Shown: piece after piece, positions 1 through 64,000 of the stretch
How the letters are laid out: each line of letters starts with the position of its first letter
Position numbering within the stretch: the stretch's first letter is position 1
Source of the DNA: an uncultured delta proteobacterium
GTDB lineage: Bacteria; Desulfobacterota; Desulfobulbia; Desulfobulbales; Desulfocapsaceae
Length of the DNA: 64,000 nucleotides
NCBI GenBank assembly: GCA_903875445.1
Contig: CAIQWD010000064.1
Location: 1 to 64,000 of the forward strand
Direction: 5' to 3'
Notes under the pieces: generated by a model
The model's input: the letters and a program-made list of their open reading frames with translations, nothing else
The model's database searches: none
Told to the model about the DNA's origin: nothing
Position numbers and translations under genes: made by a program

Positions 1-127
1 ATTAAGTAATTATACTTATATAGTATACCGAACAAGGCTGTGAAAGTCAAGAATTTGTGTCGCTTATGCTAAAAAAACGTCTGAATTTTCGAGAGTTATT
101 GAAGGATACGGAGGAGGCTAAATCAGG

Positions 128-197
128 ACTAAACTGTTACCCTTGCCGCGTAGTGCCACCGCGCTTCTCGGCGTCGGCCTTAATGCGCTTGTTGGGC
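128..197 (-). other. attC-like recombination site (cassette boundary)
   Basis: Read on the minus strand, the site begins with GCCCAAC, an exact match to the RYYYAAC inverse core. It ends 70 bp later with GTTTAGT, which departs from the GTTRRRY core. GC-rich sequence with short partial complementarity lies between. It falls shortly after the stop of the HEPN gene, where a cassette attC belongs. The degenerate core keeps confidence moderate. The first 127 bases of the window contain no gene I can support. Confidence 0.45.
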
Positions 198-237
198 GAT
201 TTTTATAATTTTATGGCCGTCCCTATTGCCCTGGGCG

Positions 238-765
238 TCAAGACTCCCTTAATGCATTGGGTAAATACTCGACAAACCGGCAAGCATCTCGGTACAAGCC
301 GTATATCTCATCGAGAGTTTTTTCTAAGGGAAATGTCGCGTAGTCCTGATGAACCAGCTTGTTCCGTTCATTTCCAACCTCTAGGAATGCACGGACAGAA
401 GATCTCAAGTCGTCTGAGTCCCTTATTTTGGTAATCATGGCCGATTTAAAATCGGTTCCGAAATAGCCAAAGAACTGATTTGCGTTGGTCTCATTCCATT
501 TGAACCAAGTGTGATACTGCCGAGAAATTGCTTTATTTTTAACAAAGCTCTCAATCAATATTGATCCTCCTGTCCGTTCTCGCACGAATTCAATAACGCA
601 GGCACAAATGCGGTGCTCAAAGTAACTGGCTGCTGCGAGCAGTAGAGCCTTCCGAAAGTGGTCAGCAGCAGTCACCTGAAGAGAAATCTCGGGTGTACCC
701 TTGAGCGCTTGTATCACGGCGGAGGATTCATTATACAGTCTATCGACTGAGGTTGTATCTTCCAT
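238..765 (-). CDS. RiboL-PSP-HEPN domain protein, partner of DUF262
   Basis: A 175-residue, mostly helical protein with a HEPN-type R-N-x3-H motif (RNKLVH, residues 134-139). In this clan the motif forms the ribonuclease active site. The length and the position directly after a DUF262 gene match the RiboL-PSP-HEPN family, which recurs beside DUF262 proteins in defence-type loci. The start codon lies 3 nt after the DUF262 stop, so the two are probably co-translated. It is the last gene of its cassette. The inferred role is an RNA-cleaving effector or toxin, but the target cannot be read from sequence. Confidence 0.7.
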   Translation of the reverse strand: MEDTTSVDRLYNESSAVIQALKGTPEISLQVTAADHFRKALLLAAASYFEHRICACVIEFVRERTGGSILIESFVKNKAISRQYHTWFKWNETNANQFFGYFGTDFKSAMITKIRDSDDLRSSVRAFLEVGNERNKLVHQDYATFPLEKTLDEIYGLYRDACRFVEYLPNALRES

Positions 766-768
766 ATT

Positions 769-1941
769 CTAGAAAGTCCCAAGAATAGTTATGGCGCGAT
801 TGAGGCGGGTTTTCACGTTCTTGGTTTGTGTTGTACCTTCGATAGTTGCATTAACAAACTCTTGGTCTGCCTCTAACTGAGCGGGTCCCTCCGAAGATAC
901 CAACTCTTCAATTATGCGTTTTTCACGAAACGCTTCAGCGCATACTGCTGCGAAAGTGGCCTCATAAAGTGCCACATTAAATCTACGGGTCTTTTTGTTC
1001 AGAAACGCGTCATCTTTAAGCTGTGAGCAGGCATTGAGGAACGAGTCCAACAAACTTGACAAGAAGTTATTTTGTTCAACACTGTGGCCCCTGCTCTTGC
1101 GGGAAAACTGGTTCAAAAACCTCACCATCGAAGGCGCGTAATTTTGTCCATCGACAAGCATCGCAAAGCCTCGGAGAAGGATTTCAACATCCTTCATGTG
1201 AAGGTCGAGTTCCTGATTTCCCAAAATTCGACGCCACGCCGGTAATACGTTCGCTTTGTACAACATTTCGTAAAACGGAGAATGGTACATACTTGTACGA
1301 ATCTCCTGCGGCTTCAAATTTACCCCGCCAGTATTCAGTCGATTGAAGACTTCAAACATTGATGAATCGTCACCCTGAGGGGAGTTCTGTTTGATGATCA
1401 CATTTCTAATTGTACGGAGTTCGAATTGTGTCTTGTATCCCTCTAGGGTTTGATAACTAAGCCCTTTGAATCTGTTTTTGTGATTCGGAAGCGACTCAGG
1501 AAGTTTCAGCCGGAAGTTTTCAAAATAAATGTCATCATGAATTACGTTATCTGGGATTTTTCCATTTTGATCGAATATTGCGCGTAGTTCAGCGCGTTTA
1601 TCCTTCCGAGGAAAACGCTGCTTTATGAAGTAATAAATAGACATAAGTCGCTGCTGCCCGTCAATCACAAGAAACTTATTTCTTTCGATCTCGTATAAGA
1701 ATACTTGTGGAACCGGTAACCCAAGGATCAGCGACTCAATAAGTTTTGAAGCCCGCCCAATATCCCAAACGAAATTTCGTTGGAATCCAGGTATTCGGAC
1801 AGCACCGGACTCTAAGAAGCTGTTGATCGTCAGCACATTAAAGTCATTCGGCGCTGCAGTGATGTCGTATTCCTCAACTTGTATGTCGTCAGCTTCCTCT
1901 GCATAGTCATCAAACCACGTTTCGTTGTTATTGTCTGTCAT
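769..1941 (-). CDS. DUF262 (GmrSD N-terminal / ParB-like) domain protein
   Basis: A 390-residue protein with the DUF262 signature DGQQR (residues 94-98) after the IPGFQRNFVW segment, as in GmrS-type NTPase/ParB-fold proteins. There is no GmrD-like HNH domain at the C-terminus, so this is a stand-alone DUF262. I chose the ATG at 1941 because GAGGGGAA stands 7 nt upstream. An ATG at 2013 is also possible: it has a weaker AAGGA but lies only 20 bp after the attC core, as cassette genes often do. The HEPN gene follows 3 nt later. The inferred role is a sensor or regulatory half of a two-gene defence or toxin module. Confidence 0.85.
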   Translation of the reverse strand: MTDNNNETWFDDYAEEADDIQVEEYDITAAPNDFNVLTINSFLESGAVRIPGFQRNFVWDIGRASKLIESLILGLPVPQVFLYEIERNKFLVIDGQQRLMSIYYFIKQRFPRKDKRAELRAIFDQNGKIPDNVIHDDIYFENFRLKLPESLPNHKNRFKGLSYQTLEGYKTQFELRTIRNVIIKQNSPQGDDSSMFEVFNRLNTGGVNLKPQEIRTSMYHSPFYEMLYKANVLPAWRRILGNQELDLHMKDVEILLRGFAMLVDGQNYAPSMVRFLNQFSRKSRGHSVEQNNFLSSLLDSFLNACSQLKDDAFLNKKTRRFNVALYEATFAAVCAEAFREKRIIEELVSSEGPAQLEADQEFVNATIEGTTQTKNVKTRLNRAITILGTF

Positions 1942-2032
1942 GCATTTCCCCTCGTCAAAGGATTCGAATATCCCATCAAAATCCGTAGCTATTCTGCTGT
2001 GCTGAAGTGCCATTCCTTAGCTGACTTGTGGC

Positions 2033-2091
2033 GCCCAACGGTGAAAATCACCAGTTCATCTGGTGTATTTGTTTATTGGTAAAAGTTCGGC
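2033..2091 (-). other. attC recombination site
   Basis: On the minus strand the site runs from GCCGAAC (one mismatch to RYYYAAC) to GTTGGGC (exact GTTRRRY), 59 bp. The two ends are complementary except at one position. The centre holds CACCAG...CTGGTG, a 6-bp perfect stem. It separates the toxin-antitoxin-chaperone cassette from the DUF262-HEPN cassette. Confidence 0.65.
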
Positions 2092-2111
2092 ATTCGTGGA
2101 ATATCAACAAG

Positions 2112-2618
2112 TCAAGCCTGACTCAATCCCTCCTTTTTTTGACGTTTTTTGGGCTTGGGGCTTTTCACCTCTATGGGATTGTTAAGCTCTTCAGCTTTTT
2201 TTTCTTTAACCGCGTGTTTCTGGGCATACATTTTAAGAAAAGACGCTGTTGGAAGCATAAATGCGCCCCATGGACCCCTTGACGTTATCGTGATAATAAA
2301 TTCCCGCGCGGCCGCATAGAGAATGCTGGCACCATTTATTTCGAGGAGTTTGTGTGGATCTGGCCATTCCGAACTGACCTTAAAGAAACCTATTACTGCG
2401 AGCTCAATTGAATATGGTATTCTCTGCTTTTCAGACTCCGGCGAAGAAGAAATAACAAGTGAAACCTGATAGCTTCTCGGTTCATCAGCTGTTTTTATGG
2501 AATTTACATTTATTCCAAAATCACACTTGGCTGTTCCGTCCGGTCCGACTGCTTCTGGATCGGCTGAAACCTTCACATGAGGGAAAAAATATTCTTCAAG
2601 CTGCAACGGGGTATCCAT
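2112..2618 (-). CDS. SecB-like chaperone of a toxin-antitoxin-chaperone (TAC) system
   Basis: A 168-residue SecB-fold protein. The recognisable part is the C-terminal core LYAAAREFIITIT-RGPW-LPTASF, matching the conserved helix and Pro-rich strand of SecB and SecB-like TAC chaperones. A Lys-rich tail (about residues 135-168) is extra. The ATG at 2618 is preferred over an upstream TTG (2633) because GGAA lies upstream of it. The gene overlaps the antitoxin 3' end by 23 nt, so translation is probably coupled. In known TAC systems such as M. tuberculosis Rv1957 the chaperone binds the antitoxin C-terminus and protects it. Being third after HigB and HigA, this is an accessory chaperone and not the housekeeping SecB. 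Confidence 0.78.
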   Translation of the reverse strand: MDTPLQLEEYFFPHVKVSADPEAVGPDGTAKCDFGINVNSIKTADEPRSYQVSLVISSSPESEKQRIPYSIELAVIGFFKVSSEWPDPHKLLEINGASILYAAAREFIITITSRGPWGAFMLPTASFLKMYAQKHAVKEKKAEELNNPIEVKSPKPKKRQKKEGLSQA

Positions 2619-3054
2619 TTGTTTCGTTTCCAAGGATATTTTCCATATTATAGGAGTCTGGAGCTTGGTAAGCCTCTGAGGTCAGTCCCTGCATTTTCAC
2701 AAATCTCGCTGCAGAAGCACGAACAGGTTTTCTTCTCTGATCTGGTGCTCTTTGGACTACCCGGTACCAGTCTACGGTATTCTCAGCTTTTGGAGAAAAA
2801 TGGATAGCCAGGTTGCTGTCGAGTGCTTCGGCAAGTTCTACCATTGTGTCGATGGTGAAATTACGTTCACCCCTGAGGATCTGGGTGACATAGGCATTGG
2901 ATTTGTTCAGTTCTCTGGCGAGATCTGCCCGGCTTATATGATTTTTTTCCATAAGGGCCTGGAGTTCGATGGTGAAGTCGATCCTGGTCTTTTCCTTTTT
3001 ATAGGAAATGGTCTGTTCTATTTGAGCAAACAATTTCTTGAATGATCCGCTCAT
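2596..3054 (-). CDS. higA: HigA-type antitoxin, XRE family, with C-terminal extension
   Basis: A 152-residue DNA-binding antitoxin. Residues about 37-90 form an XRE/HTH_3 domain (ISRADLARELNKSNAYVTQILRG). About 60 further residues follow, where TAC antitoxins carry the chaperone-addiction (ChAD) segment. The ATG lies 2 nt after the toxin stop. Order and spacing (toxin, antitoxin, SecB-like) are those of HigBA-TAC modules. It probably represses its own operon. Assigning the tail as a ChAD is inference from position and length. Confidence 0.8.
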   Translation of the reverse strand: MSGSFKKLFAQIEQTISYKKEKTRIDFTIELQALMEKNHISRADLARELNKSNAYVTQILRGERNFTIDTMVELAEALDSNLAIHFSPKAENTVDWYRVVQRAPDQRRKPVRASAARFVKMQGLTSEAYQAPDSYNMENILGNETNGYPVAA

Positions 3055-3056
3055 TA

Positions 3057-3482
3057 TTAATCCTCCTCGTCCGGCAAGATTGTTATCTGGTCTGCATTAA
3101 CAGCTGATTCATATTGTTCTTGGATGAATCTTGCTTTTTTAATCTCTGATGATGGTGTTTTATCGCTTCTCTTTATGAATGGGGAAGAGCAGATAACAGC
3201 TCGTCGTTCAGTAGCTGAATAAAACATCAACAGGCGTAATGTCCTGTGTCGTATTTGAAAAATTTTGTGAATGTCGTCAACGAAATGGCAGATTTTTTCG
3301 TTAAAGAATTGTGGCCCTTGATCCTGGCATGATGCCGTGCGCAGCTTTGCCAGTAATCCTGCCCGGTCAGCTTCATACTCGCTACCAATGGTCTCCAAAA
3401 ATGAATAGAGTTCACTTGAACCATCAGCATCGCATGGTGTGTAAAAAGTCCATCTATCACTGATAACAATTTTCAGGTTCAC
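3057..3482 (-). CDS. higB: HigB/RelE-like toxin (Gp49/DUF891 family)
   Basis: A 141-residue protein whose C-terminal half (LRLLMFYSATERRAVICSSPFIK, then a run of charged helix) matches the phage Gp49-like HigB family of ribosome-dependent mRNA interferases. It starts at GTG (3482) with only a weak ribosome site. It is the first gene of the three-gene toxin-antitoxin-chaperone unit. At 141 residues it is longer than typical HigB (about 100), with an N-terminal extension. The toxin assignment is strengthened by the antitoxin 2 nt downstream. Confidence 0.72.
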   Translation of the reverse strand: MNLKIVISDRWTFYTPCDADGSSELYSFLETIGSEYEADRAGLLAKLRTASCQDQGPQFFNEKICHFVDDIHKIFQIRHRTLRLLMFYSATERRAVICSSPFIKRSDKTPSSEIKKARFIQEQYESAVNADQITILPDEED

Positions 3483-3627
3483 TCATCAACCATTAATATA
3501 TATGTTAACTGTATTGAAGGGCTAAGTCAATCCACCAGATATTGTGGGTTGGTCTCGTTGTTGTGTTGTTCGGTAGTGTGGCCGTGATAATGGGTGGTTG
3601 TCCACGATTCCCAAAATATAACCAAAA

Positions 3628-3679
3628 GTTCAACGGTCCGCGCTTTTTGCGGGGCCCGAGTGGAGCCGGGTGGTTAGAA
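3628..3679 (-). other. attC recombination site
   Basis: On the minus strand the site begins TTCTAAC (RYYYAAC with one mismatch) and ends GTTGAAC (exact GTTRRRY), 52 bp apart. A GC-rich imperfect palindrome (CCCCGCAAAAAGCGCGG) fills the centre. The stop codon TAA of the upstream decayed gene lies inside the inverse core, as is common in cassettes. The same CGC-TTTTT-GCG style of centre recurs in the attC sites near 46.6 and 47.3 kb. Confidence 0.65.
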
Positions 3680-3927
3680 GACATTTTTGGTCAGCCATTC
3701 CGCACCGTGTATCAACTCTTCGACCTGTTCCTTTGTAGGCTCGATATCCTTCTTGTGCGAACAGAGATTCCTAAGATCTGCTAAAAAGCTAATTTTTTCT
3801 TTCAACCAGGCGAAACAGTTAGGGCGTCCACCTTTTCTCGATTTCTCTCAAAAACCTATCACAGGAAATTCCTCGCAGTTCATGCAGTGACATTGACATG
3901 GTGCAATCTGTCGTACCTGTTTGAATA
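3674..3927 (-). pseudogene. Decayed cassette gene with Cys-rich start and HEPN-like motif
   Basis: One minus-strand frame ending in the attC encodes a convincing 56-residue tail containing RNLCSHKKD, an R-N-x3-H motif like that of HEPN RNases, and ending WLTKNVF. The same frame continues upstream across a TGA into a Cys/His-rich stretch (CQCHCMNC) and then meets another TGA. The first TGA sits where one base change would restore CGA (Arg). No intact open frame spans the whole. I read it as a cassette gene inactivated by nonsense mutations. The 5' limit is uncertain. Confidence 0.4.
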
Positions 3928-4146
3928 ATCACACAAATGGAAAAATACAACGACTCCCAATCTTCTGTTCCATTGGTTTCCTTTTTTGGCTAGGAAGTCA
4001 AGGAATATTTTCTATTTGCAGTGCAAGGAGAGGCGATTTGGAAGGGCAACCACCGAAAGGAATGGCTGGAAAAAAGGCGAGTATTTTCCCGGCCTCCAAA
4101 GCAATCCTGGAAGCCGGGAAAGATGCAATGACGGACCCAATGTGGC
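3928..4146. other. Intergenic stretch with inverted repeat past the gltA stop
   Basis: No gene is supported here. TTTCCCGGC (4085-4093) and GCCGGGAAA (4113-4121) form a perfect 9-bp inverted repeat 26 bp beyond the citrate synthase stop. The gene-proximal side lacks a clear T-run, so it is a weak terminator candidate for gltA on the minus strand. Confidence 0.4.
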
Positions 4147-5433
4147 CTATCGCTGAGCCATAGGTATAAAGCTCCGAACCGTATGGCCGGTATAAATCTG
4201 CCGAGGGCGGGAGATGCGCAGCTTATGGTCATGCAGCTCCTTCCAGTTGGCAATCCAGCCGGGCATTCTGCCGATGGCGAACATGACGGTGTACATATTC
4301 AGCGGAATGCCGATGGCTCTAAGGAGGATGCCGCTGTAGAAGTCGACATTCGGGTAGAGATTACGGCTGATGAAGTAGTCGTCCTGCAGGGTCGCCTGTT
4401 CAAGGTGCAGGGCTATGTCGAGAAGATCATCATTCAGGTGCAGCGCTTCAAGGACGTCGTGCACCTGCTTTTTCAGGATGAGGGAGCGTGGATCAAAATT
4501 CTTGTAAACCCGGTGGCCGAAACCCATGAGCATGAAGGGATCGTTTTTGTCCTTGGCGCGGTCGATGTAATAGGATGGGGGCCGACCGGATTTCTTGATA
4601 TCTTCGAGCATTTCAATCACCGCCGCATTGGCGCCGCCGTGCAGCGGTCCCCACAGGGCGCAGACCCCGGCGGCCACCGAGCTGAACAGGTTGGCGCGCG
4701 AGCTGCCGACTACCCGGACGGTCGAGGTCGAGCAGTTCTGCTCGTGATCGGCGTGCAGGACCAGGAAGAGATTGAGAGCCTTATCGATGACCGGTGAAAC
4801 CTCGTACTCCTGGTACGGGTCGGAAAACATCATGTGCAGGAAATTGCCGCAATAGGTCAGGTTGGGATTGGGGTGGTTGATTGGTCTGCCGCCGGCCATG
4901 CGGTAGGCAAAGGCGGCGATGGTCCTGACCTTTGAGAGCAGTAGGGCGACGGTTCGGTCAAATTCGTCGCCGGTGGTCGGGACGTCGAGGACTTCCGTAT
5001 GAAAACATGAGACCAGGTTGAGCATGGCTGAGAGAATTGCCATGGGTGGCGCTGAAGTCGGGAAGCCGGAAAAATGGTGCTCAAGGTTGGTATGCAGCGG
5101 GGCGTGCTCCTTCAGTCTGGCTGAAAAGGTTTTGAGCTGGCTGGCCTTTGGCAGTTCCCCGTAAAGGACGAGGTAGGCGGTTTCCACAAAGGTAGCTTTC
5201 TCGGCAATTTCTTCAATGGGATAGCCGCGATAGCGGAGGATGCCCTTGTCGCCGTCGACATAGGTGATGGCCGAGTAGCAGGAGCCGGTATTGCCAAAAC
5301 CGGGATCCATGGTGATGTAGCCGGTGGCGTCGCGAAGCTGCTGGATATCAATGCACTTTTCGTTCTCCGAACCAATGATTACGTTTAAATCGTAGTTTTT
5401 CCCTTCAATGGTCAGCGTTGCTTTCTCGCTCAT
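4147..5433 (-). CDS. gltA: Citrate synthase
   Basis: A 428-residue hexameric-type citrate synthase. It condenses acetyl-CoA with oxaloacetate in the cytoplasm. The catalytic triad is visible: His in GPLHGGAN, His in GFGHRVYKNFDPR, and Asp in YPNVDFYSG. The N-terminal beta domain (about residues 5-60) is present, giving the normal length for the Gram-negative type. It stands alone, with tRNA-Gly upstream on the same strand. The protein shows nothing unusual. Confidence 0.96.
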   Translation of the reverse strand: MSEKATLTIEGKNYDLNVIIGSENEKCIDIQQLRDATGYITMDPGFGNTGSCYSAITYVDGDKGILRYRGYPIEEIAEKATFVETAYLVLYGELPKASQLKTFSARLKEHAPLHTNLEHHFSGFPTSAPPMAILSAMLNLVSCFHTEVLDVPTTGDEFDRTVALLLSKVRTIAAFAYRMAGGRPINHPNPNLTYCGNFLHMMFSDPYQEYEVSPVIDKALNLFLVLHADHEQNCSTSTVRVVGSSRANLFSSVAAGVCALWGPLHGGANAAVIEMLEDIKKSGRPPSYYIDRAKDKNDPFMLMGFGHRVYKNFDPRSLILKKQVHDVLEALHLNDDLLDIALHLEQATLQDDYFISRNLYPNVDFYSGILLRAIGIPLNMYTVMFAIGRMPGWIANWKELHDHKLRISRPRQIYTGHTVRSFIPMAQR

Positions 5434-5632
5434 AGTTTGCTCCCAGGTATTGATAATCTCCAGAGGTGTTCAGGTAATGAAGGTTGCTCCTGCATCAATG
5501 TTTTAAAGGTGACAGATGCTTGAGAGTATTATTCCTTAATAAGAATAGCAACCATTTATGATGGTGCAACGTAAATTCCTGAATGGGCTGGAAAATGAAG
5601 GGACTGGAGGGGGAAGGACGACCGGAAAAAGA

Positions 5633-5707
<75 letters not shown>

Positions 5708-5788
5708 TCATGGGTGCCGGTGCGGATGTGGTTTTTAGCAGAAGGGACAGGTGAAGTCAAGTTTTTAAATTGTGCTCGGTGCCGGAAC

Positions 5789-7195
5789 CTATCGGTAATG
5801 ATGAAGATGTTTGGCGAGAAGGGCAAGGCCTGTACGAATCTCTTCAGTGGATAAATTGCCGTAACCGAGGAGCAGTTCATCTCGGTGTTGCCGGGGATCA
5901 AAGGCATGGGTGGCAACCGGATAGAAGCGGGCTCCGGCCGCCTCCACTCCTGCAAAAAAAGCCGGGGTAAACTCGCAGCCCGGAAACCGGGCAACCAGAT
6001 GCAGGCCGGTGGCGCTGCCGAGGATTTCCACTGGATGGCCGAAATTTTCGGTGAGGGCTACGGCCATCTCGTTTCTTCTCTGCTGGTAATGCTTGCGCAT
6101 CCGTGCCACATGCCGGAGGTAGTAGCCGAGGCGAATGAAACGGGCAAGGGCCAGCTGGCTGGTAACTTCGTTATGCAGATCGCTTTGCCACTTCCGGCTC
6201 CGCCCCAGGCTGATGAGTTGCGGCGGTAAAATGAGGTAACCGATGCGGATAGCCGGACAAAGGGTCTTGCTGAAGGTGCCGATATACACTACCCGGTCCG
6301 GGTGCAGGCCATGCAGGGAACTGAGGGGCGGTCCGTCGAACCTGAACTCACTGTCGTAATCGTCTTCGATAATAAAGGCACCGGTTTTTTCGGCGTAATG
6401 CAACAGCTCGATACGCCGTTGGATGGGCATGGTGCCGCCGATGGGAAACTGATGCGAAGGGGTCACATAGACAAAGGCCGGCTTGAGGGAAAGCGGTAAG
6501 TCCGCGGTGCGCATGCCGTCGTTATCGACCGGGACCGGATGGAGCATGGCGCCGTGGCTTTTGACTATCAATTGGATGTCGCGGGTGATCGGGTCCTCAA
6601 GAACCACATCCCGCCGCTCGCCGAGTAGTAGATGACAGGCAATGCCGATTGCCTGGGTGGTGCCGGCGGTGATGACGATCTGTTCCGGATGGCAGATCAC
6701 CTCCCGCTGAGCAACGACGTAGTCGCAGATGGCCTGACGCAGTTCCATCCGTCCCTCGGGATGGCCATAGGCAAGCATTTCTTCAGGCGGCAGCAGCAAC
6801 ACTTCCCGCACCATTTGCAGCCAGAGCTTGGCGGGAAACATCTTCAGATTCGGGGTTCCGGCCCTAAAGTTTATAACGCCCGGCGGGCAGTCATAGCCCA
6901 TGGTCACCTCCTCAACCGGTGGTGCTGCCATCCGGACCGGCCCGGCAAAGGCCGCACCGCCCGCCACATATGTTCCGGCGCCCTGCTTCGGGGCGAGAAA
7001 GCCTTCGGCATAGAGCAGATCATAGGCCTCAAGGACGACATTTCGTGAGATCAGCAGGCGGCTTGCCAGATCCCGGCTGGAAGGCAGTCGAGCGCCGGGC
7101 TGGAGTCGGCCGGAGAGTATGCCCTCGCGTATCCGGGCGTAAAGCTGGCGTATCATCGGCACCGCCGATTCCTTGTCGATAGTGATCCACAGCAT
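5789..7195 (-). CDS. MocR/PdxR-family regulator (GntR HTH + aminotransferase fold)
   Basis: A 468-residue fusion. Residues 1-75 are a GntR winged helix (ARLPSSRDLASRLLISRNVV). Residues about 110-465 are a fold-type I aminotransferase-like domain with the PLP lysine in GTFSKTLCPAIRIGY. These proteins are PLP- or amino-acid-responsive regulators and usually control a divergent neighbour. Here that neighbour is a DMT-family exporter starting 136 bp away, with palindromes in the gap. Catalysis is not expected in this family. Confidence 0.88.
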   Translation of the reverse strand: MLWITIDKESAVPMIRQLYARIREGILSGRLQPGARLPSSRDLASRLLISRNVVLEAYDLLYAEGFLAPKQGAGTYVAGGAAFAGPVRMAAPPVEEVTMGYDCPPGVINFRAGTPNLKMFPAKLWLQMVREVLLLPPEEMLAYGHPEGRMELRQAICDYVVAQREVICHPEQIVITAGTTQAIGIACHLLLGERRDVVLEDPITRDIQLIVKSHGAMLHPVPVDNDGMRTADLPLSLKPAFVYVTPSHQFPIGGTMPIQRRIELLHYAEKTGAFIIEDDYDSEFRFDGPPLSSLHGLHPDRVVYIGTFSKTLCPAIRIGYLILPPQLISLGRSRKWQSDLHNEVTSQLALARFIRLGYYLRHVARMRKHYQQRRNEMAVALTENFGHPVEILGSATGLHLVARFPGCEFTPAFFAGVEAAGARFYPVATHAFDPRQHRDELLLGYGNLSTEEIRTGLALLAKHLHHYR

Positions 7196-7246
7196 TTTTC
7201 CCTCCCTTGTCGGCCGGGACGGTCGGCAGCTGTCCCGAAATCTTAA

Positions 7247-7293
7247 ATGGTACCATCAAAATTACTATAAAGTGGCTCTGTTGCAAACCACTT
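7247..7293. promoter_or_regulatory. Candidate MocR operator between divergent genes
   Basis: The gap between the MocR gene and the exporter holds a perfect palindrome ATGGTACCAT (7247-7256). It also holds an inverted pair AAGTGG-N12-CCACTT (7270-7293). Both lie in the position expected for binding by the MocR-type regulator. Function is inferred from position only. Confidence 0.4.
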
Positions 7294-7331
7294 CCCGGCG
7301 GTAGGATGCAAAAAAAATTCCGGAGGGGGGT

Positions 7332-8282
7332 ATGCAACGAGAAAATCAGTCGATTAAAATGAGATTTGATGGGTATAAGGCGGTAGCCATGTTGATCGCG
7401 GCGATGTCTCTCGCCGGCAGTTCGGTGGTGGTGGGCAAGATGCTCGTGGCCACCGTCCCGGTATTCGTGGCGGCCTTCGGCTCCCTGTTGGTGGCCTTTG
7501 TCTGCATCCTGCCCCTGATGCGTGGCCGGTTTGGCGAATTGCCTTTGCTCACCGCCAGGGAGTGGATGTATCTTTTTCTGCAGGGGCTGTGCGGCATTGT
7601 CCTGTTCAGGGTCTTTACCCTCTACGGACTGCATATGACCGGCGCCGTGCAGGCCGGGATAATCACCGGTGCCACGCCGGCGGTACTGGCAGTGCTTTCT
7701 TTGCTGCTGCTGGGGGAGAGGCTTTCCGGGCGAATGGCGGCAGGAATTGTCCTTGCCGTTGCCGGATGTATGGTCATCAACGTCTTTGCCGTGGGGGGCG
7801 AAGGGGAAAACAATGTGTTCGGCAGTCTCTTGGTCGGCGCGGCGGTGGTTTGCGAGGCCCTCTTTACAATTTTCCGCAAACGGATCTGCCACTCGGTTTC
7901 GGCAATCACCAATACAGCCGTGCTTATCTTCTGCAGCCTGTTGCTGCTTGCCGTGCCCGCTGTCATGGAGTTTGGCACGATGACTACAGGGCTGTCGACT
8001 GTGGCGCTCCTGGCAATCATCTATTACGGCGTTTTCGCAACTGTCCTGGCATACCTTCTCTGGACCGCTGCAGTCGGCAAGGTGAGTGGGGCCACAGCCG
8101 GTGCAGCCACGGCGGCCATGCCGGCAAGCTCAGTGATCCTCGCGGTCCTGGTTCTCGGTGAACCGCCGCATTGGCAGCATCTGGTCGGTTGTCTGCTGAT
8201 TGTCAGCGGCATTCTCGTGACTTCCGGGCGGCAACCTGCCCGCATCAAGCTTAATCCGGCAGCAGATCGTAATAGTAGGTGA
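7332..8282 (+). CDS. EamA/DMT-family transporter
   Basis: A 316-residue polytopic inner-membrane protein with about ten hydrophobic helices in two EamA repeats (roughly residues 15-145 and 160-300). Each repeat ends in the small-residue-rich helix typical of drug/metabolite exporters. The ATG at 7332 has a strong GGAGGGGG upstream. It is divergent from the MocR regulator, which is the likely controller. The substrate is unknown; amino acids or related metabolites would fit a MocR partner. Its 3' end overlaps the convergent DHH-CBS gene by 32 bp. Confidence 0.88.
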   Translation: MQRENQSIKMRFDGYKAVAMLIAAMSLAGSSVVVGKMLVATVPVFVAAFGSLLVAFVCILPLMRGRFGELPLLTAREWMYLFLQGLCGIVLFRVFTLYGLHMTGAVQAGIITGATPAVLAVLSLLLLGERLSGRMAAGIVLAVAGCMVINVFAVGGEGENNVFGSLLVGAAVVCEALFTIFRKRICHSVSAITNTAVLIFCSLLLLAVPAVMEFGTMTTGLSTVALLAIIYYGVFATVLAYLLWTAAVGKVSGATAGAATAAMPASSVILAVLVLGEPPHWQHLVGCLLIVSGILVTSGRQPARIKLNPAADRNSR

Positions 8283-9552
8283 GGATATCGGTGCGGGTGA
8301 CAATGCCGATCATTTTGTCATCCTGAACTACGGGGAGATGGCCGACATCGTTTTCGATCATGATGCGGGCGGCAGCCGATGGCGAATCGCCCGGCCCGAT
8401 GCTGAGGATGTTGCGCGCCATGAAGGCCTTGACCGGGCTGTCCCACTGGATGTCTTTTTTTACCTTCTTCAGGTCCCAGAGAACGATAATACCTAAAATA
8501 TTATCGCCTTCCGTGACCATTAATCCCCTGATTTTATTGCTCGTCATAAGCGCCTGGACCTCGCGCATCGGCGTCTCTGGAGCAACTGAGATAACCGGAA
8601 AGGACATGATGTCGGCGATATGGATGCTCTCGGAACTGTTGGCCGCCAGGGCGGTGATGATTTTCTCAAAGATAGTGTCCGCCGACATTTCCGAGTCTTT
8701 GACGGTCGCCGAGCCCGCCCCGCTGTGACCGCCTCCACCGAAGAGGCCGAGGATTTGGCCGATATCGATGCTCTCGACGCCGCTACGGCCGATTATCGAG
8801 TGGCGGTCGTCGCTGGTAAAAATCACGAAGAGGGCATCGACATTGACGATCTTGCGGTACATGTTGACGACGGTCGCCAGATTCGGCACCTTTTTGTCGA
8901 GGGTGACATGGTTGAACCCGATGGAATGGCCGAAGATCGTCCGTTTTTCCGTCCGTTTCATCATCTCGAAGAGGATTTCCTTCTGGTTTTCTTCATAGGG
9001 CGGGTTGAGGAAGAAACCGGCGACATTCAGATCGGCCTTGTTGTCGAGGAGGTAGGCGGCGGCCCGGGCGTCATCGGCGGTTGTCCCGGGAAAGGAAAGA
9101 TGGCCGGTATCTTCGTAGAGACCGATGAGTAGGACCGTCGAGTCAAGAGGAGTGAGCTGGATACCGCGCTTTTGCATCTCGCGGGCGAAAAGGGTGACGG
9201 TGGAACCGATGCGCTCCTTACATGACCAACTGGCCTGGATATCGCTGCCGGCCATCATATGGTGGTCCCAGAGATCGATTTCCAGGCTCTCTTTCCCCGC
9301 GAGTTTATCCATACGGTCAAGTCGCTGCCATTGATCGGTATCGACGACGATCAGCTTGGTTACCTCGTCGTACCGCACTTCATTGGGCAGGATGAGGTTG
9401 AAGGCGGTCTTATGGGTTGAGAGAAACCGCTCAACGTTTTTATTGGTCATTTTCGGAACCACCCCGATACAGCCGGGGTAGAGGATAGTGGCGGCGATGA
9501 CCGAGGCCAATCCGTCAAAATCGGTGTTTTTGTGGGTTGTCGCGATAAGCAT
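8251..9552 (-). CDS. DHH/DHHA1 phosphoesterase with two CBS domains
   Basis: A 433-residue protein in the order DHH (residues 1-170), DHHA1 (about 215-300), CBS pair (about 305-430). Metal-binding motifs are visible: NTDFDG near the start, VVDTD, DHH, and GGGGHSGAGSA in DHHA1. The layout is that of the N-terminal part of the long CCA/poly(A) polymerase fusions, but no nucleotidyltransferase domain follows. A phosphodiesterase or exopolyphosphatase-like role regulated by adenine nucleotides through CBS is likely. The substrate is unknown. Confidence 0.82.
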   Translation of the reverse strand: MLIATTHKNTDFDGLASVIAATILYPGCIGVVPKMTNKNVERFLSTHKTAFNLILPNEVRYDEVTKLIVVDTDQWQRLDRMDKLAGKESLEIDLWDHHMMAGSDIQASWSCKERIGSTVTLFAREMQKRGIQLTPLDSTVLLIGLYEDTGHLSFPGTTADDARAAAYLLDNKADLNVAGFFLNPPYEENQKEILFEMMKRTEKRTIFGHSIGFNHVTLDKKVPNLATVVNMYRKIVNVDALFVIFTSDDRHSIIGRSGVESIDIGQILGLFGGGGHSGAGSATVKDSEMSADTIFEKIITALAANSSESIHIADIMSFPVISVAPETPMREVQALMTSNKIRGLMVTEGDNILGIIVLWDLKKVKKDIQWDSPVKAFMARNILSIGPGDSPSAAARIMIENDVGHLPVVQDDKMIGIVTRTDILTYYYDLLPD

Positions 9553-9662
9553 GGGAATATGTTATGTATTCTGGACCTGGGGAGGTTGGAATCGGCGAAC
9601 GGTACTGCCAATGCATTTCTACTATACCGGAGCGCCGGGGAATATCAAGGCAATATCGGAAT

Positions 9663-9692
9663 ACCGGCAAGGCTGTCCTTGCCGACTGCGGC
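9663..9692. repeat. Adjacent hairpins in the gap between divergent genes
   Basis: GGCAAGG-CTGT-CCTTGCC is a perfect 7-bp hairpin. It is followed at once by TTGCCG-ACT-GCGGCAA, which shares an arm with it, so two alternative folds are possible. It lies in the 229-bp gap upstream of the DHH gene (minus) and the SprT-like gene (plus). No known riboswitch consensus was recognised. Confidence 0.3.
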
Positions 9693-9781
9693 AAAGAGCG
9701 CTAAGGTTGCCTCTCCGAAAAGGCGCTTAACCCCGGTAAAGGACCGGCACCCGAAAAACTGTTTCCACCCGCAAAGAAATA

Positions 9782-10900
9782 ATGACCGTAAATATCAGGA
9801 TGGACCAGCTTCAGGCCCTTTGGCTGCGGCAATTGGATCACGAACACGAGGACATTTGCCTCAGTCATAATGTCGGCCTGCCGACACCGATCTTCGAAAT
9901 CACCGACTCGCAAAAGATCTATGGGCGCTGGCATACGTCCAGTGGGATTCTCTCGCTCAGTCGCCATTTAATCCTCCAGCACTCCTGGTCGGTGGTTTTA
10001 CAGGTGCTGAAGCATGAAATGGCGCATCAGCTGTGCACATTCTTGCACGGCGGCGCAACCGCCCATGGCGTCGGCTTCCAGGAGGCCTGCGAACGGCTCG
10101 GAGTGCTGCCGGAATTCCGGCGACCGGGCGTGGTGGTGCCGGAGATGGTGGAGGCAGCGGCGGCCCGCTCGGAGCTTTCCGAAAGCGGACGGAAGTGTCT
10201 TGCGAAAATTGAAAAACTCCTGGCCCTGGGCCGCTCGGTAAATGAGCATGAGGCGGCTCTCGCCATGGAAAAGGCCAATGAGCTGTTGGCGAAGTACCAT
10301 CTGCAAGGCCTGGAAGAGAGTGGCGAACATCGCTATGCCTGTGTGGTCATCGATCGGAAAAAGAAGAAGATCGCCGGCTATCAAAAGCATATCTGCTCGA
10401 TCCTCCAGGAATTCTTTTATGTGCGAATAGTGCTGTCGCAGCTCTATGACCCCGGTCGTGGTGACAGTTTCAAAACCATCGAACTTTTCGGCACCAGGGA
10501 AAATGTCGCCATTGCCGAATACTGTTTTCATTTTCTTGAAAACCGCCTGGCGCTTCTCTGGTCGGCCAATAAAGACAGATTCCGGGGGGCGGTGCAAACT
10601 GAAAAAAACAGCTATTTTCTTGGCTTGTTGCGGGGTTTTAGCCAGAAGCTTCGCGAACAAAAGAACTCCCGAACAGAAGAACCCGCTGCAGCGCAGGCGG
10701 GCGCCTTGATTCTCGCCGAGGAACAACGGCTGGCCTGGTTTGTCGGGATGCGGTTTCCCCGCCTCAGAAGAGCGTCCGCCGGGGGTGCCAAGGTTTACGG
10801 CGAGACCTACCGGGAAGGGATGGAAACGGGCAGGCAGATTACCTTGAATGAAGGAATTGCCGGACGGAACCCTGTCTTTGGCGGCCTGTTGTCATCATGA
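9782..10900 (+). CDS. SprT-like metallopeptidase-fold protein with DUF2786
   Basis: A 372-residue protein. Residues about 5-130 resemble SprT-like zinc metallopeptidases, with HEMAHQLC and a downstream His in HGVGFQEAC. Residues about 145-190 are a DUF2786 helix pair (KIEKLLALGRSVNEHEAALAMEKANELLAKY), and the DUF2786-associated C-terminal region follows. Both domains co-occur in bacterial proteins of unknown role. The ATG at 9782 lacks a clear ribosome site; ATG 9800 is the alternative. It is followed after 17 nt by the DUF4442 fusion gene. Confidence 0.75.
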   Translation: MTVNIRMDQLQALWLRQLDHEHEDICLSHNVGLPTPIFEITDSQKIYGRWHTSSGILSLSRHLILQHSWSVVLQVLKHEMAHQLCTFLHGGATAHGVGFQEACERLGVLPEFRRPGVVVPEMVEAAAARSELSESGRKCLAKIEKLLALGRSVNEHEAALAMEKANELLAKYHLQGLEESGEHRYACVVIDRKKKKIAGYQKHICSILQEFFYVRIVLSQLYDPGRGDSFKTIELFGTRENVAIAEYCFHFLENRLALLWSANKDRFRGAVQTEKNSYFLGLLRGFSQKLREQKNSRTEEPAAAQAGALILAEEQRLAWFVGMRFPRLRRASAGGAKVYGETYREGMETGRQITLNEGIAGRNPVFGGLLSS

Positions 10901-10917
10901 TATTAGGGGAGACGATC

Positions 10918-11826
10918 ATGAAAAAGAGTTTTTTCCCACAACTACGGTTCAAACCCATGGACCATCCGCGTATCTTCAAGATGATCGTCAACAGTTGGCC
11001 GCCGTATCTCGGGGCCGCCATCGCCGTTGAAGAGATTGCCCGGGACTGGCGGACTATCCGGGTGGCCATGAAGCTGCGCTGGTATAACCGCAACTACGTG
11101 AACAGCCATTTCGGCGGGAGCCTGTTCTCCATGACCGACCCGTTTTATATGCTGATGCTCATCCGCAATCTGGGTCGGGACTATGTAGTTTGGGATATGG
11201 CCGCGCGGATCCAATATCTCAAGCCCGGACGCGGCAAGGTAAGGGCTGTTTTTTCTCTTGACGCGGAGCGTCTTGACGATATCCGCGGCAAGGCCGAATC
11301 GGGACAGAAGTTGACGGAAATATTTCTGGTCGATGTCATCGATGCCCAAGGCGAAAAGGTCGCCACCGTCAAGAAGACCCTCTATATACGAAAGAAGGCA
11401 CCTGCCGGAGTCACCGTAACGACGAAAGAGGCAGTGGAGCAAACGCCCCCGGTCATCGAGGGTGGCTCGCCTGTTATTCTCTCATCCAAGTGGGGTAAGA
11501 TAGAGGTGGCAGGAATTGGCCAGGGCAAGGATTGGAAGATATGGCCGAGTGGTGGCTGGGTGTGGGATTGGTCGGAACATGGCACCGGTCATCGTCGGGG
11601 TATACAGACGGGCGATGTGCAGGAATTGATCGACCGGGGATGCCAGGTGGTGATCCTGACCTCCGGTCGTCTCGGCAGACTCAAGGTTCCCCTCGAAACC
11701 GTTGAATTTTTGGAGACCCGGGGGATAAAGGTCATCGTCACCGGCACCGGAAAAGGCGTTCATCTTTATAATGAGTATGCGCGAAATGGCGCTGCAGTTG
11801 GTGGCCTGTTTCACGCTACCTGCTGA
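10918..11826 (+). CDS. DUF4442 (hotdog thioesterase-like) - Mth938 domain fusion
   Basis: A 302-residue two-domain protein. The N-terminal half (about 1-150) matches DUF4442, a hotdog-fold family related to acyl thioesterases (NRNYVNSHFGGSLFSMTDPFY). The C-terminal half (about 190-300) matches the Mth938/NDUFAF3-like domain (KDWKIWPSGGWVWDW, VVILTSGRLGRLKVP). The ATG at 10918 has GGGGAGA 6 nt upstream; an in-frame ATG at 10897 overlaps the previous stop and has no such site. The Mth938 domain usually occurs alone. Function unknown. Confidence 0.75.
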   Translation: MKKSFFPQLRFKPMDHPRIFKMIVNSWPPYLGAAIAVEEIARDWRTIRVAMKLRWYNRNYVNSHFGGSLFSMTDPFYMLMLIRNLGRDYVVWDMAARIQYLKPGRGKVRAVFSLDAERLDDIRGKAESGQKLTEIFLVDVIDAQGEKVATVKKTLYIRKKAPAGVTVTTKEAVEQTPPVIEGGSPVILSSKWGKIEVAGIGQGKDWKIWPSGGWVWDWSEHGTGHRRGIQTGDVQELIDRGCQVVILTSGRLGRLKVPLETVEFLETRGIKVIVTGTGKGVHLYNEYARNGAAVGGLFHATC

Positions 11827-11860
11827 GCCCTTGAACAGGCTCTTTGTCTGAGACAAAAAG

Positions 11861-11899
11861 CAGCACGGGCAACTGCCATTCCGGCAATTGCCTGTGCTG
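11861..11899. terminator. Bidirectional terminator between convergent genes
   Basis: A 17-bp hairpin with two mismatches (CAGCACGGGCAACTGCC / GGCAATTGCCTGTGCTG) around the loop ATTCC. TTTCT follows on the plus strand, and the complement of ACAAAAAG (CTTTTTGT) follows on the minus strand. It separates the DUF4442 fusion from the convergent Hsp20 gene. Confidence 0.8.
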
Positions 11900-11927
11900 T
11901 TTCTCCACATTGCTGTTATCTCTTTTC

Positions 11928-12314
11928 TCAACCAACTTTGATTTCAATCTGCCGCGGTTTTGCCGATTCCGCTTTCGGCAGGTGCAGCAGCAGGACACCC
12001 TCCTTAAGTTCAGCATTTACTTTAGCGACATCTATGGATTGCGGTACCGAGAAGGTTCTCCGGTATTCCACGTCGGCAAATTCCTCCCAAATGACCGCTC
12101 CCACCGGTTTCACCTCCCTGACTCCCGACAGCGCCAACCGGCCGTTATCGATATTGATGGAAATATTATTCTTATCTACCCCCGGCATATCGGCAAACAG
12201 CAGGATTTCATTTTCGTTTTCAACAATGTCTACGAGGGGTGCAACCGTCGGAATCTGACGGTTACGTTCGCTCAAGGCCTCTTCTCTGACTGTAACATCT
12301 TGTCTTTCACTCAT
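11928..12314 (-). CDS. Hsp20/alpha-crystallin small heat-shock protein
   Basis: A 128-residue holdase. The alpha-crystallin domain spans about residues 25-128, with the A-x-x-x-G-V-L pattern as AELKEGVLLLHLPKAE near the end. It is second after another Hsp20 gene on the same strand, 36 nt downstream. Paired Hsp20 genes of this kind are common in Desulfobacterota. The short N-terminal arm suggests limited oligomerisation, which is inference. Confidence 0.9.
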   Translation of the reverse strand: MSERQDVTVREEALSERNRQIPTVAPLVDIVENENEILLFADMPGVDKNNISINIDNGRLALSGVREVKPVGAVIWEEFADVEYRRTFSVPQSIDVAKVNAELKEGVLLLHLPKAESAKPRQIEIKVG

Positions 12315-12350
12315 ATCTTTGTCCTCCCAATTTTAGCTACCATTTGATTG

Positions 12351-12797
12351 TTAGCTGATAACAATTTGTTTTGGTTTTGCCGGCTCGGCTTTGCCGAGAA
12401 TCAGGGTGAGAATTCCATCCTTCAGGGACGCCTCAACTTTGCCGGCGTCAACCTCCGAAGGCAGGGTAAAACTCCTGGTAAAGGAAGTTTCCCCCCGTTC
12501 GACTCGATGCGCGGTATAACCCTCCGGATTTTCCGCTTTGCGCGTTCCGCGGATTTCAAGATAGTTTCCCTGAAGTTTGACGCTCAGGTCTTCCTTTTTG
12601 ATTCCCGGAACTTCTACGCGGATCTCCAGATTTTCACCGGTGTCGTACATATTCGTACGCGGTCCGGACTCGGTTACACCCCATGTTCCAGCCGACAACC
12701 TGGGTCTTTGGTAATTCTCGAAAACACCGCCAAGTCTTGAATTGAAAAGATCCATCGCCTGAATCATCCGATCAAAATCTCTTATTCTCGTCCACAT
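12351..12797 (-). CDS. Hsp20/alpha-crystallin small heat-shock protein
   Basis: A 148-residue small heat-shock protein with a full alpha-crystallin domain (about 40-148). ASLKDGILTLILGKAEPAKPKQI marks the conserved C-terminal strand. It is first of the Hsp20 pair and divergent from the RHH-like/DnaJ operon starting 201 bp away, so the four genes form one divergent chaperone locus. The region upstream on the minus strand is very AT-rich with a TTGACT box, a possible promoter. Confidence 0.92.
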   Translation of the reverse strand: MWTRIRDFDRMIQAMDLFNSRLGGVFENYQRPRLSAGTWGVTESGPRTNMYDTGENLEIRVEVPGIKKEDLSVKLQGNYLEIRGTRKAENPEGYTAHRVERGETSFTRSFTLPSEVDAGKVEASLKDGILTLILGKAEPAKPKQIVIS

Positions 12798-12951
12798 ATT
12801 CTCCCTCCTTTTTTATGGTTTTCGTGGGGCCGGTTGTTGCTCCAAGCCCTCATCTTTTGTTACATAAAACATAATTATTAAAAACGATGAGTCAACGAAA
12901 AATAAATTACTAAATATGAAATATACATATTAGTTACTATAACGATATAAA

Positions 12952-12980
12952 TTGACAAAGTAATATTTTGTGCCTACTTT
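12952..12980 (+). promoter_or_regulatory. Sigma-70-type promoter of the RHH-like/dnaJ operon
   Basis: TTGACA (12952-12957), a 17-bp spacer and TACTTT (12975-12980). AGGAGG follows at 12988 just before the ATG at 12999. That leaves an untranslated leader of only about 12 nt. Confidence 0.6.
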
Positions 12981-12998
12981 TGTTTCAGGAGGAAGAAA

Positions 12999-13634
12999 AT
13001 GGCTTTGACAATGCAGCATAAAGGGCTGGCCGATCAGGCCGGAATCGAAATTTCCGAGGCAAGACTGAGAGGCCGGCAGTCGGTGCGTACTACCTTCCGT
13101 CTTCCGGTGTATCTTATTGAGTTATTGGGAATTATTGCCGGGCAATTTGGCGTAAAGCAGAAGTCTCTCTTTGATCAGTTGATTGAGGATAGCGAAGTTC
13201 TCGATGAGGTTGCTGCATGGGTTGCTGGTTATACTCCGGAAAACATAGAACGCCGCCCGAAGACCTATGTGCTCAGTAAAGACTCCTTGCTTGCCCTTGA
13301 AAGGGTTGCCGCCGAACGCCGGATTTCCCGTGACATTCTCGTGGAAATCTCCATCCGGAGGCTTCTTCCGCTGCTCCTTGCCGAGCGGGATAAACACGCC
13401 AAGCGGGTAAAGATCCTCGGTGACATGGAGAAGTATCTCCAACAGGGGCACGAACTGCAGGCCAGTGCGGAGAATCTTCTCGGCAAAACTGATCCGGTAT
13501 ATGAGATGATCAGCAAGATGGTCCGCTTGGGCGAAGAAAAGGTACTGGATTTGACAGGCATAGTTGCCAAGGGCAAAGGTTTGGAGAAGGTCAGGGTAGA
13601 AAGATTTCTGGGAGATGTGATCAACGGAGGGTGA
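12999..13634 (+). CDS. Uncharacterised protein with two ribbon-helix-helix-like segments
   Basis: 211 residues, family not recognised. Two segments resemble ribbon-helix-helix repeats: residues about 30-65 (TTFRLPVYLIELLGIIAGQF) and about 88-125 (KTYVLSKDSLLALERVAAER). Each is a beta strand followed by two helices. The C-terminal part is helical and charged. A strong AGGAGG precedes the ATG. It overlaps the leader of the DnaJ gene, with its stop 2 nt before that ATG, and is divergent from two Hsp20 genes. A regulator of this chaperone locus is plausible but unproven. Confidence 0.6.
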   Translation: MALTMQHKGLADQAGIEISEARLRGRQSVRTTFRLPVYLIELLGIIAGQFGVKQKSLFDQLIEDSEVLDEVAAWVAGYTPENIERRPKTYVLSKDSLLALERVAAERRISRDILVEISIRRLLPLLLAERDKHAKRVKILGDMEKYLQQGHELQASAENLLGKTDPVYEMISKMVRLGEEKVLDLTGIVAKGKGLEKVRVERFLGDVINGG

Positions 13635-13636
13635 GT

Positions 13637-14626
13637 ATGAAAACACGAGATTATTATGAAATTCTCGGGGTTTCCAAAAATGCGTCGGAGGACGAGATTC
13701 AGCGTGCCTATCGAAAACTCGCCCGTAAGTTTCATCCCGATGTAAGTAAAGACAAGGATGCCGACCGGAAGTTCAAAGAACTGAGCGAAGCCCGAGAAGT
13801 TTTGAAGGATCCGGAGAAGAGGAAGCTTTACGACACCTATGGTGCCAATTGGCAACAGGAGAAAGACCGGCCACATTGGCATGGCGCCGGTGACAAGGGC
13901 TATTCGCGGTCGTTTCATTTTAGCGGCGATGACTCTAGACAGTCGGCGGACTTCGATGACATTCTCGAAAATCTCTTTCGGCAAGGTGCCGGCAGTCAAA
14001 GCGGCTACCAACATCATGGTTTTGATTCTCCGGGCCGCGAGACGGAGGCCGAGATAAGCGTATCGATCAGCGAGGTTTTTCATGGCGCAAGCAGAACTCT
14101 GACCTTGCAGACCTATGAGCTCGGTCCCGACGGCCGGATGCAACCGGTAACGAGAACTTTGCAGGTAAAAATCCCAAAAGGTATAACCGACGGGGCAGTT
14201 ATCAGATTGGCGGGGCAGGGGGAACCGGGGAGTGGTGGACGCGGCAAGGCCGGAGATCTTTTGCTGCGCATCCACATTGCTGCCGATTCCCGTTTTAAGG
14301 CGGAAGGTCACGATCTGTATACGGTTGTCGCCGTGTCTCCCTGGGAGGCCATGTTGGGAGCCGGAATTCCGGTACAGACCATGGACGGGACCGTTACCTT
14401 GTCGGTTCCGAGGGGCTCCCAAAATGGTCGCAAGCTGCGCTTGCGCGGCAAGGGCTTACCCAAGCGCAACGGTTCAGCCGGGGATATTATCGTAGAACTT
14501 GAAGTGCGGCTTCCTGACCACATAAGCGGCGAAGAAGAAAGGCTCTTTCTCGAAATTGCCAAAACCTCCAGATTCAATCCTCGGACGAAGTACATACAAA
14601 GGGCCGGCAACCAGACACAGGATTGA
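13637..14626 (+). CDS. cbpA: CbpA-type DnaJ-like co-chaperone
   Basis: A 329-residue J-domain protein. The J-domain is at residues about 3-70 with HPD in FHPDVSKDKD. A Gly/Ser-rich linker follows, then the C-terminal substrate-binding beta domains (about 130-320). The DnaJ zinc finger (CxxCxGxG repeats) is absent, placing it with CbpA-type proteins. The ATG at 13637 has GGAGGG upstream; a GTG at 13631 would lie inside that site. It is co-transcribed with the RHH-like gene. The inferred role is to recruit DnaK during stress. Confidence 0.88.
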   Translation: MKTRDYYEILGVSKNASEDEIQRAYRKLARKFHPDVSKDKDADRKFKELSEAREVLKDPEKRKLYDTYGANWQQEKDRPHWHGAGDKGYSRSFHFSGDDSRQSADFDDILENLFRQGAGSQSGYQHHGFDSPGRETEAEISVSISEVFHGASRTLTLQTYELGPDGRMQPVTRTLQVKIPKGITDGAVIRLAGQGEPGSGGRGKAGDLLLRIHIAADSRFKAEGHDLYTVVAVSPWEAMLGAGIPVQTMDGTVTLSVPRGSQNGRKLRLRGKGLPKRNGSAGDIIVELEVRLPDHISGEEERLFLEIAKTSRFNPRTKYIQRAGNQTQD

Positions 14627-14689
14627 ACTTGTTTTCCGAAAATAGATGAGTTAAACAACAGTTGCTCTATTCAACAAAAAGGAGGGGAA

Positions 14690-15184
14690 ATGGAAACACA
14701 AATCGTTCGGGAGTTCAGAAAAAACCTGCGACGACTTGAGCAATTGATTGTAACCCAGATGCGAGAGGATACCGGCAGCCACGGAGTCTCCGGTGCCCAG
14801 TGTCATTGTCTCCTGGCGGTGGAACTGCTTGGACGACCGTCGCAGAATGAACTGGCGGAGCAGCTCTGCCTCGATAAGAGCACCCTTAGCCGTACGGTGG
14901 AAGGGCTGGTGCAAATCGGTTTACTAGAGAGGGCAACGGATAAAAAGGATCGGCGGGTATACCGCATTAAGTTGACGGAACAGGGGGAAAAGACCTGCGC
15001 AAGCATCAACGCCGCCAATGATGCGCTCTATGGCCGGGTGCTTGACCGCTTGCCCATGGCGGCTGAAGGGGTGGTTGGTGCATTTGCGGCGATTGTTCAG
15101 GCGATGCTGGAGGTCAAGGCCGAAAACGGATTCTGCCTTTCGGCGGGCTGTACAAAGGAGACTGAAAATGCAACTAAGCCTTGA
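14690..15184 (+). CDS. MarR-family transcriptional regulator
   Basis: A 164-residue winged-helix regulator. The recognition region is LGRPSQNELAEQLCLDKSTLSRTVEGLV and the wing is DKKDRRVYRIKLTEQGEK (residues about 85-105). The C-terminal tail carries CLSAGC, two Cys that could sense thiol or metal stress. AAGGAGGGG precedes the ATG. No obvious target operon follows; the next gene converges and overlaps its end by 11 bp. Confidence 0.85.
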   Translation: METQIVREFRKNLRRLEQLIVTQMREDTGSHGVSGAQCHCLLAVELLGRPSQNELAEQLCLDKSTLSRTVEGLVQIGLLERATDKKDRRVYRIKLTEQGEKTCASINAANDALYGRVLDRLPMAAEGVVGAFAAIVQAMLEVKAENGFCLSAGCTKETENATKP

Positions 15185-15506
15185 TCATCTCCGTGGTCAC
15201 CATCCGGTCGATAAAATCAAGGACGAACTGACGCTGGACGGCGGTCGCTTGGGCGATACAACTGCAATGCAGGTTGAAGCGGCTGCGCACCAACAGCTCA
15301 AACTTGACGGCGCTGCCGGTCACCTCCACCGCCAGGTAGAAGGGCCCGTGTTCTTCATGCCCCTGCTGGGCGGCAGAGAGCAGGTCCGGCGGCAGCTCTA
15401 TCCAGTAAATGCCGATCATCGGCCCCTGTTTGATGGTTCTTTTCAGATAGGAGTCGATATTGTTGCACTCCATCGGACTCAGTTCATCAATGACAAATTG
15501 GCGCAT
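15174..15506 (-). CDS. Conserved hypothetical protein
   Basis: A 110-residue soluble alpha/beta protein, not assigned to a named family. Visible features are IGIYWIELPPDLL, GPFYLAVEVT and a late Cys pair (HCSC). The pattern resembles small conserved proteins I associate with Desulfobulbales, but no function is known. It lies between convergent marR and a long inverted repeat. Confidence 0.6.
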   Translation of the reverse strand: MRQFVIDELSPMECNNIDSYLKRTIKQGPMIGIYWIELPPDLLSAAQQGHEEHGPFYLAVEVTGSAVKFELLVRSRFNLHCSCIAQATAVQRQFVLDFIDRMVTTEMIKA

Positions 15507-15520
15507 GGTTCTTCCTTTTA

Positions 15521-15572
15521 GAACCTAAGAAATTCATTTCTTGCTTTTCAGGAATGAATTTCGTGAAGGTTC
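15521..15572. repeat. Long imperfect inverted repeat between minus-strand genes
   Basis: GAACCT...GAAATTCATT is mirrored by AATGAATTTC...AGGTTC, giving an inner 10-bp perfect stem and an outer 6-bp stem with small bulges. It sits 19 bp past the PhoH stop and 15 bp before the hypothetical gene start on the minus strand. It could be a terminator for phoH or an operator or RNA structure for the next gene. There is no clear T-run. Confidence 0.45.
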
Positions 15573-15590
15573 TTATCCCGTTTATCGGGG

Positions 15591-16904
15591 CTATAAATAA
15601 TCGGTGGCGATTGCCGAAAGCGGACTCCGCTCACTCTTACTGAGGGTGACGTGGCCGTACAGAGGTTGGCCCTTCAATCTTTCTACGGCATAGGCGAGAC
15701 CATTGGACGAAGCATCAAGGTAGGGGTTGTCGATCTGGTTCGGGTCGCCGGTGAGCACCATTTTGGTGTTTTCGCCGGCCCTTGAGACAATGGTTTTTAC
15801 TTCATGGGGCGTCAGGTTCTGGGCCTCGTCGATGATCACGAACTGGTCGGGAATGGAGCGCCCACGGATATAGGTGAGGGCTTCCAGTTCGAGTTGCTGC
15901 GTTTTCAACAGCTTGTCGATCTTGCTTTGCACCGTACCGTCTTCCATCTTATGGCCAATCCGCATCAGGTAGCTGAGATTGTCGAAAATCGGCTGCATCC
16001 AGATGCTCAGTTTTTCGTCCTTGGTACCCGGCAGGTAGCCAAGATCGCGGCCCATGGGGATGATCGGCCGCGACACCAAAAGTCTGTCAAAAGTCTCCTT
16101 GCGCAGCACGCAGTGCAACCCGGCTGCGAGAGCAAGGAGCGTCTTGCCGGTGCCGGCTTTGCCGATCAGGGTAATCATATTGATCTTCGGATCGAGGAGG
16201 AGCTCCAGAGCCATCCGCTGTTCCTTCGAGCGGGCATGGAGATCCCAGGCGCTGTCAAATGTCGGCTCCAGATGGATGAGGCTGTCGCGGCCGGTGGCCT
16301 TGGCAAAACCGCTGTGTTTTTGGTTGTTCAGGTCTTTCAGGATGACGAATTCGTTGGTGTAAAAATCGGCTCCGGCAATGGTTGCACCCTTGTCTTTATG
16401 AAAGGCATCGACAATTTCTCCGGCAACCGGGAGTTCCCGCCAGCCGCTATAGAGGCTGTCGAAATCGCATTTTTGCTGCTCAAAATCCATGACCTCGATG
16501 CCCAGGGCATCGGCTTTCAAGCGGGCATTGATATCTTTTGAAACGAAGATCACCTTTTTCTTATCCGCGACCAGGTTGGCGGCGACGGCAAGAATGCGGT
16601 GGTCCGGCACGGACATGTTGAGAAAGGTGCCGGGAATGGCTTTTTCATCGAGAGAAATTTTCAGCATTCCGCCGTTGTCAAGGGCGACGCCATTTCGCAA
16701 GGTTCCCTGGGAACGGAGGTGATCGAGATGACGAATGACCTGGCGGGCGTTCCGTCCGAGTTCATCGTTTACTCGTTTGAAATTATCGAGCTCTTCAATG
16801 ACGGTCATCGGCAGTACTACAAAGTTGTCGCCAAAGGAATTGATTGCCTCCGGATTATGGAGCAACACATTGGTATCAAGAACAAAATGTTTCTGTGGTT
16901 TCAT
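15591..16904 (-). CDS. PIN-PhoH fusion ATPase
   Basis: A 437-residue protein. The N-terminal PIN nuclease domain (about 1-135) starts FVLDTNVLLHNP, with further acidic residues in IEELDNFKR. The C-terminal PhoH-type P-loop ATPase has Walker A in GKAGTGKTLLALAAG, then RPIIPMGRDLGYLPG, and Walker B in FVIIDEAQNLTPHE. This is the PhoH2-like architecture, thought to couple RNA cleavage and unwinding. Its ATG overlaps the TGA of the upstream M24 peptidase gene (ATGA), so the two are translationally coupled. Confidence 0.92.
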   Translation of the reverse strand: MKPQKHFVLDTNVLLHNPEAINSFGDNFVVLPMTVIEELDNFKRVNDELGRNARQVIRHLDHLRSQGTLRNGVALDNGGMLKISLDEKAIPGTFLNMSVPDHRILAVAANLVADKKKVIFVSKDINARLKADALGIEVMDFEQQKCDFDSLYSGWRELPVAGEIVDAFHKDKGATIAGADFYTNEFVILKDLNNQKHSGFAKATGRDSLIHLEPTFDSAWDLHARSKEQRMALELLLDPKINMITLIGKAGTGKTLLALAAGLHCVLRKETFDRLLVSRPIIPMGRDLGYLPGTKDEKLSIWMQPIFDNLSYLMRIGHKMEDGTVQSKIDKLLKTQQLELEALTYIRGRSIPDQFVIIDEAQNLTPHEVKTIVSRAGENTKMVLTGDPNQIDNPYLDASSNGLAYAVERLKGQPLYGHVTLSKSERSPLSAIATDYL

Positions 16905-18001
16905 ATGTCGAGCCAGGTCGTGTCGCTGTTAAGGTTTTCACAGCCGTCCGGGCGAACGACGACCATGTTTTCGAGACGGATACCACCCCAGCCGGGCAGA
17001 TAGATGCCCGGTTCGACGGTGACTACCATGCCTGATCGGAGTTTTTTGCGGTTGCGAGAGGAAACCCTTGGCTCCTCATGGACTGCAAGGCCTACTCCAT
17101 GGCCGAGGGAGTGGCCGAAATACCCGCCGTACCCGGCGTCGTCAATGATCCTGCGGGCGGCGCGGTCGACATCGCAGGCCCTGACACCGTCCTTGATTGC
17201 CGCCATACCGGCCAGCTGAGCCCTGCGCACCAGGCGGTGCAGTTCGAGATACCTCTTACTTGCCGTACCGAAAACGATGTTGCGGGTCATGTCGGAACAG
17301 TAACCGTCCAGGACCAATCCCATATCGATGGTAAGCGATCCATCTCGCTGCAGCTCTCTTGGGCCTGGAACCGCATGCGGCAGGGCGCCGTTTTCGCCGC
17401 TTGCGACAATTGTGGAAAAGCTTGGCCCCTCCGCGCCCTTCCGGCGCATCGCTGACTCGATGGCCAGCGCTACGTCGATCTCCGAGCGGCAGGCGGCAAG
17501 CGAGCCGTAGATCTCGGTGAAGACCTGTTCGTTTAACTGTACGGCTTTGCGAATAAGGTCGATCTCCTCCTCATCCTTGATGACTCGCAGGTCTTCAATA
17601 AGATTGGTCAGGGGTAGGCTGCGGATGCCTTTTTTTTGCAAGGCTGCCGCCATCTTTTCCGCGCCGGCGTGGAGGGTGTAATGGCTTTCGAAGGCGAGGG
17701 ATTTCAGCCCGAGCTTTGGCAGTAAGTCGCCAAGAAGCCTGATAACGCCCTTGTCGTAGAGCAGCACCTCGGCCCAGGGGACATCGCCTTCCGCCTGGAG
17801 TTTGTAGCGAAAGTCGGTGAGCAGCCGCAGTTGCCCTCTGGCCGGAACCAGGAGCAGGCCGGAGGTCTCGGCTATGCCATGATCGCCTCCTCGGTAACCG
17901 CTCAGATAGCGGCGATTTTCCGGGCAACTGACGAGCAGGCAGTCGAGTTTTTTGCGTCTCAACCGGGCCTGCAGCCCGGCAATCCGTTGTTGGTAATCCA
18001 T
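16901..18001 (-). CDS. M24 family aminopeptidase (Xaa-Pro type)
   Basis: A 366-residue pita-bread metallopeptidase. It has a creatinase-like N-terminal domain (about 1-130) and an M24 catalytic domain (135-360). Metal ligands are visible: Asp in IDMGLVLDGYCSD, His in GHSLGHGVGLAVHE, Glu in TVEPGIYLPGWGG and Glu in IRLEN. It likely removes N-terminal residues before proline. It heads the M24-PhoH pair. Confidence 0.92.
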   Translation of the reverse strand: MDYQQRIAGLQARLRRKKLDCLLVSCPENRRYLSGYRGGDHGIAETSGLLLVPARGQLRLLTDFRYKLQAEGDVPWAEVLLYDKGVIRLLGDLLPKLGLKSLAFESHYTLHAGAEKMAAALQKKGIRSLPLTNLIEDLRVIKDEEEIDLIRKAVQLNEQVFTEIYGSLAACRSEIDVALAIESAMRRKGAEGPSFSTIVASGENGALPHAVPGPRELQRDGSLTIDMGLVLDGYCSDMTRNIVFGTASKRYLELHRLVRRAQLAGMAAIKDGVRACDVDRAARRIIDDAGYGGYFGHSLGHGVGLAVHEEPRVSSRNRKKLRSGMVVTVEPGIYLPGWGGIRLENMVVVRPDGCENLNSDTTWLDI

Positions 18002-18043
18002 GGTTTGACCTCAGGGTGCGACCGGGACCGGGTTACAAAATAA

Positions 18044-18637
18044 TCAGTGGCTGCCCGGGGAAAGAAGCTGGAGAATCATTGACTTGCGCTGATCCATGGC
18101 GTCGTTGTATTGGCCGTTCAGTCCGGTCAGCATCCGCGACAGCTCTTCCCGATACTGCGGGTGCATGGCCGGGTTCATAGCGGCCTTGCCGGCCTGGCCC
18201 CTAGGTGCGCCCTGCTGTTCCAGCTGCGCCTTGATCGCATCTTCCAGCTGCTGGGTCATCTGCTCCTTGTGTTGTCCGTACTGCTTGAGTATCTGATCCA
18301 GTTCCCGGCAGACGGTGATTACCTCACTTTTTTTGCCGGCCAGAGTCAGAACGCCGTGCAGGGCCAGTTCTCCCGAGACTTGCAGCTCTTTACTGCGGGG
18401 CAGGACGACATTGCGGACGAGCGTCTGGGCAATACCCTTGCCGACCTCTCCCTGTTCGGCGGGCGGCAGCGCCGCCAGTTCCCGGGTGAGATCGATCTCC
18501 TTGCCGTTCAGATAGTCGGCGGCCAGGCGCATCCCTTTTTTGACCAGGGTTTCATCGTCGGTTGCCGGAGCTGCAGCCGCGGCCATCCTGGCGGCGCGTT
18601 CCATTACCATGTCCATCGTGCTTTTAATTTCTGCCAT
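18044..18637 (-). CDS. Conserved hypothetical protein
   Basis: A 197-residue, Ala/Gln-rich, mainly helical soluble protein with no signal peptide or recognised catalytic motif. The C-terminal 90 residues are strongly predicted coil (EQMTQQLEDAIKAQLEQQ, then YREELSRMLTGLNGQY). It starts 42 nt before the M24 gene on the same strand and may be in its operon. I recognise it only as a conserved deltaproteobacterial type of protein. Function unknown. Confidence 0.6.
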   Translation of the reverse strand: MAEIKSTMDMVMERAARMAAAAAPATDDETLVKKGMRLAADYLNGKEIDLTRELAALPPAEQGEVGKGIAQTLVRNVVLPRSKELQVSGELALHGVLTLAGKKSEVITVCRELDQILKQYGQHKEQMTQQLEDAIKAQLEQQGAPRGQAGKAAMNPAMHPQYREELSRMLTGLNGQYNDAMDQRKSMILQLLSPGSH

Positions 18638-18780
18638 TGTCTGTATCCTTGGTTAATAATACCTGTGTAACCACAGGTGAAAACCCCCTTATGTGGATGG
18701 GGATTTGGGGCTGTTCCCTGAGAATCTGGAGAATGTACAACAGACCTAGGGCGATGGCAAAGAAAAACCTGGGATAACTC

Positions 18781-20148
18781 CTAACGGCGCTGCATGCGTG
18801 CGGCAAAAAAGCCGTCAATGGTGGCATCGGGACGGGGGGCGAAACAGCCATCGACGATGAAGCGGCGGGCTGCCTCCGGCAATTGCATGGTGCAGTCGGT
18901 CAGTTGCAAAGCCGGATGATCGGCAAGAAAGGCCTTTATCACCTCCTGATTCTCTTCAGGTTCGAGAGAGCAGGTGGCATAGACCAGGATGCCGCCGGGA
19001 GCGAGGAGCCCGGCACTGTGATGCAGGATGTTCAATTGCTCCTGCTGGTAGCGGAGCAGATCCTCGGGACGGCGATTCCAGCGAATGTCCGGATGTCGGC
19101 CGGTCACTCCGGTACCGGAACAGGGCGCGTCGATAAGGATGCCGTCGAAGGGAGGCAGGTCTGCCAAGGTGAACTGCTGCAGACTCATTGCATGGATGAC
19201 CGGCGCGCAGGCCGTACCGCACCTGTCCAAATTTTCCCGGAGCTTTTGCAGTCGATAAGGTTCCGGCTCGACGGCGTGGATTTTAAGAGCATGACTTGCC
19301 GCAAACTGCAGCAGATGCGAGGTTTTGCCGCCAAGTCCGGCACAGCCGTCGAGATAGCGGCCACCCCGGCGAAAAGGGCCGAGCAGGCCGGTGGCCATCT
19401 GGGCCGCCTCATCCTGGACCTGGAACAGACCTTCGGCATAGCCGGGAATTGCTGGGATGGCGCCCTGGTACTCGGGCAGGACCACGGCTTCCACGGCATA
19501 GGCACCGGGGTGATTGGCGATGCCGGCACCCTCAAGTACCTTGCGGAAATCGTCCCGGATGATTTTTGCCACATTGGCGCGGAGCACCAAGACGGGCTCG
19601 CGGTTATTAGCCGCGCAAATCCTCAGGGCTTCGTCATGACCGAAATGCTTGCACCATCCGGCAACCAGCCATTCCGGGTGATTGACGAGGGGTTCGCCGT
19701 TTTCCCCCAATGCGGCCTGGGTAGCAAGCGGCTCCTTTTGGCGGATGGACTGGCGCAGGATACCGTTGACAAAACCCTCAAGTCTTCTCGGAATACCGCC
19801 GACCTTGCAGCATTCCACCATTTCATGGACCGCCGCCGATTGGGGAATACGCCGAAGAAAAAACAACTGATACAAACCGACCACCAAGGCCTGGTGGATA
19901 AACGGATCGATTTTTGCAAGGGGTGTCTTCGAGAGGAGTTGCAGAATCCGGTCAAGGTACTGGCGGTTACGGAGCACCCCGTACACCAGCTGCATGGTAA
20001 GGTTACGCTCGTTGCCGGGCAGAGCGTATTTTCGCACCTCCTGATCAAGCAGGGGTTTGACCGGTGATCGTTTTTGATAAAGATGGCAGAGTGTCTCGAC
20101 AGCGACAAATCGTGCTGTTCGTGATTGTTTTCTTTGCAAAATCGGCAA
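18781..20148 (-). CDS. rsmB: 16S rRNA (cytosine-967-C5)-methyltransferase
   Basis: A 455-residue protein in the order NusB-like RNA-binding domain (about 1-150) and class I methyltransferase (about 160-455). The SAM site is YLDGCAGLGGKTSHLLQF. The two catalytic cysteines are in DAPCSGTGVTGRHPD and YATCSLEPEENQEV. Length is normal for RsmB/Sun. The 143-bp gap downstream holds no gene. Confidence 0.95.
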   Translation of the reverse strand: MPILQRKQSRTARFVAVETLCHLYQKRSPVKPLLDQEVRKYALPGNERNLTMQLVYGVLRNRQYLDRILQLLSKTPLAKIDPFIHQALVVGLYQLFFLRRIPQSAAVHEMVECCKVGGIPRRLEGFVNGILRQSIRQKEPLATQAALGENGEPLVNHPEWLVAGWCKHFGHDEALRICAANNREPVLVLRANVAKIIRDDFRKVLEGAGIANHPGAYAVEAVVLPEYQGAIPAIPGYAEGLFQVQDEAAQMATGLLGPFRRGGRYLDGCAGLGGKTSHLLQFAASHALKIHAVEPEPYRLQKLRENLDRCGTACAPVIHAMSLQQFTLADLPPFDGILIDAPCSGTGVTGRHPDIRWNRRPEDLLRYQQEQLNILHHSAGLLAPGGILVYATCSLEPEENQEVIKAFLADHPALQLTDCTMQLPEAARRFIVDGCFAPRPDATIDGFFAARMQRR

Positions 20149-20248
20149 ACCGGAATTAGATTCTTTGGCGGTTATCGGCTTATGACAGGCTGCTCCGCAT
20201 GGATCGGTGCACTGTAGCAGCTATTATCCGGAAGGGAAATGGAATAAA

Positions 20249-21268
20249 ATGCGCATACAAAAAGTGAGTTGCTTCATCTGGTTTCTTACCGCGATATTTT
20301 TTGCCGCTTCGGCAGAGGCCTATACTAAAGAAGAGGTGGTGAAGCGTGGCCACCTGCTTTGCGGTGTTTCCACCGGTACTCCCGGTTTTGCAAGTGTCAA
20401 TGCCGACGGCAAATGGACCGGACTGGATGTCGAAATCTGCCGCGCCGTCGCCGTTGCCGTCCTCGGCAGTCCGGCAAAGGTGGAATATCTGCCACTTGCC
20501 GAAGGAGAATCCTTCACCGCCCTGCTTACGGGCGAGGTGGACATCCTTTCCCGACACTCAACCTGGACCTTTACCAGGGATTCAGCTCTGGCCGTGCATT
20601 TTACCGGGGTCGGTTATTATGACGGACAGGGGCTCATGATTCCCAAAAAACATGAGGTGAAACGCGCCCTTGACTTGAAAAAGGTGAAGATCTGCGGGCC
20701 GGTGGGTGCTCCCTCCGAACAGATTCTCACCGACTATTTGGAGAGAAACCGCATTGAATTCAAGATCGTTCCCTATGATACCCTCGAGCTGGCGGTCAAA
20801 GGCTTTGAAAAGGAGAGCTGTGATCTCCTATCCATGCCGCAGTCGCAATTGCAAGGCCTGCGGTTAGGGCTTGCCGATCCGGCGAGTGCGGTGGTTCTCC
20901 CCGAGGTCATCAGCAAAGAACCTCTTGGACCGGTGGTGCGGCAGGGTGACGATGTCTGGTTGAATATCGTCAAATGGTCATTGTATGCCATGATTAATGC
21001 GGAGGAACTCGGGATCACTTCCCGGAGTGCCGAAGAACTGCGGGTCAGCAATAAACTTGAGGTGCGCAGGTTGTTCGGTCTTGAGGGCGCCGCGGGGAAA
21101 AGTCTCGGGCTGAAAGATGATTGGGCCTTTCAGATCATTCGTCAGGTCGGTAACTACGGCGAGGTATTCGAACGCAGTTTTGGCCCCAAGTCGCCCTTGA
21201 AAATTGACAGGGGGTTGAATAATCTGTGGAATAAAGGCGGCCTGCAATATGCGCCGCCTTTTCGTTGA
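20249..21268 (+). CDS. Periplasmic amino-acid-binding protein (ABC transporter SBP, AapJ-like)
   Basis: 339 residues including a signal peptide (about 1-23, cleaved near AASAEA). The mature part is a family-3 solute-binding protein of the general L-amino-acid (AapJ/BztA) type: GHLLCGVSTGTPGF, a DILSRHSTWTFTRD ligand segment, and KICGPVGAPSEQ. No permease or ATPase lies nearby, so it is an orphan receptor, either for a distant transporter or for sensing. The ATG at 20249 was chosen because the signal peptide starts there. Confidence 0.88.
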   Translation: MRIQKVSCFIWFLTAIFFAASAEAYTKEEVVKRGHLLCGVSTGTPGFASVNADGKWTGLDVEICRAVAVAVLGSPAKVEYLPLAEGESFTALLTGEVDILSRHSTWTFTRDSALAVHFTGVGYYDGQGLMIPKKHEVKRALDLKKVKICGPVGAPSEQILTDYLERNRIEFKIVPYDTLELAVKGFEKESCDLLSMPQSQLQGLRLGLADPASAVVLPEVISKEPLGPVVRQGDDVWLNIVKWSLYAMINAEELGITSRSAEELRVSNKLEVRRLFGLEGAAGKSLGLKDDWAFQIIRQVGNYGEVFERSFGPKSPLKIDRGLNNLWNKGGLQYAPPFR

Positions 21269-21275
21269 TCGGCTG

Positions 21276-22280
21276 CTACCTTTTTTGCCCCGCCTGCTCA
21301 AGAGCCACGGCCACGGAGACCGAGGCCCCGACCATCGGGTTGTTGCCCATGCCGATGAGGCCCATCATCTCCACATGCGCCGGAACCGAGGAAGAGCCGG
21401 CAAACTGGGCATCGGAGTGCATCCGCCCCATGGTGTCGGTCATGCCGTAGGAAGCCGGGCCGGCGCCTATATTATCCGGATGGAGGGTGCGACCGGTGCC
21501 GCCGCCGGAGGCCACCGAGAAGTATTTCTTGCCCTCTTGGATACATTCCTTCTTATAGGTGCCGGCAACCGGATGCTGAAAACGAGTCGGGTTGGTGGAG
21601 TTGCCGGTGATCGACACATCGACGCCTTCCAGGTGATTGATGGCCACGCCTTCCCGGACATCGTCGGCTCCGAAGCAGCGGACCTTGCCGCGATCCCCTT
21701 GTGAATATTTGGTCTCGGCGACCACCTTCAGCTTACCGCCGGCGTAGTCGAATTTGGTCTCGACATAGGTGAAGCCGTTGATCCTGGAGATGATCTTGGC
21801 GGCGTCCTTGCCGAGTCCGTTGAGAATGACCCGCAGCGGCTTCCTACGTACCCGGTTGGCCGACCTGGCGATGCCGATTGCCCCTTCGGCGGCGGCAAAG
21901 GATTCATGCCCGGCCAAAAAGGCAAAGCAGGAGGTTTCTTCGCTGAGCAGCATGGCGGCGAGATTGCCGTGGCCGATTCCGACCTTGCGGTCGTCGGCGA
22001 CCGATCCGGGAATGCAGAAGGCCTGCAGCCCTTCGCCCAGCGTTGCGGCAATCTCAGCCGCCTTTTTCTGCCCCTTCTTGATGGCGATTGCGGCGCCTAA
22101 GGTATAGGCCCAGACCGCATTGTCAAAGCAGATGGGTTGGATGCCCCGGACGATTGTCGCAATATCGACCCCGTATTTGCTGCAGATTTCTCCTGCCTCT
22201 TCAAGGGATTTCATCCCGTATTTGGTAAGGACCGGAATAATCTGGCCTATCCGCCTGTCGTAACTTTCAAACAGTGCCAT
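21276..22280 (-). CDS. GGGtGRT family protein
   Basis: A 334-residue protein bearing the family-defining motif GGGTGRT (in SVASGGGTGRTLHPDN, near residue 270). Other conserved blocks are VRCFGADDVREGVAINHLEG and MMGLIGMGNNPMVG. The family occurs in anaerobes, nearly always beside an NifU-like scaffold, as here (12 nt downstream of it). Function is unknown; a link to Fe-S or metal biochemistry is inferred only from the neighbour. Confidence 0.88.
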   Translation of the reverse strand: MALFESYDRRIGQIIPVLTKYGMKSLEEAGEICSKYGVDIATIVRGIQPICFDNAVWAYTLGAAIAIKKGQKKAAEIAATLGEGLQAFCIPGSVADDRKVGIGHGNLAAMLLSEETSCFAFLAGHESFAAAEGAIGIARSANRVRRKPLRVILNGLGKDAAKIISRINGFTYVETKFDYAGGKLKVVAETKYSQGDRGKVRCFGADDVREGVAINHLEGVDVSITGNSTNPTRFQHPVAGTYKKECIQEGKKYFSVASGGGTGRTLHPDNIGAGPASYGMTDTMGRMHSDAQFAGSSSVPAHVEMMGLIGMGNNPMVGASVSVAVALEQAGQKR

Positions 22281-22291
22281 GGTTCTTCCCC

Positions 22292-22984
22292 CTATTCCTT
22301 TCTTGGATCGATGGTTTTGACCGCTTCGGCAAAGCGGCCGTAGGTTCCGGATGCGTCTTTCAGAGCTTGATTAGCGTCCACGCCTTTTTTGATGGCCGCC
22401 ATCATCTTGCCCATATTCACAAATTTGTAGCCGATGATTTCGTCATCTTTATCAAGGGCAATCTCCGAGACATAGCCTTCGGCCATTTCCAGGTAGCGCG
22501 GCCCTTTGGCGACGGTGCCGTACATGGTGCCGATCACCGAGCGCAGGCCTTTACCGAGATCCTCTAGTCCTGCGCCGATGGGCAGGCCTCCCTCAGAGAA
22601 GGCCGACTGGCTGCGACCGTAGACGATCTGCAGAAAAAGCTCACGCATCGCCACGTTGATGGCGTCGCACACCAGGTCGGTATTCAGCGCCTCAAGGATG
22701 GTTTTGCCGGGAAGGATCTCCGAAGCCATGGCCGCCGAGTGGGTCATGCCGGTGCAGCCGATGGTCTCGACTAGGGCCTCCTCGATAATGCCGTTTTTCA
22801 CGTTGAGGGTGAGTTTGCAGGCACCCTGCTGCGGGGCGCACCAGCCCACACCGTGGGTGAGTCCGCAAATATCCCCGACCTCTTTTACCTTTGTCCATGC
22901 GCCTTCCTGCGGGATGGGGGCCGGGCCGTGATTGGCTCCCTGTGCCACCCGGCACATTTCCATGACTTCAGAAGAGTAGATCAT
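22292..22984 (-). CDS. NifU-like iron-sulfur cluster scaffold protein
   Basis: A 230-residue protein with a NifU/IscU-like core: GVGWCAPQQGACKLTLNVKNG, then IGCTGMTHSAA. These supply scaffold-type cysteines. The C-terminal 100 residues extend beyond normal IscU and are typical of the version paired with GGGtGRT proteins. First gene of the pair. Probably cytoplasmic Fe-S or metal handling, exact client unknown. Confidence 0.82.
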   Translation of the reverse strand: MIYSSEVMEMCRVAQGANHGPAPIPQEGAWTKVKEVGDICGLTHGVGWCAPQQGACKLTLNVKNGIIEEALVETIGCTGMTHSAAMASEILPGKTILEALNTDLVCDAINVAMRELFLQIVYGRSQSAFSEGGLPIGAGLEDLGKGLRSVIGTMYGTVAKGPRYLEMAEGYVSEIALDKDDEIIGYKFVNMGKMMAAIKKGVDANQALKDASGTYGRFAEAVKTIDPRKE

Positions 22985-23029
22985 GCTGTTCTCCTTGGAA
23001 AATTGTTGTGTTAATTGGAAATACTCCAG

Positions 23030-25948
23030 TTACAACTCAATGATGCTGTCGAAAAGCGAGCCGGCAGCCTCGATTTTGCTCCTATTGCCGATAATAGCCC
23101 GGTGGCTGTTCGCCGTCATGGCGGCGAAGGCCGGGGCAAAGCTGCGCAAATCGGCAAGGCTGGTGGCGGGAATTTCCGTCAACCGTTGCTGCTTATACTG
23201 GGCGTCAATGCCGTTCAGGTAGTCGTTTCGGGCAGTCGCCCCCTTGGCGGCGGCGTTCTGCAACGGATCGAAGTTGCCGTAGGTGCCGATGATCAATTGT
23301 TCGAGCACCTTGTTCGATAGGTCAAGGCCGGCGACGACATCCGGCACGCCGTTGTAGGCGTCGTAGGTCTTTTTCACCTGCGGGTCGCGGTAGCTGACAA
23401 AGGCCAAATTGCCGCTCAACTGCCCGAACTGGATAAAGCAGCCATAGGCCCCGCCTATCTGCCGCACGGTATTCCACAGATAGTCGCGGGACAGATAGGT
23501 CTTCAGCACCTCGAAGTGGCCATTATAACCTTCGGCATTTTTCAGGAGGTTGCCGCCCTGAACGGCGAAGACCACCTCGGCGGAGGTGATGAAGGCCTCG
23601 TGCGCCGCCAGCGGCATGTCCGGCAGGGGGTAAGTGACCAGAGGCGCGGTACCGAGAGCCTCGACGATACAGCCGCCTACCTGCATGAGGTGGCCGAGTT
23701 CACGGCTGTCGGCGGTTGTCGCCAGGAGCAGGTTGTTGCGGTTGAACAGCAAGCGGGCGATCGTCTCCAGGGAGGCGAGAAAACCAGCCTCCTTCGCTGC
23801 ATAATTCTGGGCCAGGTCTTTCAGTGCCAGATAGGAGGTTACTCCGTTTACCACCTCGTTATAGCGTCCGGCGGTGCTCAGATGGGCGAAGACCCGGGTG
23901 GAGGGGAGATTATATCCTTCACTGTGGGCGGCATGCTCAGCCCAGGCGAATTCCCGGTCGACGATCTCGTGAATCCTTGCCCTATCGGCAAAGGAGACCG
24001 AGGAGAAAACCTCGGCGAGGAGCTGTAGCGCCTGACCCAGATAATCCGGCAGACTTTTCAGATGCAGCCAGAACACCGGCCGGGTCGAACCCGGTTGCAG
24101 ACGGTGGGTATAGGTAGTCAGGGTGTGGGAAAAGGCGCCGGTGCAGGTGGCGATTTCCTTGGCAAATTGCTGAAAGCTGAGCCTCTTGGTGCCGATCTCG
24201 GTGACGATGGTGCCGAAGAGATCAAGTATCGGCAGGAGTTCCGGCGGCAGACAGGAAAAATCAAAACCGACATCGAGGTAGGTGATATGGTTGGTGGCAA
24301 GCTCACTGACCAGCATCTGCCGGCCGAACATCTCGGTTGGTGCAACGCTTGGAAAATCGACCTTGGTCGTCAGGTCGGCAAGGGACAATTGCGGCAGGAG
24401 GGAGAGGGTTTGGGCGCTGTTCGGTTGCAGCTGCTCCTGCAGCAGCTCTCTGGTCCGGGTAATCCGACCGTTTCGTTCGTCCTCGGAAAGCGCCGCATCA
24501 TAGGCTGTCAGGCGCCCTTGCTCCTCGACCTGGGTCCGCTTTTGTTTCTCCGGGTCGGGGGCCAGGGTGACGATCACCGTTGTCGGATTGTCGAGCAGGT
24601 AGCGTTTTATCAGTTCCTCAAAATAACCTTCGTCGAGCGCCTTGCGACGCAGCGTGCCGATCAGTTCCTCGCTCATCAGATTGTCGATAGGATCGGTACC
24701 GTATTTCAGACCGGTCATCGCCTTGCTGATGAGGTCGAGGCCTCGCTGGGCCTTGCTGGCCTCCTCCCGAACGTTGAACTCAAACTTGTTCAGTTCCGCC
24801 AGCACCAGCTCCCGGTCAAGGCCTTCCTCGACCATTTTTTCCAGGGTGGTTTTATAAAGGTGGAGGAAGGTGTCGCGATGCTCTGCCTCACTGCCGACAA
24901 GATAGGTGATCATCAGGGTTTTGTTCGACGAGGTGGCCATAAAAAAGCCGCCGAAATCCTTGCACAGGCCGCTTCCGACAATGGCGTTTTTCAGGGGCGA
25001 GCCATCCGAGTTGAAAAGAATATTGGCGATGATCTGGAAGGCGGTGTTCTCCCGGCGCATGGCGATGGTTGCTACTTCGGTACCCACGGCAAGAAAGGTC
25101 TTGCCGGCGGTATCACTGTTATCGACGGCATAGGTTTCGGTGAGGAATACCGGCTGAAGGGGCGATGTGCCCTCTTCAAGTTCGGCTTTTTTACCCGCGG
25201 TTGGAAAGGCCGATAAAAACCTGTTCTGGAGAAAATTCAGCTCGTTTTCCAGGGGGGCATCGCCATAGACGAGGAAGATACCGTTGCTCGGATGATAATG
25301 ATCTGCGTGGAACCGGCAGAATTGTTCATAGGTCAGGTCGGGGATGTTCTGCGGATCGCCGCCGGATTCGTGGGCATAGGTCGAGCCGGGCATAAGCCCA
25401 GTGAAGATGTTATGAAAAATATGGCGGATCGGATCGGAAAACGCACCCTTCATCTCATTGTAGACAACCCCCTGGAACTCGAGCGGGCTGTCCGGGTTTT
25501 CCTGGTGATAATGCCAGCCTTCCTGTTCGAAGGTGCTTTTCGCCAACAGCGGGTTGAAGACCACATCGCAATAGACATCCATAATATTGAAATATTCTTT
25601 CAGGTTGCGGGTGGCGAAAGGATAGTAGGTGATGTCGGCACCGGTCATGGCGTTGAGAAAGGTGGTGAGACCGCCCTTGTTGATCTCGCCGAAGACATCC
25701 TTGATCGGATATTTTTTCGATCCCATGAGCACCGAATGTTCAAGGATATGAGCCACTCCGGTCGAATCGGTGGGGACGGTGTTGAAGGCCGCGGTGAAGG
25801 TTTTGTTCGGATCGTTGTTTTTGATCGCCAAAAGCGGACAATGCAACAGGTCATGCTCGAAGATATAGACATCCGAGTCGATTTCCCGGACAAAGGTGTG
25901 GGTCTTGAGGGTAAAGCCGGCATAGGTGGAACCTTGGCTGAAAGTCAT
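23030..25948 (-). CDS. M16C insulinase-family peptidase (PreP-like)
   Basis: A 972-residue zinc metallopeptidase, full length for the presequence-protease group. The inverted zinc motif HILEH is at residues 67-71, with a distal Glu expected near residue 150. Two M16 halves are joined by a helical hinge (about 470-510). No signal peptide, so it is cytoplasmic. It degrades short peptides in characterised relatives. It is followed on the same strand by none of its usual partners; dtd lies 9 nt upstream. Confidence 0.92.
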   Translation of the reverse strand: MTFSQGSTYAGFTLKTHTFVREIDSDVYIFEHDLLHCPLLAIKNNDPNKTFTAAFNTVPTDSTGVAHILEHSVLMGSKKYPIKDVFGEINKGGLTTFLNAMTGADITYYPFATRNLKEYFNIMDVYCDVVFNPLLAKSTFEQEGWHYHQENPDSPLEFQGVVYNEMKGAFSDPIRHIFHNIFTGLMPGSTYAHESGGDPQNIPDLTYEQFCRFHADHYHPSNGIFLVYGDAPLENELNFLQNRFLSAFPTAGKKAELEEGTSPLQPVFLTETYAVDNSDTAGKTFLAVGTEVATIAMRRENTAFQIIANILFNSDGSPLKNAIVGSGLCKDFGGFFMATSSNKTLMITYLVGSEAEHRDTFLHLYKTTLEKMVEEGLDRELVLAELNKFEFNVREEASKAQRGLDLISKAMTGLKYGTDPIDNLMSEELIGTLRRKALDEGYFEELIKRYLLDNPTTVIVTLAPDPEKQKRTQVEEQGRLTAYDAALSEDERNGRITRTRELLQEQLQPNSAQTLSLLPQLSLADLTTKVDFPSVAPTEMFGRQMLVSELATNHITYLDVGFDFSCLPPELLPILDLFGTIVTEIGTKRLSFQQFAKEIATCTGAFSHTLTTYTHRLQPGSTRPVFWLHLKSLPDYLGQALQLLAEVFSSVSFADRARIHEIVDREFAWAEHAAHSEGYNLPSTRVFAHLSTAGRYNEVVNGVTSYLALKDLAQNYAAKEAGFLASLETIARLLFNRNNLLLATTADSRELGHLMQVGGCIVEALGTAPLVTYPLPDMPLAAHEAFITSAEVVFAVQGGNLLKNAEGYNGHFEVLKTYLSRDYLWNTVRQIGGAYGCFIQFGQLSGNLAFVSYRDPQVKKTYDAYNGVPDVVAGLDLSNKVLEQLIIGTYGNFDPLQNAAAKGATARNDYLNGIDAQYKQQRLTEIPATSLADLRSFAPAFAAMTANSHRAIIGNRSKIEAAGSLFDSIIEL

Positions 25949-25957
25949 TCGAGATCC

Positions 25958-26431
25958 TTATAAAGGGTGATGAGAGATAGGGTTAGAAAGTTTTTCCGAA
26001 TCGAGGAGGAGGGTGACCGGCCCGTCATTGACAAGATCGACGGCCATATCGGCGGCAAAGGTGCCGGTGGCGACGCGTATTCCCCGCTTCCTCACTTCTT
26101 CGATAAATTGGTGGTACAAGGGTTCGGCAATTTCCGGTGGGGCCGCCGCGGAAAAGCCCGGCCTTCTGCCTTTGCGACAGTCGCCATAGAGCGTGAATTG
26201 GGAGATAATAAGCATTTCACCGCCCATGTCTGCAAGGGAGATGTTCATTTTTCCGTCCCCGTCCGGAAAAATTCGCAGATGCATGATCTTGTCGGCCATC
26301 CATGTAAGATCCGTGGCGCTGTCGTCGCTGCGAATACCGAGAAGGATGACCAGACCCCGACCGATCGTTGCCGTGGTTCTTCCGCCAATTTCAACCCCGG
26401 CCCTGCTGACCCGTTGTACTACCGCCCGCAT
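25958..26431 (-). CDS. dtd: D-aminoacyl-tRNA deacylase
   Basis: A 157-residue enzyme that hydrolyses D-aminoacyl-tRNA. Signature motifs are MRAVVQRVSRAGV at the start, SQFTLYGD in the middle, and GPVT (NDGPVTLLLDS) near the end. The cross-subunit Gly-cisPro motif is therefore intact. It sits 9 nt upstream of the M16C gene, probably co-transcribed. Confidence 0.95.
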   Translation of the reverse strand: MRAVVQRVSRAGVEIGGRTTATIGRGLVILLGIRSDDSATDLTWMADKIMHLRIFPDGDGKMNISLADMGGEMLIISQFTLYGDCRKGRRPGFSAAAPPEIAEPLYHQFIEEVRKRGIRVATGTFAADMAVDLVNDGPVTLLLDSEKLSNPISHHPL

Positions 26432-26565
26432 TTTTTCTCCTTAATGCTGCCGAGATTTCTTTCCGTCTTTGTAATGGCAAGAAATCATTTCATATTAGGT
26501 TAGCCAAATGGTATATTCATTTCAATGGGTATTTGAAGCCGACAATTCGATAATTCCAATCTCAC

Positions 26566-26973
26566 ATGGAAAAACCAATGATTAAACAACTGCAAAATCT
26601 TCTAAACCAGATGTCGAAAGAGCTTCCGGGAATTTTGGCGGCAGCTGTGGTAACCGTTGAGGACGGAATGTCGATTGCCGAGGTTCGGCGAAGAGAGGAT
26701 ATCGAAACAGCCGCTGCTGCTGCCTATCTGGCCTCTATCGTGAAATCAAATGCCAAGGCAATCAACCTGCTGGCCGACGACGAAGATGTCGAGGATATTC
26801 TCATCACCACGCGCCATTATCACTTTATCATCAGACACGTCGACGACCAGCCATTTTTTATATTTGTCATGACATCAAAGGAGGAATGGCTGGGTAAAGC
26901 GCGGTTGCTGATCAAGAAATACGAGGCGCAATTCGCCGGTTTTGCCAGCTATTTTCAGAAGAATTACCAGTAA
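26566..26973 (+). CDS. Roadblock/LC7 domain protein
   Basis: 135 residues matching the roadblock/LC7 fold (LPGILAAAVVTVEDGMSIAEV, ETAAAAAYLASIVKSNAKAI). MglB-like roadblock proteins act with small GTPases or signalling proteins. No MglA-like GTPase lies nearby. Convergent with a response regulator that also carries a roadblock domain. Start uncertain: ATG 26566 or 26578, the latter with GGAAA upstream. Confidence 0.75.
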   Translation: MEKPMIKQLQNLLNQMSKELPGILAAAVVTVEDGMSIAEVRRREDIETAAAAAYLASIVKSNAKAINLLADDEDVEDILITTRHYHFIIRHVDDQPFFIFVMTSKEEWLGKARLLIKKYEAQFAGFASYFQKNYQ

Positions 26974-27008
26974 CCGAAGGCTTTGCTATTTGCTGGGAAG
27001 GTGGATGT

Positions 27009-27038
27009 CGGTCGGGTCTTCCATGGAAAACCCGACCG
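27009..27038. terminator. Hairpin between convergent genes
   Basis: CGGTCGGGT and ACCCGACCG form a perfect 9-bp stem with a 12-nt loop, placed in the 70-bp gap between the roadblock gene and the convergent response regulator. T-runs are weak. Probably a shared terminator. Confidence 0.5.
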
Positions 27039-27043
27039 TTGCT

Positions 27044-28252
27044 TTAGAGGGCGGCTACTTCTTTTATTTTTTTGGCGTTTTTCTTGATACTGATCCTGAT
27101 CCAGCCGAGGTTGGTCTCCTGATCGGCAACAATTACCAGGAAGGCATCGTCGCCAACCGGAGCAAACATAACCGGCCCGTTGGCAAATTCGAACATGGTC
27201 ATTCTTAAATCTCCCTGACCGAGTTGATTACCCATCGATTCGGCCGAGCCGAAGCCCGAGGAGGCAATGGCCCCGATCATTTCCGAATCGATTCCCGCCC
27301 GTGCGAGGCTGTCCAGAAGGAAACCGTCACGCCCCACCAGACACGCTGTGTGAACACCTTCGATATTGGTGAACTCGGCTAATATTTTCTGTATTTCCGT
27401 CATTTCAAAGTCCTCTGTAAAGGTTGTTGGTTGTATTTCCACTCTATTTTCTAAAATCTTAGGCTCGTTTGCTTTTTCTTCCGTCGGTGAGGGCGGAGAA
27501 GGAGGATGGTCATCGGATCGGCTGGCGATCTCCTCGCGGGGAGAGGGAATATCCTCAGTGTTTTGTCCAAGGTGATCGGCCTTCTCGTCACTTTTAACTG
27601 CCGTCTCAAAGAGCAGGGCTTCAATGCTTTTATGGATGCTGACCACGGGCGGTTGCACGCCTCTGATGTTCTGCAGGGAGCCGCCATTGAAGCCGAGAAT
27701 CGTAAAAAAGGCCTCTTCGCCGTTTTCCTTGCCGCACATGGCGTGGACGACAGCCCCTTCCTTAAAAAAGATCATGCCTTCCCGGTCGCCGGTTGTCACC
27801 TTCAGGGCGGCGGTGGCTCTTGACAGACCGTTGAACTGGACGATGTCGATCAGGTCGACGCCATCGACAGTGCCTTGGAAACCTTCACTTTCCTTGAGAA
27901 CTTCCTCAACGATTGCTCGGACTACCTTGATGTCGAAAGGTTTTTCAATAAAACGCAGGCTGCCGCTCATCATCGCTTTGTTTTCATAGGCGTTTGATGG
28001 GTAGGCCGTCATGATGATGACGCCGGTTCCGGGGAAGCGGTTGTTGATTTCGATCAGCAGATCGAGTCCGTTCATACCCGGCATGTTGATGTCGGTGATC
28101 ACCAGATTCACCGACCTGTCGCTCAAAAGAGCTAAAGCCTCTTCGCCTGATTTTGCCGCGAGTATCTCGACATCCTTCATGCCTTTGTTGAGATTTCTCT
28201 GAAGCATCCACAGCATATCCTCTTCATCGTCAACAACCAGAACTCTCTTCAT
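27044..28252 (-). CDS. Response regulator: receiver - DUF4388 - roadblock/LC7
   Basis: 402 residues in three parts. The receiver is at 1-120, with phospho-acceptor Asp in LVITDINMPGM and Lys in FIEKPFD. DUF4388/PatA-like is at about 130-225 (GTVDGVDLIDIVQFNGLSR). A Pro/Glu-rich linker follows, then roadblock/LC7 at about 285-400. The ATG at 28252 has GGGGAGA 5 nt upstream; an upstream in-frame start lacks this. It lies on the same strand as the histidine kinase and NtrC-type regulator, 250 bp away. Likely output is protein-protein signalling, since no DNA-binding domain is present. Confidence 0.85.
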   Translation of the reverse strand: MKRVLVVDDEEDMLWMLQRNLNKGMKDVEILAAKSGEEALALLSDRSVNLVITDINMPGMNGLDLLIEINNRFPGTGVIIMTAYPSNAYENKAMMSGSLRFIEKPFDIKVVRAIVEEVLKESEGFQGTVDGVDLIDIVQFNGLSRATAALKVTTGDREGMIFFKEGAVVHAMCGKENGEEAFFTILGFNGGSLQNIRGVQPPVVSIHKSIEALLFETAVKSDEKADHLGQNTEDIPSPREEIASRSDDHPPSPPSPTEEKANEPKILENRVEIQPTTFTEDFEMTEIQKILAEFTNIEGVHTACLVGRDGFLLDSLARAGIDSEMIGAIASSGFGSAESMGNQLGQGDLRMTMFEFANGPVMFAPVGDDAFLVIVADQETNLGWIRISIKKNAKKIKEVAAL

Positions 28253-28501
28253 AGTCTCCCCATGTTTCTTTCTTGGCTTTTGCCACGGACGGTCGCGGAA
28301 CAAGGAATTGCTTGAGTTATTCAATCTTCGGACGGATTTTATCCGGATAAGGAAAGGGATGCAAAAGGGAGGCCAATTGAGTTAAAATTAATCAACATTA
28401 TGAAAATATTGAAAATATGAGTTATAGCATGGGGTGGCGGCGGGGTTGACATGTCGCCATGGGGTGGTGGGAAGTTGGTCAATTGGTCAGAATTTGACCA
28501 G

Positions 28502-29803
28502 TCACAGGCTGTCTCTCAATGTCGTTCTGGAGATGCCGAGGATCCTTGCCGCCTTCGATTTATTGTTATTGACGGCATTCAGCACCTTCCTGATATATTG
28601 TTGCTCCATCTCCCGGAGGCTCAGCAAGGGGGCTTTCTTGCCACCTGGCGAGGTTCCTTCGGCATTGATGCCGGCCATGGTCAGGAGGCCGCTCTCGTTG
28701 AAAATGACTTCCCGTTCGATGAGATTGCGCAGTTCCCTGATATTGCCTTGCCAGTCGTGGTTGAGAATTTTGGCCCGGGCTTCGGAGGTGAACCCCTGGA
28801 GATCCTTTTTCAACTCTCTTTGCAGTTCCTGGAGAAAGAAATCGGCAAGCAGGAGGACGTCCTCGCCCCGGTCGCGCAGCGGCGGCAAGGGGATGGGCAG
28901 GACGTTTAAGCGGTAATAGAGATCCTCGCGAAACCTGCCCCGGTCGATTTGCTCTTCGATGTCGGCATTGGTGGCGGCAATGATGCGGATTTTCACCTCT
29001 ATATCCTTGAGGCCGCCAACTCGTCTAAAGGTTGATTCCTCGATGAGCCGCAGGAGTTTTGGCTGCAGATCGACAGGCAGGTTGCCGATTTCGTCGAGAA
29101 ACAGGGTGCCGCCGTTGGCGACTTCGACGAGCCCTTTCTTGTCCCTTTGGGCATCGGTGAAGGCACCCTTGTCGTAGCCGAAGAGCTCCGATTCCATCAA
29201 ATTGGAGGAGAGCGTGCCGCAGTCTACCTTGACAAAGACGCCGTTCTGACCGGGCCGGCTGTTGTGAATGGCCCTGGCAACGAGTTCCTTGCCGGTGCCG
29301 GTTTCTCCGGTTATGAGAACGGCGGCATCAACCCGGGCGGCCATGCGGATGGCCTCCTTGACTCGAATCATCGGCGGACTTATGCCGATGATGGGAGTAA
29401 TTCCGACCTCCTGCAGCAAAAGAGCGGCTTTTTTGCGCATCAACCGGGCTTGCAGGATTCTCTGCAGGATGGCCTTGAATTCGATAATGTCAAAGGGCTT
29501 GACGATGTAGTCGACGGCGCCTGCCCGCAAGGCCTGGACGGCGGTTTTGGCCTCGTTGATGCCGGTCAGCATGACGATATCGATATCATCGCTGATCTCT
29601 TTTATCTTGCCGATGAGGCTGATGCCGCTCACGTCGGGCAGGCCGATGTCGAGAAAGACCAGATCGACAATAGCCGAATGCAGCATATCCAGCGCATCGG
29701 CGCCGTTTGCCGCAGTGGTTACCCGGTAACCTTGTTTTTTAACTATTTTGGCCAGTGAAAACCGCAGGTCCTCCTGGTCATCGACAATAAGAACTGCGCC
29801 CAT
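28502..29803 (-). CDS. Sigma-54-dependent response regulator (NtrC/AtoC type)
   Basis: 433 residues. The receiver (1-115) has Asp in LVFLDIGLPDVSG. The AAA+ domain (about 135-370) has Walker A GETGTGKE, the sigma-54 loop GAFTDA (a frequent variant of GAFTGA) and FLDEIGNLP. A Fis-type HTH closes the protein (SKAARILGISRTTLRDSL), ending a few residues earlier than usual. The start lies 1 nt after the histidine kinase stop, so the two form a two-component pair. Activates sigma-54 promoters; targets unknown. Confidence 0.93.
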   Translation of the reverse strand: MGAVLIVDDQEDLRFSLAKIVKKQGYRVTTAANGADALDMLHSAIVDLVFLDIGLPDVSGISLIGKIKEISDDIDIVMLTGINEAKTAVQALRAGAVDYIVKPFDIIEFKAILQRILQARLMRKKAALLLQEVGITPIIGISPPMIRVKEAIRMAARVDAAVLITGETGTGKELVARAIHNSRPGQNGVFVKVDCGTLSSNLMESELFGYDKGAFTDAQRDKKGLVEVANGGTLFLDEIGNLPVDLQPKLLRLIEESTFRRVGGLKDIEVKIRIIAATNADIEEQIDRGRFREDLYYRLNVLPIPLPPLRDRGEDVLLLADFFLQELQRELKKDLQGFTSEARAKILNHDWQGNIRELRNLIEREVIFNESGLLTMAGINAEGTSPGGKKAPLLSLREMEQQYIRKVLNAVNNNKSKAARILGISRTTLRDSL

Positions 29804-29804
29804 T

Positions 29805-31490
29805 TTATACGTCCGCCCGGAAGAAAATGGTAAAGGTGGTCCCCTTGCCCTCTTTGCTTTCAAGGACAATTTCCGCATCATTTTCCTTCAGGGTCCGATA
29901 AACGATGGCAAGACCAAGTCCCGCCCCGGAGGTTTTGGTGGTGAAAAAGGGTTCAAACACCTGCTCGGCCACATGCGTCGGCATGCCTGTCCCGTTGTCG
30001 GTAAAACGGACGAGGACGTAATTATAATTGCCTAGGAGAGCCGGATGATTTTTCTTGTAGTATTTGAGCATGCTGGGGCTAAGGGAGGAAGCGTACATCT
30101 CAATATGGCCCTGCTCCTTAATGGCGTCGATGGCGTTGAGGAACAAGTTGAGAAAAACCTGCTGGACCTGATGTTGGTCGGCTATTATTCGCGGTAGCTG
30201 AGCACTGATATCCTGGGAAAAGGTGATATGGTTTTTGCTAAGCCGGTTGTTGATGAGCGGCATGGTTTCGGCGACGATGGAATTGAGGGAGGTTGGTCTC
30301 CTATTCGGTTCGGCCGGTCGGGCATAGGAAAAGAAATCGCTCAACAGTTCATTAAGTCGGTCTACCTGCCTGATTATTCGCTGGGAACACTCCAGCTGTT
30401 CACTGTTATCCTTGGCTTCTTCTTCAATGGATTGGGCCATGATCTTGATACCGGCAAGGGGATTGCGTACCTCATGCGCCACCGCCGAGGCAATCTCCGC
30501 GACGGTTGACAGCCGGTTCATCTTTTCCATCTCCTTGCGCACATATTTCAGTTCGGAAATATCCGAGAGGGAGATAATGACGCCGACTTTGTTACCCCTG
30601 GCATCCTCTCTTGGGACATTTGAATAACCGATGATTTTTTTGTCCCGGGTCGGGGTGACAAAGACCAGCTCCTTCTCCATCTGGCCGGATTCGGAGGGCG
30701 TCGTGGTAAGAAGTTCTGTTGCTGCACTATCTCCCAAAAAATCGGCAAGATATGTGCCATCAAGCAGCTTCGCGAACGGTTTGAAAATAGATTGGGCAAC
30801 GGAATTGCTTTTTCTGATTTTGCCGTCCAGATCGGCGACAATCAGGCCGTGGTTTAAACCCTGAATGATCGATTCGGAAAATTTCTTTTCTTCACGAAAA
30901 TTGATGATCGAGCCGCGCAGGTCGTTTACCAGCTGAATGAGCTGTTGATCCATCTGTTGGCTTTCAATAATCACCGCAAAGATGTTGGCGATTGCTGCAA
31001 ACAGTTCTTTAATCGCCGTTGAGTGTTTGTGGTCGGTGGCGACATAAATGGTCAATATCCCTAATAGCTGGCTGTCTTTTATTATCGGCACGCAGTAATT
31101 ACCGGCATACGGTACCGAGTCGCGGGCGCTGTTGTGGAGTGCCGGAGAGGTGCTGAAAAAGCTGGTTTTGCCGGTTTTTGCTGCTTGGCCGCAGTGGCAA
31201 AAACCGAAACGGATTGTTTTGCAGGTGAGAGTCTCGGTGGCGGGAAAACCTGTGGAAATGAGGATGTCAAGGGTGTCCGAGTCCTGGTCGACAATAAACA
31301 GGGCCGCCTTGGTCCCGAGATGAAGATGGCGGAGCGACAGGAGATAGTCGAGAATCCGATTGATTTTTGTTTTGAAGGGTAACGGTTCCAGAGCGGTTCG
31401 CAAAATATCGATTAAAATATTCTGATATCCCGGCTGGTGGTTACGGGAAGAGATGTATGCCCTTTCTTGTTGTTGCAGCTTCTGCTCCAT
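29805..31490 (-). CDS. Sensor histidine kinase with GAF and PAS domains
   Basis: 561 residues, no clear membrane segment, so probably cytosolic. GAF at about 30-190, PAS at about 215-320, HisKA with His in AVAHEVRNPLAG, and HATPase with N box (LNAIDAI), DNGTGMP and GAGLGLAIVYRTL. It pairs with the sigma-54 response regulator directly downstream. The GAF domain may bind a small ligand or a redox cofactor; nothing in it identifies which. Confidence 0.92.
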   Translation of the reverse strand: MEQKLQQQERAYISSRNHQPGYQNILIDILRTALEPLPFKTKINRILDYLLSLRHLHLGTKAALFIVDQDSDTLDILISTGFPATETLTCKTIRFGFCHCGQAAKTGKTSFFSTSPALHNSARDSVPYAGNYCVPIIKDSQLLGILTIYVATDHKHSTAIKELFAAIANIFAVIIESQQMDQQLIQLVNDLRGSIINFREEKKFSESIIQGLNHGLIVADLDGKIRKSNSVAQSIFKPFAKLLDGTYLADFLGDSAATELLTTTPSESGQMEKELVFVTPTRDKKIIGYSNVPREDARGNKVGVIISLSDISELKYVRKEMEKMNRLSTVAEIASAVAHEVRNPLAGIKIMAQSIEEEAKDNSEQLECSQRIIRQVDRLNELLSDFFSYARPAEPNRRPTSLNSIVAETMPLINNRLSKNHITFSQDISAQLPRIIADQHQVQQVFLNLFLNAIDAIKEQGHIEMYASSLSPSMLKYYKKNHPALLGNYNYVLVRFTDNGTGMPTHVAEQVFEPFFTTKTSGAGLGLAIVYRTLKENDAEIVLESKEGKGTTFTIFFRADV

Positions 31491-31570
31491 AATACGTTCC
31501 GGTTCGCAAAAGGTACGGGTCGTCTTTAGGTTCGTTCGCCGACCAGTGAAAACTAAGACCTGACAATCTC

Positions 31571-33502
31571 TTAGTATTTAAAGCGACCGACAATCCGGTT
31601 GAGTCCTTTGGCCAGTTCGTTGAGTATATCCGAACTGTCTTTCACCTGGGTGCAGCTTCCCCGCATTTTTAGGGCATCGTTGCTTACCTGGCTGATCTCC
31701 CGGGCGATATCGGTAGCCGTTCTCGAACTTTGTCCCATATTGTCATTGACGTCCCGAACGCCCACGGATGCTTGGGCAATGTTGGCGGCAATTTCCTTGG
31801 TTGTTGAAGTCTGTTCCTCGACTGCTGTGAAAATAAGGACTACCGTGTCGTTCACCCTGTTGATGACTTCGGCTATTTCACTTATCTCTGTGATGGTATG
31901 TTTGGTTGAATCCTGGATATCGGCTATCTTGGCCTTAATATCCTGAGTTGCCTGTGTCGTTTGGCTGGCGAGTACCTTGATTTCATTGGCTACAACGGCA
32001 AAGCCCTTGCCGGCCTCCCCGGCCCTGGCTGCTTCAATGGTAGCGTTCAGGGCAAGCAGATTGGTTTGCGCCGAAATTTCGGTGATGACCTCGGTTACCT
32101 TGCTGATTGCCGTCGCCGCGTTACCAAGATGAGCGACCCGCTTCGAGGCGCTGGTTGCCTTGGCTACCGCTTGTTCGGTAATAGCTCGGGCTTTTTCCGA
32201 ACTTGTAGCGATCTGGGAAACAGAAGAGGTCATTTCCTCTGCCGCGGCGGCAACAAGATTTATGTTGGCGGATGTTTCGGTACTCGCTTGGGCAACAATG
32301 GTCATAGTGCTGCTCATACGATTGGCCGCATCGGCGACGGTCGTCGATCTGGAGGAAACATTGACGGCACTCTCCGACATGGTCGTGGAAATTGTCAGCA
32401 ACTGATCGGCAAAATTGCCAAGTTTTCCTGAATTATCGGCAATTTCTTTGATCATAATATCCATCTTGTCAATAAAGACATTGAACCAGGATGCGAGATT
32501 TCCCACCTCATTTTTATATCTGATATTCAGCCTTTTGGTAAGGTCGCCTTCACCCTCGGCAACATCGCGTAACCCGGCAGTGACATCGCGGATAGGGCCG
32601 GTGATAGAATGGGTAGTCAACCAGGCGAACAAAAGGCCCATGGCAATGGCGACGAAGATTGCAACAGTGATGACAGTTCGCGATACACCATTGACCTTCT
32701 CGAGTTGTTGGCTGCTATTTTCCATCAATTTTTGCGAAATGGCATTCACCTCAGTATCGATCTTCCGCATCTCCTCAATGAGCCCGAGCTGATTGTCGAC
32801 AAGCCGGAAATAGTCCTGCATCTGGCTTTGGATTTTTTGCAACCGTTCGAGGACTTGTTTGTGAACTTCCTTGAGAGTCGCACTGTTTTCAATAAGTTTA
32901 TACCATTCCTGAATGCTTTCCTCAAACTTCTTGCCGGCGGAGAGAGTTGACTGCATGCTGAGTTTGCTGGACCTCTCGAAATATGACCCGATACCGGAGG
33001 AATACAATTTGTAGCCCATGAGCATGTCATCGATTTTAAACGAGCCGGTTTTGATAAGGTCTTCGTATCCCGCAAAAAGTTTGAGCGTCGGCGCTATTAT
33101 GGCAGCTTTATTGGCCTCGTCCTCGCTGAGGAGTTTGAAAGCCTGTCGATAGGCATCATATTGTATTTTCAGCTGAGCAAACGAGTCCTTGGTTGCTTGG
33201 CTGCTATTGTTTTTGAGGTTGGTTTCAAGATCCTGAACAAGCTGGTCAAGGGTGATGAACGCCTTGTCACGCGCCTGGGTCTGGGCATCGCGTCCGTCAT
33301 TGTGGCTGTTGAGTAAATATATATAGAATAGTTCTCTTACTTGGGCAAACTGAGCTTGACCTGTACTGGTTTGTCGAAACATGGTCATCGTATGGATGAC
33401 ATTCGTTAAAGAGAGTAGGCCGGAGCCACCGACGATGCAGGTTAACAGGAGTACTACGGAAAACCCGAGACCGAGTTGCGTGCGCAGTTTCCAACTTTTC
33501 AT
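31571..33502 (-). CDS. Methyl-accepting chemotaxis protein
   Basis: 643 residues. TM1 is at about 9-31, a large helical periplasmic sensor at about 32-280 (helical-bundle type), and TM2 at about 283-303 ([19 protein letters not shown]). HAMP follows, then the cytoplasmic signalling domain with the hairpin tip [20 protein letters not shown]. Ligand unknown. No che genes are adjacent. It stands between the two-component pair and the IclR gene and could sense a substrate of the catabolic island. Confidence 0.92.
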
Positions 33503-33575
33503 CGTTACTCCCCAATATTACGATTATTAAAGATCTCCCGATAGTTATGTGTCGATTCTAACAAAAATTTTCGGA

Positions 33576-34346
33576 TTAGTAAAAGAGGAGTTTAGATATT
33601 TTGTCAGCTGTCTGCCGGAGCGGGATAACGACCGACTTTAAAAATTGGTCGTTGAGTCGGAATGCCGGCCCGGCGATGACCACCGCGACCTTTGGCGGGC
33701 CTTCCGCATTGGCGATCGGCACGGCTATGGCGTGGGTGTCCTGATAGCGCTCTCCACGGTCATAGGCGATCCCCGTCTGGCGAATTTCCTGGAGCAGGCG
33801 GCGATAAACATCTTTTGAGACTATGGTGTTGTCGTTGAAGCGCTCAAACTTTTGCTGCAGGCAAATTTCTAAAAACTCGGGACTGCTGTGTGACAGAATC
33901 ACTTTTGCCCCGGCGGCGACATTTATCGGCAGTTGTTCACCTTGTTGAAAGTTAAAGCGAATATGGCTTGGTCCCTCGACATGCATGGCCAGGACGACAT
34001 TCGTGCCCGCCAGGAGTTCAAGGGCAACGCTTTCGCCGGTCTGTTGGGAGAGTTCCGTCAGGCAGGGTTGGGCGATAGCCAGGAGACGCGAATCAAGCGA
34101 TCGGGTGGTTGCAAAACCGATCTTCTGGGCCGATCGGCCAAGCATATATTTTTTTGTCATCGGGTTCTGTTGCAGGAAATTGGTCGCCACCAGGAGTTTA
34201 ATAAGCCGACTTGTCGTCGATTTATGCAAGCCCAATTTCGCGCTCAGTTCGGTTGTGCCCATCTCGTTGTTATAGGGTGCAAAGGCTAAAAGTATGTTGA
34301 GAGCCTTTTCGGCCGAAGAACTATTCATTGCCAGCGGTTTATTCAT
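33576..34346 (-). CDS. IclR-family transcriptional regulator (paralogue 1)
   Basis: 256 residues. The N-terminal winged helix (about 12-75) reads MGTTELSAKLGLHKSTTSRLIKLL. The IclR effector domain (about 90-250) contains GPSHIRFNFQQGEQLPINVAAGAK and GIAYDRGERY. Divergent from the transhydroxylase operon, which it probably controls. It is a close paralogue of the regulator at 48.7-49.4 kb, and both upstream regions share a 12-mer. Confidence 0.92.
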   Translation of the reverse strand: MNKPLAMNSSSAEKALNILLAFAPYNNEMGTTELSAKLGLHKSTTSRLIKLLVATNFLQQNPMTKKYMLGRSAQKIGFATTRSLDSRLLAIAQPCLTELSQQTGESVALELLAGTNVVLAMHVEGPSHIRFNFQQGEQLPINVAAGAKVILSHSSPEFLEICLQQKFERFNDNTIVSKDVYRRLLQEIRQTGIAYDRGERYQDTHAIAVPIANAEGPPKVAVVIAGPAFRLNDQFLKSVVIPLRQTADKISKLLFY

Positions 34347-34419
34347 CGTCTTCCGGTTAGCCTCATTTGCAGAAGTTCAATTATAATGCATTGTATGTCG
34401 GTTTGTTGCGTATGCGAGT

Positions 34420-34431
34420 ATCCTGTTCCAT
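34420..34431 (-). promoter_or_regulatory. Candidate IclR operator half (ATGGAACAGGAT)
   Basis: The minus strand reads ATGGAACAGGAT, 74 bp upstream of this IclR gene. The identical 12-mer lies 48 bp upstream of the paralogous IclR gene (49481-49492), where it is part of the palindrome TGGAA-N5-TTCCA. Known IclR-family operators often have this TGGAA/TTCCA form. Shared or cross-regulation is inferred. Confidence 0.55.
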
Positions 34432-34578
34432 ATACTGAAACTAAATAGAGTGTCCCTGTCGAGATGTCAAGAATTATCCATTCTTGACCCATTGTTGTCA
34501 CGATAAATATCAGTAACTGACTAAAAACAGTAAATATAAAACGGCGTTTACGGTATTATATATTGTATGTAAAATGTC

Positions 34579-34606
34579 TTGACATGGCTGCATTGCAGTG
34601 TAATAA
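34579..34606 (+). promoter_or_regulatory. Promoter of transhydroxylase operon A
   Basis: TTGACA (34579-34584), a 16-bp spacer carrying the palindrome CTGCATTGCAG, and TAATAA (34601-34606). The same layout with CATTGCA in the spacer is found in front of operon C (54803-54830). Confidence 0.6.
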
Positions 34607-34747
34607 TAGTTCCGTATAGTGGTATTGTATTCCAGTATACGACACATTGTCAAAGTCACGGCAGAGAAAAACCAGCCGGTAGTAATGAAAATGTTATGGC
34701 GAATCAAGCGAGTTTTTGCCCTAGGCTCAACTCCGGGAGGTTTAAAG

Positions 34748-37264
34748 ATGAGTGAAAAGGTTTTTACCAGCTGCACCAATGCCGGGCCCGTCAGCGTCTA
34801 TGTAAAAGATGGCAAGATCACCCGAATACGACCCTTGGTGGCCGACGACCGGGACTTCAAGCCGTGGACGATCGAGGCGGGCGGCAAAAAATATTCGCCA
34901 CCCAAGAAATTTGCAGTGGCGCCCTATGTGCATGCCGATCGTCGGCGGATTTATTCGGAAGAGCGCATCAAGTACCCGATGAAACGGGTCGATTTCAATC
35001 CGAACGGCGAGCGCAACCCGCAGAATCGCGGAAAATCTCCCTATGTGCGCATCTCCTGGGACGAGGCCTTGGATATCGTCGCCGGCGAAATCAAGCGGGT
35101 GAAAGACACTTACGGCGGCTCGGCAATTACCGGGCTCACCTCCTCCCATCATAACTGGGGTATCGTCGGTTACAAGATGGGCCCCTTTGCCCGGTTCATG
35201 AATCTCCTCGAATATACGCCGGTACTTGATAACCCGGACAGTTGGGAAGGCTGGCACTGGGGTGCAACCCACACCTATGGTTTCTATTGGCGGCTGGGCA
35301 TGCCCGAACAGTATGACCTCCTTGAGGATTCCCTGAAAAACGCCGAGATGATCGTCCTCTGGTCGAACGATCCGGACTCCACCCGCGGCACCTATACCGG
35401 ACAGGAATCGGCGCTGTGGCGGCAGTGGCTGAAGGAGAAAGGGGTGAAGATGGTCTTTATCGATCCCTTCCACAACTATACCGCCGGCGTCATGGAGGGC
35501 AAATGGATCGCCCCGCGCATCGGCACCGACACCTGCCTCGCTATGGCCATTGCCCATGTGTGGATCAGCGAAGATATCTATGACAAGGAATATGTAAAGG
35601 ATCGGACCTTGGGGTTTGAGGAGTTCAAGGGCTATGTCCTTGGCACTACCGACGGCAAAGCGAAGACCCCGGAGTGGGCGGAGGAAGAGTCGGGAGTCAA
35701 GGCCCGGGTCATCCGCGCCCTGGCCCGCGAGTGGGCGGCCAAACGCACAGTTCTCTCGGGTGGCGCTCGCGGCGGCGAAGGCGGTGCCTGTCGTCAGGCC
35801 TACGGCACCGAGTGGGCGAGGATGATGGTACTGTTGCAAGCGATGCAGGGCTTAGGTAAACCAGGTCGCTCCATCTGGGGTACGACCATGGGCGCACCGA
35901 GCGATGCCGTCAAGTGGTTCCCGGCCTACGCCGACCTTCAGGGGCGGATTGCAACCGCAAAAATCGCCGGCACTATCCCGGTCAACCCGACCAAGCAGCG
36001 ACTCTATCGGCTGACCCTGCCGGACGCTATCCTCGATCCACCGGTGAGCTGGTACGGCGAGGGTTTCTGCGGCCAGTCGTTGGAACAGCAGTTCAAACAT
36101 TTCACCTACCCGATGGAAGGTCACGCCGAGGTGCGTCTCCTTTTCCGCTATGGCGGCTCCTTTATGGGCACGATGAGCGATACCACCAAGTGGGTGCGGA
36201 TGTACCAAAGCCCGAAGCTGGAATTCGTCTTCAACCAGGACATCTGGTTCAACAGCGAAACCCGCATGGCCGATATCATCCTCCCCGCCTGCACCGGCTT
36301 TGAGCGCGACGATGTCGGCGAGTGGGGGTCGTGCGGCGGCTATACCTGTCATGCGAGCAGCGGCTGCAACTTCCGTATTGTCGTTCGCCAACAGAAATGC
36401 ATCGAGCCCTTGTGGGAGTCAAAGTCCGACTACGAGATTCTTACCCTTTTGTCGGAACGTCTCGGAATGAAGGAACAATTCACCGATGGCCGGAGTGAGA
36501 TCGATTGGATCAAGGCCTTCTTCGATTCCTCGGATCTGCCGGCCCTGATTTCCTGGGAGGAATTCAACCGCAAAGGCTACCACATTATCAATATCCCGGA
36601 CGATTACCAGTCGACGCCGTCTCTTCGGTGGTTTGCCGAAGGCCGGGCCTGCGATACCCCGGACACCAACAACCCGAAGCGCAAGACGGAAAAGGCGAAA
36701 GAACTCGGCACCTACAGCGGCAAGATCGAATTTGTCTCGGAGAGCCTGAAATCACGGTTTCCCGATGACGAGGAACGTCCGGTATCGCCCCGCTATATCC
36801 CGAGCTGGGAGGGGCACCATAGTGAAGCCTTCAAGAAATATCCGTTGCAGCTGCTGTCGCCGCACCCGCGCTTTACCTTCCACTGCCATTATGACAAACA
36901 TACCGACTGGCTCGATGATATTCCGGTACACCGCATCAAAAAAGATGGGTATGCCTGGTGGCCGGCGCGTATTCATCCGGATGATGCAGGGCGGCGCGGC
37001 ATCAAAGATGGCGATATCGTCAGCCTGTACAACGACCGGGCCAAGGTTTTGTGCATCGCTGTTGTGACCGGACGGGTCCGTCCCGGGGTCATTCACAGCT
37101 ATGCCTCGTCGGCAAAATACGATCCGCTCATCCCTGGACGGGCCGACTCTCCGGACAAGGGGGGCTGCGTCAACATGCTTACCCCGTCGCGGATGGTCTC
37201 CAAACACGCACCGGGGATGACCCCGAACTCGTGCCTCATCGAAATCGAAAAATGGGAGGGCTGA
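34748..37264 (+). CDS. Transhydroxylase-type molybdopterin oxidoreductase, large subunit (AthL-like)
   Basis: 838 residues of the DMSO-reductase superfamily, closest in my reading to pyrogallol-phloroglucinol transhydroxylase AthL (about 875). Like AthL it has no N-terminal CxxC iron-sulfur motif. SSHHNWG (His134) and NPDSWEGWHWG (Asp164, Ser165) align with the AthL active-site His144, Asp174 and Ser175 at a constant offset of 10. There is no Tat signal, so it is cytoplasmic. The ATG at 34748 follows GGGAGG. It pairs with the Fe-S subunit 5 nt downstream. It moves or adds ring hydroxyls on polyphenols; the exact substrate (pyrogallol, resorcinol or hydroxyhydroquinone) is not determined. Confidence 0.85.
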   Translation: MSEKVFTSCTNAGPVSVYVKDGKITRIRPLVADDRDFKPWTIEAGGKKYSPPKKFAVAPYVHADRRRIYSEERIKYPMKRVDFNPNGERNPQNRGKSPYVRISWDEALDIVAGEIKRVKDTYGGSAITGLTSSHHNWGIVGYKMGPFARFMNLLEYTPVLDNPDSWEGWHWGATHTYGFYWRLGMPEQYDLLEDSLKNAEMIVLWSNDPDSTRGTYTGQESALWRQWLKEKGVKMVFIDPFHNYTAGVMEGKWIAPRIGTDTCLAMAIAHVWISEDIYDKEYVKDRTLGFEEFKGYVLGTTDGKAKTPEWAEEESGVKARVIRALAREWAAKRTVLSGGARGGEGGACRQAYGTEWARMMVLLQAMQGLGKPGRSIWGTTMGAPSDAVKWFPAYADLQGRIATAKIAGTIPVNPTKQRLYRLTLPDAILDPPVSWYGEGFCGQSLEQQFKHFTYPMEGHAEVRLLFRYGGSFMGTMSDTTKWVRMYQSPKLEFVFNQDIWFNSETRMADIILPACTGFERDDVGEWGSCGGYTCHASSGCNFRIVVRQQKCIEPLWESKSDYEILTLLSERLGMKEQFTDGRSEIDWIKAFFDSSDLPALISWEEFNRKGYHIINIPDDYQSTPSLRWFAEGRACDTPDTNNPKRKTEKAKELGTYSGKIEFVSESLKSRFPDDEERPVSPRYIPSWEGHHSEAFKKYPLQLLSPHPRFTFHCHYDKHTDWLDDIPVHRIKKDGYAWWPARIHPDDAGRRGIKDGDIVSLYNDRAKVLCIAVVTGRVRPGVIHSYASSAKYDPLIPGRADSPDKGGCVNMLTPSRMVSKHAPGMTPNSCLIEIEKWEG

Positions 37265-37269
37265 TTGCC

Positions 37270-38106
37270 ATGACTACCTACTCCATTCTTATAGACGTAA
37301 AAAAGTGCAGCGGTTGCTACAACTGTTTCCTGGCTTGCCGCGATGAATATTTCGGTAATGAGTATCCCGGTTATTCTGCGGCCCAGCCGCTGAACGGCCA
37401 GTTCTGGATGCAGATCCAGGAGCTTGAACGGGGCGAATACCCGAAACCGAAACTTGACTATATCCCCAAGCCCTGCCTGCATTGTCAGGATGCCCCCTGT
37501 ATGGGAGCGGCAACGGGCGGCGCGGTTTACCGGCGAAAAGACGGGATAGTGATGATCGATCCGGAGAAGGCCAAAGGTCAGGAGGGTATCGCCCACGCCT
37601 GTCCCTACAGAAGGATCTACTGGAATAGCGACCTGCAGCTGCCGCAAAAATGCACCCTCTGCGCACACCGTCTGGACGAAGGAGAGAAGCTGCCGCGCTG
37701 CGTCGAATCCTGTCCCACCGGTGCCCTGGTTTTTGGCGATTTGGACGATCCAAGCAGTGAAATCGCAATCCTCGCCGCAAAACTTAGGGTCGAAGATCTG
37801 CACCCGGAATTTGCCACGGGGCCGCTTGTTAAATACGTCGGCATCCCCAAGCGTTTTGTCGCCGGAGAGGTGGTTCTGCAGGATAAGGCCGGAGAGTGTG
37901 CAGAAGGCGTGCAGGTCAGGCTGAGCGGCGGCGGGCTGGACCTTGCGACGACTACCGATCTGTTTGGCGATTTCGAGTTTGAGGGCCTGGCGAAAAACGA
38001 GAGCTACAAGTTGACCTTGACCGCCGCCGGCTATACGGAAGCGAACCTTGAGTTTGTTACCTTAAAGGATGTGAATCTCGGTGAGATAGTCCTAGCTCTC
38101 AAATAG
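37270..38106 (+). CDS. Transhydroxylase Fe-S subunit (BthL-like, 4Fe-4S + Cna_B-like domain)
   Basis: 278 residues, near the length of BthL (about 275). Residues 1-180 carry ferredoxin-type cysteine groups: CSGCYNCFLACRDE, CLHCQDAPC, CPYRRIYW and CTLCAHRL...CVESCPTGAL. Residues about 195-278 form a beta-rich carboxypeptidase-regulatory/Cna_B-like domain (TTTDLFGDFEFEGL), the hallmark of transhydroxylase small subunits. GGGAGGG precedes the ATG at 37270. It wires the Mo site, and probably anchors the dimer, in the cytoplasm. Confidence 0.88.
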   Translation: MTTYSILIDVKKCSGCYNCFLACRDEYFGNEYPGYSAAQPLNGQFWMQIQELERGEYPKPKLDYIPKPCLHCQDAPCMGAATGGAVYRRKDGIVMIDPEKAKGQEGIAHACPYRRIYWNSDLQLPQKCTLCAHRLDEGEKLPRCVESCPTGALVFGDLDDPSSEIAILAAKLRVEDLHPEFATGPLVKYVGIPKRFVAGEVVLQDKAGECAEGVQVRLSGGGLDLATTTDLFGDFEFEGLAKNESYKLTLTAAGYTEANLEFVTLKDVNLGEIVLALK

Positions 38107-38154
38107 GGAAACTCTCCTCACTACCTACGTACCAGCAACAGTATGGGAACCAAG

Positions 38155-38484
38155 ATGATTTGTGTAAAAGAAACAAAAGGCGAGCAGTACGAAGCCGCCA
38201 AGCATTTCGGGGTGTACGGTCTGCAGAAAATAACCGAGGCCCAGTCGAAACGCACGACGGTCTGCTACTCCTACTTTCAGCCGGATGGCGGGGCGGAGTT
38301 GGGTTCTTCGCCCAAAGAGCGGATATATTACGTGGTTAAAGGATCCATCACGGTCAGCGGCGGGAGTGAAAGGCATGTACTGGATGAGGGGGATCTCGTG
38401 TACATCGCGCCTCAAGAGGAGCGTGATGTGCTGGTAAACGGCGGCAACCCGGCAGAAGTATTGGTATTGATTGTCACCCCTTAA
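38155..38484 (+). CDS. Small cupin-domain protein
   Basis: 109 residues forming a single cupin barrel (KERIYYVVKGSITVSGG, LDEGDLVYIAPQEERDVLVNGG). The usual metal-binding His set is incomplete: no HxH in motif 1, so metal dependence is doubtful. I preferred ATG 38155, with GGGAA upstream, over ATG 38143. It lies between the transhydroxylase and the CoA ligase and so probably acts on, or senses, a pathway intermediate. Confidence 0.75.
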   Translation: MICVKETKGEQYEAAKHFGVYGLQKITEAQSKRTTVCYSYFQPDGGAELGSSPKERIYYVVKGSITVSGGSERHVLDEGDLVYIAPQEERDVLVNGGNPAEVLVLIVTP

Positions 38485-38511
38485 CTTTGAAAATATATCA
38501 GTGAGGACGCA

Positions 38512-39210
38512 ATGATAACAGCAGAAATTCTGAGCAGGGCGAGACAAGAGAACAGGAAGGTTCTCACCGAGATTGAAGCCAAAGAAATCCTCGGCGAGGC
38601 TGGAATCACCTGCACCTCGACCGTACTTGCCACCTCTAAGGAAAAAGCCGTCTCGGTAAGCGAGGAACTCGGGTATCCGGTGGTTCTCAAAGTAAGCTCT
38701 GTGGATATCACCCATAAGAGTGACTCGGGTGGGGTGAAGGTAAACCTGAAGAGCAGGGTGGAAGTGGAAGCAGCCTACGACGCCATCATGGCTTCCTGCC
38801 GGGCTTACGCGCCAGGTGCCGATATCGAAGGTGTTTCCGTGCAGCCGATGGCCAGACCGGGAACCGAGATCATCATGGGTATGATCCGCGACAAGAGTTT
38901 TGGCCCGGTGGTTATGTTCGGACTTGGTGGAGTTTTTGTTGAGGTGCTGAAAGATGTTGCTTTTCGCATCGTGCCTCTCGAAAAATCCGACGCCGCCGAC
39001 ATGATGGATGAAATCCAAGGTAAGAAACTCCTTGAGGGCTATCGCGGTAAAGAGCCTGCGGATAAAGAGAGACTGCAGAAAATGTTGGTGCAGCTTTCCG
39101 ATTTTGTCAACGCCACTCCAGGGATCGAGGAAATCGATATGAATCCGGTGTTTGCTTACAGCGACGGGGCAATGGTCGTCGATGCCCGGATTATCCTCTC
39201 TGAGGAATAA
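38512..39210 (+). CDS. ADP-forming acyl-CoA synthetase, beta subunit (ATP-grasp)
   Basis: A 232-residue ATP-grasp protein (EAGITCTSTVLATSKEKAV, VVLKVSSVDITHKSDSGGV, GLGGVFVEVLKDVAFRI, IDMNPVF). This is the beta half of acetate/acyl-CoA ligase (ADP-forming). GAGG precedes the ATG. Together with the next gene it would convert a ring-cleavage acid and CoA to the thioester with ATP, or make ATP in the reverse direction. The latter is common in anaerobes. Confidence 0.9.
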   Translation: MITAEILSRARQENRKVLTEIEAKEILGEAGITCTSTVLATSKEKAVSVSEELGYPVVLKVSSVDITHKSDSGGVKVNLKSRVEVEAAYDAIMASCRAYAPGADIEGVSVQPMARPGTEIIMGMIRDKSFGPVVMFGLGGVFVEVLKDVAFRIVPLEKSDAADMMDEIQGKKLLEGYRGKEPADKERLQKMLVQLSDFVNATPGIEEIDMNPVFAYSDGAMVVDARIILSEE

Positions 39211-39273
39211 CAACCGGCAGACAAATCCCTCAATTCCAATTTGCCCAAAGGCGATCAAAAGGACGGTATTATT

Positions 39274-40656
39274 ATGATGGATCTTTTCTTTAAACCAAAA
39301 TCTGTGGCGATTATCGGGGCCAGCGGAACTCCCGGAAAACTGGGCTATGTCATTGTCAACAATATCGCGGGGAGCGATTTCGCCGGAGATGTTTATCCGG
39401 TAAACCCGAAATCGGACGAGATCTTAGGATACAAGGTATACCGATCATTAACGGAAATACCCGGTGCAGTCGACCTGGTTGTCACCGCTCTTCCCACTCC
39501 GAAACTTACTGTGGCGACGATGGAAGAATGTGCCAAAAAAGGCGTCAAAGCAGTCATTATCGAGTCTGCCGGTTTTGCTGAAATGGGTGGAGACGGTAAG
39601 GTTTATCAGCAGCAAATAGTAGATATCGCAAAGAAAAATAATATCCGGGTCATGGGGCCAAACTGCTCCGGTATTGTTTCACGAGGTATTGTCACATCCA
39701 TATACCCTATGACCAAAAAAGTCCCGAAAGGCAATGTTGTGCTCATCGGCCAATCCGGTCTACTCGCTGCCGGCATGGCCTCGGATATCGTCGAAAATGA
39801 AAGTTTGAATATCAGCAAAGTGTGTTCCATCGGTAATAAATGCGATGTTAATGAAAATGACTTATTGGAATATTTCGGCAACGAAAAAGATGTCGATGTC
39901 ATTTCCATGTATCTGGAAACTATTACCGATGGAAGAAACCTGACTCGGATAGCCAAAAAAGTAGCAGCCGAAAAACCGGTTATTTTTCTCAGCGGCGGAC
40001 GCACGGAAGCCGGCGCCAAAGCCGCAATGAGTCATACCGGCAGTATTGCCAGCAATGCCAAGATAGTCGAAGCGGCAGTCAAACAAACCGGGATGATCAT
40101 GGCCGATGATTTCACCGAGTTGAAGGATTTCGCCAAGGTTTTCTCCACCCAACCACTCCCCAAAGGCAATCGCGTCGCCGTGATCACTTTGGCCGGCAGC
40201 GTCGGGGTCAATGTTTCCGATCTATGTGCGACCTATGGTCTGGAACTGCCCAAGCTGACAGCGGCAACAACGGAAAAACTGAAAGACATGTTCGATACAC
40301 CGGTATCGAACCCAATCGACCTCTATTTCAGCGTCACCAAAATCGGTTTCACCAAGACCCTGGAAACCACTTTCCCCGACGCCTTCAGAGATCCGAACAT
40401 CGACGCGGCGGTGTTGATTCTGGCCGGTTTCGAATATACCCAGGAGGCCGTGCAAAAGAAAATCATTCAGAAAATTGTGCAAGAGGTCGGCAAGCCCTTG
40501 GTCGTCTGCATGATCGTCGGCTACAACAAATATAAACACGTCATCATGGACGAAATGGGCAAAGACCTGCCGGTATTCCCCTCCTTGATCTCCGGGGTAA
40601 AGGCCTTGAGCAAACTGTGTGAGTACGGCATCCGCCGGCAGAAATTATCAGCCTAA
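39274..40656 (+). CDS. ADP-forming acyl-CoA synthetase, alpha subunit
   Basis: 460 residues. CoA-binding Rossmann domain at about 5-130 (SVAIIGASGTPGKLG). Two succinyl-CoA-ligase-like domains follow; the phospho-His is in AAMSHTGSIASNA (near residue 250). Start at ATG 39274, AGGA about 10 nt upstream. Split alpha/beta genes in this order match archaeal and anaerobe enzymes. Substrate not readable from sequence; the operon suggests a hydroxy- or oxo-hexanoate-type acid. Confidence 0.9.
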   Translation: MMDLFFKPKSVAIIGASGTPGKLGYVIVNNIAGSDFAGDVYPVNPKSDEILGYKVYRSLTEIPGAVDLVVTALPTPKLTVATMEECAKKGVKAVIIESAGFAEMGGDGKVYQQQIVDIAKKNNIRVMGPNCSGIVSRGIVTSIYPMTKKVPKGNVVLIGQSGLLAAGMASDIVENESLNISKVCSIGNKCDVNENDLLEYFGNEKDVDVISMYLETITDGRNLTRIAKKVAAEKPVIFLSGGRTEAGAKAAMSHTGSIASNAKIVEAAVKQTGMIMADDFTELKDFAKVFSTQPLPKGNRVAVITLAGSVGVNVSDLCATYGLELPKLTAATTEKLKDMFDTPVSNPIDLYFSVTKIGFTKTLETTFPDAFRDPNIDAAVLILAGFEYTQEAVQKKIIQKIVQEVGKPLVVCMIVGYNKYKHVIMDEMGKDLPVFPSLISGVKALSKLCEYGIRRQKLSA

Positions 40657-40692
40657 CCCTCCAAAAAAAGGGGGGATAAAGTGAGGAAAGAT

Positions 40693-41460
40693 ATGAATTA
40701 CGAGAACATCATTCTGGAAAAGGAAGAGAACATCGCCATCATCACCTTCAACCGTCCCGAGGCGATGAACGCCCTGAACAACCAGACCAGGGCCGAATTC
40801 CGCGAGGCCATTGGTGACGTGGCCGCCGACGACAACATCAAAGTCCTTATCCTCACCGGTAGCGGTAAGGCCTTCGTCGCCGGCAGCGATATCAAAGAGT
40901 TCAACAAGACCACGCCCTATGCCGCCCACAACATCATGCGGCTGGGAGAAATGGTGGAAAAGCTGGAAAAACCGGTCATTGCCGCCGTCAACGGCTTCTG
41001 CCTCGGCGGCGGCTGCGAAATCGCCATGGGCTGTGACATCATCATCGCTTCGGACAAGGCCAAATTCGGCCAGACCGAGATCAACATCGGCATTATTCCC
41101 GGAGGCGGCGGCACCCAGCGGCTGCAGCGACTCATCGGCGTCTGCCGGGCCAAGGAGCTGATCTTCACCGGTGATATCATTCGTGCCGAAGAGGCCGACC
41201 GCATTGGTCTTGTCAACCGCGTGGTGCCTATGGACGACCTGATGCCTACCGCCAAGGAGATGGCGAAGAAGATCGCCGGCAAGAGCGCCGCAGCCTTGAA
41301 ACTTGCGAAAACCGCGATCAACCGCGGCATGCAGACCAATCTGGAAAGCGGTTTGAAGTACGAGTACGAACTCTACAGTCTTTCCCTCAGCCTGGAAGAT
41401 AAGGTGGAAGGGGTCAATGCTTTCCTGGAAAAAAGGGCGCCGAAGTTTATCGGCCGTTAG
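40693..41460 (+). CDS. Enoyl-CoA hydratase/crotonase
   Basis: A 255-residue crotonase. The oxyanion hole lies in GSDIKEF and LGGGCEIAMGCD. Both catalytic glutamates of true hydratases are present (the E in GGGCEIAM and in FGQTEINIG), followed by IPGGGGTQRL. GAGGAAAG precedes the ATG. In the pathway it could hydrate or dehydrate an enoyl/3-hydroxyacyl-CoA made from the ring-opened acid; a ring hydrolase of the same fold is the alternative. Confidence 0.92.
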   Translation: MNYENIILEKEENIAIITFNRPEAMNALNNQTRAEFREAIGDVAADDNIKVLILTGSGKAFVAGSDIKEFNKTTPYAAHNIMRLGEMVEKLEKPVIAAVNGFCLGGGCEIAMGCDIIIASDKAKFGQTEINIGIIPGGGGTQRLQRLIGVCRAKELIFTGDIIRAEEADRIGLVNRVVPMDDLMPTAKEMAKKIAGKSAAALKLAKTAINRGMQTNLESGLKYEYELYSLSLSLEDKVEGVNAFLEKRAPKFIGR

Positions 41461-41491
41461 CAGCTAAGGATATCAACGAAGGAATAAGACG

Positions 41492-41926
41492 ATGGAAAAA
41501 ATGGCAAATAAAGTAGCTCGTATCCCGAATTTAGTCGACTGGTCGACCGGTGAAGTCAGATTGATGAGTGCAAAATGCAACTCCTGCGGAACGTATTTTT
41601 TTCCGAAGGAGCATTATCAGCATCGTCCCGGCTGCTCAAGAGAGGGTGTGGAAGACGTGCTGCTTCCGAAAAAAGGCAAGCTGGCGAGTTATACCGTTCA
41701 ATATTATCCCTGTCCTGCACCCTTTAAAACAGAACAGAAGATTACCCCTTACGGTATCGGTCTCGTTGAGTTTCCCGACGAAAAAATCCAGGTTACCGGC
41801 ATTATCACCAATACCGATCTGAAAACGCTTACGCTCGGCATGGAAATGGAAACAACCATTCTTGAGATGTATACCAATGAGGAAAAACAGCAGGTGGTGA
41901 CCTGGGCGTTTCAGGCAGTTAAGTAA
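41492..41926 (+). CDS. DUF35 OB-fold protein (thiolase partner)
   Basis: 144 residues. An N-terminal rubredoxin-like zinc ribbon has CNSC (residues 29-32) and a third Cys in RPGCSREG; the fourth ligand is not obvious. An OB-fold follows (KLASYTVQYYPCPAPFK, GIGLVEFPDEKIQVTGII). DUF35 proteins form complexes with SCP2-type thiolases, acting as acyltransferases or, as in Ltp2-ChsH2, retro-aldolases. The thiolase gene follows directly. Confidence 0.88.
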   Translation: MEKMANKVARIPNLVDWSTGEVRLMSAKCNSCGTYFFPKEHYQHRPGCSREGVEDVLLPKKGKLASYTVQYYPCPAPFKTEQKITPYGIGLVEFPDEKIQVTGIITNTDLKTLTLGMEMETTILEMYTNEEKQQVVTWAFQAVK

Positions 41927-41960
41927 TTTAATATACGATAACTAATAAGGGATAATGACA

Positions 41961-43142
41961 ATGAGAGATGTATATATTATCGGAACCGGGATACACCCCT
42001 GGATGGGTTTCTCTGAGAAGGTATTCGCCGATTTCGCGGCGGTGGCAGTTGACGGCGCTTTAAAAGACGCGGGTATTGAATGGAAAAAAATTCAGGCGAT
42101 CATGGCCGGAATTTTTATTTACGGCGGCAACGCCGGTCACCTTTCCGGTCAATATCTGGAATCCATTTTCGGCGAAACCGGCATCCCGGTGGTCAACGTC
42201 TACAATGCCTGCGCAACCGGCTCTGCTGCTATTAGAATGGCCTACAACAGTGTTGCCGCCGGTGAGACCGAGACGGCTCTCGCCTTTGGCGCCGACGTCT
42301 CGCCGAAAGGGTTTCTGACCGCCAAGTCCGACAATGCGGTGCAGGACCGGGACGTCATCAGGTGGAAAATGGGTGGCTTGCCCAACCCGATCTATTGGGC
42401 GCTCGAATGCCGGAAAAGAATGGCGAAGTACGGCACTACCGAACAGGATCTGGCACTGGTCAAGGTCCTGATGAGCGAGTACGGTGCCAAGAATCCGAAT
42501 GCCCGGTTCAAAAAGACCTACAGCATAGAAGAGGTATTGAACTCCGCCTATGTCTGTGATCCACTGAGACTCTATGAGATCTGCCCGGTCAGCACCGGCG
42601 CTGCTGCGGTTATCATTACCGCCGACAAGGATTTGACTGCGAAAGCCGACAAACCGGTGAAGATCAACGCCACCACCATGGGCAGCGCCATCTACGGCGA
42701 TCCGACCATCCGTATTTCCGCGTTGTCCTGCCCGGCCGTTGCCGAGGCCCCCATGCTCAGTGAAAGCTACTCGGCTTCCCAACAGGCCTATAAAAAAGCC
42801 GGTATCGGTCCCGAGGATATCGATGTTTTGGAACTGCCCGACAACTCTTCCTGGCATTATCTGGTGTACTTGGAAACATGCGGGTTCTGTAAAGAGGGCG
42901 AAGCGGATAAGATGCTTCGCGACGGGATGACCAGAATCGGCGGCAAACTGCCGGTCAATCCGAGCGGCGGCTTCTCGTCGCATGGCGAGGCGCTTTCCGC
43001 TCAGGCTCTCTGGCAGGTCATCGAATGCGCCAATCAGCTGAGAGGCAGATGCAGCGAGCGTCAGGTGCAAGGCGCCAAGGTGGCAATGGCGCAGACCTAC
43101 GGCTTGATGGGTAATAGCGGCACCACCATCATGAGCATATAA
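41961..43142 (+). CDS. SCP2-type thiolase
   Basis: 393 residues. Nucleophile Cys84 lies in VYNACATGSAA. The basic His is in NPSGGFSSHGEALSAQ. The last motif reads AQTYGLMGNSG instead of the CxG of classical thiolases, which places it with SCP-x/Ltp-like members. ATG 41961 was chosen over 41955, both near AAGGG. With the DUF35 gene it forms a pair that may do Claisen cleavage or a retro-aldol step on the C6 intermediate. Confidence 0.9.
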   Translation: MRDVYIIGTGIHPWMGFSEKVFADFAAVAVDGALKDAGIEWKKIQAIMAGIFIYGGNAGHLSGQYLESIFGETGIPVVNVYNACATGSAAIRMAYNSVAAGETETALAFGADVSPKGFLTAKSDNAVQDRDVIRWKMGGLPNPIYWALECRKRMAKYGTTEQDLALVKVLMSEYGAKNPNARFKKTYSIEEVLNSAYVCDPLRLYEICPVSTGAAAVIITADKDLTAKADKPVKINATTMGSAIYGDPTIRISALSCPAVAEAPMLSESYSASQQAYKKAGIGPEDIDVLELPDNSSWHYLVYLETCGFCKEGEADKMLRDGMTRIGGKLPVNPSGGFSSHGEALSAQALWQVIECANQLRGRCSERQVQGAKVAMAQTYGLMGNSGTTIMSI

Positions 43143-43173
43143 CTTTTACAGGGCGGGCGACCGGAGAGGCATT

Positions 43174-44694
43174 ATGGCCGATGCATGGCAGGTAGCAAAC
43201 AGTCGGGTCCTCGAGCTGACCGAAAAAGGGCAAATACAGGAGGCCCTAGAGGCGGCGGCACAGGCAGCGGCAACGGCCCAGCGCGACTACGGCAAGGACG
43301 ATACCCGCCTGGCGGTTTCCCTCAATAACCTCGGTGAGTTGTTGCATATGGCCGGGAGGTTCGATGAAGGCCGGGAAGCCCTTGACCGGTCTCTGTCGAT
43401 TTCCGAAGCTGCATTCGGCAGCTCTTCGCCGGAAGTTGCCGAGACCTTGATAAATCTCGCCGAACTTTATCTTTCGCGGCGGGAGCTTGAACGTGCCAGG
43501 CACTGCATGCAGCGGGTTGTCGATATCCACGGGCAGCTGGAGATGGACCCGCAACAGCGAGTCCTGGCGCTTCACCATTTGGCGATGATCCTCCAGGGTC
43601 TCGGCGAGTCCGAGAAGGCCTTGACGCATCTGCAAAACGGTCTTGACCTTGCCGAGGAGAAGCTTGGAGCAAATGATCCGCATCTCGCCCCCTTTTTGAA
43701 GGGTCTGGCGGCCCTCGATCTCCAGGCCGGGAGGGTCGATGCGGCGGAAGAAAAACTGCGCCGGGCCATTGTCATTCTAGAAAAGAGCACAGGCCCGGAG
43801 CACCCTGATTTTGCCGCATGCCTCAGCCTCATGGCGGAAGTGTATGTAACCCGCGGCCATATTGCCGCCGCCGAGCCCTTTTTTAATCAGGCTCTGGAGA
43901 TTTTTAAAGCCACTCTCGGTCCCGAACATGTCGAAACGGCGGCGATCCTCGAACGACTTGCCGGCCTGGGCGCGGCAACCGGCAAAAAAGGCAAGGCCGA
44001 AGCCCTGTTGCAGGAGGCCCTGGCCGCCTACATTGCCGCCCTCGGCGAGGACGATGTCGATACCGCCAGGGTGCAGAATGATCTCGGCGAGATCTATCTC
44101 GACAGCTCGCGGCATGAGCCGGCGTTGCCGCTCTTTCTTGCATCGCTTGCCGTGCGGGAAAAGATTTTCGGCAAGAACCATCCGGCGGTAGCCCAATCGC
44201 TGAACAACCTCGGCGTGGTCTACGCCCTTCGCGGCGACAAAACCTTAGCCTTGAAGGAGCACGGCAAGGCTCTGGCCATCCGCGAACAGGCCTTTGGCGT
44301 CGCCCACCCGGCAATTACCCAATCCCTCGACAATATCGCCGCCCTTCACCAAGAGCGGGGCGAGCTGGCGAAAGCCGAGGAGATCCTGCAGAGGTCGCTT
44401 GCCGTATGGGAGGGCGAGTATCCGGGCGGGCATCCTGCGGTAGCCCAGGCCCAGCACAACCTGGCCGGCCTCTATATGGTTGCCGAAAGAAATAATGAGG
44501 CGGAAGAACGCCTGCTTGCCGCAAGAAAAATTCTCGAACGCGGCGGCGAGAGGAAGAGCCCGCATCTGGCAACCGTTTTTAAAACCTTTGCCAAACTCTA
44601 CCAGAAGATGGGGAGAATCGCCGACAGCAAGGAATACGCGGCGAGAGCCGAAAAAATCCTGAAACCCGTACCGGCAAAATCGAATAAGGCATAA
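43174..44694 (+). CDS. Tetratricopeptide-repeat protein (kinesin-light-chain-like)
   Basis: 506 residues, almost wholly TPR_10/TPR_12-type repeats of about 42 residues (about ten), e.g. LNNLGELLHMAGRFDEGREA and LNNLGVVYALRGDKTLALKE. No signal peptide or enzymatic domain. GGAGAGG precedes the ATG, 31 nt after the thiolase. Last gene of operon A. Probably a scaffold; why it travels with the catabolic genes is unknown. Confidence 0.88.
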   Translation: MADAWQVANSRVLELTEKGQIQEALEAAAQAAATAQRDYGKDDTRLAVSLNNLGELLHMAGRFDEGREALDRSLSISEAAFGSSSPEVAETLINLAELYLSRRELERARHCMQRVVDIHGQLEMDPQQRVLALHHLAMILQGLGESEKALTHLQNGLDLAEEKLGANDPHLAPFLKGLAALDLQAGRVDAAEEKLRRAIVILEKSTGPEHPDFAACLSLMAEVYVTRGHIAAAEPFFNQALEIFKATLGPEHVETAAILERLAGLGAATGKKGKAEALLQEALAAYIAALGEDDVDTARVQNDLGEIYLDSSRHEPALPLFLASLAVREKIFGKNHPAVAQSLNNLGVVYALRGDKTLALKEHGKALAIREQAFGVAHPAITQSLDNIAALHQERGELAKAEEILQRSLAVWEGEYPGGHPAVAQAQHNLAGLYMVAERNNEAEERLLAARKILERGGERKSPHLATVFKTFAKLYQKMGRIADSKEYAARAEKILKPVPAKSNKA

Positions 44695-45041
44695 AGACAG
44701 CCATTCATCCGCAAACGGGTTGACGGTCAGCCGATCAAACGGCCGCCTCAAGAAGGGGAATGTGGCAAAACTTCCGGGAATCTCCGCCGTTTCCGCAATC
44801 CGATTGGCCATTCAGACCATTGTACACAGCATGCAAATCAATTTGCCTTGCCCCATTCCTGCGTTTGACCAGAAAGATTTTTCCATCGTACCCATAAACT
44901 CCGCCGGATTTTTCTTCGAACTCCTCAAGGATACGTAGGCAACGAATTGAGATTCACGTCCGGTTCTGAGAGAGCCTGAAGCGGAGGTTCCTTTGGGCTA
45001 CTCACCTGGGGGCTGGGGGAGAAAATCCCCCGGCTACCCGA
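44695..45041. other. Gap between operon A and the cassette array, with strong hairpin
   Basis: No gene is supported. GCTGGGGGA-GAAAA-TCCCCCGGC (45012-45034) is a near-perfect hairpin just past the nucleotidyltransferase stop on the minus strand. Sequence resembling a group II intron tail lies at 44930-45008 (separate entry). Confidence 0.5.
44930..45008 (+). mobile_element. Possible group II intron 3'-end remnant (domains V-VI-like)
   Basis: The stretch ACGAATTGAGATTCACGTCCGGTTC resembles the distal part of intron domain V. GAGCCTGAAGCGG...TTTGGGCTACTC then resembles a domain VI hairpin. The 5' half of domain V does not pair well and no reverse transcriptase is present, so at best this is a degenerate fragment. 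Group IIC introns are known to insert at attC sites, which would fit its place at the end of the array. Confidence 0.3.
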
Positions 45042-45491
45042 TTATGGCAAATGCTCCAAATCTTCTAGGTCCTTATGCCGTGCAGCTGCTTTTTTGTTGA
45101 CCTTGAGGTCTTCGAGAGAAATGAAATTCAACAAAATACCGTCAATTTCAACTACCTCGCGCCGAGAGTAACAATCCAAGAAACTGACGCCAGAAGCACC
45201 AGTGATAACTTCTATGCAAACCGGAGGTACGCCCATGCGTATGACTCTGTCCTTGTCAAGGAACAACTCTTGCGAAACCGTCTCCTTCGGCATTCCAAAA
45301 TCATGAAGTACCATAGCCGCTTTCTGGGCATTAGCCTCACTCACTGCAATCCAAATATCCATATCTCCGGTTGCACGGGGATAGCCATGGTAACCCACCG
45401 CATAACCACCAACGAGCAAATATTCAACGCCGTGAGAGTTCAGAAGTCTCAAGAAATCTTTGAAGTCTGGATGTAGCTCGATCGTGTCCAT
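45042..45491 (-). CDS. Nucleotidyltransferase-fold protein (MNT/AbiEii-like)
   Basis: 149 residues of the nucleotidyltransferase superfamily: GGYAVGYHGYPRATGDMDIWI holds the G-G and D-x-D metal-binding motifs, and a later acidic residue lies in VCIEVIT. Such small NTases act as antitoxins or AMPylating/tRNA-modifying partners in two-gene modules. It overlaps the small upstream gene by 68 nt. It is the last gene seen in this cassette array. Confidence 0.82.
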   Translation of the reverse strand: MDTIELHPDFKDFLRLLNSHGVEYLLVGGYAVGYHGYPRATGDMDIWIAVSEANAQKAAMVLHDFGMPKETVSQELFLDKDRVIRMGVPPVCIEVITGASGVSFLDCYSRREVVEIDGILLNFISLEDLKVNKKAAARHKDLEDLEHLP

Positions 45492-45630
45492 AGACCATCC
45501 TTCGGTTCAATTCAACTGCTTCTAGACGCGCCTTTGCCCCTTTAGATAACCAAAAAATCTTTTCTTCCTCAGTCTCATATAATGATGAAACTAATAGCTT
45601 CCTCTTGTCTAGCCTCGGAAGTGTGTCCAT
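45424..45630 (-). CDS. Small partner protein of the nucleotidyltransferase
   Basis: 68 residues (SLYETEEEKIFWLSKGAKAR, then LQRFLETSEL). Small proteins of this pattern repeatedly precede this nucleotidyltransferase type. GAGGAG stands 8 nt before the ATG at 45630, and the start lies 20 bp inside the cassette boundary. Its 3' end overlaps the NTase gene by 68 nt, so both must be expressed together. Role unknown: toxin or accessory subunit. Confidence 0.7.
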   Translation of the reverse strand: MDTLPRLDKRKLLVSSLYETEEEKIFWLSKGAKARLEAVELNRRMVYGHDRATSRLQRFLETSELSRR

Positions 45631-45649
45631 ACAATTTCTCCTCGATACG

Positions 45650-45738
45650 CCATAACGGTGAAATAACCTGCCGGCCGAGGTGCTGCCCACCTTTTAAGAA
45701 CGCGGCTATTTCAGGTCAGGTTTATTGACTGGTTAGCT
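45650..45738 (-). other. attC recombination site
   Basis: Minus-strand ends are AGCTAAC (inverse core) and GTTATGG (core, degenerate), 89 bp apart. TGAAATA...TATTTCA-type and AATAAACCTG/CAGGTTATT complementary segments lie between. The stop codon of the TIR-like gene falls inside the inverse core. Confidence 0.5.
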
Positions 45739-46554
45739 TTGTACGAATTTTTTTAAGTCTATATCATACCCGGCAGCGTTCATTTCTTTTGCGATATCAA
45801 TTTGCCAGTTGGTATTGTCGACATACACTATTCCCTTAATGTCACTAGGCAATTCGACACCCTCACTTACCAAAGGCACTACATGGGATCTCGATAGTTT
45901 TGCGATGAGATAGCCATGTTCAAAAACGACATTCTGGCGCGAGCGAGGTTTCAGCTCTCCTTTTAACGCTCCTTCTTTAGTGTTTCCAAGATCATCACCT
46001 GTGTATAGAACGATGGCAAACCCGACGTCTGTATTGGCCTCAATCTTCTCAATAATTGTCATTCCTTTGTTTGCCTGCTCATGGAGAATTACCGCTTCAA
46101 ATCCAAGTTTTTCTACGAATCGTGCTGTTTTAGTTTTTGTCAGTTCATCATGACCATGAACGATGAAGACACGATTGTTTTTTATTGACGTTTTACTAGG
46201 AATATTTGGTGTTTCTGCAAGTGGTTGTGATGAAAAGTCAAATTCATCGTTTCCCACGTCAATCCTGAGCGAATCGATAAATGCAAAGCACTTTTCGCCA
46301 CTCCTGCGCATGAATATGCTTACATCCGATTCTCCCCCCGCTCTGATTAACATACCTTGCACGTGCAGTTTCGCATCGAGCTTTGCGGTTGTGCCGGGAA
46401 GGTTAGCGTCCAAGAATTTTGAAAACAGGGTTCTCCATGCAGAAAATCTTTCTGTTCCGAAGGATGAACCTCTTCCGGCATACGCTGGAATAACATCTTT
46501 TTCAAGGCGATCGCGGAAACTTTGCAATTTTTCTAGCACTTCAACTTTGTTCAT
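45733..46554 (-). CDS. TIR-like nucleotide-binding effector (CAP12/PF10137 type)
   Basis: 273 residues. The C-terminal half (about 128-260) is a TIR-like domain of the predicted nucleotide-binding type: RVFIVHGHDE, ILHEQANKGMTIIEKI, and FEHGYLIAKL, whose Glu is a candidate NADase residue. The N-terminal 120 residues are a separate helical/beta region of unknown role. Proteins with this domain are effectors in CBASS/Pycsar-like and other antiphage systems, but no cyclase is present here. It is a single-gene cassette between two attC sites. Confidence 0.85.
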   Translation of the reverse strand: MNKVEVLEKLQSFRDRLEKDVIPAYAGRGSSFGTERFSAWRTLFSKFLDANLPGTTAKLDAKLHVQGMLIRAGGESDVSIFMRRSGEKCFAFIDSLRIDVGNDEFDFSSQPLAETPNIPSKTSIKNNRVFIVHGHDELTKTKTARFVEKLGFEAVILHEQANKGMTIIEKIEANTDVGFAIVLYTGDDLGNTKEGALKGELKPRSRQNVVFEHGYLIAKLSRSHVVPLVSEGVELPSDIKGIVYVDNTNWQIDIAKEMNAAGYDIDLKKFVQS

Positions 46555-46585
46555 TTTTGTCCTATGGAATTCGATTTAACTTGAA

Positions 46586-46650
46586 AGCTAACGTTCCGGC
46601 TCACCGGGCCCGCGCTGTTTGCGGGTTCCGAGTGAAGCCGGTGGTTAAGT
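46586..46650 (-). other. attC recombination site
   Basis: Minus strand runs ACTTAAC (exact RYYYAAC) to GTTAGCT, 65 bp. A strong imperfect palindrome lies between (CCGGCTTCACTCGGAACCCGC / GCGGGCCCGGTGAGCCGG). The DUF4145 stop codon overlaps the inverse core. This is the best-formed attC in the window. Confidence 0.8.
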
Positions 46651-47280
46651 ATTGTTTTTGTCTCTTTTTTCAACAGCTTGGAGAGCCCCTTCGGGAAGAA
46701 TACTATATAGGTTAGCTACTCTTTTAGGTCGTGAGATTCTGTCTTCGATAATAAAATTGATCATCTCGAATAAACTGTATGAAATTTCAGGGTTATCAGT
46801 TAATTCAATTTCTCCTGGGTGTACCCCATTATTCCCGACCACACGGCAATAATCTAATGCTTGTTGCACTTCAACCGGCAATCCTTTTTTTACTAGTGAG
46901 CCTATATCTTCGTTAATATTTTTCCCTTTTTCACCAAGCTCTTTAACTAATTTTTGCAAACATAATCTAAGTAATGCAGCGGCAGCTCTGGGAGATCTAG
47001 CAACAATATCTCTTGCTTCGTTATATTCTTCAATACAGCTAACAGGTATATCTTGATGAGGAGGTGGAACTGGCGCTTCAGAAGGGACAATCATCCTGTC
47101 ACCATACCAAAAGCAACGCTTCATACAATGTTCACAAAGATTTGATGTGAATTGAGACTTAATACTGTTTCGGTTTGGTACGGCTATATATAAGTCATGC
47201 CAACTCTGTTTTGAGAAAACCCCACATAATATGCAATGGAATTTTTCTTCTTGATGTTTGGGAGGATAGTATTTGCTCAT
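46645..47280 (-). CDS. DUF4145 (HEPN-clan) protein with zinc ribbon
   Basis: 211 residues. An N-terminal zinc-ribbon-like part has CILCG and LCEHC. A DUF4145 domain follows (about 85-200): YNEARDIVARSPRAAAALLR, then RVVGNNGVHPGE. DUF4145 belongs to the HEPN clan and often occurs in restriction and defence loci. ATG 47280 was chosen; a GTG at 47310 lies inside the attC core. Cassette gene, stop codon within the next attC. Confidence 0.82.
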   Translation of the reverse strand: MSKYYPPKHQEEKFHCILCGVFSKQSWHDLYIAVPNRNSIKSQFTSNLCEHCMKRCFWYGDRMIVPSEAPVPPPHQDIPVSCIEEYNEARDIVARSPRAAAALLRLCLQKLVKELGEKGKNINEDIGSLVKKGLPVEVQQALDYCRVVGNNGVHPGEIELTDNPEISYSLFEMINFIIEDRISRPKRVANLYSILPEGALQAVEKRDKNNT

Positions 47281-47308
47281 ATTAATTATCGTATTTTGTA
47301 TTTTGTTC

Positions 47309-47374
47309 ACTTAACAAATGAGGATCACCGGCACCGCGCTTTTTGCGGTGTCCGTGTGAATCCTCAGGTTCACT
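47309..47374 (-). other. attC recombination site
   Basis: Minus strand runs from AGTGAAC (degenerate inverse core) to GTTAAGT (exact GTTRRRY), 66 bp. Internal arms are CCTGAGGATTCAC/GTGATCCTC and ACACCGC-AAAAA-GCGCGGTG. The cassette gene DUF4145 starts 29 bp after the core. Confidence 0.7.
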
Positions 47375-47431
47375 TGAATTTAATAGCGGCACCACATTGC
47401 AAAAAATTGAGCAAAAATAACCCTCGATCCT

Positions 47432-47490
47432 GCAACCAAAAAAGAGGATTTGCCTTTAACGCACGTTAAGCAATCCTCTTTTTTTGTTGC
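47432..47490. terminator. Long hairpin between integrase gene and first cassette
   Basis: GCAACCAAAAAAGAGGATTTGC and GCAATCCTCTTTTTTTGTTGC pair with one bulge each around TTAACGCACGTTAA, itself a palindrome. T-runs on both strands make it a bidirectional terminator candidate. The loop contains GTTAAGC, which also fits the recombination core GTTRRRY. The remaining sequence between 47375 and 47656 contains no supported gene; a 30-residue open tail ends at the attC in one minus frame. Confidence 0.6.
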
Positions 47491-47656
47491 AGTAACATAT
47501 TTTTGTCATATTTTCAATAGCCTAGCGTTGAATTGCATGTGAACAAGTTATTAACTAAACGGAATCGCCCAGTTAATACTCAAATTTTGTATATTAACTA
47601 TAAAAGCAAAAACCGTACCTATCTTTCAGTAAATTTCATCATTAATGAAAAATATT

Positions 47657-48475
47657 TTAAAAATCCAGTGGGCTTTTCGCCTCTTTCGCTGTCATGCTCG
47701 GTATGCAGTGCGTATAAATCATAGTCGTTCTCACATCGGTGTGACCAAGCATTGTTTGAATCGTTCGTATATCATAATTCGCCTGCAAAAGATGGGTGGC
47801 AAAACTGTGGCGAAAAGTATGCGATTTTACGCGCTTAGTGAGTTTTGCCATCCTTGCGGCTTTTTTTAGTGCCTCCTGAACCTGCGATTCGTGCAGGTGA
47901 TAACGTCGACGTTCTTGTGTCCCTGGTATTGGAGTAAGTTCTCTTTGCGGAAAAAACCATTGCCAGATAAAATCCTTGGCAGCAGCCGGATACTTCTTTT
48001 CGAGTGAATCGACAAGAAATACTCCAGAGTAGCCTGCCGCCAGGTCCTTGTCATGGAGTTTGCTCACCACCTCCAACTGGGTTTTTAATTTTGGTATAAG
48101 CCGCTGCGGGAGGGGAACGGTGCGATCTTTGTCGCCTTTACCATGTAGAGTCAGTATCCCATCTCCAACAGATGGAAGATTGCTTCCCTCTGACGGTGCT
48201 GGATAAGAATATGTTATCGGCCGCTGCGATTCATAAAAGAGAGAAACCGCGTGTGCGGCCTGAGTGCATTGTTGCGGAGTTTGCTTTTTAGACTTCAGCT
48301 TTTCAATGAACAGGCGAACTTGCTCGGATTTGCTCTCGGGAGGCGGATACTTCTTACAAAAATCGAGAAAATATTGTAGCCACTTTCTGTAATAGCCGTG
48401 GAAGGATTCTTGAACTGCTCGGTGTTTTAAGATTTCATTGAACCGGGCTAAGACATTTTCTGGAATGGCCAGCAT
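47657..48475 (-). pseudogene. intI: Integron integrase with in-frame internal deletion
   Basis: 272 residues. The C-terminal 170 match IntI tyrosine recombinases of deltaproteobacterial long form: GKGDKDRTVPLP, the IntI-specific insert (FLVDSLEKKYPAAAKDFIWQ, RRYHLHESQVQ), HTFRHSFATHLL, LGHTDVRTTMIYTH with the nucleophile Tyr, and the end AKSPLDF. The N-terminal 100 residues match only the extra leading domain. The core-binding domain and the first catalytic arginine box (normally GLRxxE) are missing: the join lies near NLPSVGDGILTL. Without that arginine recombination should fail, so I call it a pseudogene although the frame is open. Start ATG 48475, weak ribosome site. Confidence 0.85.
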
Positions 48476-48511
48476 ATCGTTCAATATCTTGGCAGTAGAA
48501 AATTTTCTTTT

Positions 48512-48558
48512 AATAGCAATTTAGCGGAGTTGTTGCTTTTTGTACTCCTTGTTAGGCT
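48512..48558 (+). other. Possible attI or partial attC upstream of intI
   Basis: GGAGTTGTTGCTTTTTGTACTCCTT is followed by GTTAGGC (48552-48558), an exact core and the same core found at attI1. Its place upstream of intI is where classical attI sites lie, yet no cassette follows it. Read on the minus strand, GCCTAAC is also an exact inverse core, so it could be the start of an attC. Confidence 0.35.
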
Positions 48559-48659
48559 GCCTGTCAACCGAAATATTTCGGATTACTCATGGAATTTTCA
48601 GCCCTTATTGGGAAAGACCGCGAAAAAACAGGGCTAACGCCGCCGTATAACCGCAGCCT

Positions 48660-49433
48660 TTAGTAAAAAAGCCGTTTGGAAATCTCCGCCGCCGTTTTCT
48701 TTAAGGGTGCAACAATTTCACCCAAGAATTTCGGTGTCATTCTGAAGGCCGGTCCTGCCACGACCACGGCAGCCACCGGGATGCCTTCGTGGTTGAAGAT
48801 AGGGGTTGCAATGGCATGGGAATCTTCGTAGCGCTCGCCGTTATCATAGGCAATGCCGGTTTTTTTCACATCCGCCAGGACTTCCTTATATTTTTTCTTT
48901 GAAACAATTGTATTGGTAGTGAAGCGATTGAATTTTTTTTGAATACACAGATCGACAAAGTCAGGTTCGCAATAGGCAAGAATTGCCTTGGCCCCGGCGG
49001 CAACATTTATGGGTACCCGTTCTCCCGGTTGGAAGGAGAAGCGGATATGCGATTGACCTTCTACATGCCCGGACAGGACAACGTTTGTTCCCGTCAGAAC
49101 TTCCATGGCGACGCTCTCGCAGACAAGGTTGCACAGTTCGTTTAAATGCGGCTGGGCGATGCTCACTATGGCGGTGTTGAGCGACTTTATGACAACATTG
49201 CCCATCTCGGCAATGGCCCGGCCCAGCATATATTTCTTCGTCTCGGGATTTTGATAGAGAAAATCGTTGGCGGTAAGCAAGTGCAGCAGGCGACTGACGG
49301 TGGATTTGTGAATGCCGAGTTTTTTGCTGAGTTCCAAAGTCCCCATCTCGGTATTATTCGGGGTAAAAGCCATCAAGAGTTTCAAGGCTTTTTCGGTTGA
49401 AGACAGGTTTTCCGGTTGTTGTTTCAGCGGCAT
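48660..49433 (-). CDS. IclR-family transcriptional regulator (paralogue 2)
   Basis: 257 residues with the same two-domain plan as the regulator at 33.6-34.3 kb and long identical blocks (VEGQSHIRFSFQPGERVPIN, GIAYDNGERYEDSHAIATPI). Divergent from the SDR/cyclase operon. The effector domain should bind a pathway intermediate. Two paralogues at the heads of two operons suggest coordinated control. Confidence 0.92.
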   Translation of the reverse strand: MPLKQQPENLSSTEKALKLLMAFTPNNTEMGTLELSKKLGIHKSTVSRLLHLLTANDFLYQNPETKKYMLGRAIAEMGNVVIKSLNTAIVSIAQPHLNELCNLVCESVAMEVLTGTNVVLSGHVEGQSHIRFSFQPGERVPINVAAGAKAILAYCEPDFVDLCIQKKFNRFTTNTIVSKKKYKEVLADVKKTGIAYDNGERYEDSHAIATPIFNHEGIPVAAVVVAGPAFRMTPKFLGEIVAPLKKTAAEISKRLFY

Positions 49434-49480
49434 AGGTCCTCGGGAAGGTGATTGAACATTGGTAAGCTCAGTTGCATAAA

Positions 49481-49496
49481 ATGGAACAGGATTCCA
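49481..49496 (+). promoter_or_regulatory. Candidate IclR operator (TGGAA-N5-TTCCA)
   Basis: TGGAACAGGATTCCA (49482-49496) is a perfect 5+5 inverted repeat 48 bp upstream of the IclR gene. Its first 12 bases with the leading A are identical to the element near the other IclR gene. Confidence 0.6.
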
Positions 49497-49614
49497 CTAT
49501 ATTGGATTTAATAATTTAATCTTCGGCGACTGTCAAGTTATTAAATGCCGTTAACACAGTGCCTTACAAATCATTTTGCGGAATGCAAGAGAGCCGAATT
49601 TGTTTGAAATCATC

Positions 49615-49643
49615 TTGACAAAAACGCGACGATTTGCTATTTG
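49615..49643 (+). promoter_or_regulatory. Possible promoter of the SDR/cyclase operon
   Basis: TTGACA (49615-49620), 17-bp spacer, TATTTG. It lies 77 bp before the SDR start. The -10 is poor, so an activator or another promoter may be involved. Confidence 0.4.
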
Positions 49644-49719
49644 AAAAACAGATACGTTGCGCTTCATAAAACACGATTCAAATATATGCAACACATGATA
49701 ATTGCCGGGAGAACATAAG

Positions 49720-50490
49720 ATGGCAGATCTATTCAGACTTGATGGGAAAGTGGCGTTGCTTATTGGTGGTGCCGGGGGCATCGGCAGTGCATTGTCGCTG
49801 GGAATGGCACAACAGGGCGCCAATGTTGTGGTCGCAAGCAGAAGCGGAGTAGATGCTCTCGGCAAATTTGCCGAAGAGATCAAGGTAAAAACAGGTGTCG
49901 AGACCATGGCGCATCAGGTCGATGTGACGAGCGAAGAGAGCATGGCGGCCCTGGTCAAGGCGGTAATCGCAAGGTTCGGGGCCATCGACATCCTCGTCAA
50001 CGCCTTCGGTCTCAACATAAAACGGCCGGCCTTGGAATATCCCATGGCTGATTGGGAAAAAATTTTCGACGTCAATGTCAAGGGCACCATGATCGCCTGT
50101 AAACATGTGGCCAATGTCATGAAAGAGAAGAAAGGCGGCAGCATTATCAATCTGTCTTCTGTCCGGGGCATTAGAGGCTACGGCGGCGGCAACTCGGCCT
50201 ATTGCGGGACAAAAGGGGCAGTGGAATTGATCACCAAGGCCTTGGCGATCGAATTGGCCCCGTATAACATTCGCGTTAACGCCCTCGGCCCGGCCCTGAT
50301 CATCACTCAGGGGACCATGCATATTCAACAGAACCCCGAACTAGCGAACAAGTATAAGGCCCTGATTCCCATGGGGAGATTGAGCGTGCCTGAGGATTTG
50401 GTTGGACCTGCGGTTTATCTTGCCTCCGCTGCCGCCGGGTTCCACACCGGGCAAACACTCTTCATCGATGGCGGTGCTACGGCTTCATGA
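49720..50490 (+). CDS. Short-chain dehydrogenase/reductase (candidate ring reductase)
   Basis: 256 residues, classical SDR: GGAGGIGSALSLG cofactor motif, VNAFGLN (variant of NNAG), Ser in NLSSVRGIRG, and YCGTK catalytic Tyr/Lys. VASRSG after strand 2 suggests NADP preference. GGAGA precedes the ATG at 49720. Phloroglucinol reductases described from anaerobes are SDRs and are followed in their pathway by a cyclase-family ring hydrolase. Such hydrolase genes lie directly downstream here, hence the candidate role. Confidence 0.85.
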   Translation: MADLFRLDGKVALLIGGAGGIGSALSLGMAQQGANVVVASRSGVDALGKFAEEIKVKTGVETMAHQVDVTSEESMAALVKAVIARFGAIDILVNAFGLNIKRPALEYPMADWEKIFDVNVKGTMIACKHVANVMKEKKGGSIINLSSVRGIRGYGGGNSAYCGTKGAVELITKALAIELAPYNIRVNALGPALIITQGTMHIQQNPELANKYKALIPMGRLSVPEDLVGPAVYLASAAAGFHTGQTLFIDGGATAS

Positions 50491-50544
50491 GTGTTTAGCG
50501 GTGAGGAAAAACAATCACTAACGTTGGAAAAAAGTGAGGATATT

Positions 50545-51348
50545 ATGACAAGAGTTACTGACCCCTACACAGGATTGCAATTGGTGGAGTTGAGCCATAA
50601 CTGGGGCCATGGGGTACCATCCTATCCCGGGCAGGCCGATGTGAAGATGTTCCGGGCCGTCAAACACGCCCAGAACGGGGTTTTGGCATGGAAAATCAAT
50701 ACGGTCATGCATACCGGTACGCACATGAATGCGCCCATCCATCTGATTCAGCGCGGTGCCGACCTGGCCGCTATTGCCGAGGATCGTTTTTTCGGCAACG
50801 GTGTGGTTTTAAGCATTCCCAAGAAAAGTTATGAAGTCGTTACCGCCAGGGATTTGGAAGCCGCCAAACCCGGTGTAAAACAAGGCGATATCGTCGTGAT
50901 AGTTACCGGATGGCATCACAAGTATTCCGAGTCGCTTGAGTATTTCGGGGAATCCCCAGGTTTGACAAAAGACGCCGCCCAGTGGCTGGCCGACAAGGAG
51001 TGCAAACTGGTAGCCGTCGATACCCAGCAAGTCGATCATCCCTTGGCGACCTCGCTTGGACCGCATCGCGGCGGCCCGACCATGCGTCGGCTCGCCGGTG
51101 AATATATGAAAGCCACCGGGAAAGATCCGAAAAAAGAACATGGCGAATGGAACGTTGCCCATAAAATCCTTTTGGCTGCCGGGATTCCGACTATCGAGCA
51201 GGTGGGCGGTGACGTCGATCTTCTGTTGGGAAAACGAGCTACTTTTGTGGCAACGCCGTGGAAGTTTCAATACGGCGACGCTTGCCCCGTCCGTTTTGTC
51301 GCCATGACCGACCCGAGCGGCAACCTGTGTATCGACGCAGGCAATTAA
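50545..51348 (+). CDS. Cyclase-family (PF04199) metal hydrolase 1
   Basis: 267 residues. The family metal motif HxGTHxDxPxH appears as HTGTHMNAPIH (residues 56-66): the Asp is replaced by Asn62. This fold includes kynurenine formamidase and hydrolases that open cyclic ketones, including dihydrophloroglucinol. GTGAGGA precedes the ATG. Follows the SDR gene, and a second paralogue follows it. It may open the reduced ring. Confidence 0.85.
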   Translation: MTRVTDPYTGLQLVELSHNWGHGVPSYPGQADVKMFRAVKHAQNGVLAWKINTVMHTGTHMNAPIHLIQRGADLAAIAEDRFFGNGVVLSIPKKSYEVVTARDLEAAKPGVKQGDIVVIVTGWHHKYSESLEYFGESPGLTKDAAQWLADKECKLVAVDTQQVDHPLATSLGPHRGGPTMRRLAGEYMKATGKDPKKEHGEWNVAHKILLAAGIPTIEQVGGDVDLLLGKRATFVATPWKFQYGDACPVRFVAMTDPSGNLCIDAGN

Positions 51349-51370
51349 CAACCCGAGAGGAGGAAGAGTT

Positions 51371-52153
51371 ATGAGCCTTGAAATATATAATCTCAGCCAT
51401 CCGTTCCATCAGCATATGCCGGAGTGGCCTTCGACTCCGGGTGTCAATGTAACCGTCAATAAATTTCATGCCAAGGACGGTGTCTATGAGGTCAACTGGG
51501 AAGGCATCATGCACCGCTGCACCCATATGGATGCGCCGATACATGTGACCGAAAACACGCCGGGTATTGCCGAATATCCGCTGTGGCGATTGTGCGGCAC
51601 CGGCGTCGCGGTATCCATTCCTAAAGGCAAATGGGGCATCATAACCGCCGAGGATCTTGAAAGGGCGACTCCGAAAATAGAGGAGGGCGATATCGTCATG
51701 ATCAACACCGGCTTCCATCACAAGTGGGCGGATACCGACGAGTATTTTGCCTACGGTTGCGGCATTTACCGCGATGGTGCCCAGTGGCTGGTTGATAAAA
51801 AAGTGAAACTGGTCGGCTACGGACACCAGGCCAACGACCATCCGATTGCCACCAAGTTGGTTGATCACGGCCTCGGACCGACCCAGCCGCATCTGATTGA
51901 GGAATACAAAGCCTTTACCGGCCGTGATGCTAAAGCCGATTTTCCCGATTGGGAAGCCGGGCATAAGACCCTCATGGTAAAAGGCGGCATTCCCGGTATC
52001 GAGAACATCGGCGGCGATCTCGACAAGGTTACCGGTAAAAGGTGTTTTTTTATGGCGCTCCCCTGGCGTTGGCCGGGTGGCGACGGTTGCGTGGTTCGCG
52101 TTCTGGCAATCGTCGATCCGGAGCAGAAATTCCGCTTTGAAACGGGCAAGTAG
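51371..52153 (+). CDS. Cyclase-family (PF04199) metal hydrolase 2
   Basis: 260 residues. The metal motif is HRCTHMDAPIH (residues 48-58): all His/Asp ligands are kept but the usual Gly is Cys50. Also conserved is the HHKWADTDEYFAYGCG segment. GAGGAGGAAGAG precedes the ATG 22 nt after gene 1. The two paralogues may form a heteromer or act on two substrates. Confidence 0.85.
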   Translation: MSLEIYNLSHPFHQHMPEWPSTPGVNVTVNKFHAKDGVYEVNWEGIMHRCTHMDAPIHVTENTPGIAEYPLWRLCGTGVAVSIPKGKWGIITAEDLERATPKIEEGDIVMINTGFHHKWADTDEYFAYGCGIYRDGAQWLVDKKVKLVGYGHQANDHPIATKLVDHGLGPTQPHLIEEYKAFTGRDAKADFPDWEAGHKTLMVKGGIPGIENIGGDLDKVTGKRCFFMALPWRWPGGDGCVVRVLAIVDPEQKFRFETGK

Positions 52154-52826
52154 GACCTGGGATACTGGAAAAAAGGTAGTGAGGATGCCCGACCACCATC
52201 ACTGTTACACTCTGTCTTAGAACGGTAAAGCTGCAAACCGGGAAACGATATTCGGTCGCTGACGTTGGAGACCAGTGTCAGGCTTCCAAGATGATAAGTT
52301 TAGGCCATAAAGCAATAGCGTAATTCATGCAAGAAACGTGTGGAAGTTCGAGGTCAGGGAATTCATGGTAACTGATGCCGTCACCACGCAGAATATTGCA
52401 GAGACTCCAGAGTTTTTGGACTATATTTTCGTTGTTCATATCCTCAACCCTTCATAGTTATTCGCACAACAGGACACTACTCTGTTTTTCCAACAGGCGG
52501 CCATCGGCCGGAATTCCGGAGCCATCATACCAATCCCCTTGATCATTCCCCAATACCATAAATTGCCCTCAGATTCCCAAACACCTCGTCCAGGCTTCTG
52601 CTTCTCAATTCCAGGTTTTTCAGGGGGCGGTCAGGCCGTTCTGGCAACTTGCGGGGTGCCGTTATCCATTGATCTATTGGGAATTTCCTGAGGCATAGGA
52701 ATCCAACGGGTCTACATTCCACATATTTCAGTTTGAGCATCTTTCCCTTAATCTCTCCCGACCCTTCCCATCCAGCCCCTTCGCGTCTTCTGCATCGTCA
52801 TATCCCGGCCCTGCCGGTGGTAATAG
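52154..52826. other. Degenerate region between operon B and the DUF4143 gene
   Basis: Apart from the hsdM remnant (separate entry) nothing recognisable. A 65-residue minus-strand frame at 52543-52740 (IDQWITAPRKLPERPDRPLK) has no family I know and may be chance or a remnant. Confidence 0.4.
52278..52439 (-). pseudogene. N-terminal remnant of a type I restriction methylase (hsdM)
   Basis: A 53-codon frame begins MNNENIVQKLWSLCNILR-DGISYH, the standard start of HsdM N-6 methylases, after a GAGG ribosome site. After about 25 residues the likeness ends and the frame closes. The rest of hsdM, hsdS and hsdR are absent. Confidence 0.55.
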
Positions 52827-54107
52827 TTACAACGCCCCCAGCAGATACCAGTCCGGCACCCCCCAGACATTCCGGCGCAATTCAACGACCTCATCCCCCG
52901 GATAGGCCACCAACCCTACTTTGGCCGCATCCGGATGTTCCGCCATGAACGTCTCCACACTTCTGCCGTCTGCTGCGGTCACCCGTTCCGATGATTTGGC
53001 CTCAATGGGAAGAATGCCGTGCTCACTCGCCAGCAGAAAATCCACCTCCAGCCCGGCGGCGGTACGATAGAAATACAGCTCCGGCTCCACCGGCTGGAGC
53101 TGTTTCCACTTCAAGAGTTCGGCGCAAAGCCAGCTTTCGTAGGCAGCGCCGCGACTGATGGAAAGCTCCCCAACGATGGCCCTGTTCAACCCCACGTCCG
53201 GGAAGAAGAGTTTCGGACTTTTGACCAGCCGCTTGCTGATGTTTTCATGCCAGGGGGGGAGCAGAACGCACTGAAACGACATGGTCAGCAGTTCCAAATA
53301 GCGCTTGATGGTATTGACCGCCACTCCCAGATCCCGCGACACCTCACTGATGGAGAACAGATTGGCGGTGCGGCTGCATAACAGTTTCTGCGCCAGGGCA
53401 AAGGTATCGATGTTCGCCACCTGCCCCACATCGGCAATATCCCGCTCCAGATAGGTCTTGCGATAGTCCTTTAGCCAGTTCAGCCGCTCAGTTTCTCCAG
53501 TGCGCTGCCACACCGGTGGATAACCTCCCCATCGTTGATGTTCGTCCCGCACCCCGCGCAGGGAACGCAATTGCCCAGGCGAAACCAGGGGGAGCCGCCC
53601 GGCGTCCTGTGGCGAAAGCGCCTGCTCCTGCCATATTCGGGAGAGAAGCGGCGGTGCGCCGCCACCGGTCAGTTCAAAGAGGGAAAATGGGTACATCCGG
53701 CAGAGCGCCACTCGCCCGGCCAGGGTCTCGCGGATGTTCTTCATCATCAGCAATTGCGACGATCCGGTCAAAACAAAGCGTTTCCGCTCGTTGGCATGTT
53801 TTTTCCGTTCCCGGTCCACCACCAGCTTCAGCGGATCGAACAACTGCGGGATTTTCTGTACCTCGTCAAGCACCACCAGCGGTGTCGTGATGTTTTCTAG
53901 GATCTGCACAGCCGAGCGCCGAAAACGAAGTCGTTCGTCGGGATCATCGAAGGAGATGTAGGTAAACGCAAGGTCAAGCCGTTCGGGGAGCTGCATTTCG
54001 CAGAGCGTGGTCTTGCCGGTCTGGCGCGCACCGGTCAGAGCCACAACCTGCTCATGGTTCAGGCGGGTGATTATGGTGTCGGTTATTGATCGTTTGATGC
54101 TGTCCAT
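52827..54107 (-). CDS. AAA+ ATPase with DUF4143 (COG1373 type)
   Basis: 426 residues. Walker A GARQTGKTTL (residues 26-35), Walker B-like PLVVLDEVQKIPQL, sensor VLTGSSQLLM. The C-terminal DUF4143 nuclease-like half contains FYRTAAGLEVDFLL and IEAKSS, i.e. the E/D-x-K pattern. These are common accessory ATPases of mobile or variable regions. Function unknown. A perfect 16-bp inverted repeat lies 14 bp upstream of its start. Confidence 0.88.
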   Translation of the reverse strand: MDSIKRSITDTIITRLNHEQVVALTGARQTGKTTLCEMQLPERLDLAFTYISFDDPDERLRFRRSAVQILENITTPLVVLDEVQKIPQLFDPLKLVVDRERKKHANERKRFVLTGSSQLLMMKNIRETLAGRVALCRMYPFSLFELTGGGAPPLLSRIWQEQALSPQDAGRLPLVSPGQLRSLRGVRDEHQRWGGYPPVWQRTGETERLNWLKDYRKTYLERDIADVGQVANIDTFALAQKLLCSRTANLFSISEVSRDLGVAVNTIKRYLELLTMSFQCVLLPPWHENISKRLVKSPKLFFPDVGLNRAIVGELSISRGAAYESWLCAELLKWKQLQPVEPELYFYRTAAGLEVDFLLASEHGILPIEAKSSERVTAADGRSVETFMAEHPDAAKVGLVAYPGDEVVELRRNVWGVPDWYLLGAL

Positions 54108-54430
54108 GCCATATTTATATCAACGGCATTGCAAAAATGCGAGGCAATTTTGCAATGCCGTTGAGAGTAATGGGGGACGTACCCGACAAAAATGCCATCC
54201 AGGTTTTTTCTGATGGCGATGATACGGATCTGCCTTTTCCGTTGGTTTTCCATCTTCAAGATCTCGTCTATCTCTTTGACGATAACTAAGTCCGCTTCAA
54301 CCTTGCACCATTCGTAATGGGCCTCGAGGGCGCTGTGAAAGTCATAGCGTTCTCGCTGGTCGATGGTAAATTCCATGGACCGGCAGATCAATTCGACAAT
54401 GGTCTTTTTATCCAGTAGCCTATGTCTCAT
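54083..54430 (-). CDS. Small hypothetical protein
   Basis: 115 residues starting at ATG 54430. The first 80 residues (KKTIVELICRSMEFTIDQRE, ALEAHYEWCKVEADLV) look protein-like. The last 30 run through the inverted repeat and are unlikely to be conserved. A 43-residue frame upstream (54434-54565, ending LSLDLLIPAGH) stops just before it and may be its truncated partner. Both are low-confidence accessory genes. Confidence 0.35.
   Translation of the reverse strand: MRHRLLDKKTIVELICRSMEFTIDQRERYDFHSALEAHYEWCKVEADLVIVKEIDEILKMENQRKRQIRIIAIRKNLDGIFVGYVPHYSQRHCKIASHFCNAVDINMAWTASNDQ
54121..54163. repeat. Perfect 16-bp inverted repeat
   Basis: CAACGGCATTGCAAAA is repeated in inverse as TTTTGCAATGCCGTTG around an 11-nt loop. 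It lies 14 bp before the DUF4143 gene start. It may be a small mobile-element end, an attenuator, or the terminator of the upstream small genes. Confidence 0.7.
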
Positions 54431-54920
54431 AGTTCAATGACCTGCCGGAATGAGCAAGTCCAGGGACAAGCGTTCGATTTGCGGTTTTTCTTTCTTGAGT
54501 GTGGCAAACAATTCCTGCCAATATCTTTTCCCCCTCGGCGCCAACAACCGCATCAACAAAATCATATTTGCTCATGATTGACTAACTTCACGCCTTCCAC
54601 GCTTCTGGCCAATGCGTCGGGGAATAAAGGTTTACGCCGAAAATCGTAGACGGCAGGAGCGTGGATCAAAAGAATGTCGTAGTTTTGCATGGAAAATTGT
54701 GTTGTCAAAGAAAGGCGATAACTGGATCAAAAGCCGCCTGATGTGGCATGCATGCTCATCTAAGTGCCCAACATTTCGACAACAACAAAAAAATAAAATT
54801 GCTTGACATAATAATCATTGCATGTAATGTATCATACAATATATCGATGTTTTAGCCCTAGGTTTGCCTTTTGAGGATTACTTCAACTGAGTGGAAATTC
54901 ATAATAAGGAGAGTCAAATC
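54431..54920. other. Gap upstream of operon C
   Basis: Contains two overlapping small minus-strand frames (43 and 51 codons near 54430-54575) of doubtful reality, then AT-rich DNA with the promoter at 54803-54830. Nothing else seen. Confidence 0.5.
54803..54830 (+). promoter_or_regulatory. Promoter of operon C
   Basis: TTGACA (54803-54808), 16-bp spacer, TAATGT (54825-54830). The near-palindrome CATTGCATGTAATG overlaps the -10, echoing CATTGCAGTGTAAT in the operon A promoter. The leader would be about 85 nt. Confidence 0.55.
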
Positions 54921-55694
54921 ATGAAATATGGAATGGTGATTGATCTGACAAAGTGCAGCAGATGCCATGCCTGCGTCGCTGCTTGCAGAGTCGAGCACTT
55001 TCTGCCGCTTCGGGTGACATGGGTCAAGCTCATTGCCTATGAAACCGAGGATGCCGGGGTTGTAGATGTCTCTACCTTTCCGGTGCGCTGTAACCAATGC
55101 AAGGAGGCTCCTTGTGTCGATGTATGCCCGACCGGTGCCACCCAGCAACGACCGGACGGCATCGTCCAAATCGAGGCGAAAAAGTGTATCGGTTGTCGCT
55201 ATTGTGTAATTGCCTGTCCTTATCAGAATCGCACCTTCTTATCTAAGGAATTGGATCCCGGATATTTCCCTGGGCATCCGAAAACCCGCTTTGAGGAAAA
55301 GGGTAAAAAGCTTTATCCGCATCAGCGGGGCACCACTATGAAGTGCAACTTTTGCATGGAAAGAATTGATTACGGAACGGCCCACAATCTCAAGCCCGGG
55401 ATCGACCGGGATGCCACCCCCGCTTGCGTCAATACCTGTCAAGCTAGAGCATTGACTTTCGGAGACTTGGATGATCCCCGGAGCAATGTGTCCAAGTTGA
55501 TCAGGGAAAGAAAGCCTTTGCAGCTTCAGCGTGAATTGGGAACTGACCCGTCAGTTTACTATATTGATGGAATAATTGGCGGTAAGGACAACAAGGCGCC
55601 GATAGAATCGCAAACAGGGAGCCATATTCAGCACTTAAGTTCAGTGGAAGCTCGGGCAAAGGAAATTTTTCCCGAGCTGAAACAGGGCAAATAG
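54921..55694 (+). CDS. 4Fe-4S electron-transfer subunit (DmsB/PsrB-like)
   Basis: 257 residues with four ferredoxin-type cysteine groups: CSRCHACVAACRVEH, CNQCKEAPCVDVCP, CIGCRYCVIACP, and CNFC...CVNTCQ. No signal peptide. AAGGAGAG precedes the ATG at 54921. With the next two genes it makes a Psr/Phs/Dms-type membrane complex linking quinone to the Mo subunit. First gene of operon C. Confidence 0.9.
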   Translation: MKYGMVIDLTKCSRCHACVAACRVEHFLPLRVTWVKLIAYETEDAGVVDVSTFPVRCNQCKEAPCVDVCPTGATQQRPDGIVQIEAKKCIGCRYCVIACPYQNRTFLSKELDPGYFPGHPKTRFEEKGKKLYPHQRGTTMKCNFCMERIDYGTAHNLKPGIDRDATPACVNTCQARALTFGDLDDPRSNVSKLIRERKPLQLQRELGTDPSVYYIDGIIGGKDNKAPIESQTGSHIQHLSSVEARAKEIFPELKQGK

Positions 55695-55705
55695 GAGGTA
55701 GGGCA

Positions 55706-56653
55706 ATGGAAAAACATCGTCAATGGATAACAACCCATGAATGGATGGTGAAGCCGACAGCGCAGACCGAGTGGGTCGATGGTCAGGGTCTTCTGATCTG
55801 GCTGGCAGAGGTCTTTTCGGCTCTTGGCATGGGCTTGTATTTGGTTGCACTGTTTTTGAACAACTGGTGGGGGCAAGTGGCCGGATGGTTCATTATCGTC
55901 GGTCTGAAACTCCCCTTTCATTTCTTTTACCTTGGCAGGCCATGGCGGTTCTGGCGGGCTATTCCCCCTTTTACCAGTGCCTGGAAGACCTCGTGGCTTG
56001 CCCGGGGTATGTTCTTTACCATCATGTATTCCGGATTTGCGTTGGTACAACTGATCACCACCTACCAGCTGGAACATCACCTGGTAGGAGCGTCGTCCCT
56101 AGGTGCCGTCACCGCCCTCGACTGGGTTATGCGCCTTTTCGCCGGTTTTTTCATGTTCTTGACCGGAATCTACTGCGGCTTTGCCATGAGCTACTGCAAG
56201 TCCGTACCCTTTTGGAACACCGGCATGCTGCCTATCGTCTTCGTCATCATGGGGCTTGCCGATGGCTTAGGGCTGGTCATGGGTATTGGACTGATAACCG
56301 GGGGAGTTGACTTTCACGCCATCGAGGCCGCCAGCCGCATTTTTCTCCTTATCAACGCAATGCTCATTGCCACCTATCTGATCAATGCCTCATATCAGTC
56401 AATCACCGCCGAGTATTCGGTAAAACAGCTGATCGTCGGGCGGGTGGCTGTGGGTTTCTGGTTGGGTGTCGTCATCCTGGGGATCGTTGTCCCCGCGGTG
56501 ATTTCGATTATCAGTTTGTATGCTGCCGAACTGTCGCCACCACTGTTGGTAATTGCCGTCATTTCCCACACCATCGGGGCATTTTCACTGAAGTACTGTG
56601 TGTTGAAGGTCGGTATTTACCGGCCCATACTGTCCAGAGTCCCCGTTTATTAA
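55706..56653 (+). CDS. NrfD/PsrC-type quinone-interacting membrane subunit
   Basis: 315 residues, eight or nine hydrophobic helices (e.g. LIWLAEVFSALGMGLYLVAL, FMFLTGIYCGFAMSYC, VGFWLGVVILGIVVPAVISI). Contains the NrfD-like FYLGRPWRFWRAI segment after helix 2. GGAGG precedes the ATG 11 nt after the Fe-S gene. Membrane anchor and menaquinol/menaquinone site. Confidence 0.9.
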   Translation: MEKHRQWITTHEWMVKPTAQTEWVDGQGLLIWLAEVFSALGMGLYLVALFLNNWWGQVAGWFIIVGLKLPFHFFYLGRPWRFWRAIPPFTSAWKTSWLARGMFFTIMYSGFALVQLITTYQLEHHLVGASSLGAVTALDWVMRLFAGFFMFLTGIYCGFAMSYCKSVPFWNTGMLPIVFVIMGLADGLGLVMGIGLITGGVDFHAIEAASRIFLLINAMLIATYLINASYQSITAEYSVKQLIVGRVAVGFWLGVVILGIVVPAVISIISLYAAELSPPLLVIAVISHTIGAFSLKYCVLKVGIYRPILSRVPVY

Positions 56654-56681
56654 CTTTGGGGATCTTATAAAGGAGGAACCA

Positions 56682-58886
56682 ATGCCTGAAAGAAAGGTGG
56701 TTTATTCAACTTGCAAAAGCTGTCACGGTGGCTGCGGTGTCAAGGTTACCGTGGAAGACGGGGTGCCGGTGCATATCGAAGGCAACCCCGATACCCTGAC
56801 CCGCGGGACCATGTGTTCCAAAGGTCTGTCCAGTATTCAACACATAGACAGTCCCTATCGGCTCAAGTACCCGATGAAACGGGTCGGTGCCAAAAAAGAG
56901 GGGAAATGGCAACGGATTTCCTGGGATGAAGCCCTGGATACCATCGCTGCCAAGGTCAAAGAAAGTCAGGAAAAATACGGCAAGGAGTCCATCTCCATCT
57001 CCCAGGGTACCGGTCGAGGCTACAATCGCTATATCCATCGTCTGGCCCGTTCTTTAGGGACTGCCAACGTCATCAGCCCCGGCTATGTGTGCCACAGCCC
57101 AAGGCTCGGCTTGTATGGTTTGGTCACCGGCTATGGCCGACTCTATTGTGATTATCACGGCTGGGGCGGCGAATTTCCGAAAACCCAGATCATGTGGGCC
57201 AAGCAGCTGGAGATCAGCAGCGCCGACTCGGAGATGTGCAACTGGTTCATTCAATCACTCGACCATTGCAAGAACCTGATCATCATTGACCCGCGGGCCA
57301 GCGCCTATGCAACACGCGCCACCCTGTGGCTGCAACCTCGCCCCGGTTCGGACTGCGCCCTGGCTATGGGGATGATGAATGTCATCGTCAACGAAGGCCT
57401 GTGGGATAAGGAGTTTGTCGAAAACTGGACCTATGGTTTTGAAGAACTCAAGGAAAGGATAAATGAGTGGACCCCGGAAAAAACCGAGGAAGTAACCTGG
57501 GTACCGAAAGAGAAGATCATTGCCGCTGCCCGGATGTTCGCTATCGATACCCCCGGCTGCATCCAGGTGGGAAGTTCTCTCGAAAGACAGGCCAACTGCG
57601 GCCATACCCTCCGGGCTATCACCTGTTTGATGGGCATGGCCGGCAACATCGAACGACCGGGCAGCATGGTCAGCTGGGTGTTGCCGGAAACCGGTTTGAT
57701 TGAAGATTTTTTCCTGGAACTGCCTTTGACGCCGGAGATGCAAAGCAAAATCATCGGCATCGATAAGTTCAAGATGGGTGCTGCCCGGACCTGCAACCCG
57801 GACACCATGGTGAAGGCAATCCTCGACGGGAAAGCACCTGTTCATGTCTGGATCAGTATCGGCGGGCAGCAGATTGTCCATATGGCTAATACCAAAGAGG
57901 TGGTTGCGGCCATTGAAAAGATGGATTTCATGGTGCACGTCGATCTCTTTATGGGTCCCATGGCCCAGGCCTCGGACATGGTTTTGCCATCGGCGCATTG
58001 GCTTGAACTCGACGACGTATACGACATGCACCCGCGGTTTTTTATCGCCGCCCACAATAAGGTGGTGGAGCCGCCCGGTGAAGCCAAATCCGATGCCTGG
58101 ATTTTCAACGAAATCGGCAAACGCACTGCCCCCGAGCACTGGTTCAAGGATGAAAAAGAATGCCTCGATTACCAGGTACGGAAGGGCATGGCAGGGAAAA
58201 TGAAATGGAAAGATTTCAGCAAGAACCTGGTGAGCGGCTGTTGGGGCAAGGACCAGGTTTATTATAAATACAAAACCGACTATTGGCGTAAAGGCGGTGG
58301 TTTTCCAACCGCCACCGGCAAATTTGAATTCGTCTCCAAGCGTTTGGCGGAACTCGGCTACGATCCTCTGCCGGTCTATAGAGAGCCGGGCGAAAGTCCG
58401 TACCGAACCCCGGAACTGTATAAGGAATATCCGTTAATCATGAGCAGCGGTTTCCGCCAGCCCTTCTACTTCTTGGGACAGTATCGCAATATTCCCTGGC
58501 TGAGAAGCTTTATGGAATATCCCATGGCGCAGATGCATCCGGAAACTGCCGCCAAATACGGGGTTGCCGACGGCGACTGGATCTGGATCGAATCGCCGCG
58601 CGGCAAGATCCGGCAGAAGTGCCGGACCTTTCCCGGCATTCTTCGCGGCATGTTGATGGCCACCGCCAACTGGTTCTACCCTGAAGAAGGGCCCGAGGGA
58701 TACCACGGGGTATTTATCTCCAATCCCAATGTGTTAACCAGTAACGACCATTTGGATCCCATGTACGGGTCTCCGGATTTGACCTGCCTGTTGTGCAAGG
58801 TGTGGAAATGTACGGAAGATGAACTTCAGGACAATGTCTTTAAAACTCAAGAATTTGGCTACGTGCAGCGAACGGTTGAAAAGTAG
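56682..58886 (+). CDS. Molybdopterin oxidoreductase catalytic subunit (PsrA/PhsA-like)
   Basis: 734 residues. N-terminal [4Fe-4S] motif C11-x2-C14-x3-C18-x26-C45. Mo ligand probably Cys in PGYVCHSPR, as in polysulfide/thiosulfate reductase and NapA types. Molydop-binding domain at the C-terminus (about 600-734). No Tat signal, unlike periplasmic PsrA, so the active site should face the cytoplasm. GGAGGAA precedes the ATG. Substrate unknown: an aromatic intermediate, or use of ring oxidation electrons, would fit the context better than sulfur compounds. Confidence 0.85.
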   Translation: MPERKVVYSTCKSCHGGCGVKVTVEDGVPVHIEGNPDTLTRGTMCSKGLSSIQHIDSPYRLKYPMKRVGAKKEGKWQRISWDEALDTIAAKVKESQEKYGKESISISQGTGRGYNRYIHRLARSLGTANVISPGYVCHSPRLGLYGLVTGYGRLYCDYHGWGGEFPKTQIMWAKQLEISSADSEMCNWFIQSLDHCKNLIIIDPRASAYATRATLWLQPRPGSDCALAMGMMNVIVNEGLWDKEFVENWTYGFEELKERINEWTPEKTEEVTWVPKEKIIAAARMFAIDTPGCIQVGSSLERQANCGHTLRAITCLMGMAGNIERPGSMVSWVLPETGLIEDFFLELPLTPEMQSKIIGIDKFKMGAARTCNPDTMVKAILDGKAPVHVWISIGGQQIVHMANTKEVVAAIEKMDFMVHVDLFMGPMAQASDMVLPSAHWLELDDVYDMHPRFFIAAHNKVVEPPGEAKSDAWIFNEIGKRTAPEHWFKDEKECLDYQVRKGMAGKMKWKDFSKNLVSGCWGKDQVYYKYKTDYWRKGGGFPTATGKFEFVSKRLAELGYDPLPVYREPGESPYRTPELYKEYPLIMSSGFRQPFYFLGQYRNIPWLRSFMEYPMAQMHPETAAKYGVADGDWIWIESPRGKIRQKCRTFPGILRGMLMATANWFYPEEGPEGYHGVFISNPNVLTSNDHLDPMYGSPDLTCLLCKVWKCTEDELQDNVFKTQEFGYVQRTVEK

Positions 58887-58927
58887 CCTGACAAAAAGCC
58901 CAAAAAACGACAAAGGAGGAGTTCAGT

Positions 58928-61552
58928 ATGCCAAAAAAGGACAAACCCAAAGGCAACACGAAAATGGACAAAACCGTTGTGCGAGCGCTCGCTCTCGGCG
59001 GTCTGTTAGGTGGATGTGACCCAGCCTGCGTGGATGTGAAAGACGGGAAAATTGTTCGTGTCCGTCCCATGCATTTCGACTGGAAGTTTGATCGCAAATC
59101 CTTTAACCCCTGGAAGTTTGAAAGGGATGGTCATGTCCTGGAGTCAAATTTCAAAGGGATGCCGTCGCCATGGTCACTCTCCTACAAGAAGCGGACCTAT
59201 TCGCCGAACCGCATCAAGTATCCCTTGAAGCGGGTCGATTGGGATCCCAAGGGAGAGCGCAACACCCAGAACCGTGGCAAGAGTAAATACGTGCGGATCA
59301 GCTGGGAAGAGGCCACCAATCTTATTTCCTCCGAAATCAAGCGCATCATCAAGACCTACGGACCTCTGGCGATCCTCGCCCAGGGCGACGGTCACGGCGA
59401 GTGCAAGACCATCAATACGCCGCACGGGCACCAGGCGCGCTTACTGGAAATGCTCGGCGGTTTCACCCAGCAGGTTCGTAACCCCGACAGCTGGGAAGGT
59501 TTTTACTGGGGATCGAAGCATGTCTGGGGCCAAGGCATTGTCGGCATGATGGATCCTTCCGACAACTGCGTCAAGGATATGACCGAAAATTGCGAATTGG
59601 TCCTCTTCTGGGGCTGTGATCCGGAGACCACCCCCTGGGGGTTTGTCGGCCAATTCGCCAGCCGCTTGTGCTATTTCTGGACTAAGTGTGGAATCAAGCA
59701 GGTGTATATCTGCCCGGACCTGAATTACGGTGCAGCAGTGCATGCCGACAAATGGATTCCGGTACTGCCCAATACCGATGCGGCCTTGCAGTTGGCCATT
59801 ATCTATATCTGGCTGAAGGAAGGCACCTACAAGAAGGAGTACGTCAAAACCCACACCCTCGGTATGGATAAGGTCGAAGCCTATGTCATGGGTGAAGAGG
59901 ACGGCGTGCCCAAAACACCGGCCTGGGCCTCGAAAAAGTGCGGTGTTCCGGCCTGGACTATCAAGGCCCTTGCCCGCGATTTTGCGGCGAAAACGACCTC
60001 AATTGCCCATTACTTCGGCGGCTCCATGTTCCGAGGACCCTACTCGCATGAGCCGGCCCGCCTGGAGTGCATTTTGCTTGGCATGCAGGGCCTTGGAGGA
60101 CCGGGTGTGCATCAGACCCAGATCACCTATGGCGGTATGCCCCGCGCGCAGTTGCTGAAGAGCACCCGTTTCTTCAACCCCTCCTTGCCGGAACGGCTGA
60201 CCAAGCCGACGCTTACCACCATCCGCGCCTGGGGCAAGCAGCTTATTCCCAAGACCATGATTCATAAGGCGATTTTGGATCCGCCACTCAAATTCTGGGG
60301 CAACGGCGGCATTGAAGAAATGGTGGAAGATCAGTTCGTCGAATACAATTATCCCATCGCCAAAAAAGACGGCGGCACCGAAATTCACATGATGTGGACT
60401 GATACCCCGTGCCGCATTACCTGCTGGAACTGCGGCAATGAGACCATTATCGCTGAGCGTAATCCGAAAATCGAGTTCATCCTCGCCCAACACCCCTGGC
60501 TGGAAAATGATTGTATTTATGCCGATATCATCCTGCCGACCAACACCAATATGGAAGTTGATGATATCGTCACCAACACCCGCCAGGGTACCCAGCATCA
60601 CAGCGTCATCCTGCTTGATAAAGCTATCGAACCGGTTGGCGAATCAAAGAGCGATTACGAGGCAGTGTTGGAGGTCGCCAAGAAATTAGGCAAAGGCGAT
60701 CAATTCAGCGAGGGCAAAACGGTTCGCGATCTGCAGAAAGAGGTCTTTAACAACATGGGCCTCGAAAAGCTCATTAAATGGGAGGAATTTGTCGAGAAAC
60801 AATATGTTGTTCTTCCTACGGCAGAAGACTGGGAGGACGACGTGGTTGCCCTGCGGCCATTCTACGACGATCCGGTGAAAAACCCTCTGCCGACACCTTC
60901 CGGTTTGCTTGAGTTTTACTCGGAGCGTATCGCCAAGAATTTTCCCGATGACCAAGAACGACCGCCTATCCCCAAGTGGGTCGAAAAGAGCGCCATGCAT
61001 GACGAGCGTCAGTCCAGTTGGCGTGCCAATGCCTTCCCCTTGTTGCTGATGTCCAACCACGGTCGCTGGCGCGTCCACTCCCAGGCGGATGATATCAGCT
61101 GGAGCCGCGAAGTTGCTACCTGCAAAGTTAAAGGCTGGGACGGCTATATGTATGAGCCGGTATGGATCCATCCTTCCGAGGCTGAAAAGCGCGGCATAAA
61201 AATGGGCGATATCGTCCAAGTGCACAATGAGCGGGGTATCGTGTTGTGCGGTGCCCGAGTATGGGAACGGGTAATGCCCGGCGTTGCCTATGTTGACCAC
61301 GGTGCCAGACATGATCCGATTATTCCGGGAAAAGTTGATCGGGGCGGTGCCATCAATACTATCTCCGGCGACGGGATTACTTCCAAGCGCTGCGTAGGAC
61401 AAGCTACCAGCGGTTATTTGGTGGAGGTCAGTCTGGTTACCGGCGACATGATGGATACATGGAAGAGGGAAAATCCCGAAGCCTTTGAGCGTGAATATGA
61501 TCCGGCGTCGGGCTTACGGTTTGACGCCTGGGTAGAGAAAGGAGGCAAATAA
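58928..61552 (+). CDS. Second transhydroxylase-like molybdopterin oxidoreductase, large subunit
   Basis: 874 residues, almost the length of AthL. No N-terminal 4Fe-4S motif. NPDSWEGFYWG (Asp187, Ser188) matches the AthL Asp/Ser pair, and His156 (GDGHGE) takes the place of the SSHH histidine, with a changed surrounding. Clearly diverged from the operon A paralogue in the substrate-side loops (PHYF-type residues near FGGSMFRGPYSHE). AAGGAGGAG precedes the ATG. The next gene, overlapping by 1 nt, is its Fe-S subunit. Confidence 0.83.
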   Translation: MPKKDKPKGNTKMDKTVVRALALGGLLGGCDPACVDVKDGKIVRVRPMHFDWKFDRKSFNPWKFERDGHVLESNFKGMPSPWSLSYKKRTYSPNRIKYPLKRVDWDPKGERNTQNRGKSKYVRISWEEATNLISSEIKRIIKTYGPLAILAQGDGHGECKTINTPHGHQARLLEMLGGFTQQVRNPDSWEGFYWGSKHVWGQGIVGMMDPSDNCVKDMTENCELVLFWGCDPETTPWGFVGQFASRLCYFWTKCGIKQVYICPDLNYGAAVHADKWIPVLPNTDAALQLAIIYIWLKEGTYKKEYVKTHTLGMDKVEAYVMGEEDGVPKTPAWASKKCGVPAWTIKALARDFAAKTTSIAHYFGGSMFRGPYSHEPARLECILLGMQGLGGPGVHQTQITYGGMPRAQLLKSTRFFNPSLPERLTKPTLTTIRAWGKQLIPKTMIHKAILDPPLKFWGNGGIEEMVEDQFVEYNYPIAKKDGGTEIHMMWTDTPCRITCWNCGNETIIAERNPKIEFILAQHPWLENDCIYADIILPTNTNMEVDDIVTNTRQGTQHHSVILLDKAIEPVGESKSDYEAVLEVAKKLGKGDQFSEGKTVRDLQKEVFNNMGLEKLIKWEEFVEKQYVVLPTAEDWEDDVVALRPFYDDPVKNPLPTPSGLLEFYSERIAKNFPDDQERPPIPKWVEKSAMHDERQSSWRANAFPLLLMSNHGRWRVHSQADDISWSREVATCKVKGWDGYMYEPVWIHPSEAEKRGIKMGDIVQVHNERGIVLCGARVWERVMPGVAYVDHGARHDPIIPGKVDRGGAINTISGDGITSKRCVGQATSGYLVEVSLVTGDMMDTWKRENPEAFEREYDPASGLRFDAWVEKGGK

Positions 61553-62370
61553 TGAAAAACTTTTACATCGATTTATCGATATGCAACGGCTGCTACTGCT
61601 GTCAGATTGCCTGCAAAGATGAACATGTCGGCAACGATTGGACCCCTTATGCCAAGCCCCAGCCGGACACCGGCCAGTTCTGGCTCGGTCTTACCGAACT
61701 GGTACGTGGCCAGGTACCGAAAGTCAAGATTACATACATTCCCAAAATGTGCCACCACTGCGACGATGCACCGTGCATCGCCGATTGCGCCGTAGGGGCA
61801 ATTACCAAGCGCGCAGACGGACTGGTCATCATCGAACCGGAAAAATGCACCGGTTGTCAACTGTGCGCATCCGCCTGTCCGCATGAGGCGATTTTCTTTA
61901 ATGAGGGCCTCAACATTGCCCAAAAGTGTACCGGTTGTGCCCATTTGCTCGACAATGAGGCTGAGTGGGAAGTACCGCGTTGTGTCGATAACTGCCCCAC
62001 CGGTGCTCTACTCTTTGGCGAAGAAAAGGATTTTAAAAAGTTCATTGCCGAAGCCGAGTTTTTAAATCCTTCGGCAGGAACGAAGTCGCGGGTGTATTAC
62101 AAGCATTTGCCCAAGAAGTTCGTGGCCGGTACCGTCTATGACCCCAAAGAAGAAGAAGTTATCATTGGTGCTAAGTGTACTCTCAAAGATGCACAATCGA
62201 AAGAGGCTTTCACCGCGGAAACCGATGTGTACGGCGACTTTTGGTTCAATGGCTTGAAAGACAATCGTACCTACAATCTTACCATTAAAAAGGGTAAGGC
62301 GACCAAGACCATCGATGGCATTTTCACCGATAAGGATCTCTGTCTCGGAGATATTCCGGTCGAACTGTAG
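61552..62370 (+). CDS. Second transhydroxylase Fe-S subunit (BthL-like)
   Basis: 272 residues. Ferredoxin groups CNGCYCCQIACKDEH, CHHCDDAPCIADCAVGA, CTGCQLCASACPHEA and CTGCAHLL...CVDNCPTGALLF. C-terminal Cna_B-like domain (about 190-272; TAETDVYGDFWFNGLKDNRTY). Start overlaps the large-subunit stop (TAATG). Paralogue of the operon A subunit, with one more regular cysteine set. Followed by a strong terminator. Confidence 0.88.
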   Translation: MKNFYIDLSICNGCYCCQIACKDEHVGNDWTPYAKPQPDTGQFWLGLTELVRGQVPKVKITYIPKMCHHCDDAPCIADCAVGAITKRADGLVIIEPEKCTGCQLCASACPHEAIFFNEGLNIAQKCTGCAHLLDNEAEWEVPRCVDNCPTGALLFGEEKDFKKFIAEAEFLNPSAGTKSRVYYKHLPKKFVAGTVYDPKEEEVIIGAKCTLKDAQSKEAFTAETDVYGDFWFNGLKDNRTYNLTIKKGKATKTIDGIFTDKDLCLGDIPVEL

Positions 62371-62399
62371 TTGCCGGTCTTGATAACAAAAGAGGAGAC

Positions 62400-62440
62400 A
62401 AGAGCCCTTCTGCCGTGTTGGCGGAAGGGCTCTTTCTTGG
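62400..62440 (+). terminator. Rho-independent terminator of operon C
   Basis: AAGAGCCCTTCTGCC-GTGTT-GGCGGAAGGGCTCTT, a 15-bp stem with one wobble, followed by TCTT. An outer GAGACA/TGTCTC pair extends it. It closes the operon 30 bp after the last stop. Confidence 0.88.
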
Positions 62441-62466
62441 TGTCTCTTTGACAACGGCCGAGCCGC

Positions 62467-62883
62467 TCAGGATGCTGTGGTAAGATAGACTTCGAGGAGC
62501 TGGTTGCCGATCATCTTCGCCAATTGTTCATATAAAATCGCCTTATTTACCGGTGAGGATTCGAGAAGTTTAAGAAATGGATCACTTTCGATCTTCAGCA
62601 ATTCCGAATCGATATTGCAAGTGGCGGATGCCGCGAATTCCTTGCGGTGGATCAGTGCCGACCAACCGAAAAGCTCGCCAGCTTTCTTGGCGGTATACCA
62701 CTTGCCTTTGCCGCGTTCCATGGTAACGCTGCCTTTCAGCAGGATGTAGAAAAAGTTGGCCGGATCCCCAACCTTAAAAAGTTTGTCGCCGGCCTTGCTC
62801 GATATGGTAAGGGTCAGATCGATCACTTGTTTCATGAATTCGATATCCATGCCTCTGAATAAATCCCCTTGTCTGAGTTGCAT
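62467..62883 (-). CDS. Cyclic-nucleotide-binding domain protein
   Basis: 138 residues, a single cNMP-binding barrel (about 15-110; FYILLKGSVTMERG, AGELFGWSAL) with a short C-terminal helix. No DNA-binding domain, so it is not a CRP-type regulator by itself. The phosphate-binding Arg of the classical cassette is not obvious, so cAMP binding is uncertain. Convergent with operon C. Confidence 0.82.
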   Translation of the reverse strand: MQLRQGDLFRGMDIEFMKQVIDLTLTISSKAGDKLFKVGDPANFFYILLKGSVTMERGKGKWYTAKKAGELFGWSALIHRKEFAASATCNIDSELLKIESDPFLKLLESSPVNKAILYEQLAKMIGNQLLEVYLTTAS

Positions 62884-63099
62884 ATTCTCTCCTCTATATC
62901 TGTCATGAAATTATTAGCTTGGTAATGTGCCTGGTTAAATAAGAAGAGCAAGAAGCAGGCCAGAGAGCATATTGTTAAAAATCAATATGTTACCTACATC
63001 TTGAAAAACGAATACGAAATATGGTAATATATTATACGAAATCAGGTAAATTCAAAATATAATTCCCAAATATCGTAAAAGATGGGAACATGGTCGGCC

Positions 63100-64000
63100 A
63101 TGGATGAAAACATCTTTTTTAAACAAGCCACTCTCTTGATCTGCAGCAGCCTGGAAATAGAAATAGCTCTATGGCGCTGCCGACAATTTATTGCCGAATA
63201 TCTTCCGGCTGATGAGATCTACTTGAACATCTACAAGCCGTCGGAAAGGGCGCTTCGCTATATTGCGCGGGCGGATAGGCACGGCGGTGTTAAACTTGAT
63301 AAAACTATCAAACTTCCGGCGCAGTTAAGTCAATCGATCGAGAACGGCGAGAGGCTCAAGGATTATCTGCTCATCGGTGATCCGGAACAGGATCCGATGG
63401 GTCGCATTCTCTGCAGGGAATTTGGTTTTGCCGACACCTCTCTGGTGGCTCTCAGGCTCATCATTGATGGACACCGGCTCGGAGTGATGGATGTTTTTGC
63501 CAAAGGCAAGAACCGTTTGACGGAGGAGCATGCCGGCCTTATCCGCTTACTCAGGGAGCCTCTGGCCATAGCCATGGCCAATGCCTTAAAGCATCAGCAG
63601 GTAGTCGAGTTAAAAGAGCAGCTGCTTTCCGACAATCGTTTTTTTAACCGCGAGTTGATCGCGCGCGCCGGGGATGAGGTGGTGGGGGCCGGAGGCGGGC
63701 TGCTAAAGGTGATGGAAAGCGTTGCCCAGGTGGCTCCGCTTAAAAACACGGTTCTTCTTATCGGTGAAACCGGTACCGGCAAGGAAGTGATCGCCAATGC
63801 CATTCACCGCAGTTCCCCGCGGTGCAACGAGCCCTTGATCAAGGTGAACTGCGGGGCTATTCCGGAAAATTTGATCGACAGCGAGCTTTTTGGTCATGAA
63901 AAGGGCGCCTTCACCGGGGCCTTCGAGCAGAAAAGAGGTCGTTTCGAGAGGGCCAACAAGGGAACCATTTTTCTCGATGAAATCGGTGAATTGCCGCTGT
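63100..64000 (+). CDS. Sigma-54-dependent activator with GAF domain (partial, runs off window)
   Basis: At least 300 residues, cut by the window end. GAF domain at about 20-165 (FGFADTSLVALRLIIDGHRL). A linker helix follows, then the AAA+ domain with Walker A GETGTGKEV, GAFTGA intact, and FLDEIGELPL. Layout as in NorR/FhlA-type activators, which sense small molecules through GAF. Start ATG 63100 or 63082, neither with a good ribosome site. It could activate sigma-54 promoters of the catabolic island, but I saw no convincing -24/-12 site there. Confidence 0.88.
   Translation, partial: MDENIFFKQATLLICSSLEIEIALWRCRQFIAEYLPADEIYLNIYKPSERALRYIARADRHGGVKLDKTIKLPAQLSQSIENGERLKDYLLIGDPEQDPMGRILCREFGFADTSLVALRLIIDGHRLGVMDVFAKGKNRLTEEHAGLIRLLREPLAIAMANALKHQQVVELKEQLLSDNRFFNRELIARAGDEVVGAGGGLLKVMESVAQVAPLKNTVLLIGETGTGKEVIANAIHRSSPRCNEPLIKVNCGAIPENLIDSELFGHEKGAFTGAFEQKRGRFERANKGTIFLDEIGELPL

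Follow-up and report, generated by a model that had tools for sequence, protein, structure and literature searches.

Operon A, a run of nine co-directional genes on the forward strand (34748–44694), and the nearby SDR and cyclase genes together appear to encode anaerobic degradation of pyrogallol and phloroglucinol with a CoA-thioester lower branch in place of TfD and TAL; we give this reading a probability of roughly 0.6. Most likely, the ring-opened acid would be converted to its CoA thioester, which a DUF35/thiolase pair would then split, as suggested by the linkage of these genes across loci, the presence of upper-pathway genes in the window (the whole stretch of DNA analyzed, 64,000 nucleotides), and a swap of lower-branch genes beside similar cyclases in Dehalococcoidia. 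We infer all step assignments from sequence and gene order. The source bacterium is a relative of sulfate reducers. For comparison, we used 32 loci with a thiolase at least 70% identical, together with 47 more distant loci.

Operon A and the genes for the upper steps

The operon is real: the eight families that an earlier note had described as following one another without breaks are all found at the coordinates given here, on the forward strand and in the order proposed, and intergenic gaps, calculated by subtraction, are 5–63 bp. Divergent to it lies a gene for an IclR-family regulator (33576..34346, reverse strand; Pfam IclR_C, 1.3e-34), for which 10 of the 32 loci have a homologue (at least 60%). 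A promoter-like site precedes L1, the first gene (34579..34607, forward strand; TTGACA-17-AATAAT, 11/12); the scan found 14 such sites in the scanned stretch versus 8.0 ± 2.9 in shuffles, and 11-mers over the −35 region are shared with the sequence upstream of L1 in three to four of nine other loci. A second IclR regulator (48660..49433, reverse strand) sits beside the ring-opening genes.

The first two genes encode an AthL-like molybdenum enzyme, a transhydroxylase that would convert pyrogallol to phloroglucinol. Its large subunit, L1 (34748..37264, forward strand, as are all the genes that follow), contains the Pfam AhtL-like domain (PF21423, 68.6 bits against a cut-off of 27) and matches the large subunit of pyrogallol hydroxytransferase (PDB 4v4c) over residues 6–838 with an E value of 4e-271. 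Besides this full-length homology, the alignment retains His144, Asp174, Ser175, and Tyr404 of chain 4v4c_A, which we take to be active-site residues of that enzyme; Arg153 and Trp354, on the other hand, are replaced in L1 by Lys and Glu, respectively. The small subunit, S1 (37270..38106), was recognized by domain search as an Fe-S protein with a CarboxypepD_reg tail. It is followed by a small cupin (38143..38484; Pfam Cupin_2, 4.8e-9), 42% and 39% identical to the cupins that two TfD/TAL-type clusters, L151 and L152, likewise carry.

Three further genes of the same pathway, an SDR and two cyclases (49702–52153), are present in the window and had been omitted from the frame of the earlier note. 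Homology and context make the SDR (49702..50490) a candidate phloroglucinol reductase, which would form dihydrophloroglucinol. It is 47% and 49% identical to the SDRs beside TfD and TAL in L151 and L152, and SDRs 58–62% identical to it lie within operon A of five relatives. On the other hand, among the best 60 of 117 matched PDB chains, the top match is a gluconate 5-dehydrogenase and none is named phloroglucinol reductase. The cyclase-family proteins cyc1 (50491..51348; PF04199, 5.5e-33), with HTGTHMNAP at the expected metal site, and cyc2 (51371..52153; PF04199, 1.2e-29) are both candidate dihydrophloroglucinol hydrolases, and ring opening would yield 3-hydroxy-5-oxohexanoate (HOHN). Of 37 genomes (source genome counted), the 10 that have the thiolase orthologue are also those with cyc2, of which one further edge fragment lies in genome G028.

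The CoA ligase and crotonase had also been named earlier, and both assignments stand. The ADP-forming acyl-CoA ligase is split into an ATP-grasp subunit, AcdB (38512..39210; Pfam ATP-grasp_5, 5.3e-85), and a subunit with CoA_binding/Succ_CoA_lig domains, AcdA (39274..40656; alternative TTG start at 39241), which carries an SHTG motif. The crotonase, ech (40681..41460; alternative ATG at 40693), was assigned by family match and looks like a true one: Glu113 and Glu133, presumably the two catalytic glutamates, are kept in 27/27 homologues (at least 65%, within the loci). The TPR protein (43174..44694), by contrast, is the weakest operon member and lies outside the conserved core, being found in 12 of the 32 loci, some of which end downstream, versus 28 for each ligase gene.

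Conservation of the module and comparison with the Clostridium route

Among the 32 loci, duf35 is present in all and adjoins the thiolase gene each time; acdB and acdA are present in 28 each (the four without them are those cut at the contig start), ech in 27, and at least one upper polyphenol gene in 25. None of the 47 more distant loci has acdB or acdA. A TfD-type dehydrogenase was detected in none of the 32 loci at the cut-offs used, and a TAL-like gene in one. The order L1-S1-cupin-(sdr)-acdB-acdA-ech-duf35-thl repeats in other genomes, and thus operon A is more than a chance arrangement. In L077 and L095, the upper and lower genes are contiguous (L1-S1-cupin-sdr-cyc1-cyc2-acdB-acdA-ech-duf35-thl), and in L110 (sdr-cyc1-cyc2-CoAT3-duf35-thl) a family III CoA transferase takes the place of the ligase. 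L109 and L112 have the order CoAT3-duf35-thl-3HCDH-ECH, with both cyclase genes located on separate contigs of the same genomes (cyc2 at 79% and 73%), an indication that the pathway draws on a beta-oxidation-type set. The module recurs in records filed under Desulfobulbaceae, other sulfate-reducer groups, SAR324, Dehalococcoidia, Betaproteobacteria, and Bacillota; many of these loci come from MAGs, where binning errors are possible.

The swap is seen in two Dehalococcoidia records with 82% identical cyclases, one of which (L151) has CtfB-CtfA-TfD-cupin-SDR-TAL-cyclase and the other (L092) acdB-acdA-ech-duf35-thl. Together with the locus linkage, it backs the earlier proposal that a single polyphenol pathway unites the transhydroxylase with the CoA ligase, crotonase, and DUF35/thiolase. 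From the linkage in 32 loci and the L151/L092 swap, the ring-opened C6 acid also seems to take a route of its own, as had been suggested.

CoA-level steps are known from Pelobacter. The anaerobic phloroglucinol pathway of Clostridium scatologenes, as outlined in PMC10470551, consists of PGR, DPGC, TfD, and TAL; TAL forms acetoacetyl-CoA, a CoA transferase activates acetoacetate, and pyrogallol is described as feeding into the route. The earlier premise that the transhydroxylase pathways known so far lead to free acids fails for this Clostridium route. Both pathways would reduce and open the ring with enzymes of the SDR and cyclase families, with HOHN as the expected intermediate. They differ in what follows, TfD and TAL in C. 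scatologenes versus an ADP-forming CoA ligase, crotonase, and DUF35/thiolase here, and also in the placement of the transhydroxylase within the same operon and the two tandem cyclases of the window.

The DUF35/thiolase pair and the cleavage step

The last core genes encode a DUF35 zinc-ribbon/OB protein (41492..41926; Pfam PF01796, 2.8e-8; 6esq_E, 5.9e-10) and its partner, an SCP2-type thiolase-like enzyme (41955..43142) assigned by family, alignment, and model to a C..[PQ]DN..GEA subfamily. The model (mean pLDDT 85.0) has 6esq_A as its top structure (Z 51.2) and is closest to the DUF35-partnered acetoacetyl-CoA and benzoylsuccinyl-CoA thiolases and SCP2 thiolase (Z 50–51). With the DUF35-partnered thiolases (6esq and 7pxp, respectively) it shares the fold, the partner gene, and the Cys nucleophile (Cys86, kept in 80/80 rows), but it differs from them at both His sites, which were defined by alignment with four solved thiolases. 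The HDxF site is [PQ]DN in 77 of 79 subfamily rows (PDNS in the window) and YDL in two distant rows, and the GH[PA] site is GEA in 79/79. These residues define a DUF35-partnered thiolase-like subfamily in which the nucleophilic Cys is kept and both thiolase His are gone. Since both sites are changed, ordinary thiolysis is not assured.

AcdA and AcdB would convert HOHN to HOHN-CoA. By default, a 3-hydroxyacyl-CoA dehydrogenase encoded elsewhere would oxidize this to 3,5-dioxohexanoyl-CoA, which would then undergo thiolysis; the DUF35/thiolase pair would break the carbon-carbon bond through an acyl-enzyme on Cys86, releasing acetyl-CoA and a C4-CoA, and the latter could give two more acetyl-CoA by means of generic thiolase, hydratase, and 3-hydroxyacyl-CoA dehydrogenase. 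Which derivative of HOHN-CoA is cleaved is the least certain point of the pathway. Against the default route, operon A has no dehydrogenase and yet includes a crotonase, which would be unneeded there. The source genome has 3HCDH genes on contigs C101 and C68 that are 32–33% identical to TfD.

A tentative solution, which we consider possible rather than probable, is that the pair acts as a vinylogous thiolase whose active site would be Cys/Asn/Glu instead of the Cys/His set. The crotonase would dehydrate HOHN-CoA to 5-oxohex-2-enoyl-CoA, Cys86 would attack the C5 ketone, and a crotonyl-CoA dienolate would leave, so that the C6 acid would yield acetyl-CoA and crotonyl-CoA in a redox-neutral split, with no oxidation; by formula, HOHN does equal acetic plus crotonic acid. 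This would account for the change of two His sites around a retained Cys and for a crotonase with both Glu that travels with the module while TfD-type dehydrogenases do not, and that is kept even though a further ECH, together with a HAD-thiolase pair, is encoded on contig C101 of the source genome. On the other hand, such a reaction is without citable precedent, and the crotonase is missing from two Betaproteobacteria loci (L096 and L098). Moreover, the residue changes are common to relatives without a link to phloroglucinol genes, one of which (L103) has as neighbors an SDR, B12-mutase subunits, and MeaB, the arrangement of the acetone cluster, where acetoacetyl-CoA would be the expected substrate.

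That same locus, with its 68% thiolase beside acetone-type genes, would fit a rather unlikely alternative in which the module acts after TAL: AcdA and AcdB would activate acetoacetate, and the DUF35/thiolase would split acetoacetyl-CoA. At least one gene of the BKACE family, to which TAL belongs, is present in 16 of 24 thiolase-bearing genomes, which speaks against a strict replacement of TfD/TAL. In genomes G430 and G436, which also have the module, it lies within TfD/TAL-type clusters; in L100, it adjoins the SDR; and in Desulfopila aestuarii, a divergent copy (G426:C47:182887-183666) lies about 1.8 kb from the thiolase, past the TPR gene. However, the other eight genomes had no BKACE-family match, among them the source genome (95.3% complete), Desulforhopalus singaporensis (G010), and Desulfamplus magnetovallimortis (G438), and thus TAL-derived acetoacetate is not expected in them. 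In addition, this alternative leaves the crotonase unexplained, and the source genome already has two other HAD-thiolase gene pairs (read from sequence).

The retro-aldolase suggested in the earlier note, an Ltp2/Sal-like DUF35 aldolase cleaving HOHN-CoA to acetyl-CoA and acetoacetaldehyde, now seems improbable. HOHN-CoA would indeed be a 3-hydroxyacyl-CoA, and the invariable DUF35 partner, the lack of TfD-type dehydrogenases in the loci, and the loss of both His are all compatible with it; the fold and the DUF35 partner are shared with Ltp2-ChsH2 and Sal-Shy (6ok1 and 9myr). However, PMC12329534 gives the motif of those aldolases as YDHF in Ltp2 and YDCY in Sal, the latter having Gly in place of the nucleophile, whereas the subfamily here has neither motif and keeps its Cys. 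The model is also farther from Ltp2 (Z 44.7) and Sal (Z 42.8) than from thiolases, and no aldehyde dehydrogenase was recognized in nine gene clusters, without a family scan, common to at least three loci. Finally, a chance or purely regulatory neighborhood, with CoA genes for unrelated acids such as branched-chain substrates, is very hard to credit: the ligase, crotonase, and thiolase all belong to generic families, but the gene set recurs across all the groups named above, and the module co-occurs with the cyclases.

CoA activation followed by DUF35/thiolase cleavage therefore remains our preferred reading. Surveys that use TAL or TfD as markers could miss bacteria such as the source bacterium, D. 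singaporensis, and D. magnetovallimortis, where no BKACE-family gene was found. With the module, a second lower branch of anaerobic phloroglucinol and pyrogallol breakdown gains a candidate genetic basis, seen in records deposited under several phyla.

Gene order of operon A and the ring-opening genes

All eight families that the earlier note had named in operon A were found in the order it gave, on one strand between 34748 and 44694: transhydroxylase large and small subunits (L1 and S1), cupin, the CoA ligase genes acdB and acdA, crotonase (ech), DUF35 protein, thiolase (thl), and TPR protein. Their intergenic gaps, calculated from the coordinates, are 5 to 63 bp. A promoter-like site (34579-34607) and a divergently transcribed IclR regulator gene (33576-34346) lie 5' of L1. 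The palindrome at 34466-34488 was considered as a conserved operator and discarded: nine other loci were examined, and the palindromes that precede L1 in them did not include it. The assembly that contains the window (contig C64) totals 4.89 Mb and is 95.3% complete.

The window SDR gene (49702-50490), a candidate phloroglucinol reductase, stands with two cyclase-family genes, cyc1 and cyc2 (50491-52153), the candidate ring-opening genes. In Clostridium scatologenes, phloroglucinol reductase belongs to the SDR family and dihydrophloroglucinol cyclohydrolase to the cyclase family (PMC10470551). Several relatives carry these genes next to or within operon A. In L015, L017, L018, L019, and L020, operon A itself contains an SDR gene (58-62% to the window SDR), placed after the cupin and before acdB, and two further loci, L077 and L095 (where L1 is cut by the contig start), show the single run L1-S1-cupin-sdr-cyc1-cyc2-acdB-acdA-ech-duf35-thl. 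Locus L073, which starts in duf35, continues with the thiolase, TPR, and then iclR2 (the adjoining regulator)-sdr-cyc1-cyc2. An SDR match at E ≤1e-70 was present in 21 of 24 thiolase-bearing genomes; among 60 of the 117 PDB chains matched by the window SDR, none was named phloroglucinol reductase. The assignment of operon A and the ring-opening genes to one polyphenol pathway is well supported by gene order.

Cyclase 1 reads HTGTHMNAP at the place of HxGTHxDxP, which we take to be the metal motif, and cyclase 2 reads HRCTHMDAP; the pair is often found in tandem. The two proteins possibly form a heteromer.

The window genes that separate operon A from the ring-opening genes (45042-48484) are a nucleotidyltransferase-like gene, a CAP12/Pycsar TIR effector gene (PF10137, 3.3e-35), a DUF4145 gene, and a phage integrase gene. 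Because the TPR-to-iclR2 interval of L073 is only about 0.8 kb, this stretch appears to be a defence-like island that was inserted. In another locus (L081:6300-7757), fragments akin to the integrase of the window (64% and 42%) are found immediately 3' of the thiolase. Elsewhere in the window, a HEPN (RiboL-PSP) gene adjoins a GmrSD-type gene (238-2013), a possible defence pair, and operon B (54891-62370) encodes an Fe-S protein, NrfD, an Fe4S4-type Mo oxidoreductase, a second AthL-like large subunit, and a small subunit. In L093 and L113, the first three operon B genes are found close to the module, and L156 has the whole set near an sdr-cupin-S1-L1 run.

Distribution of the gene set

In a scan of genome contigs based on the thiolase alignment, 103 relatives were confirmed; the best 80, which represent 79 distinct loci, were kept. 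Gene presence was set by identity and coverage cut-offs of our own choosing, at loci that vary in length. Where thiolase identity was at least 70% (32 loci), duf35 was present in all 32, acdB and acdA in 28 each, and ech in 27, followed by L1 (19), S1 and sdr (18 each), cupin (17), TPR (12), cyc2 (9), cyc1 (8), a TAL-type single cyclase (3), and TAL (1); under these cut-offs, TfD was found in none of the 32. The TPR protein was dropped as a pathway member on its count. At least one upper gene, with cupin and transhydroxylase counted as such, occurred in 25 of these loci. In the four loci without acdB/acdA, no more than 1.9 kb separates the thiolase from the start of the locus, and 26 of the 28 loci with both ligase genes have ech (exceptions, L096 and L098). 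The other 47 loci contained no acdB/acdA, and one of them (L110) had sdr, cyc1, and cyc2 together.

Across 37 genomes (our own and its relatives), the thiolase orthologue and cyc2 were found in the same 10, our own included; nine of these fall among the 15 genomes of the window's genus. The orthologues in the other genomes are 92-97% identical, with the G001 copy split across two contigs. Two genomes depart from this co-occurrence: G017 has just a thiolase relative of 30% identity, and cyc2 in G028 is only a fragment of 98 residues at the edge of a contig. Among 395 genomes of the phylum, thiolase identity above 42% was seen solely in our own genome and two 68% relatives; thus, the subfamily is rare in the phylum. 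The stretches fetched around these two relatives contained DUF35 and gave no ligase match.

Gene orders in other lineages point to exchange of the module for TfD/TAL-type genes. The Dehalococcoidia genome G430 carries a Clostridium-type cluster, CtfB-CtfA-TfD-cupin-SDR-TAL-cyclase (L151), in which the CtfAB, TfD, and TAL labels rest on our sequence reading, a BKACE match, and the described cluster. In another Dehalococcoidia record (L092), a cyclase and an SDR that are 82% and 63% identical to those of L151 adjoin acdB-acdA-ech-duf35-thl, and this 14-kb locus had no TfD, TAL, or Ctf matches at 1e-20. The Actinomycetota locus L110 reads sdr-cyc1-cyc2-family III CoA transferase-duf35-thl, its contig ending inside the thiolase. 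Related CoA transferases (72% and 68% to that of L110) precede duf35-thl-3HCDH-ECH in L109 and L112, where 3HCDH was confirmed by Pfam in L109 only, and the cyclase pair is on other contigs of these genomes. From these gene orders, CoA activation seems constant while the activating enzyme changes between lineages, and in those of L109 and L112 the set may include a 3-hydroxyacyl-CoA dehydrogenase.

Strict replacement of TAL by the module is weakened by the presence of BKACE-family genes in 16 of the 24 thiolase-bearing genomes (23 with a thiolase of at least 70% and that of L110 at 51%), including cases near the operon. One is inside locus L100, beside the SDR. Both G430 and G436 contain a TfD/TAL-type cluster and the module, with no cyclase or CtfAB seen in the L152 stretch of G436. 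Desulfopila aestuarii DSM 18488 has a divergent BKACE gene (191.6 bits; C47:182887-183666, L154:6887-7666) just past the operon A TPR gene, ~1.8 kb from the thiolase, which TAL queries did not match at 1e-20; similar-scoring genes lie ~17-38 kb from the thiolase on its contig in G011 and G015. The D. aestuarii gene slightly raises the still low probability that the module acts after TAL. BKACE was absent in our own genome and in G009, G010, G012, G427, G428, G434, and G438, some of which are MAGs with lower or unknown completeness. Because BKACE is a broad family, its presence is not proof of TAL activity.

The thiolase-like enzyme and its DUF35 partner

Cys86 is kept in all 80 rows of the thiolase-family alignment. 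The HDxF site reads [PQ]DN in 77 of 79 rows (YDL in L148 and L150), and the GH[PA] site reads GEA in 79 of 79; the half-length L104 row was counted for Cys86 alone, and the 53% copy was used for L102, which has two. These three sites are outside the relative-search patterns, which select for the G[ILM]HPW and GI[FY]I[YW]GGN stretches; His14 conservation means nothing, because the patterns select for its stretch. In five aligned solved thiolase chains, which represent four proteins, the first site is HD and the second GH, both His being presumably catalytic. The acid-base machinery of the thiolase-like enzyme is therefore predicted to differ from that of the thiolases compared.

The earlier note had suggested a possible retro-aldolase, which we reject as first choice: of the aldolases, Sal has YDCY and a Gly in place of the nucleophile, and Ltp2 has YDHF (PMC12329534), whereas the family here has [PQ]DN and retains Cys86. 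An AlphaFold2 model (mean pLDDT 85.0, pTM 0.89) was nearest to 6esq (Z 51.2, rmsd 2.3, 371 aligned), 6hrv (50.6), and 7pxp (50.6), effectively tied, with Z scores of 44.7 for Ltp2 (6ok1) and 42.8 for Sal (9myr). Catalysis through a Cys acyl-enzyme is more probable than an aldolase mechanism.

In a Desulfarculaceae MAG (L103, the same region as L061), a 68% thiolase relative occurs with DUF35, SDR, B12-mutase subunits, and MeaB. This resembles the acetone cluster of sulfate reducers, whose product is acetoacetyl-CoA (PMC7888143); none of the seven ORFs scanned in L103 was the TDP enzyme of the acetone cluster.

The DUF35 zinc ribbon (41492-41926) has Cys29, Cys32, and Cys48, and because its second knuckle lacks CxxC (HRPGC), it may be of the Cys3His1 type.

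The proposed CoA branch and possible roles of the crotonase

For the CoA branch, we infer that 3-hydroxy-5-oxohexanoate (HOHN) would be converted to HOHN-CoA by acdA/acdB, with C-C cleavage by DUF35/thiolase via Cys86. Direct oxidation of HOHN-CoA would make a dedicated crotonase unnecessary; yet the crotonase travels with the module, and all 27 homologues of at least 65% identity retain both catalytic Glu. Alternatively, the crotonase would dehydrate HOHN-CoA, and thiolysis of 5-oxohex-2-enoyl-CoA would yield acetyl-CoA and crotonyl-CoA. We consider this vinylogous route improbable and keep it mainly because direct oxidation leaves a dedicated crotonase without a part. Epimerisation of the 3-hydroxyl, or 5-oxohex-2-enoate entering from resorcinol, would also explain the crotonase. 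For the generic steps only, a further ECH (53%) and a HAD-thiolase pair on contig C101 of the window's genome were considered as candidates.

A search for HOHN-CoA or triacetyl-CoA, a weak test, listed matches that almost all dealt with cellulose or uridine triacetate. Operon A is not described in the open-access literature searched, among the matches listed. The pathway formed by operon A and the ring-opening genes is a variant of known phloroglucinol degradation.
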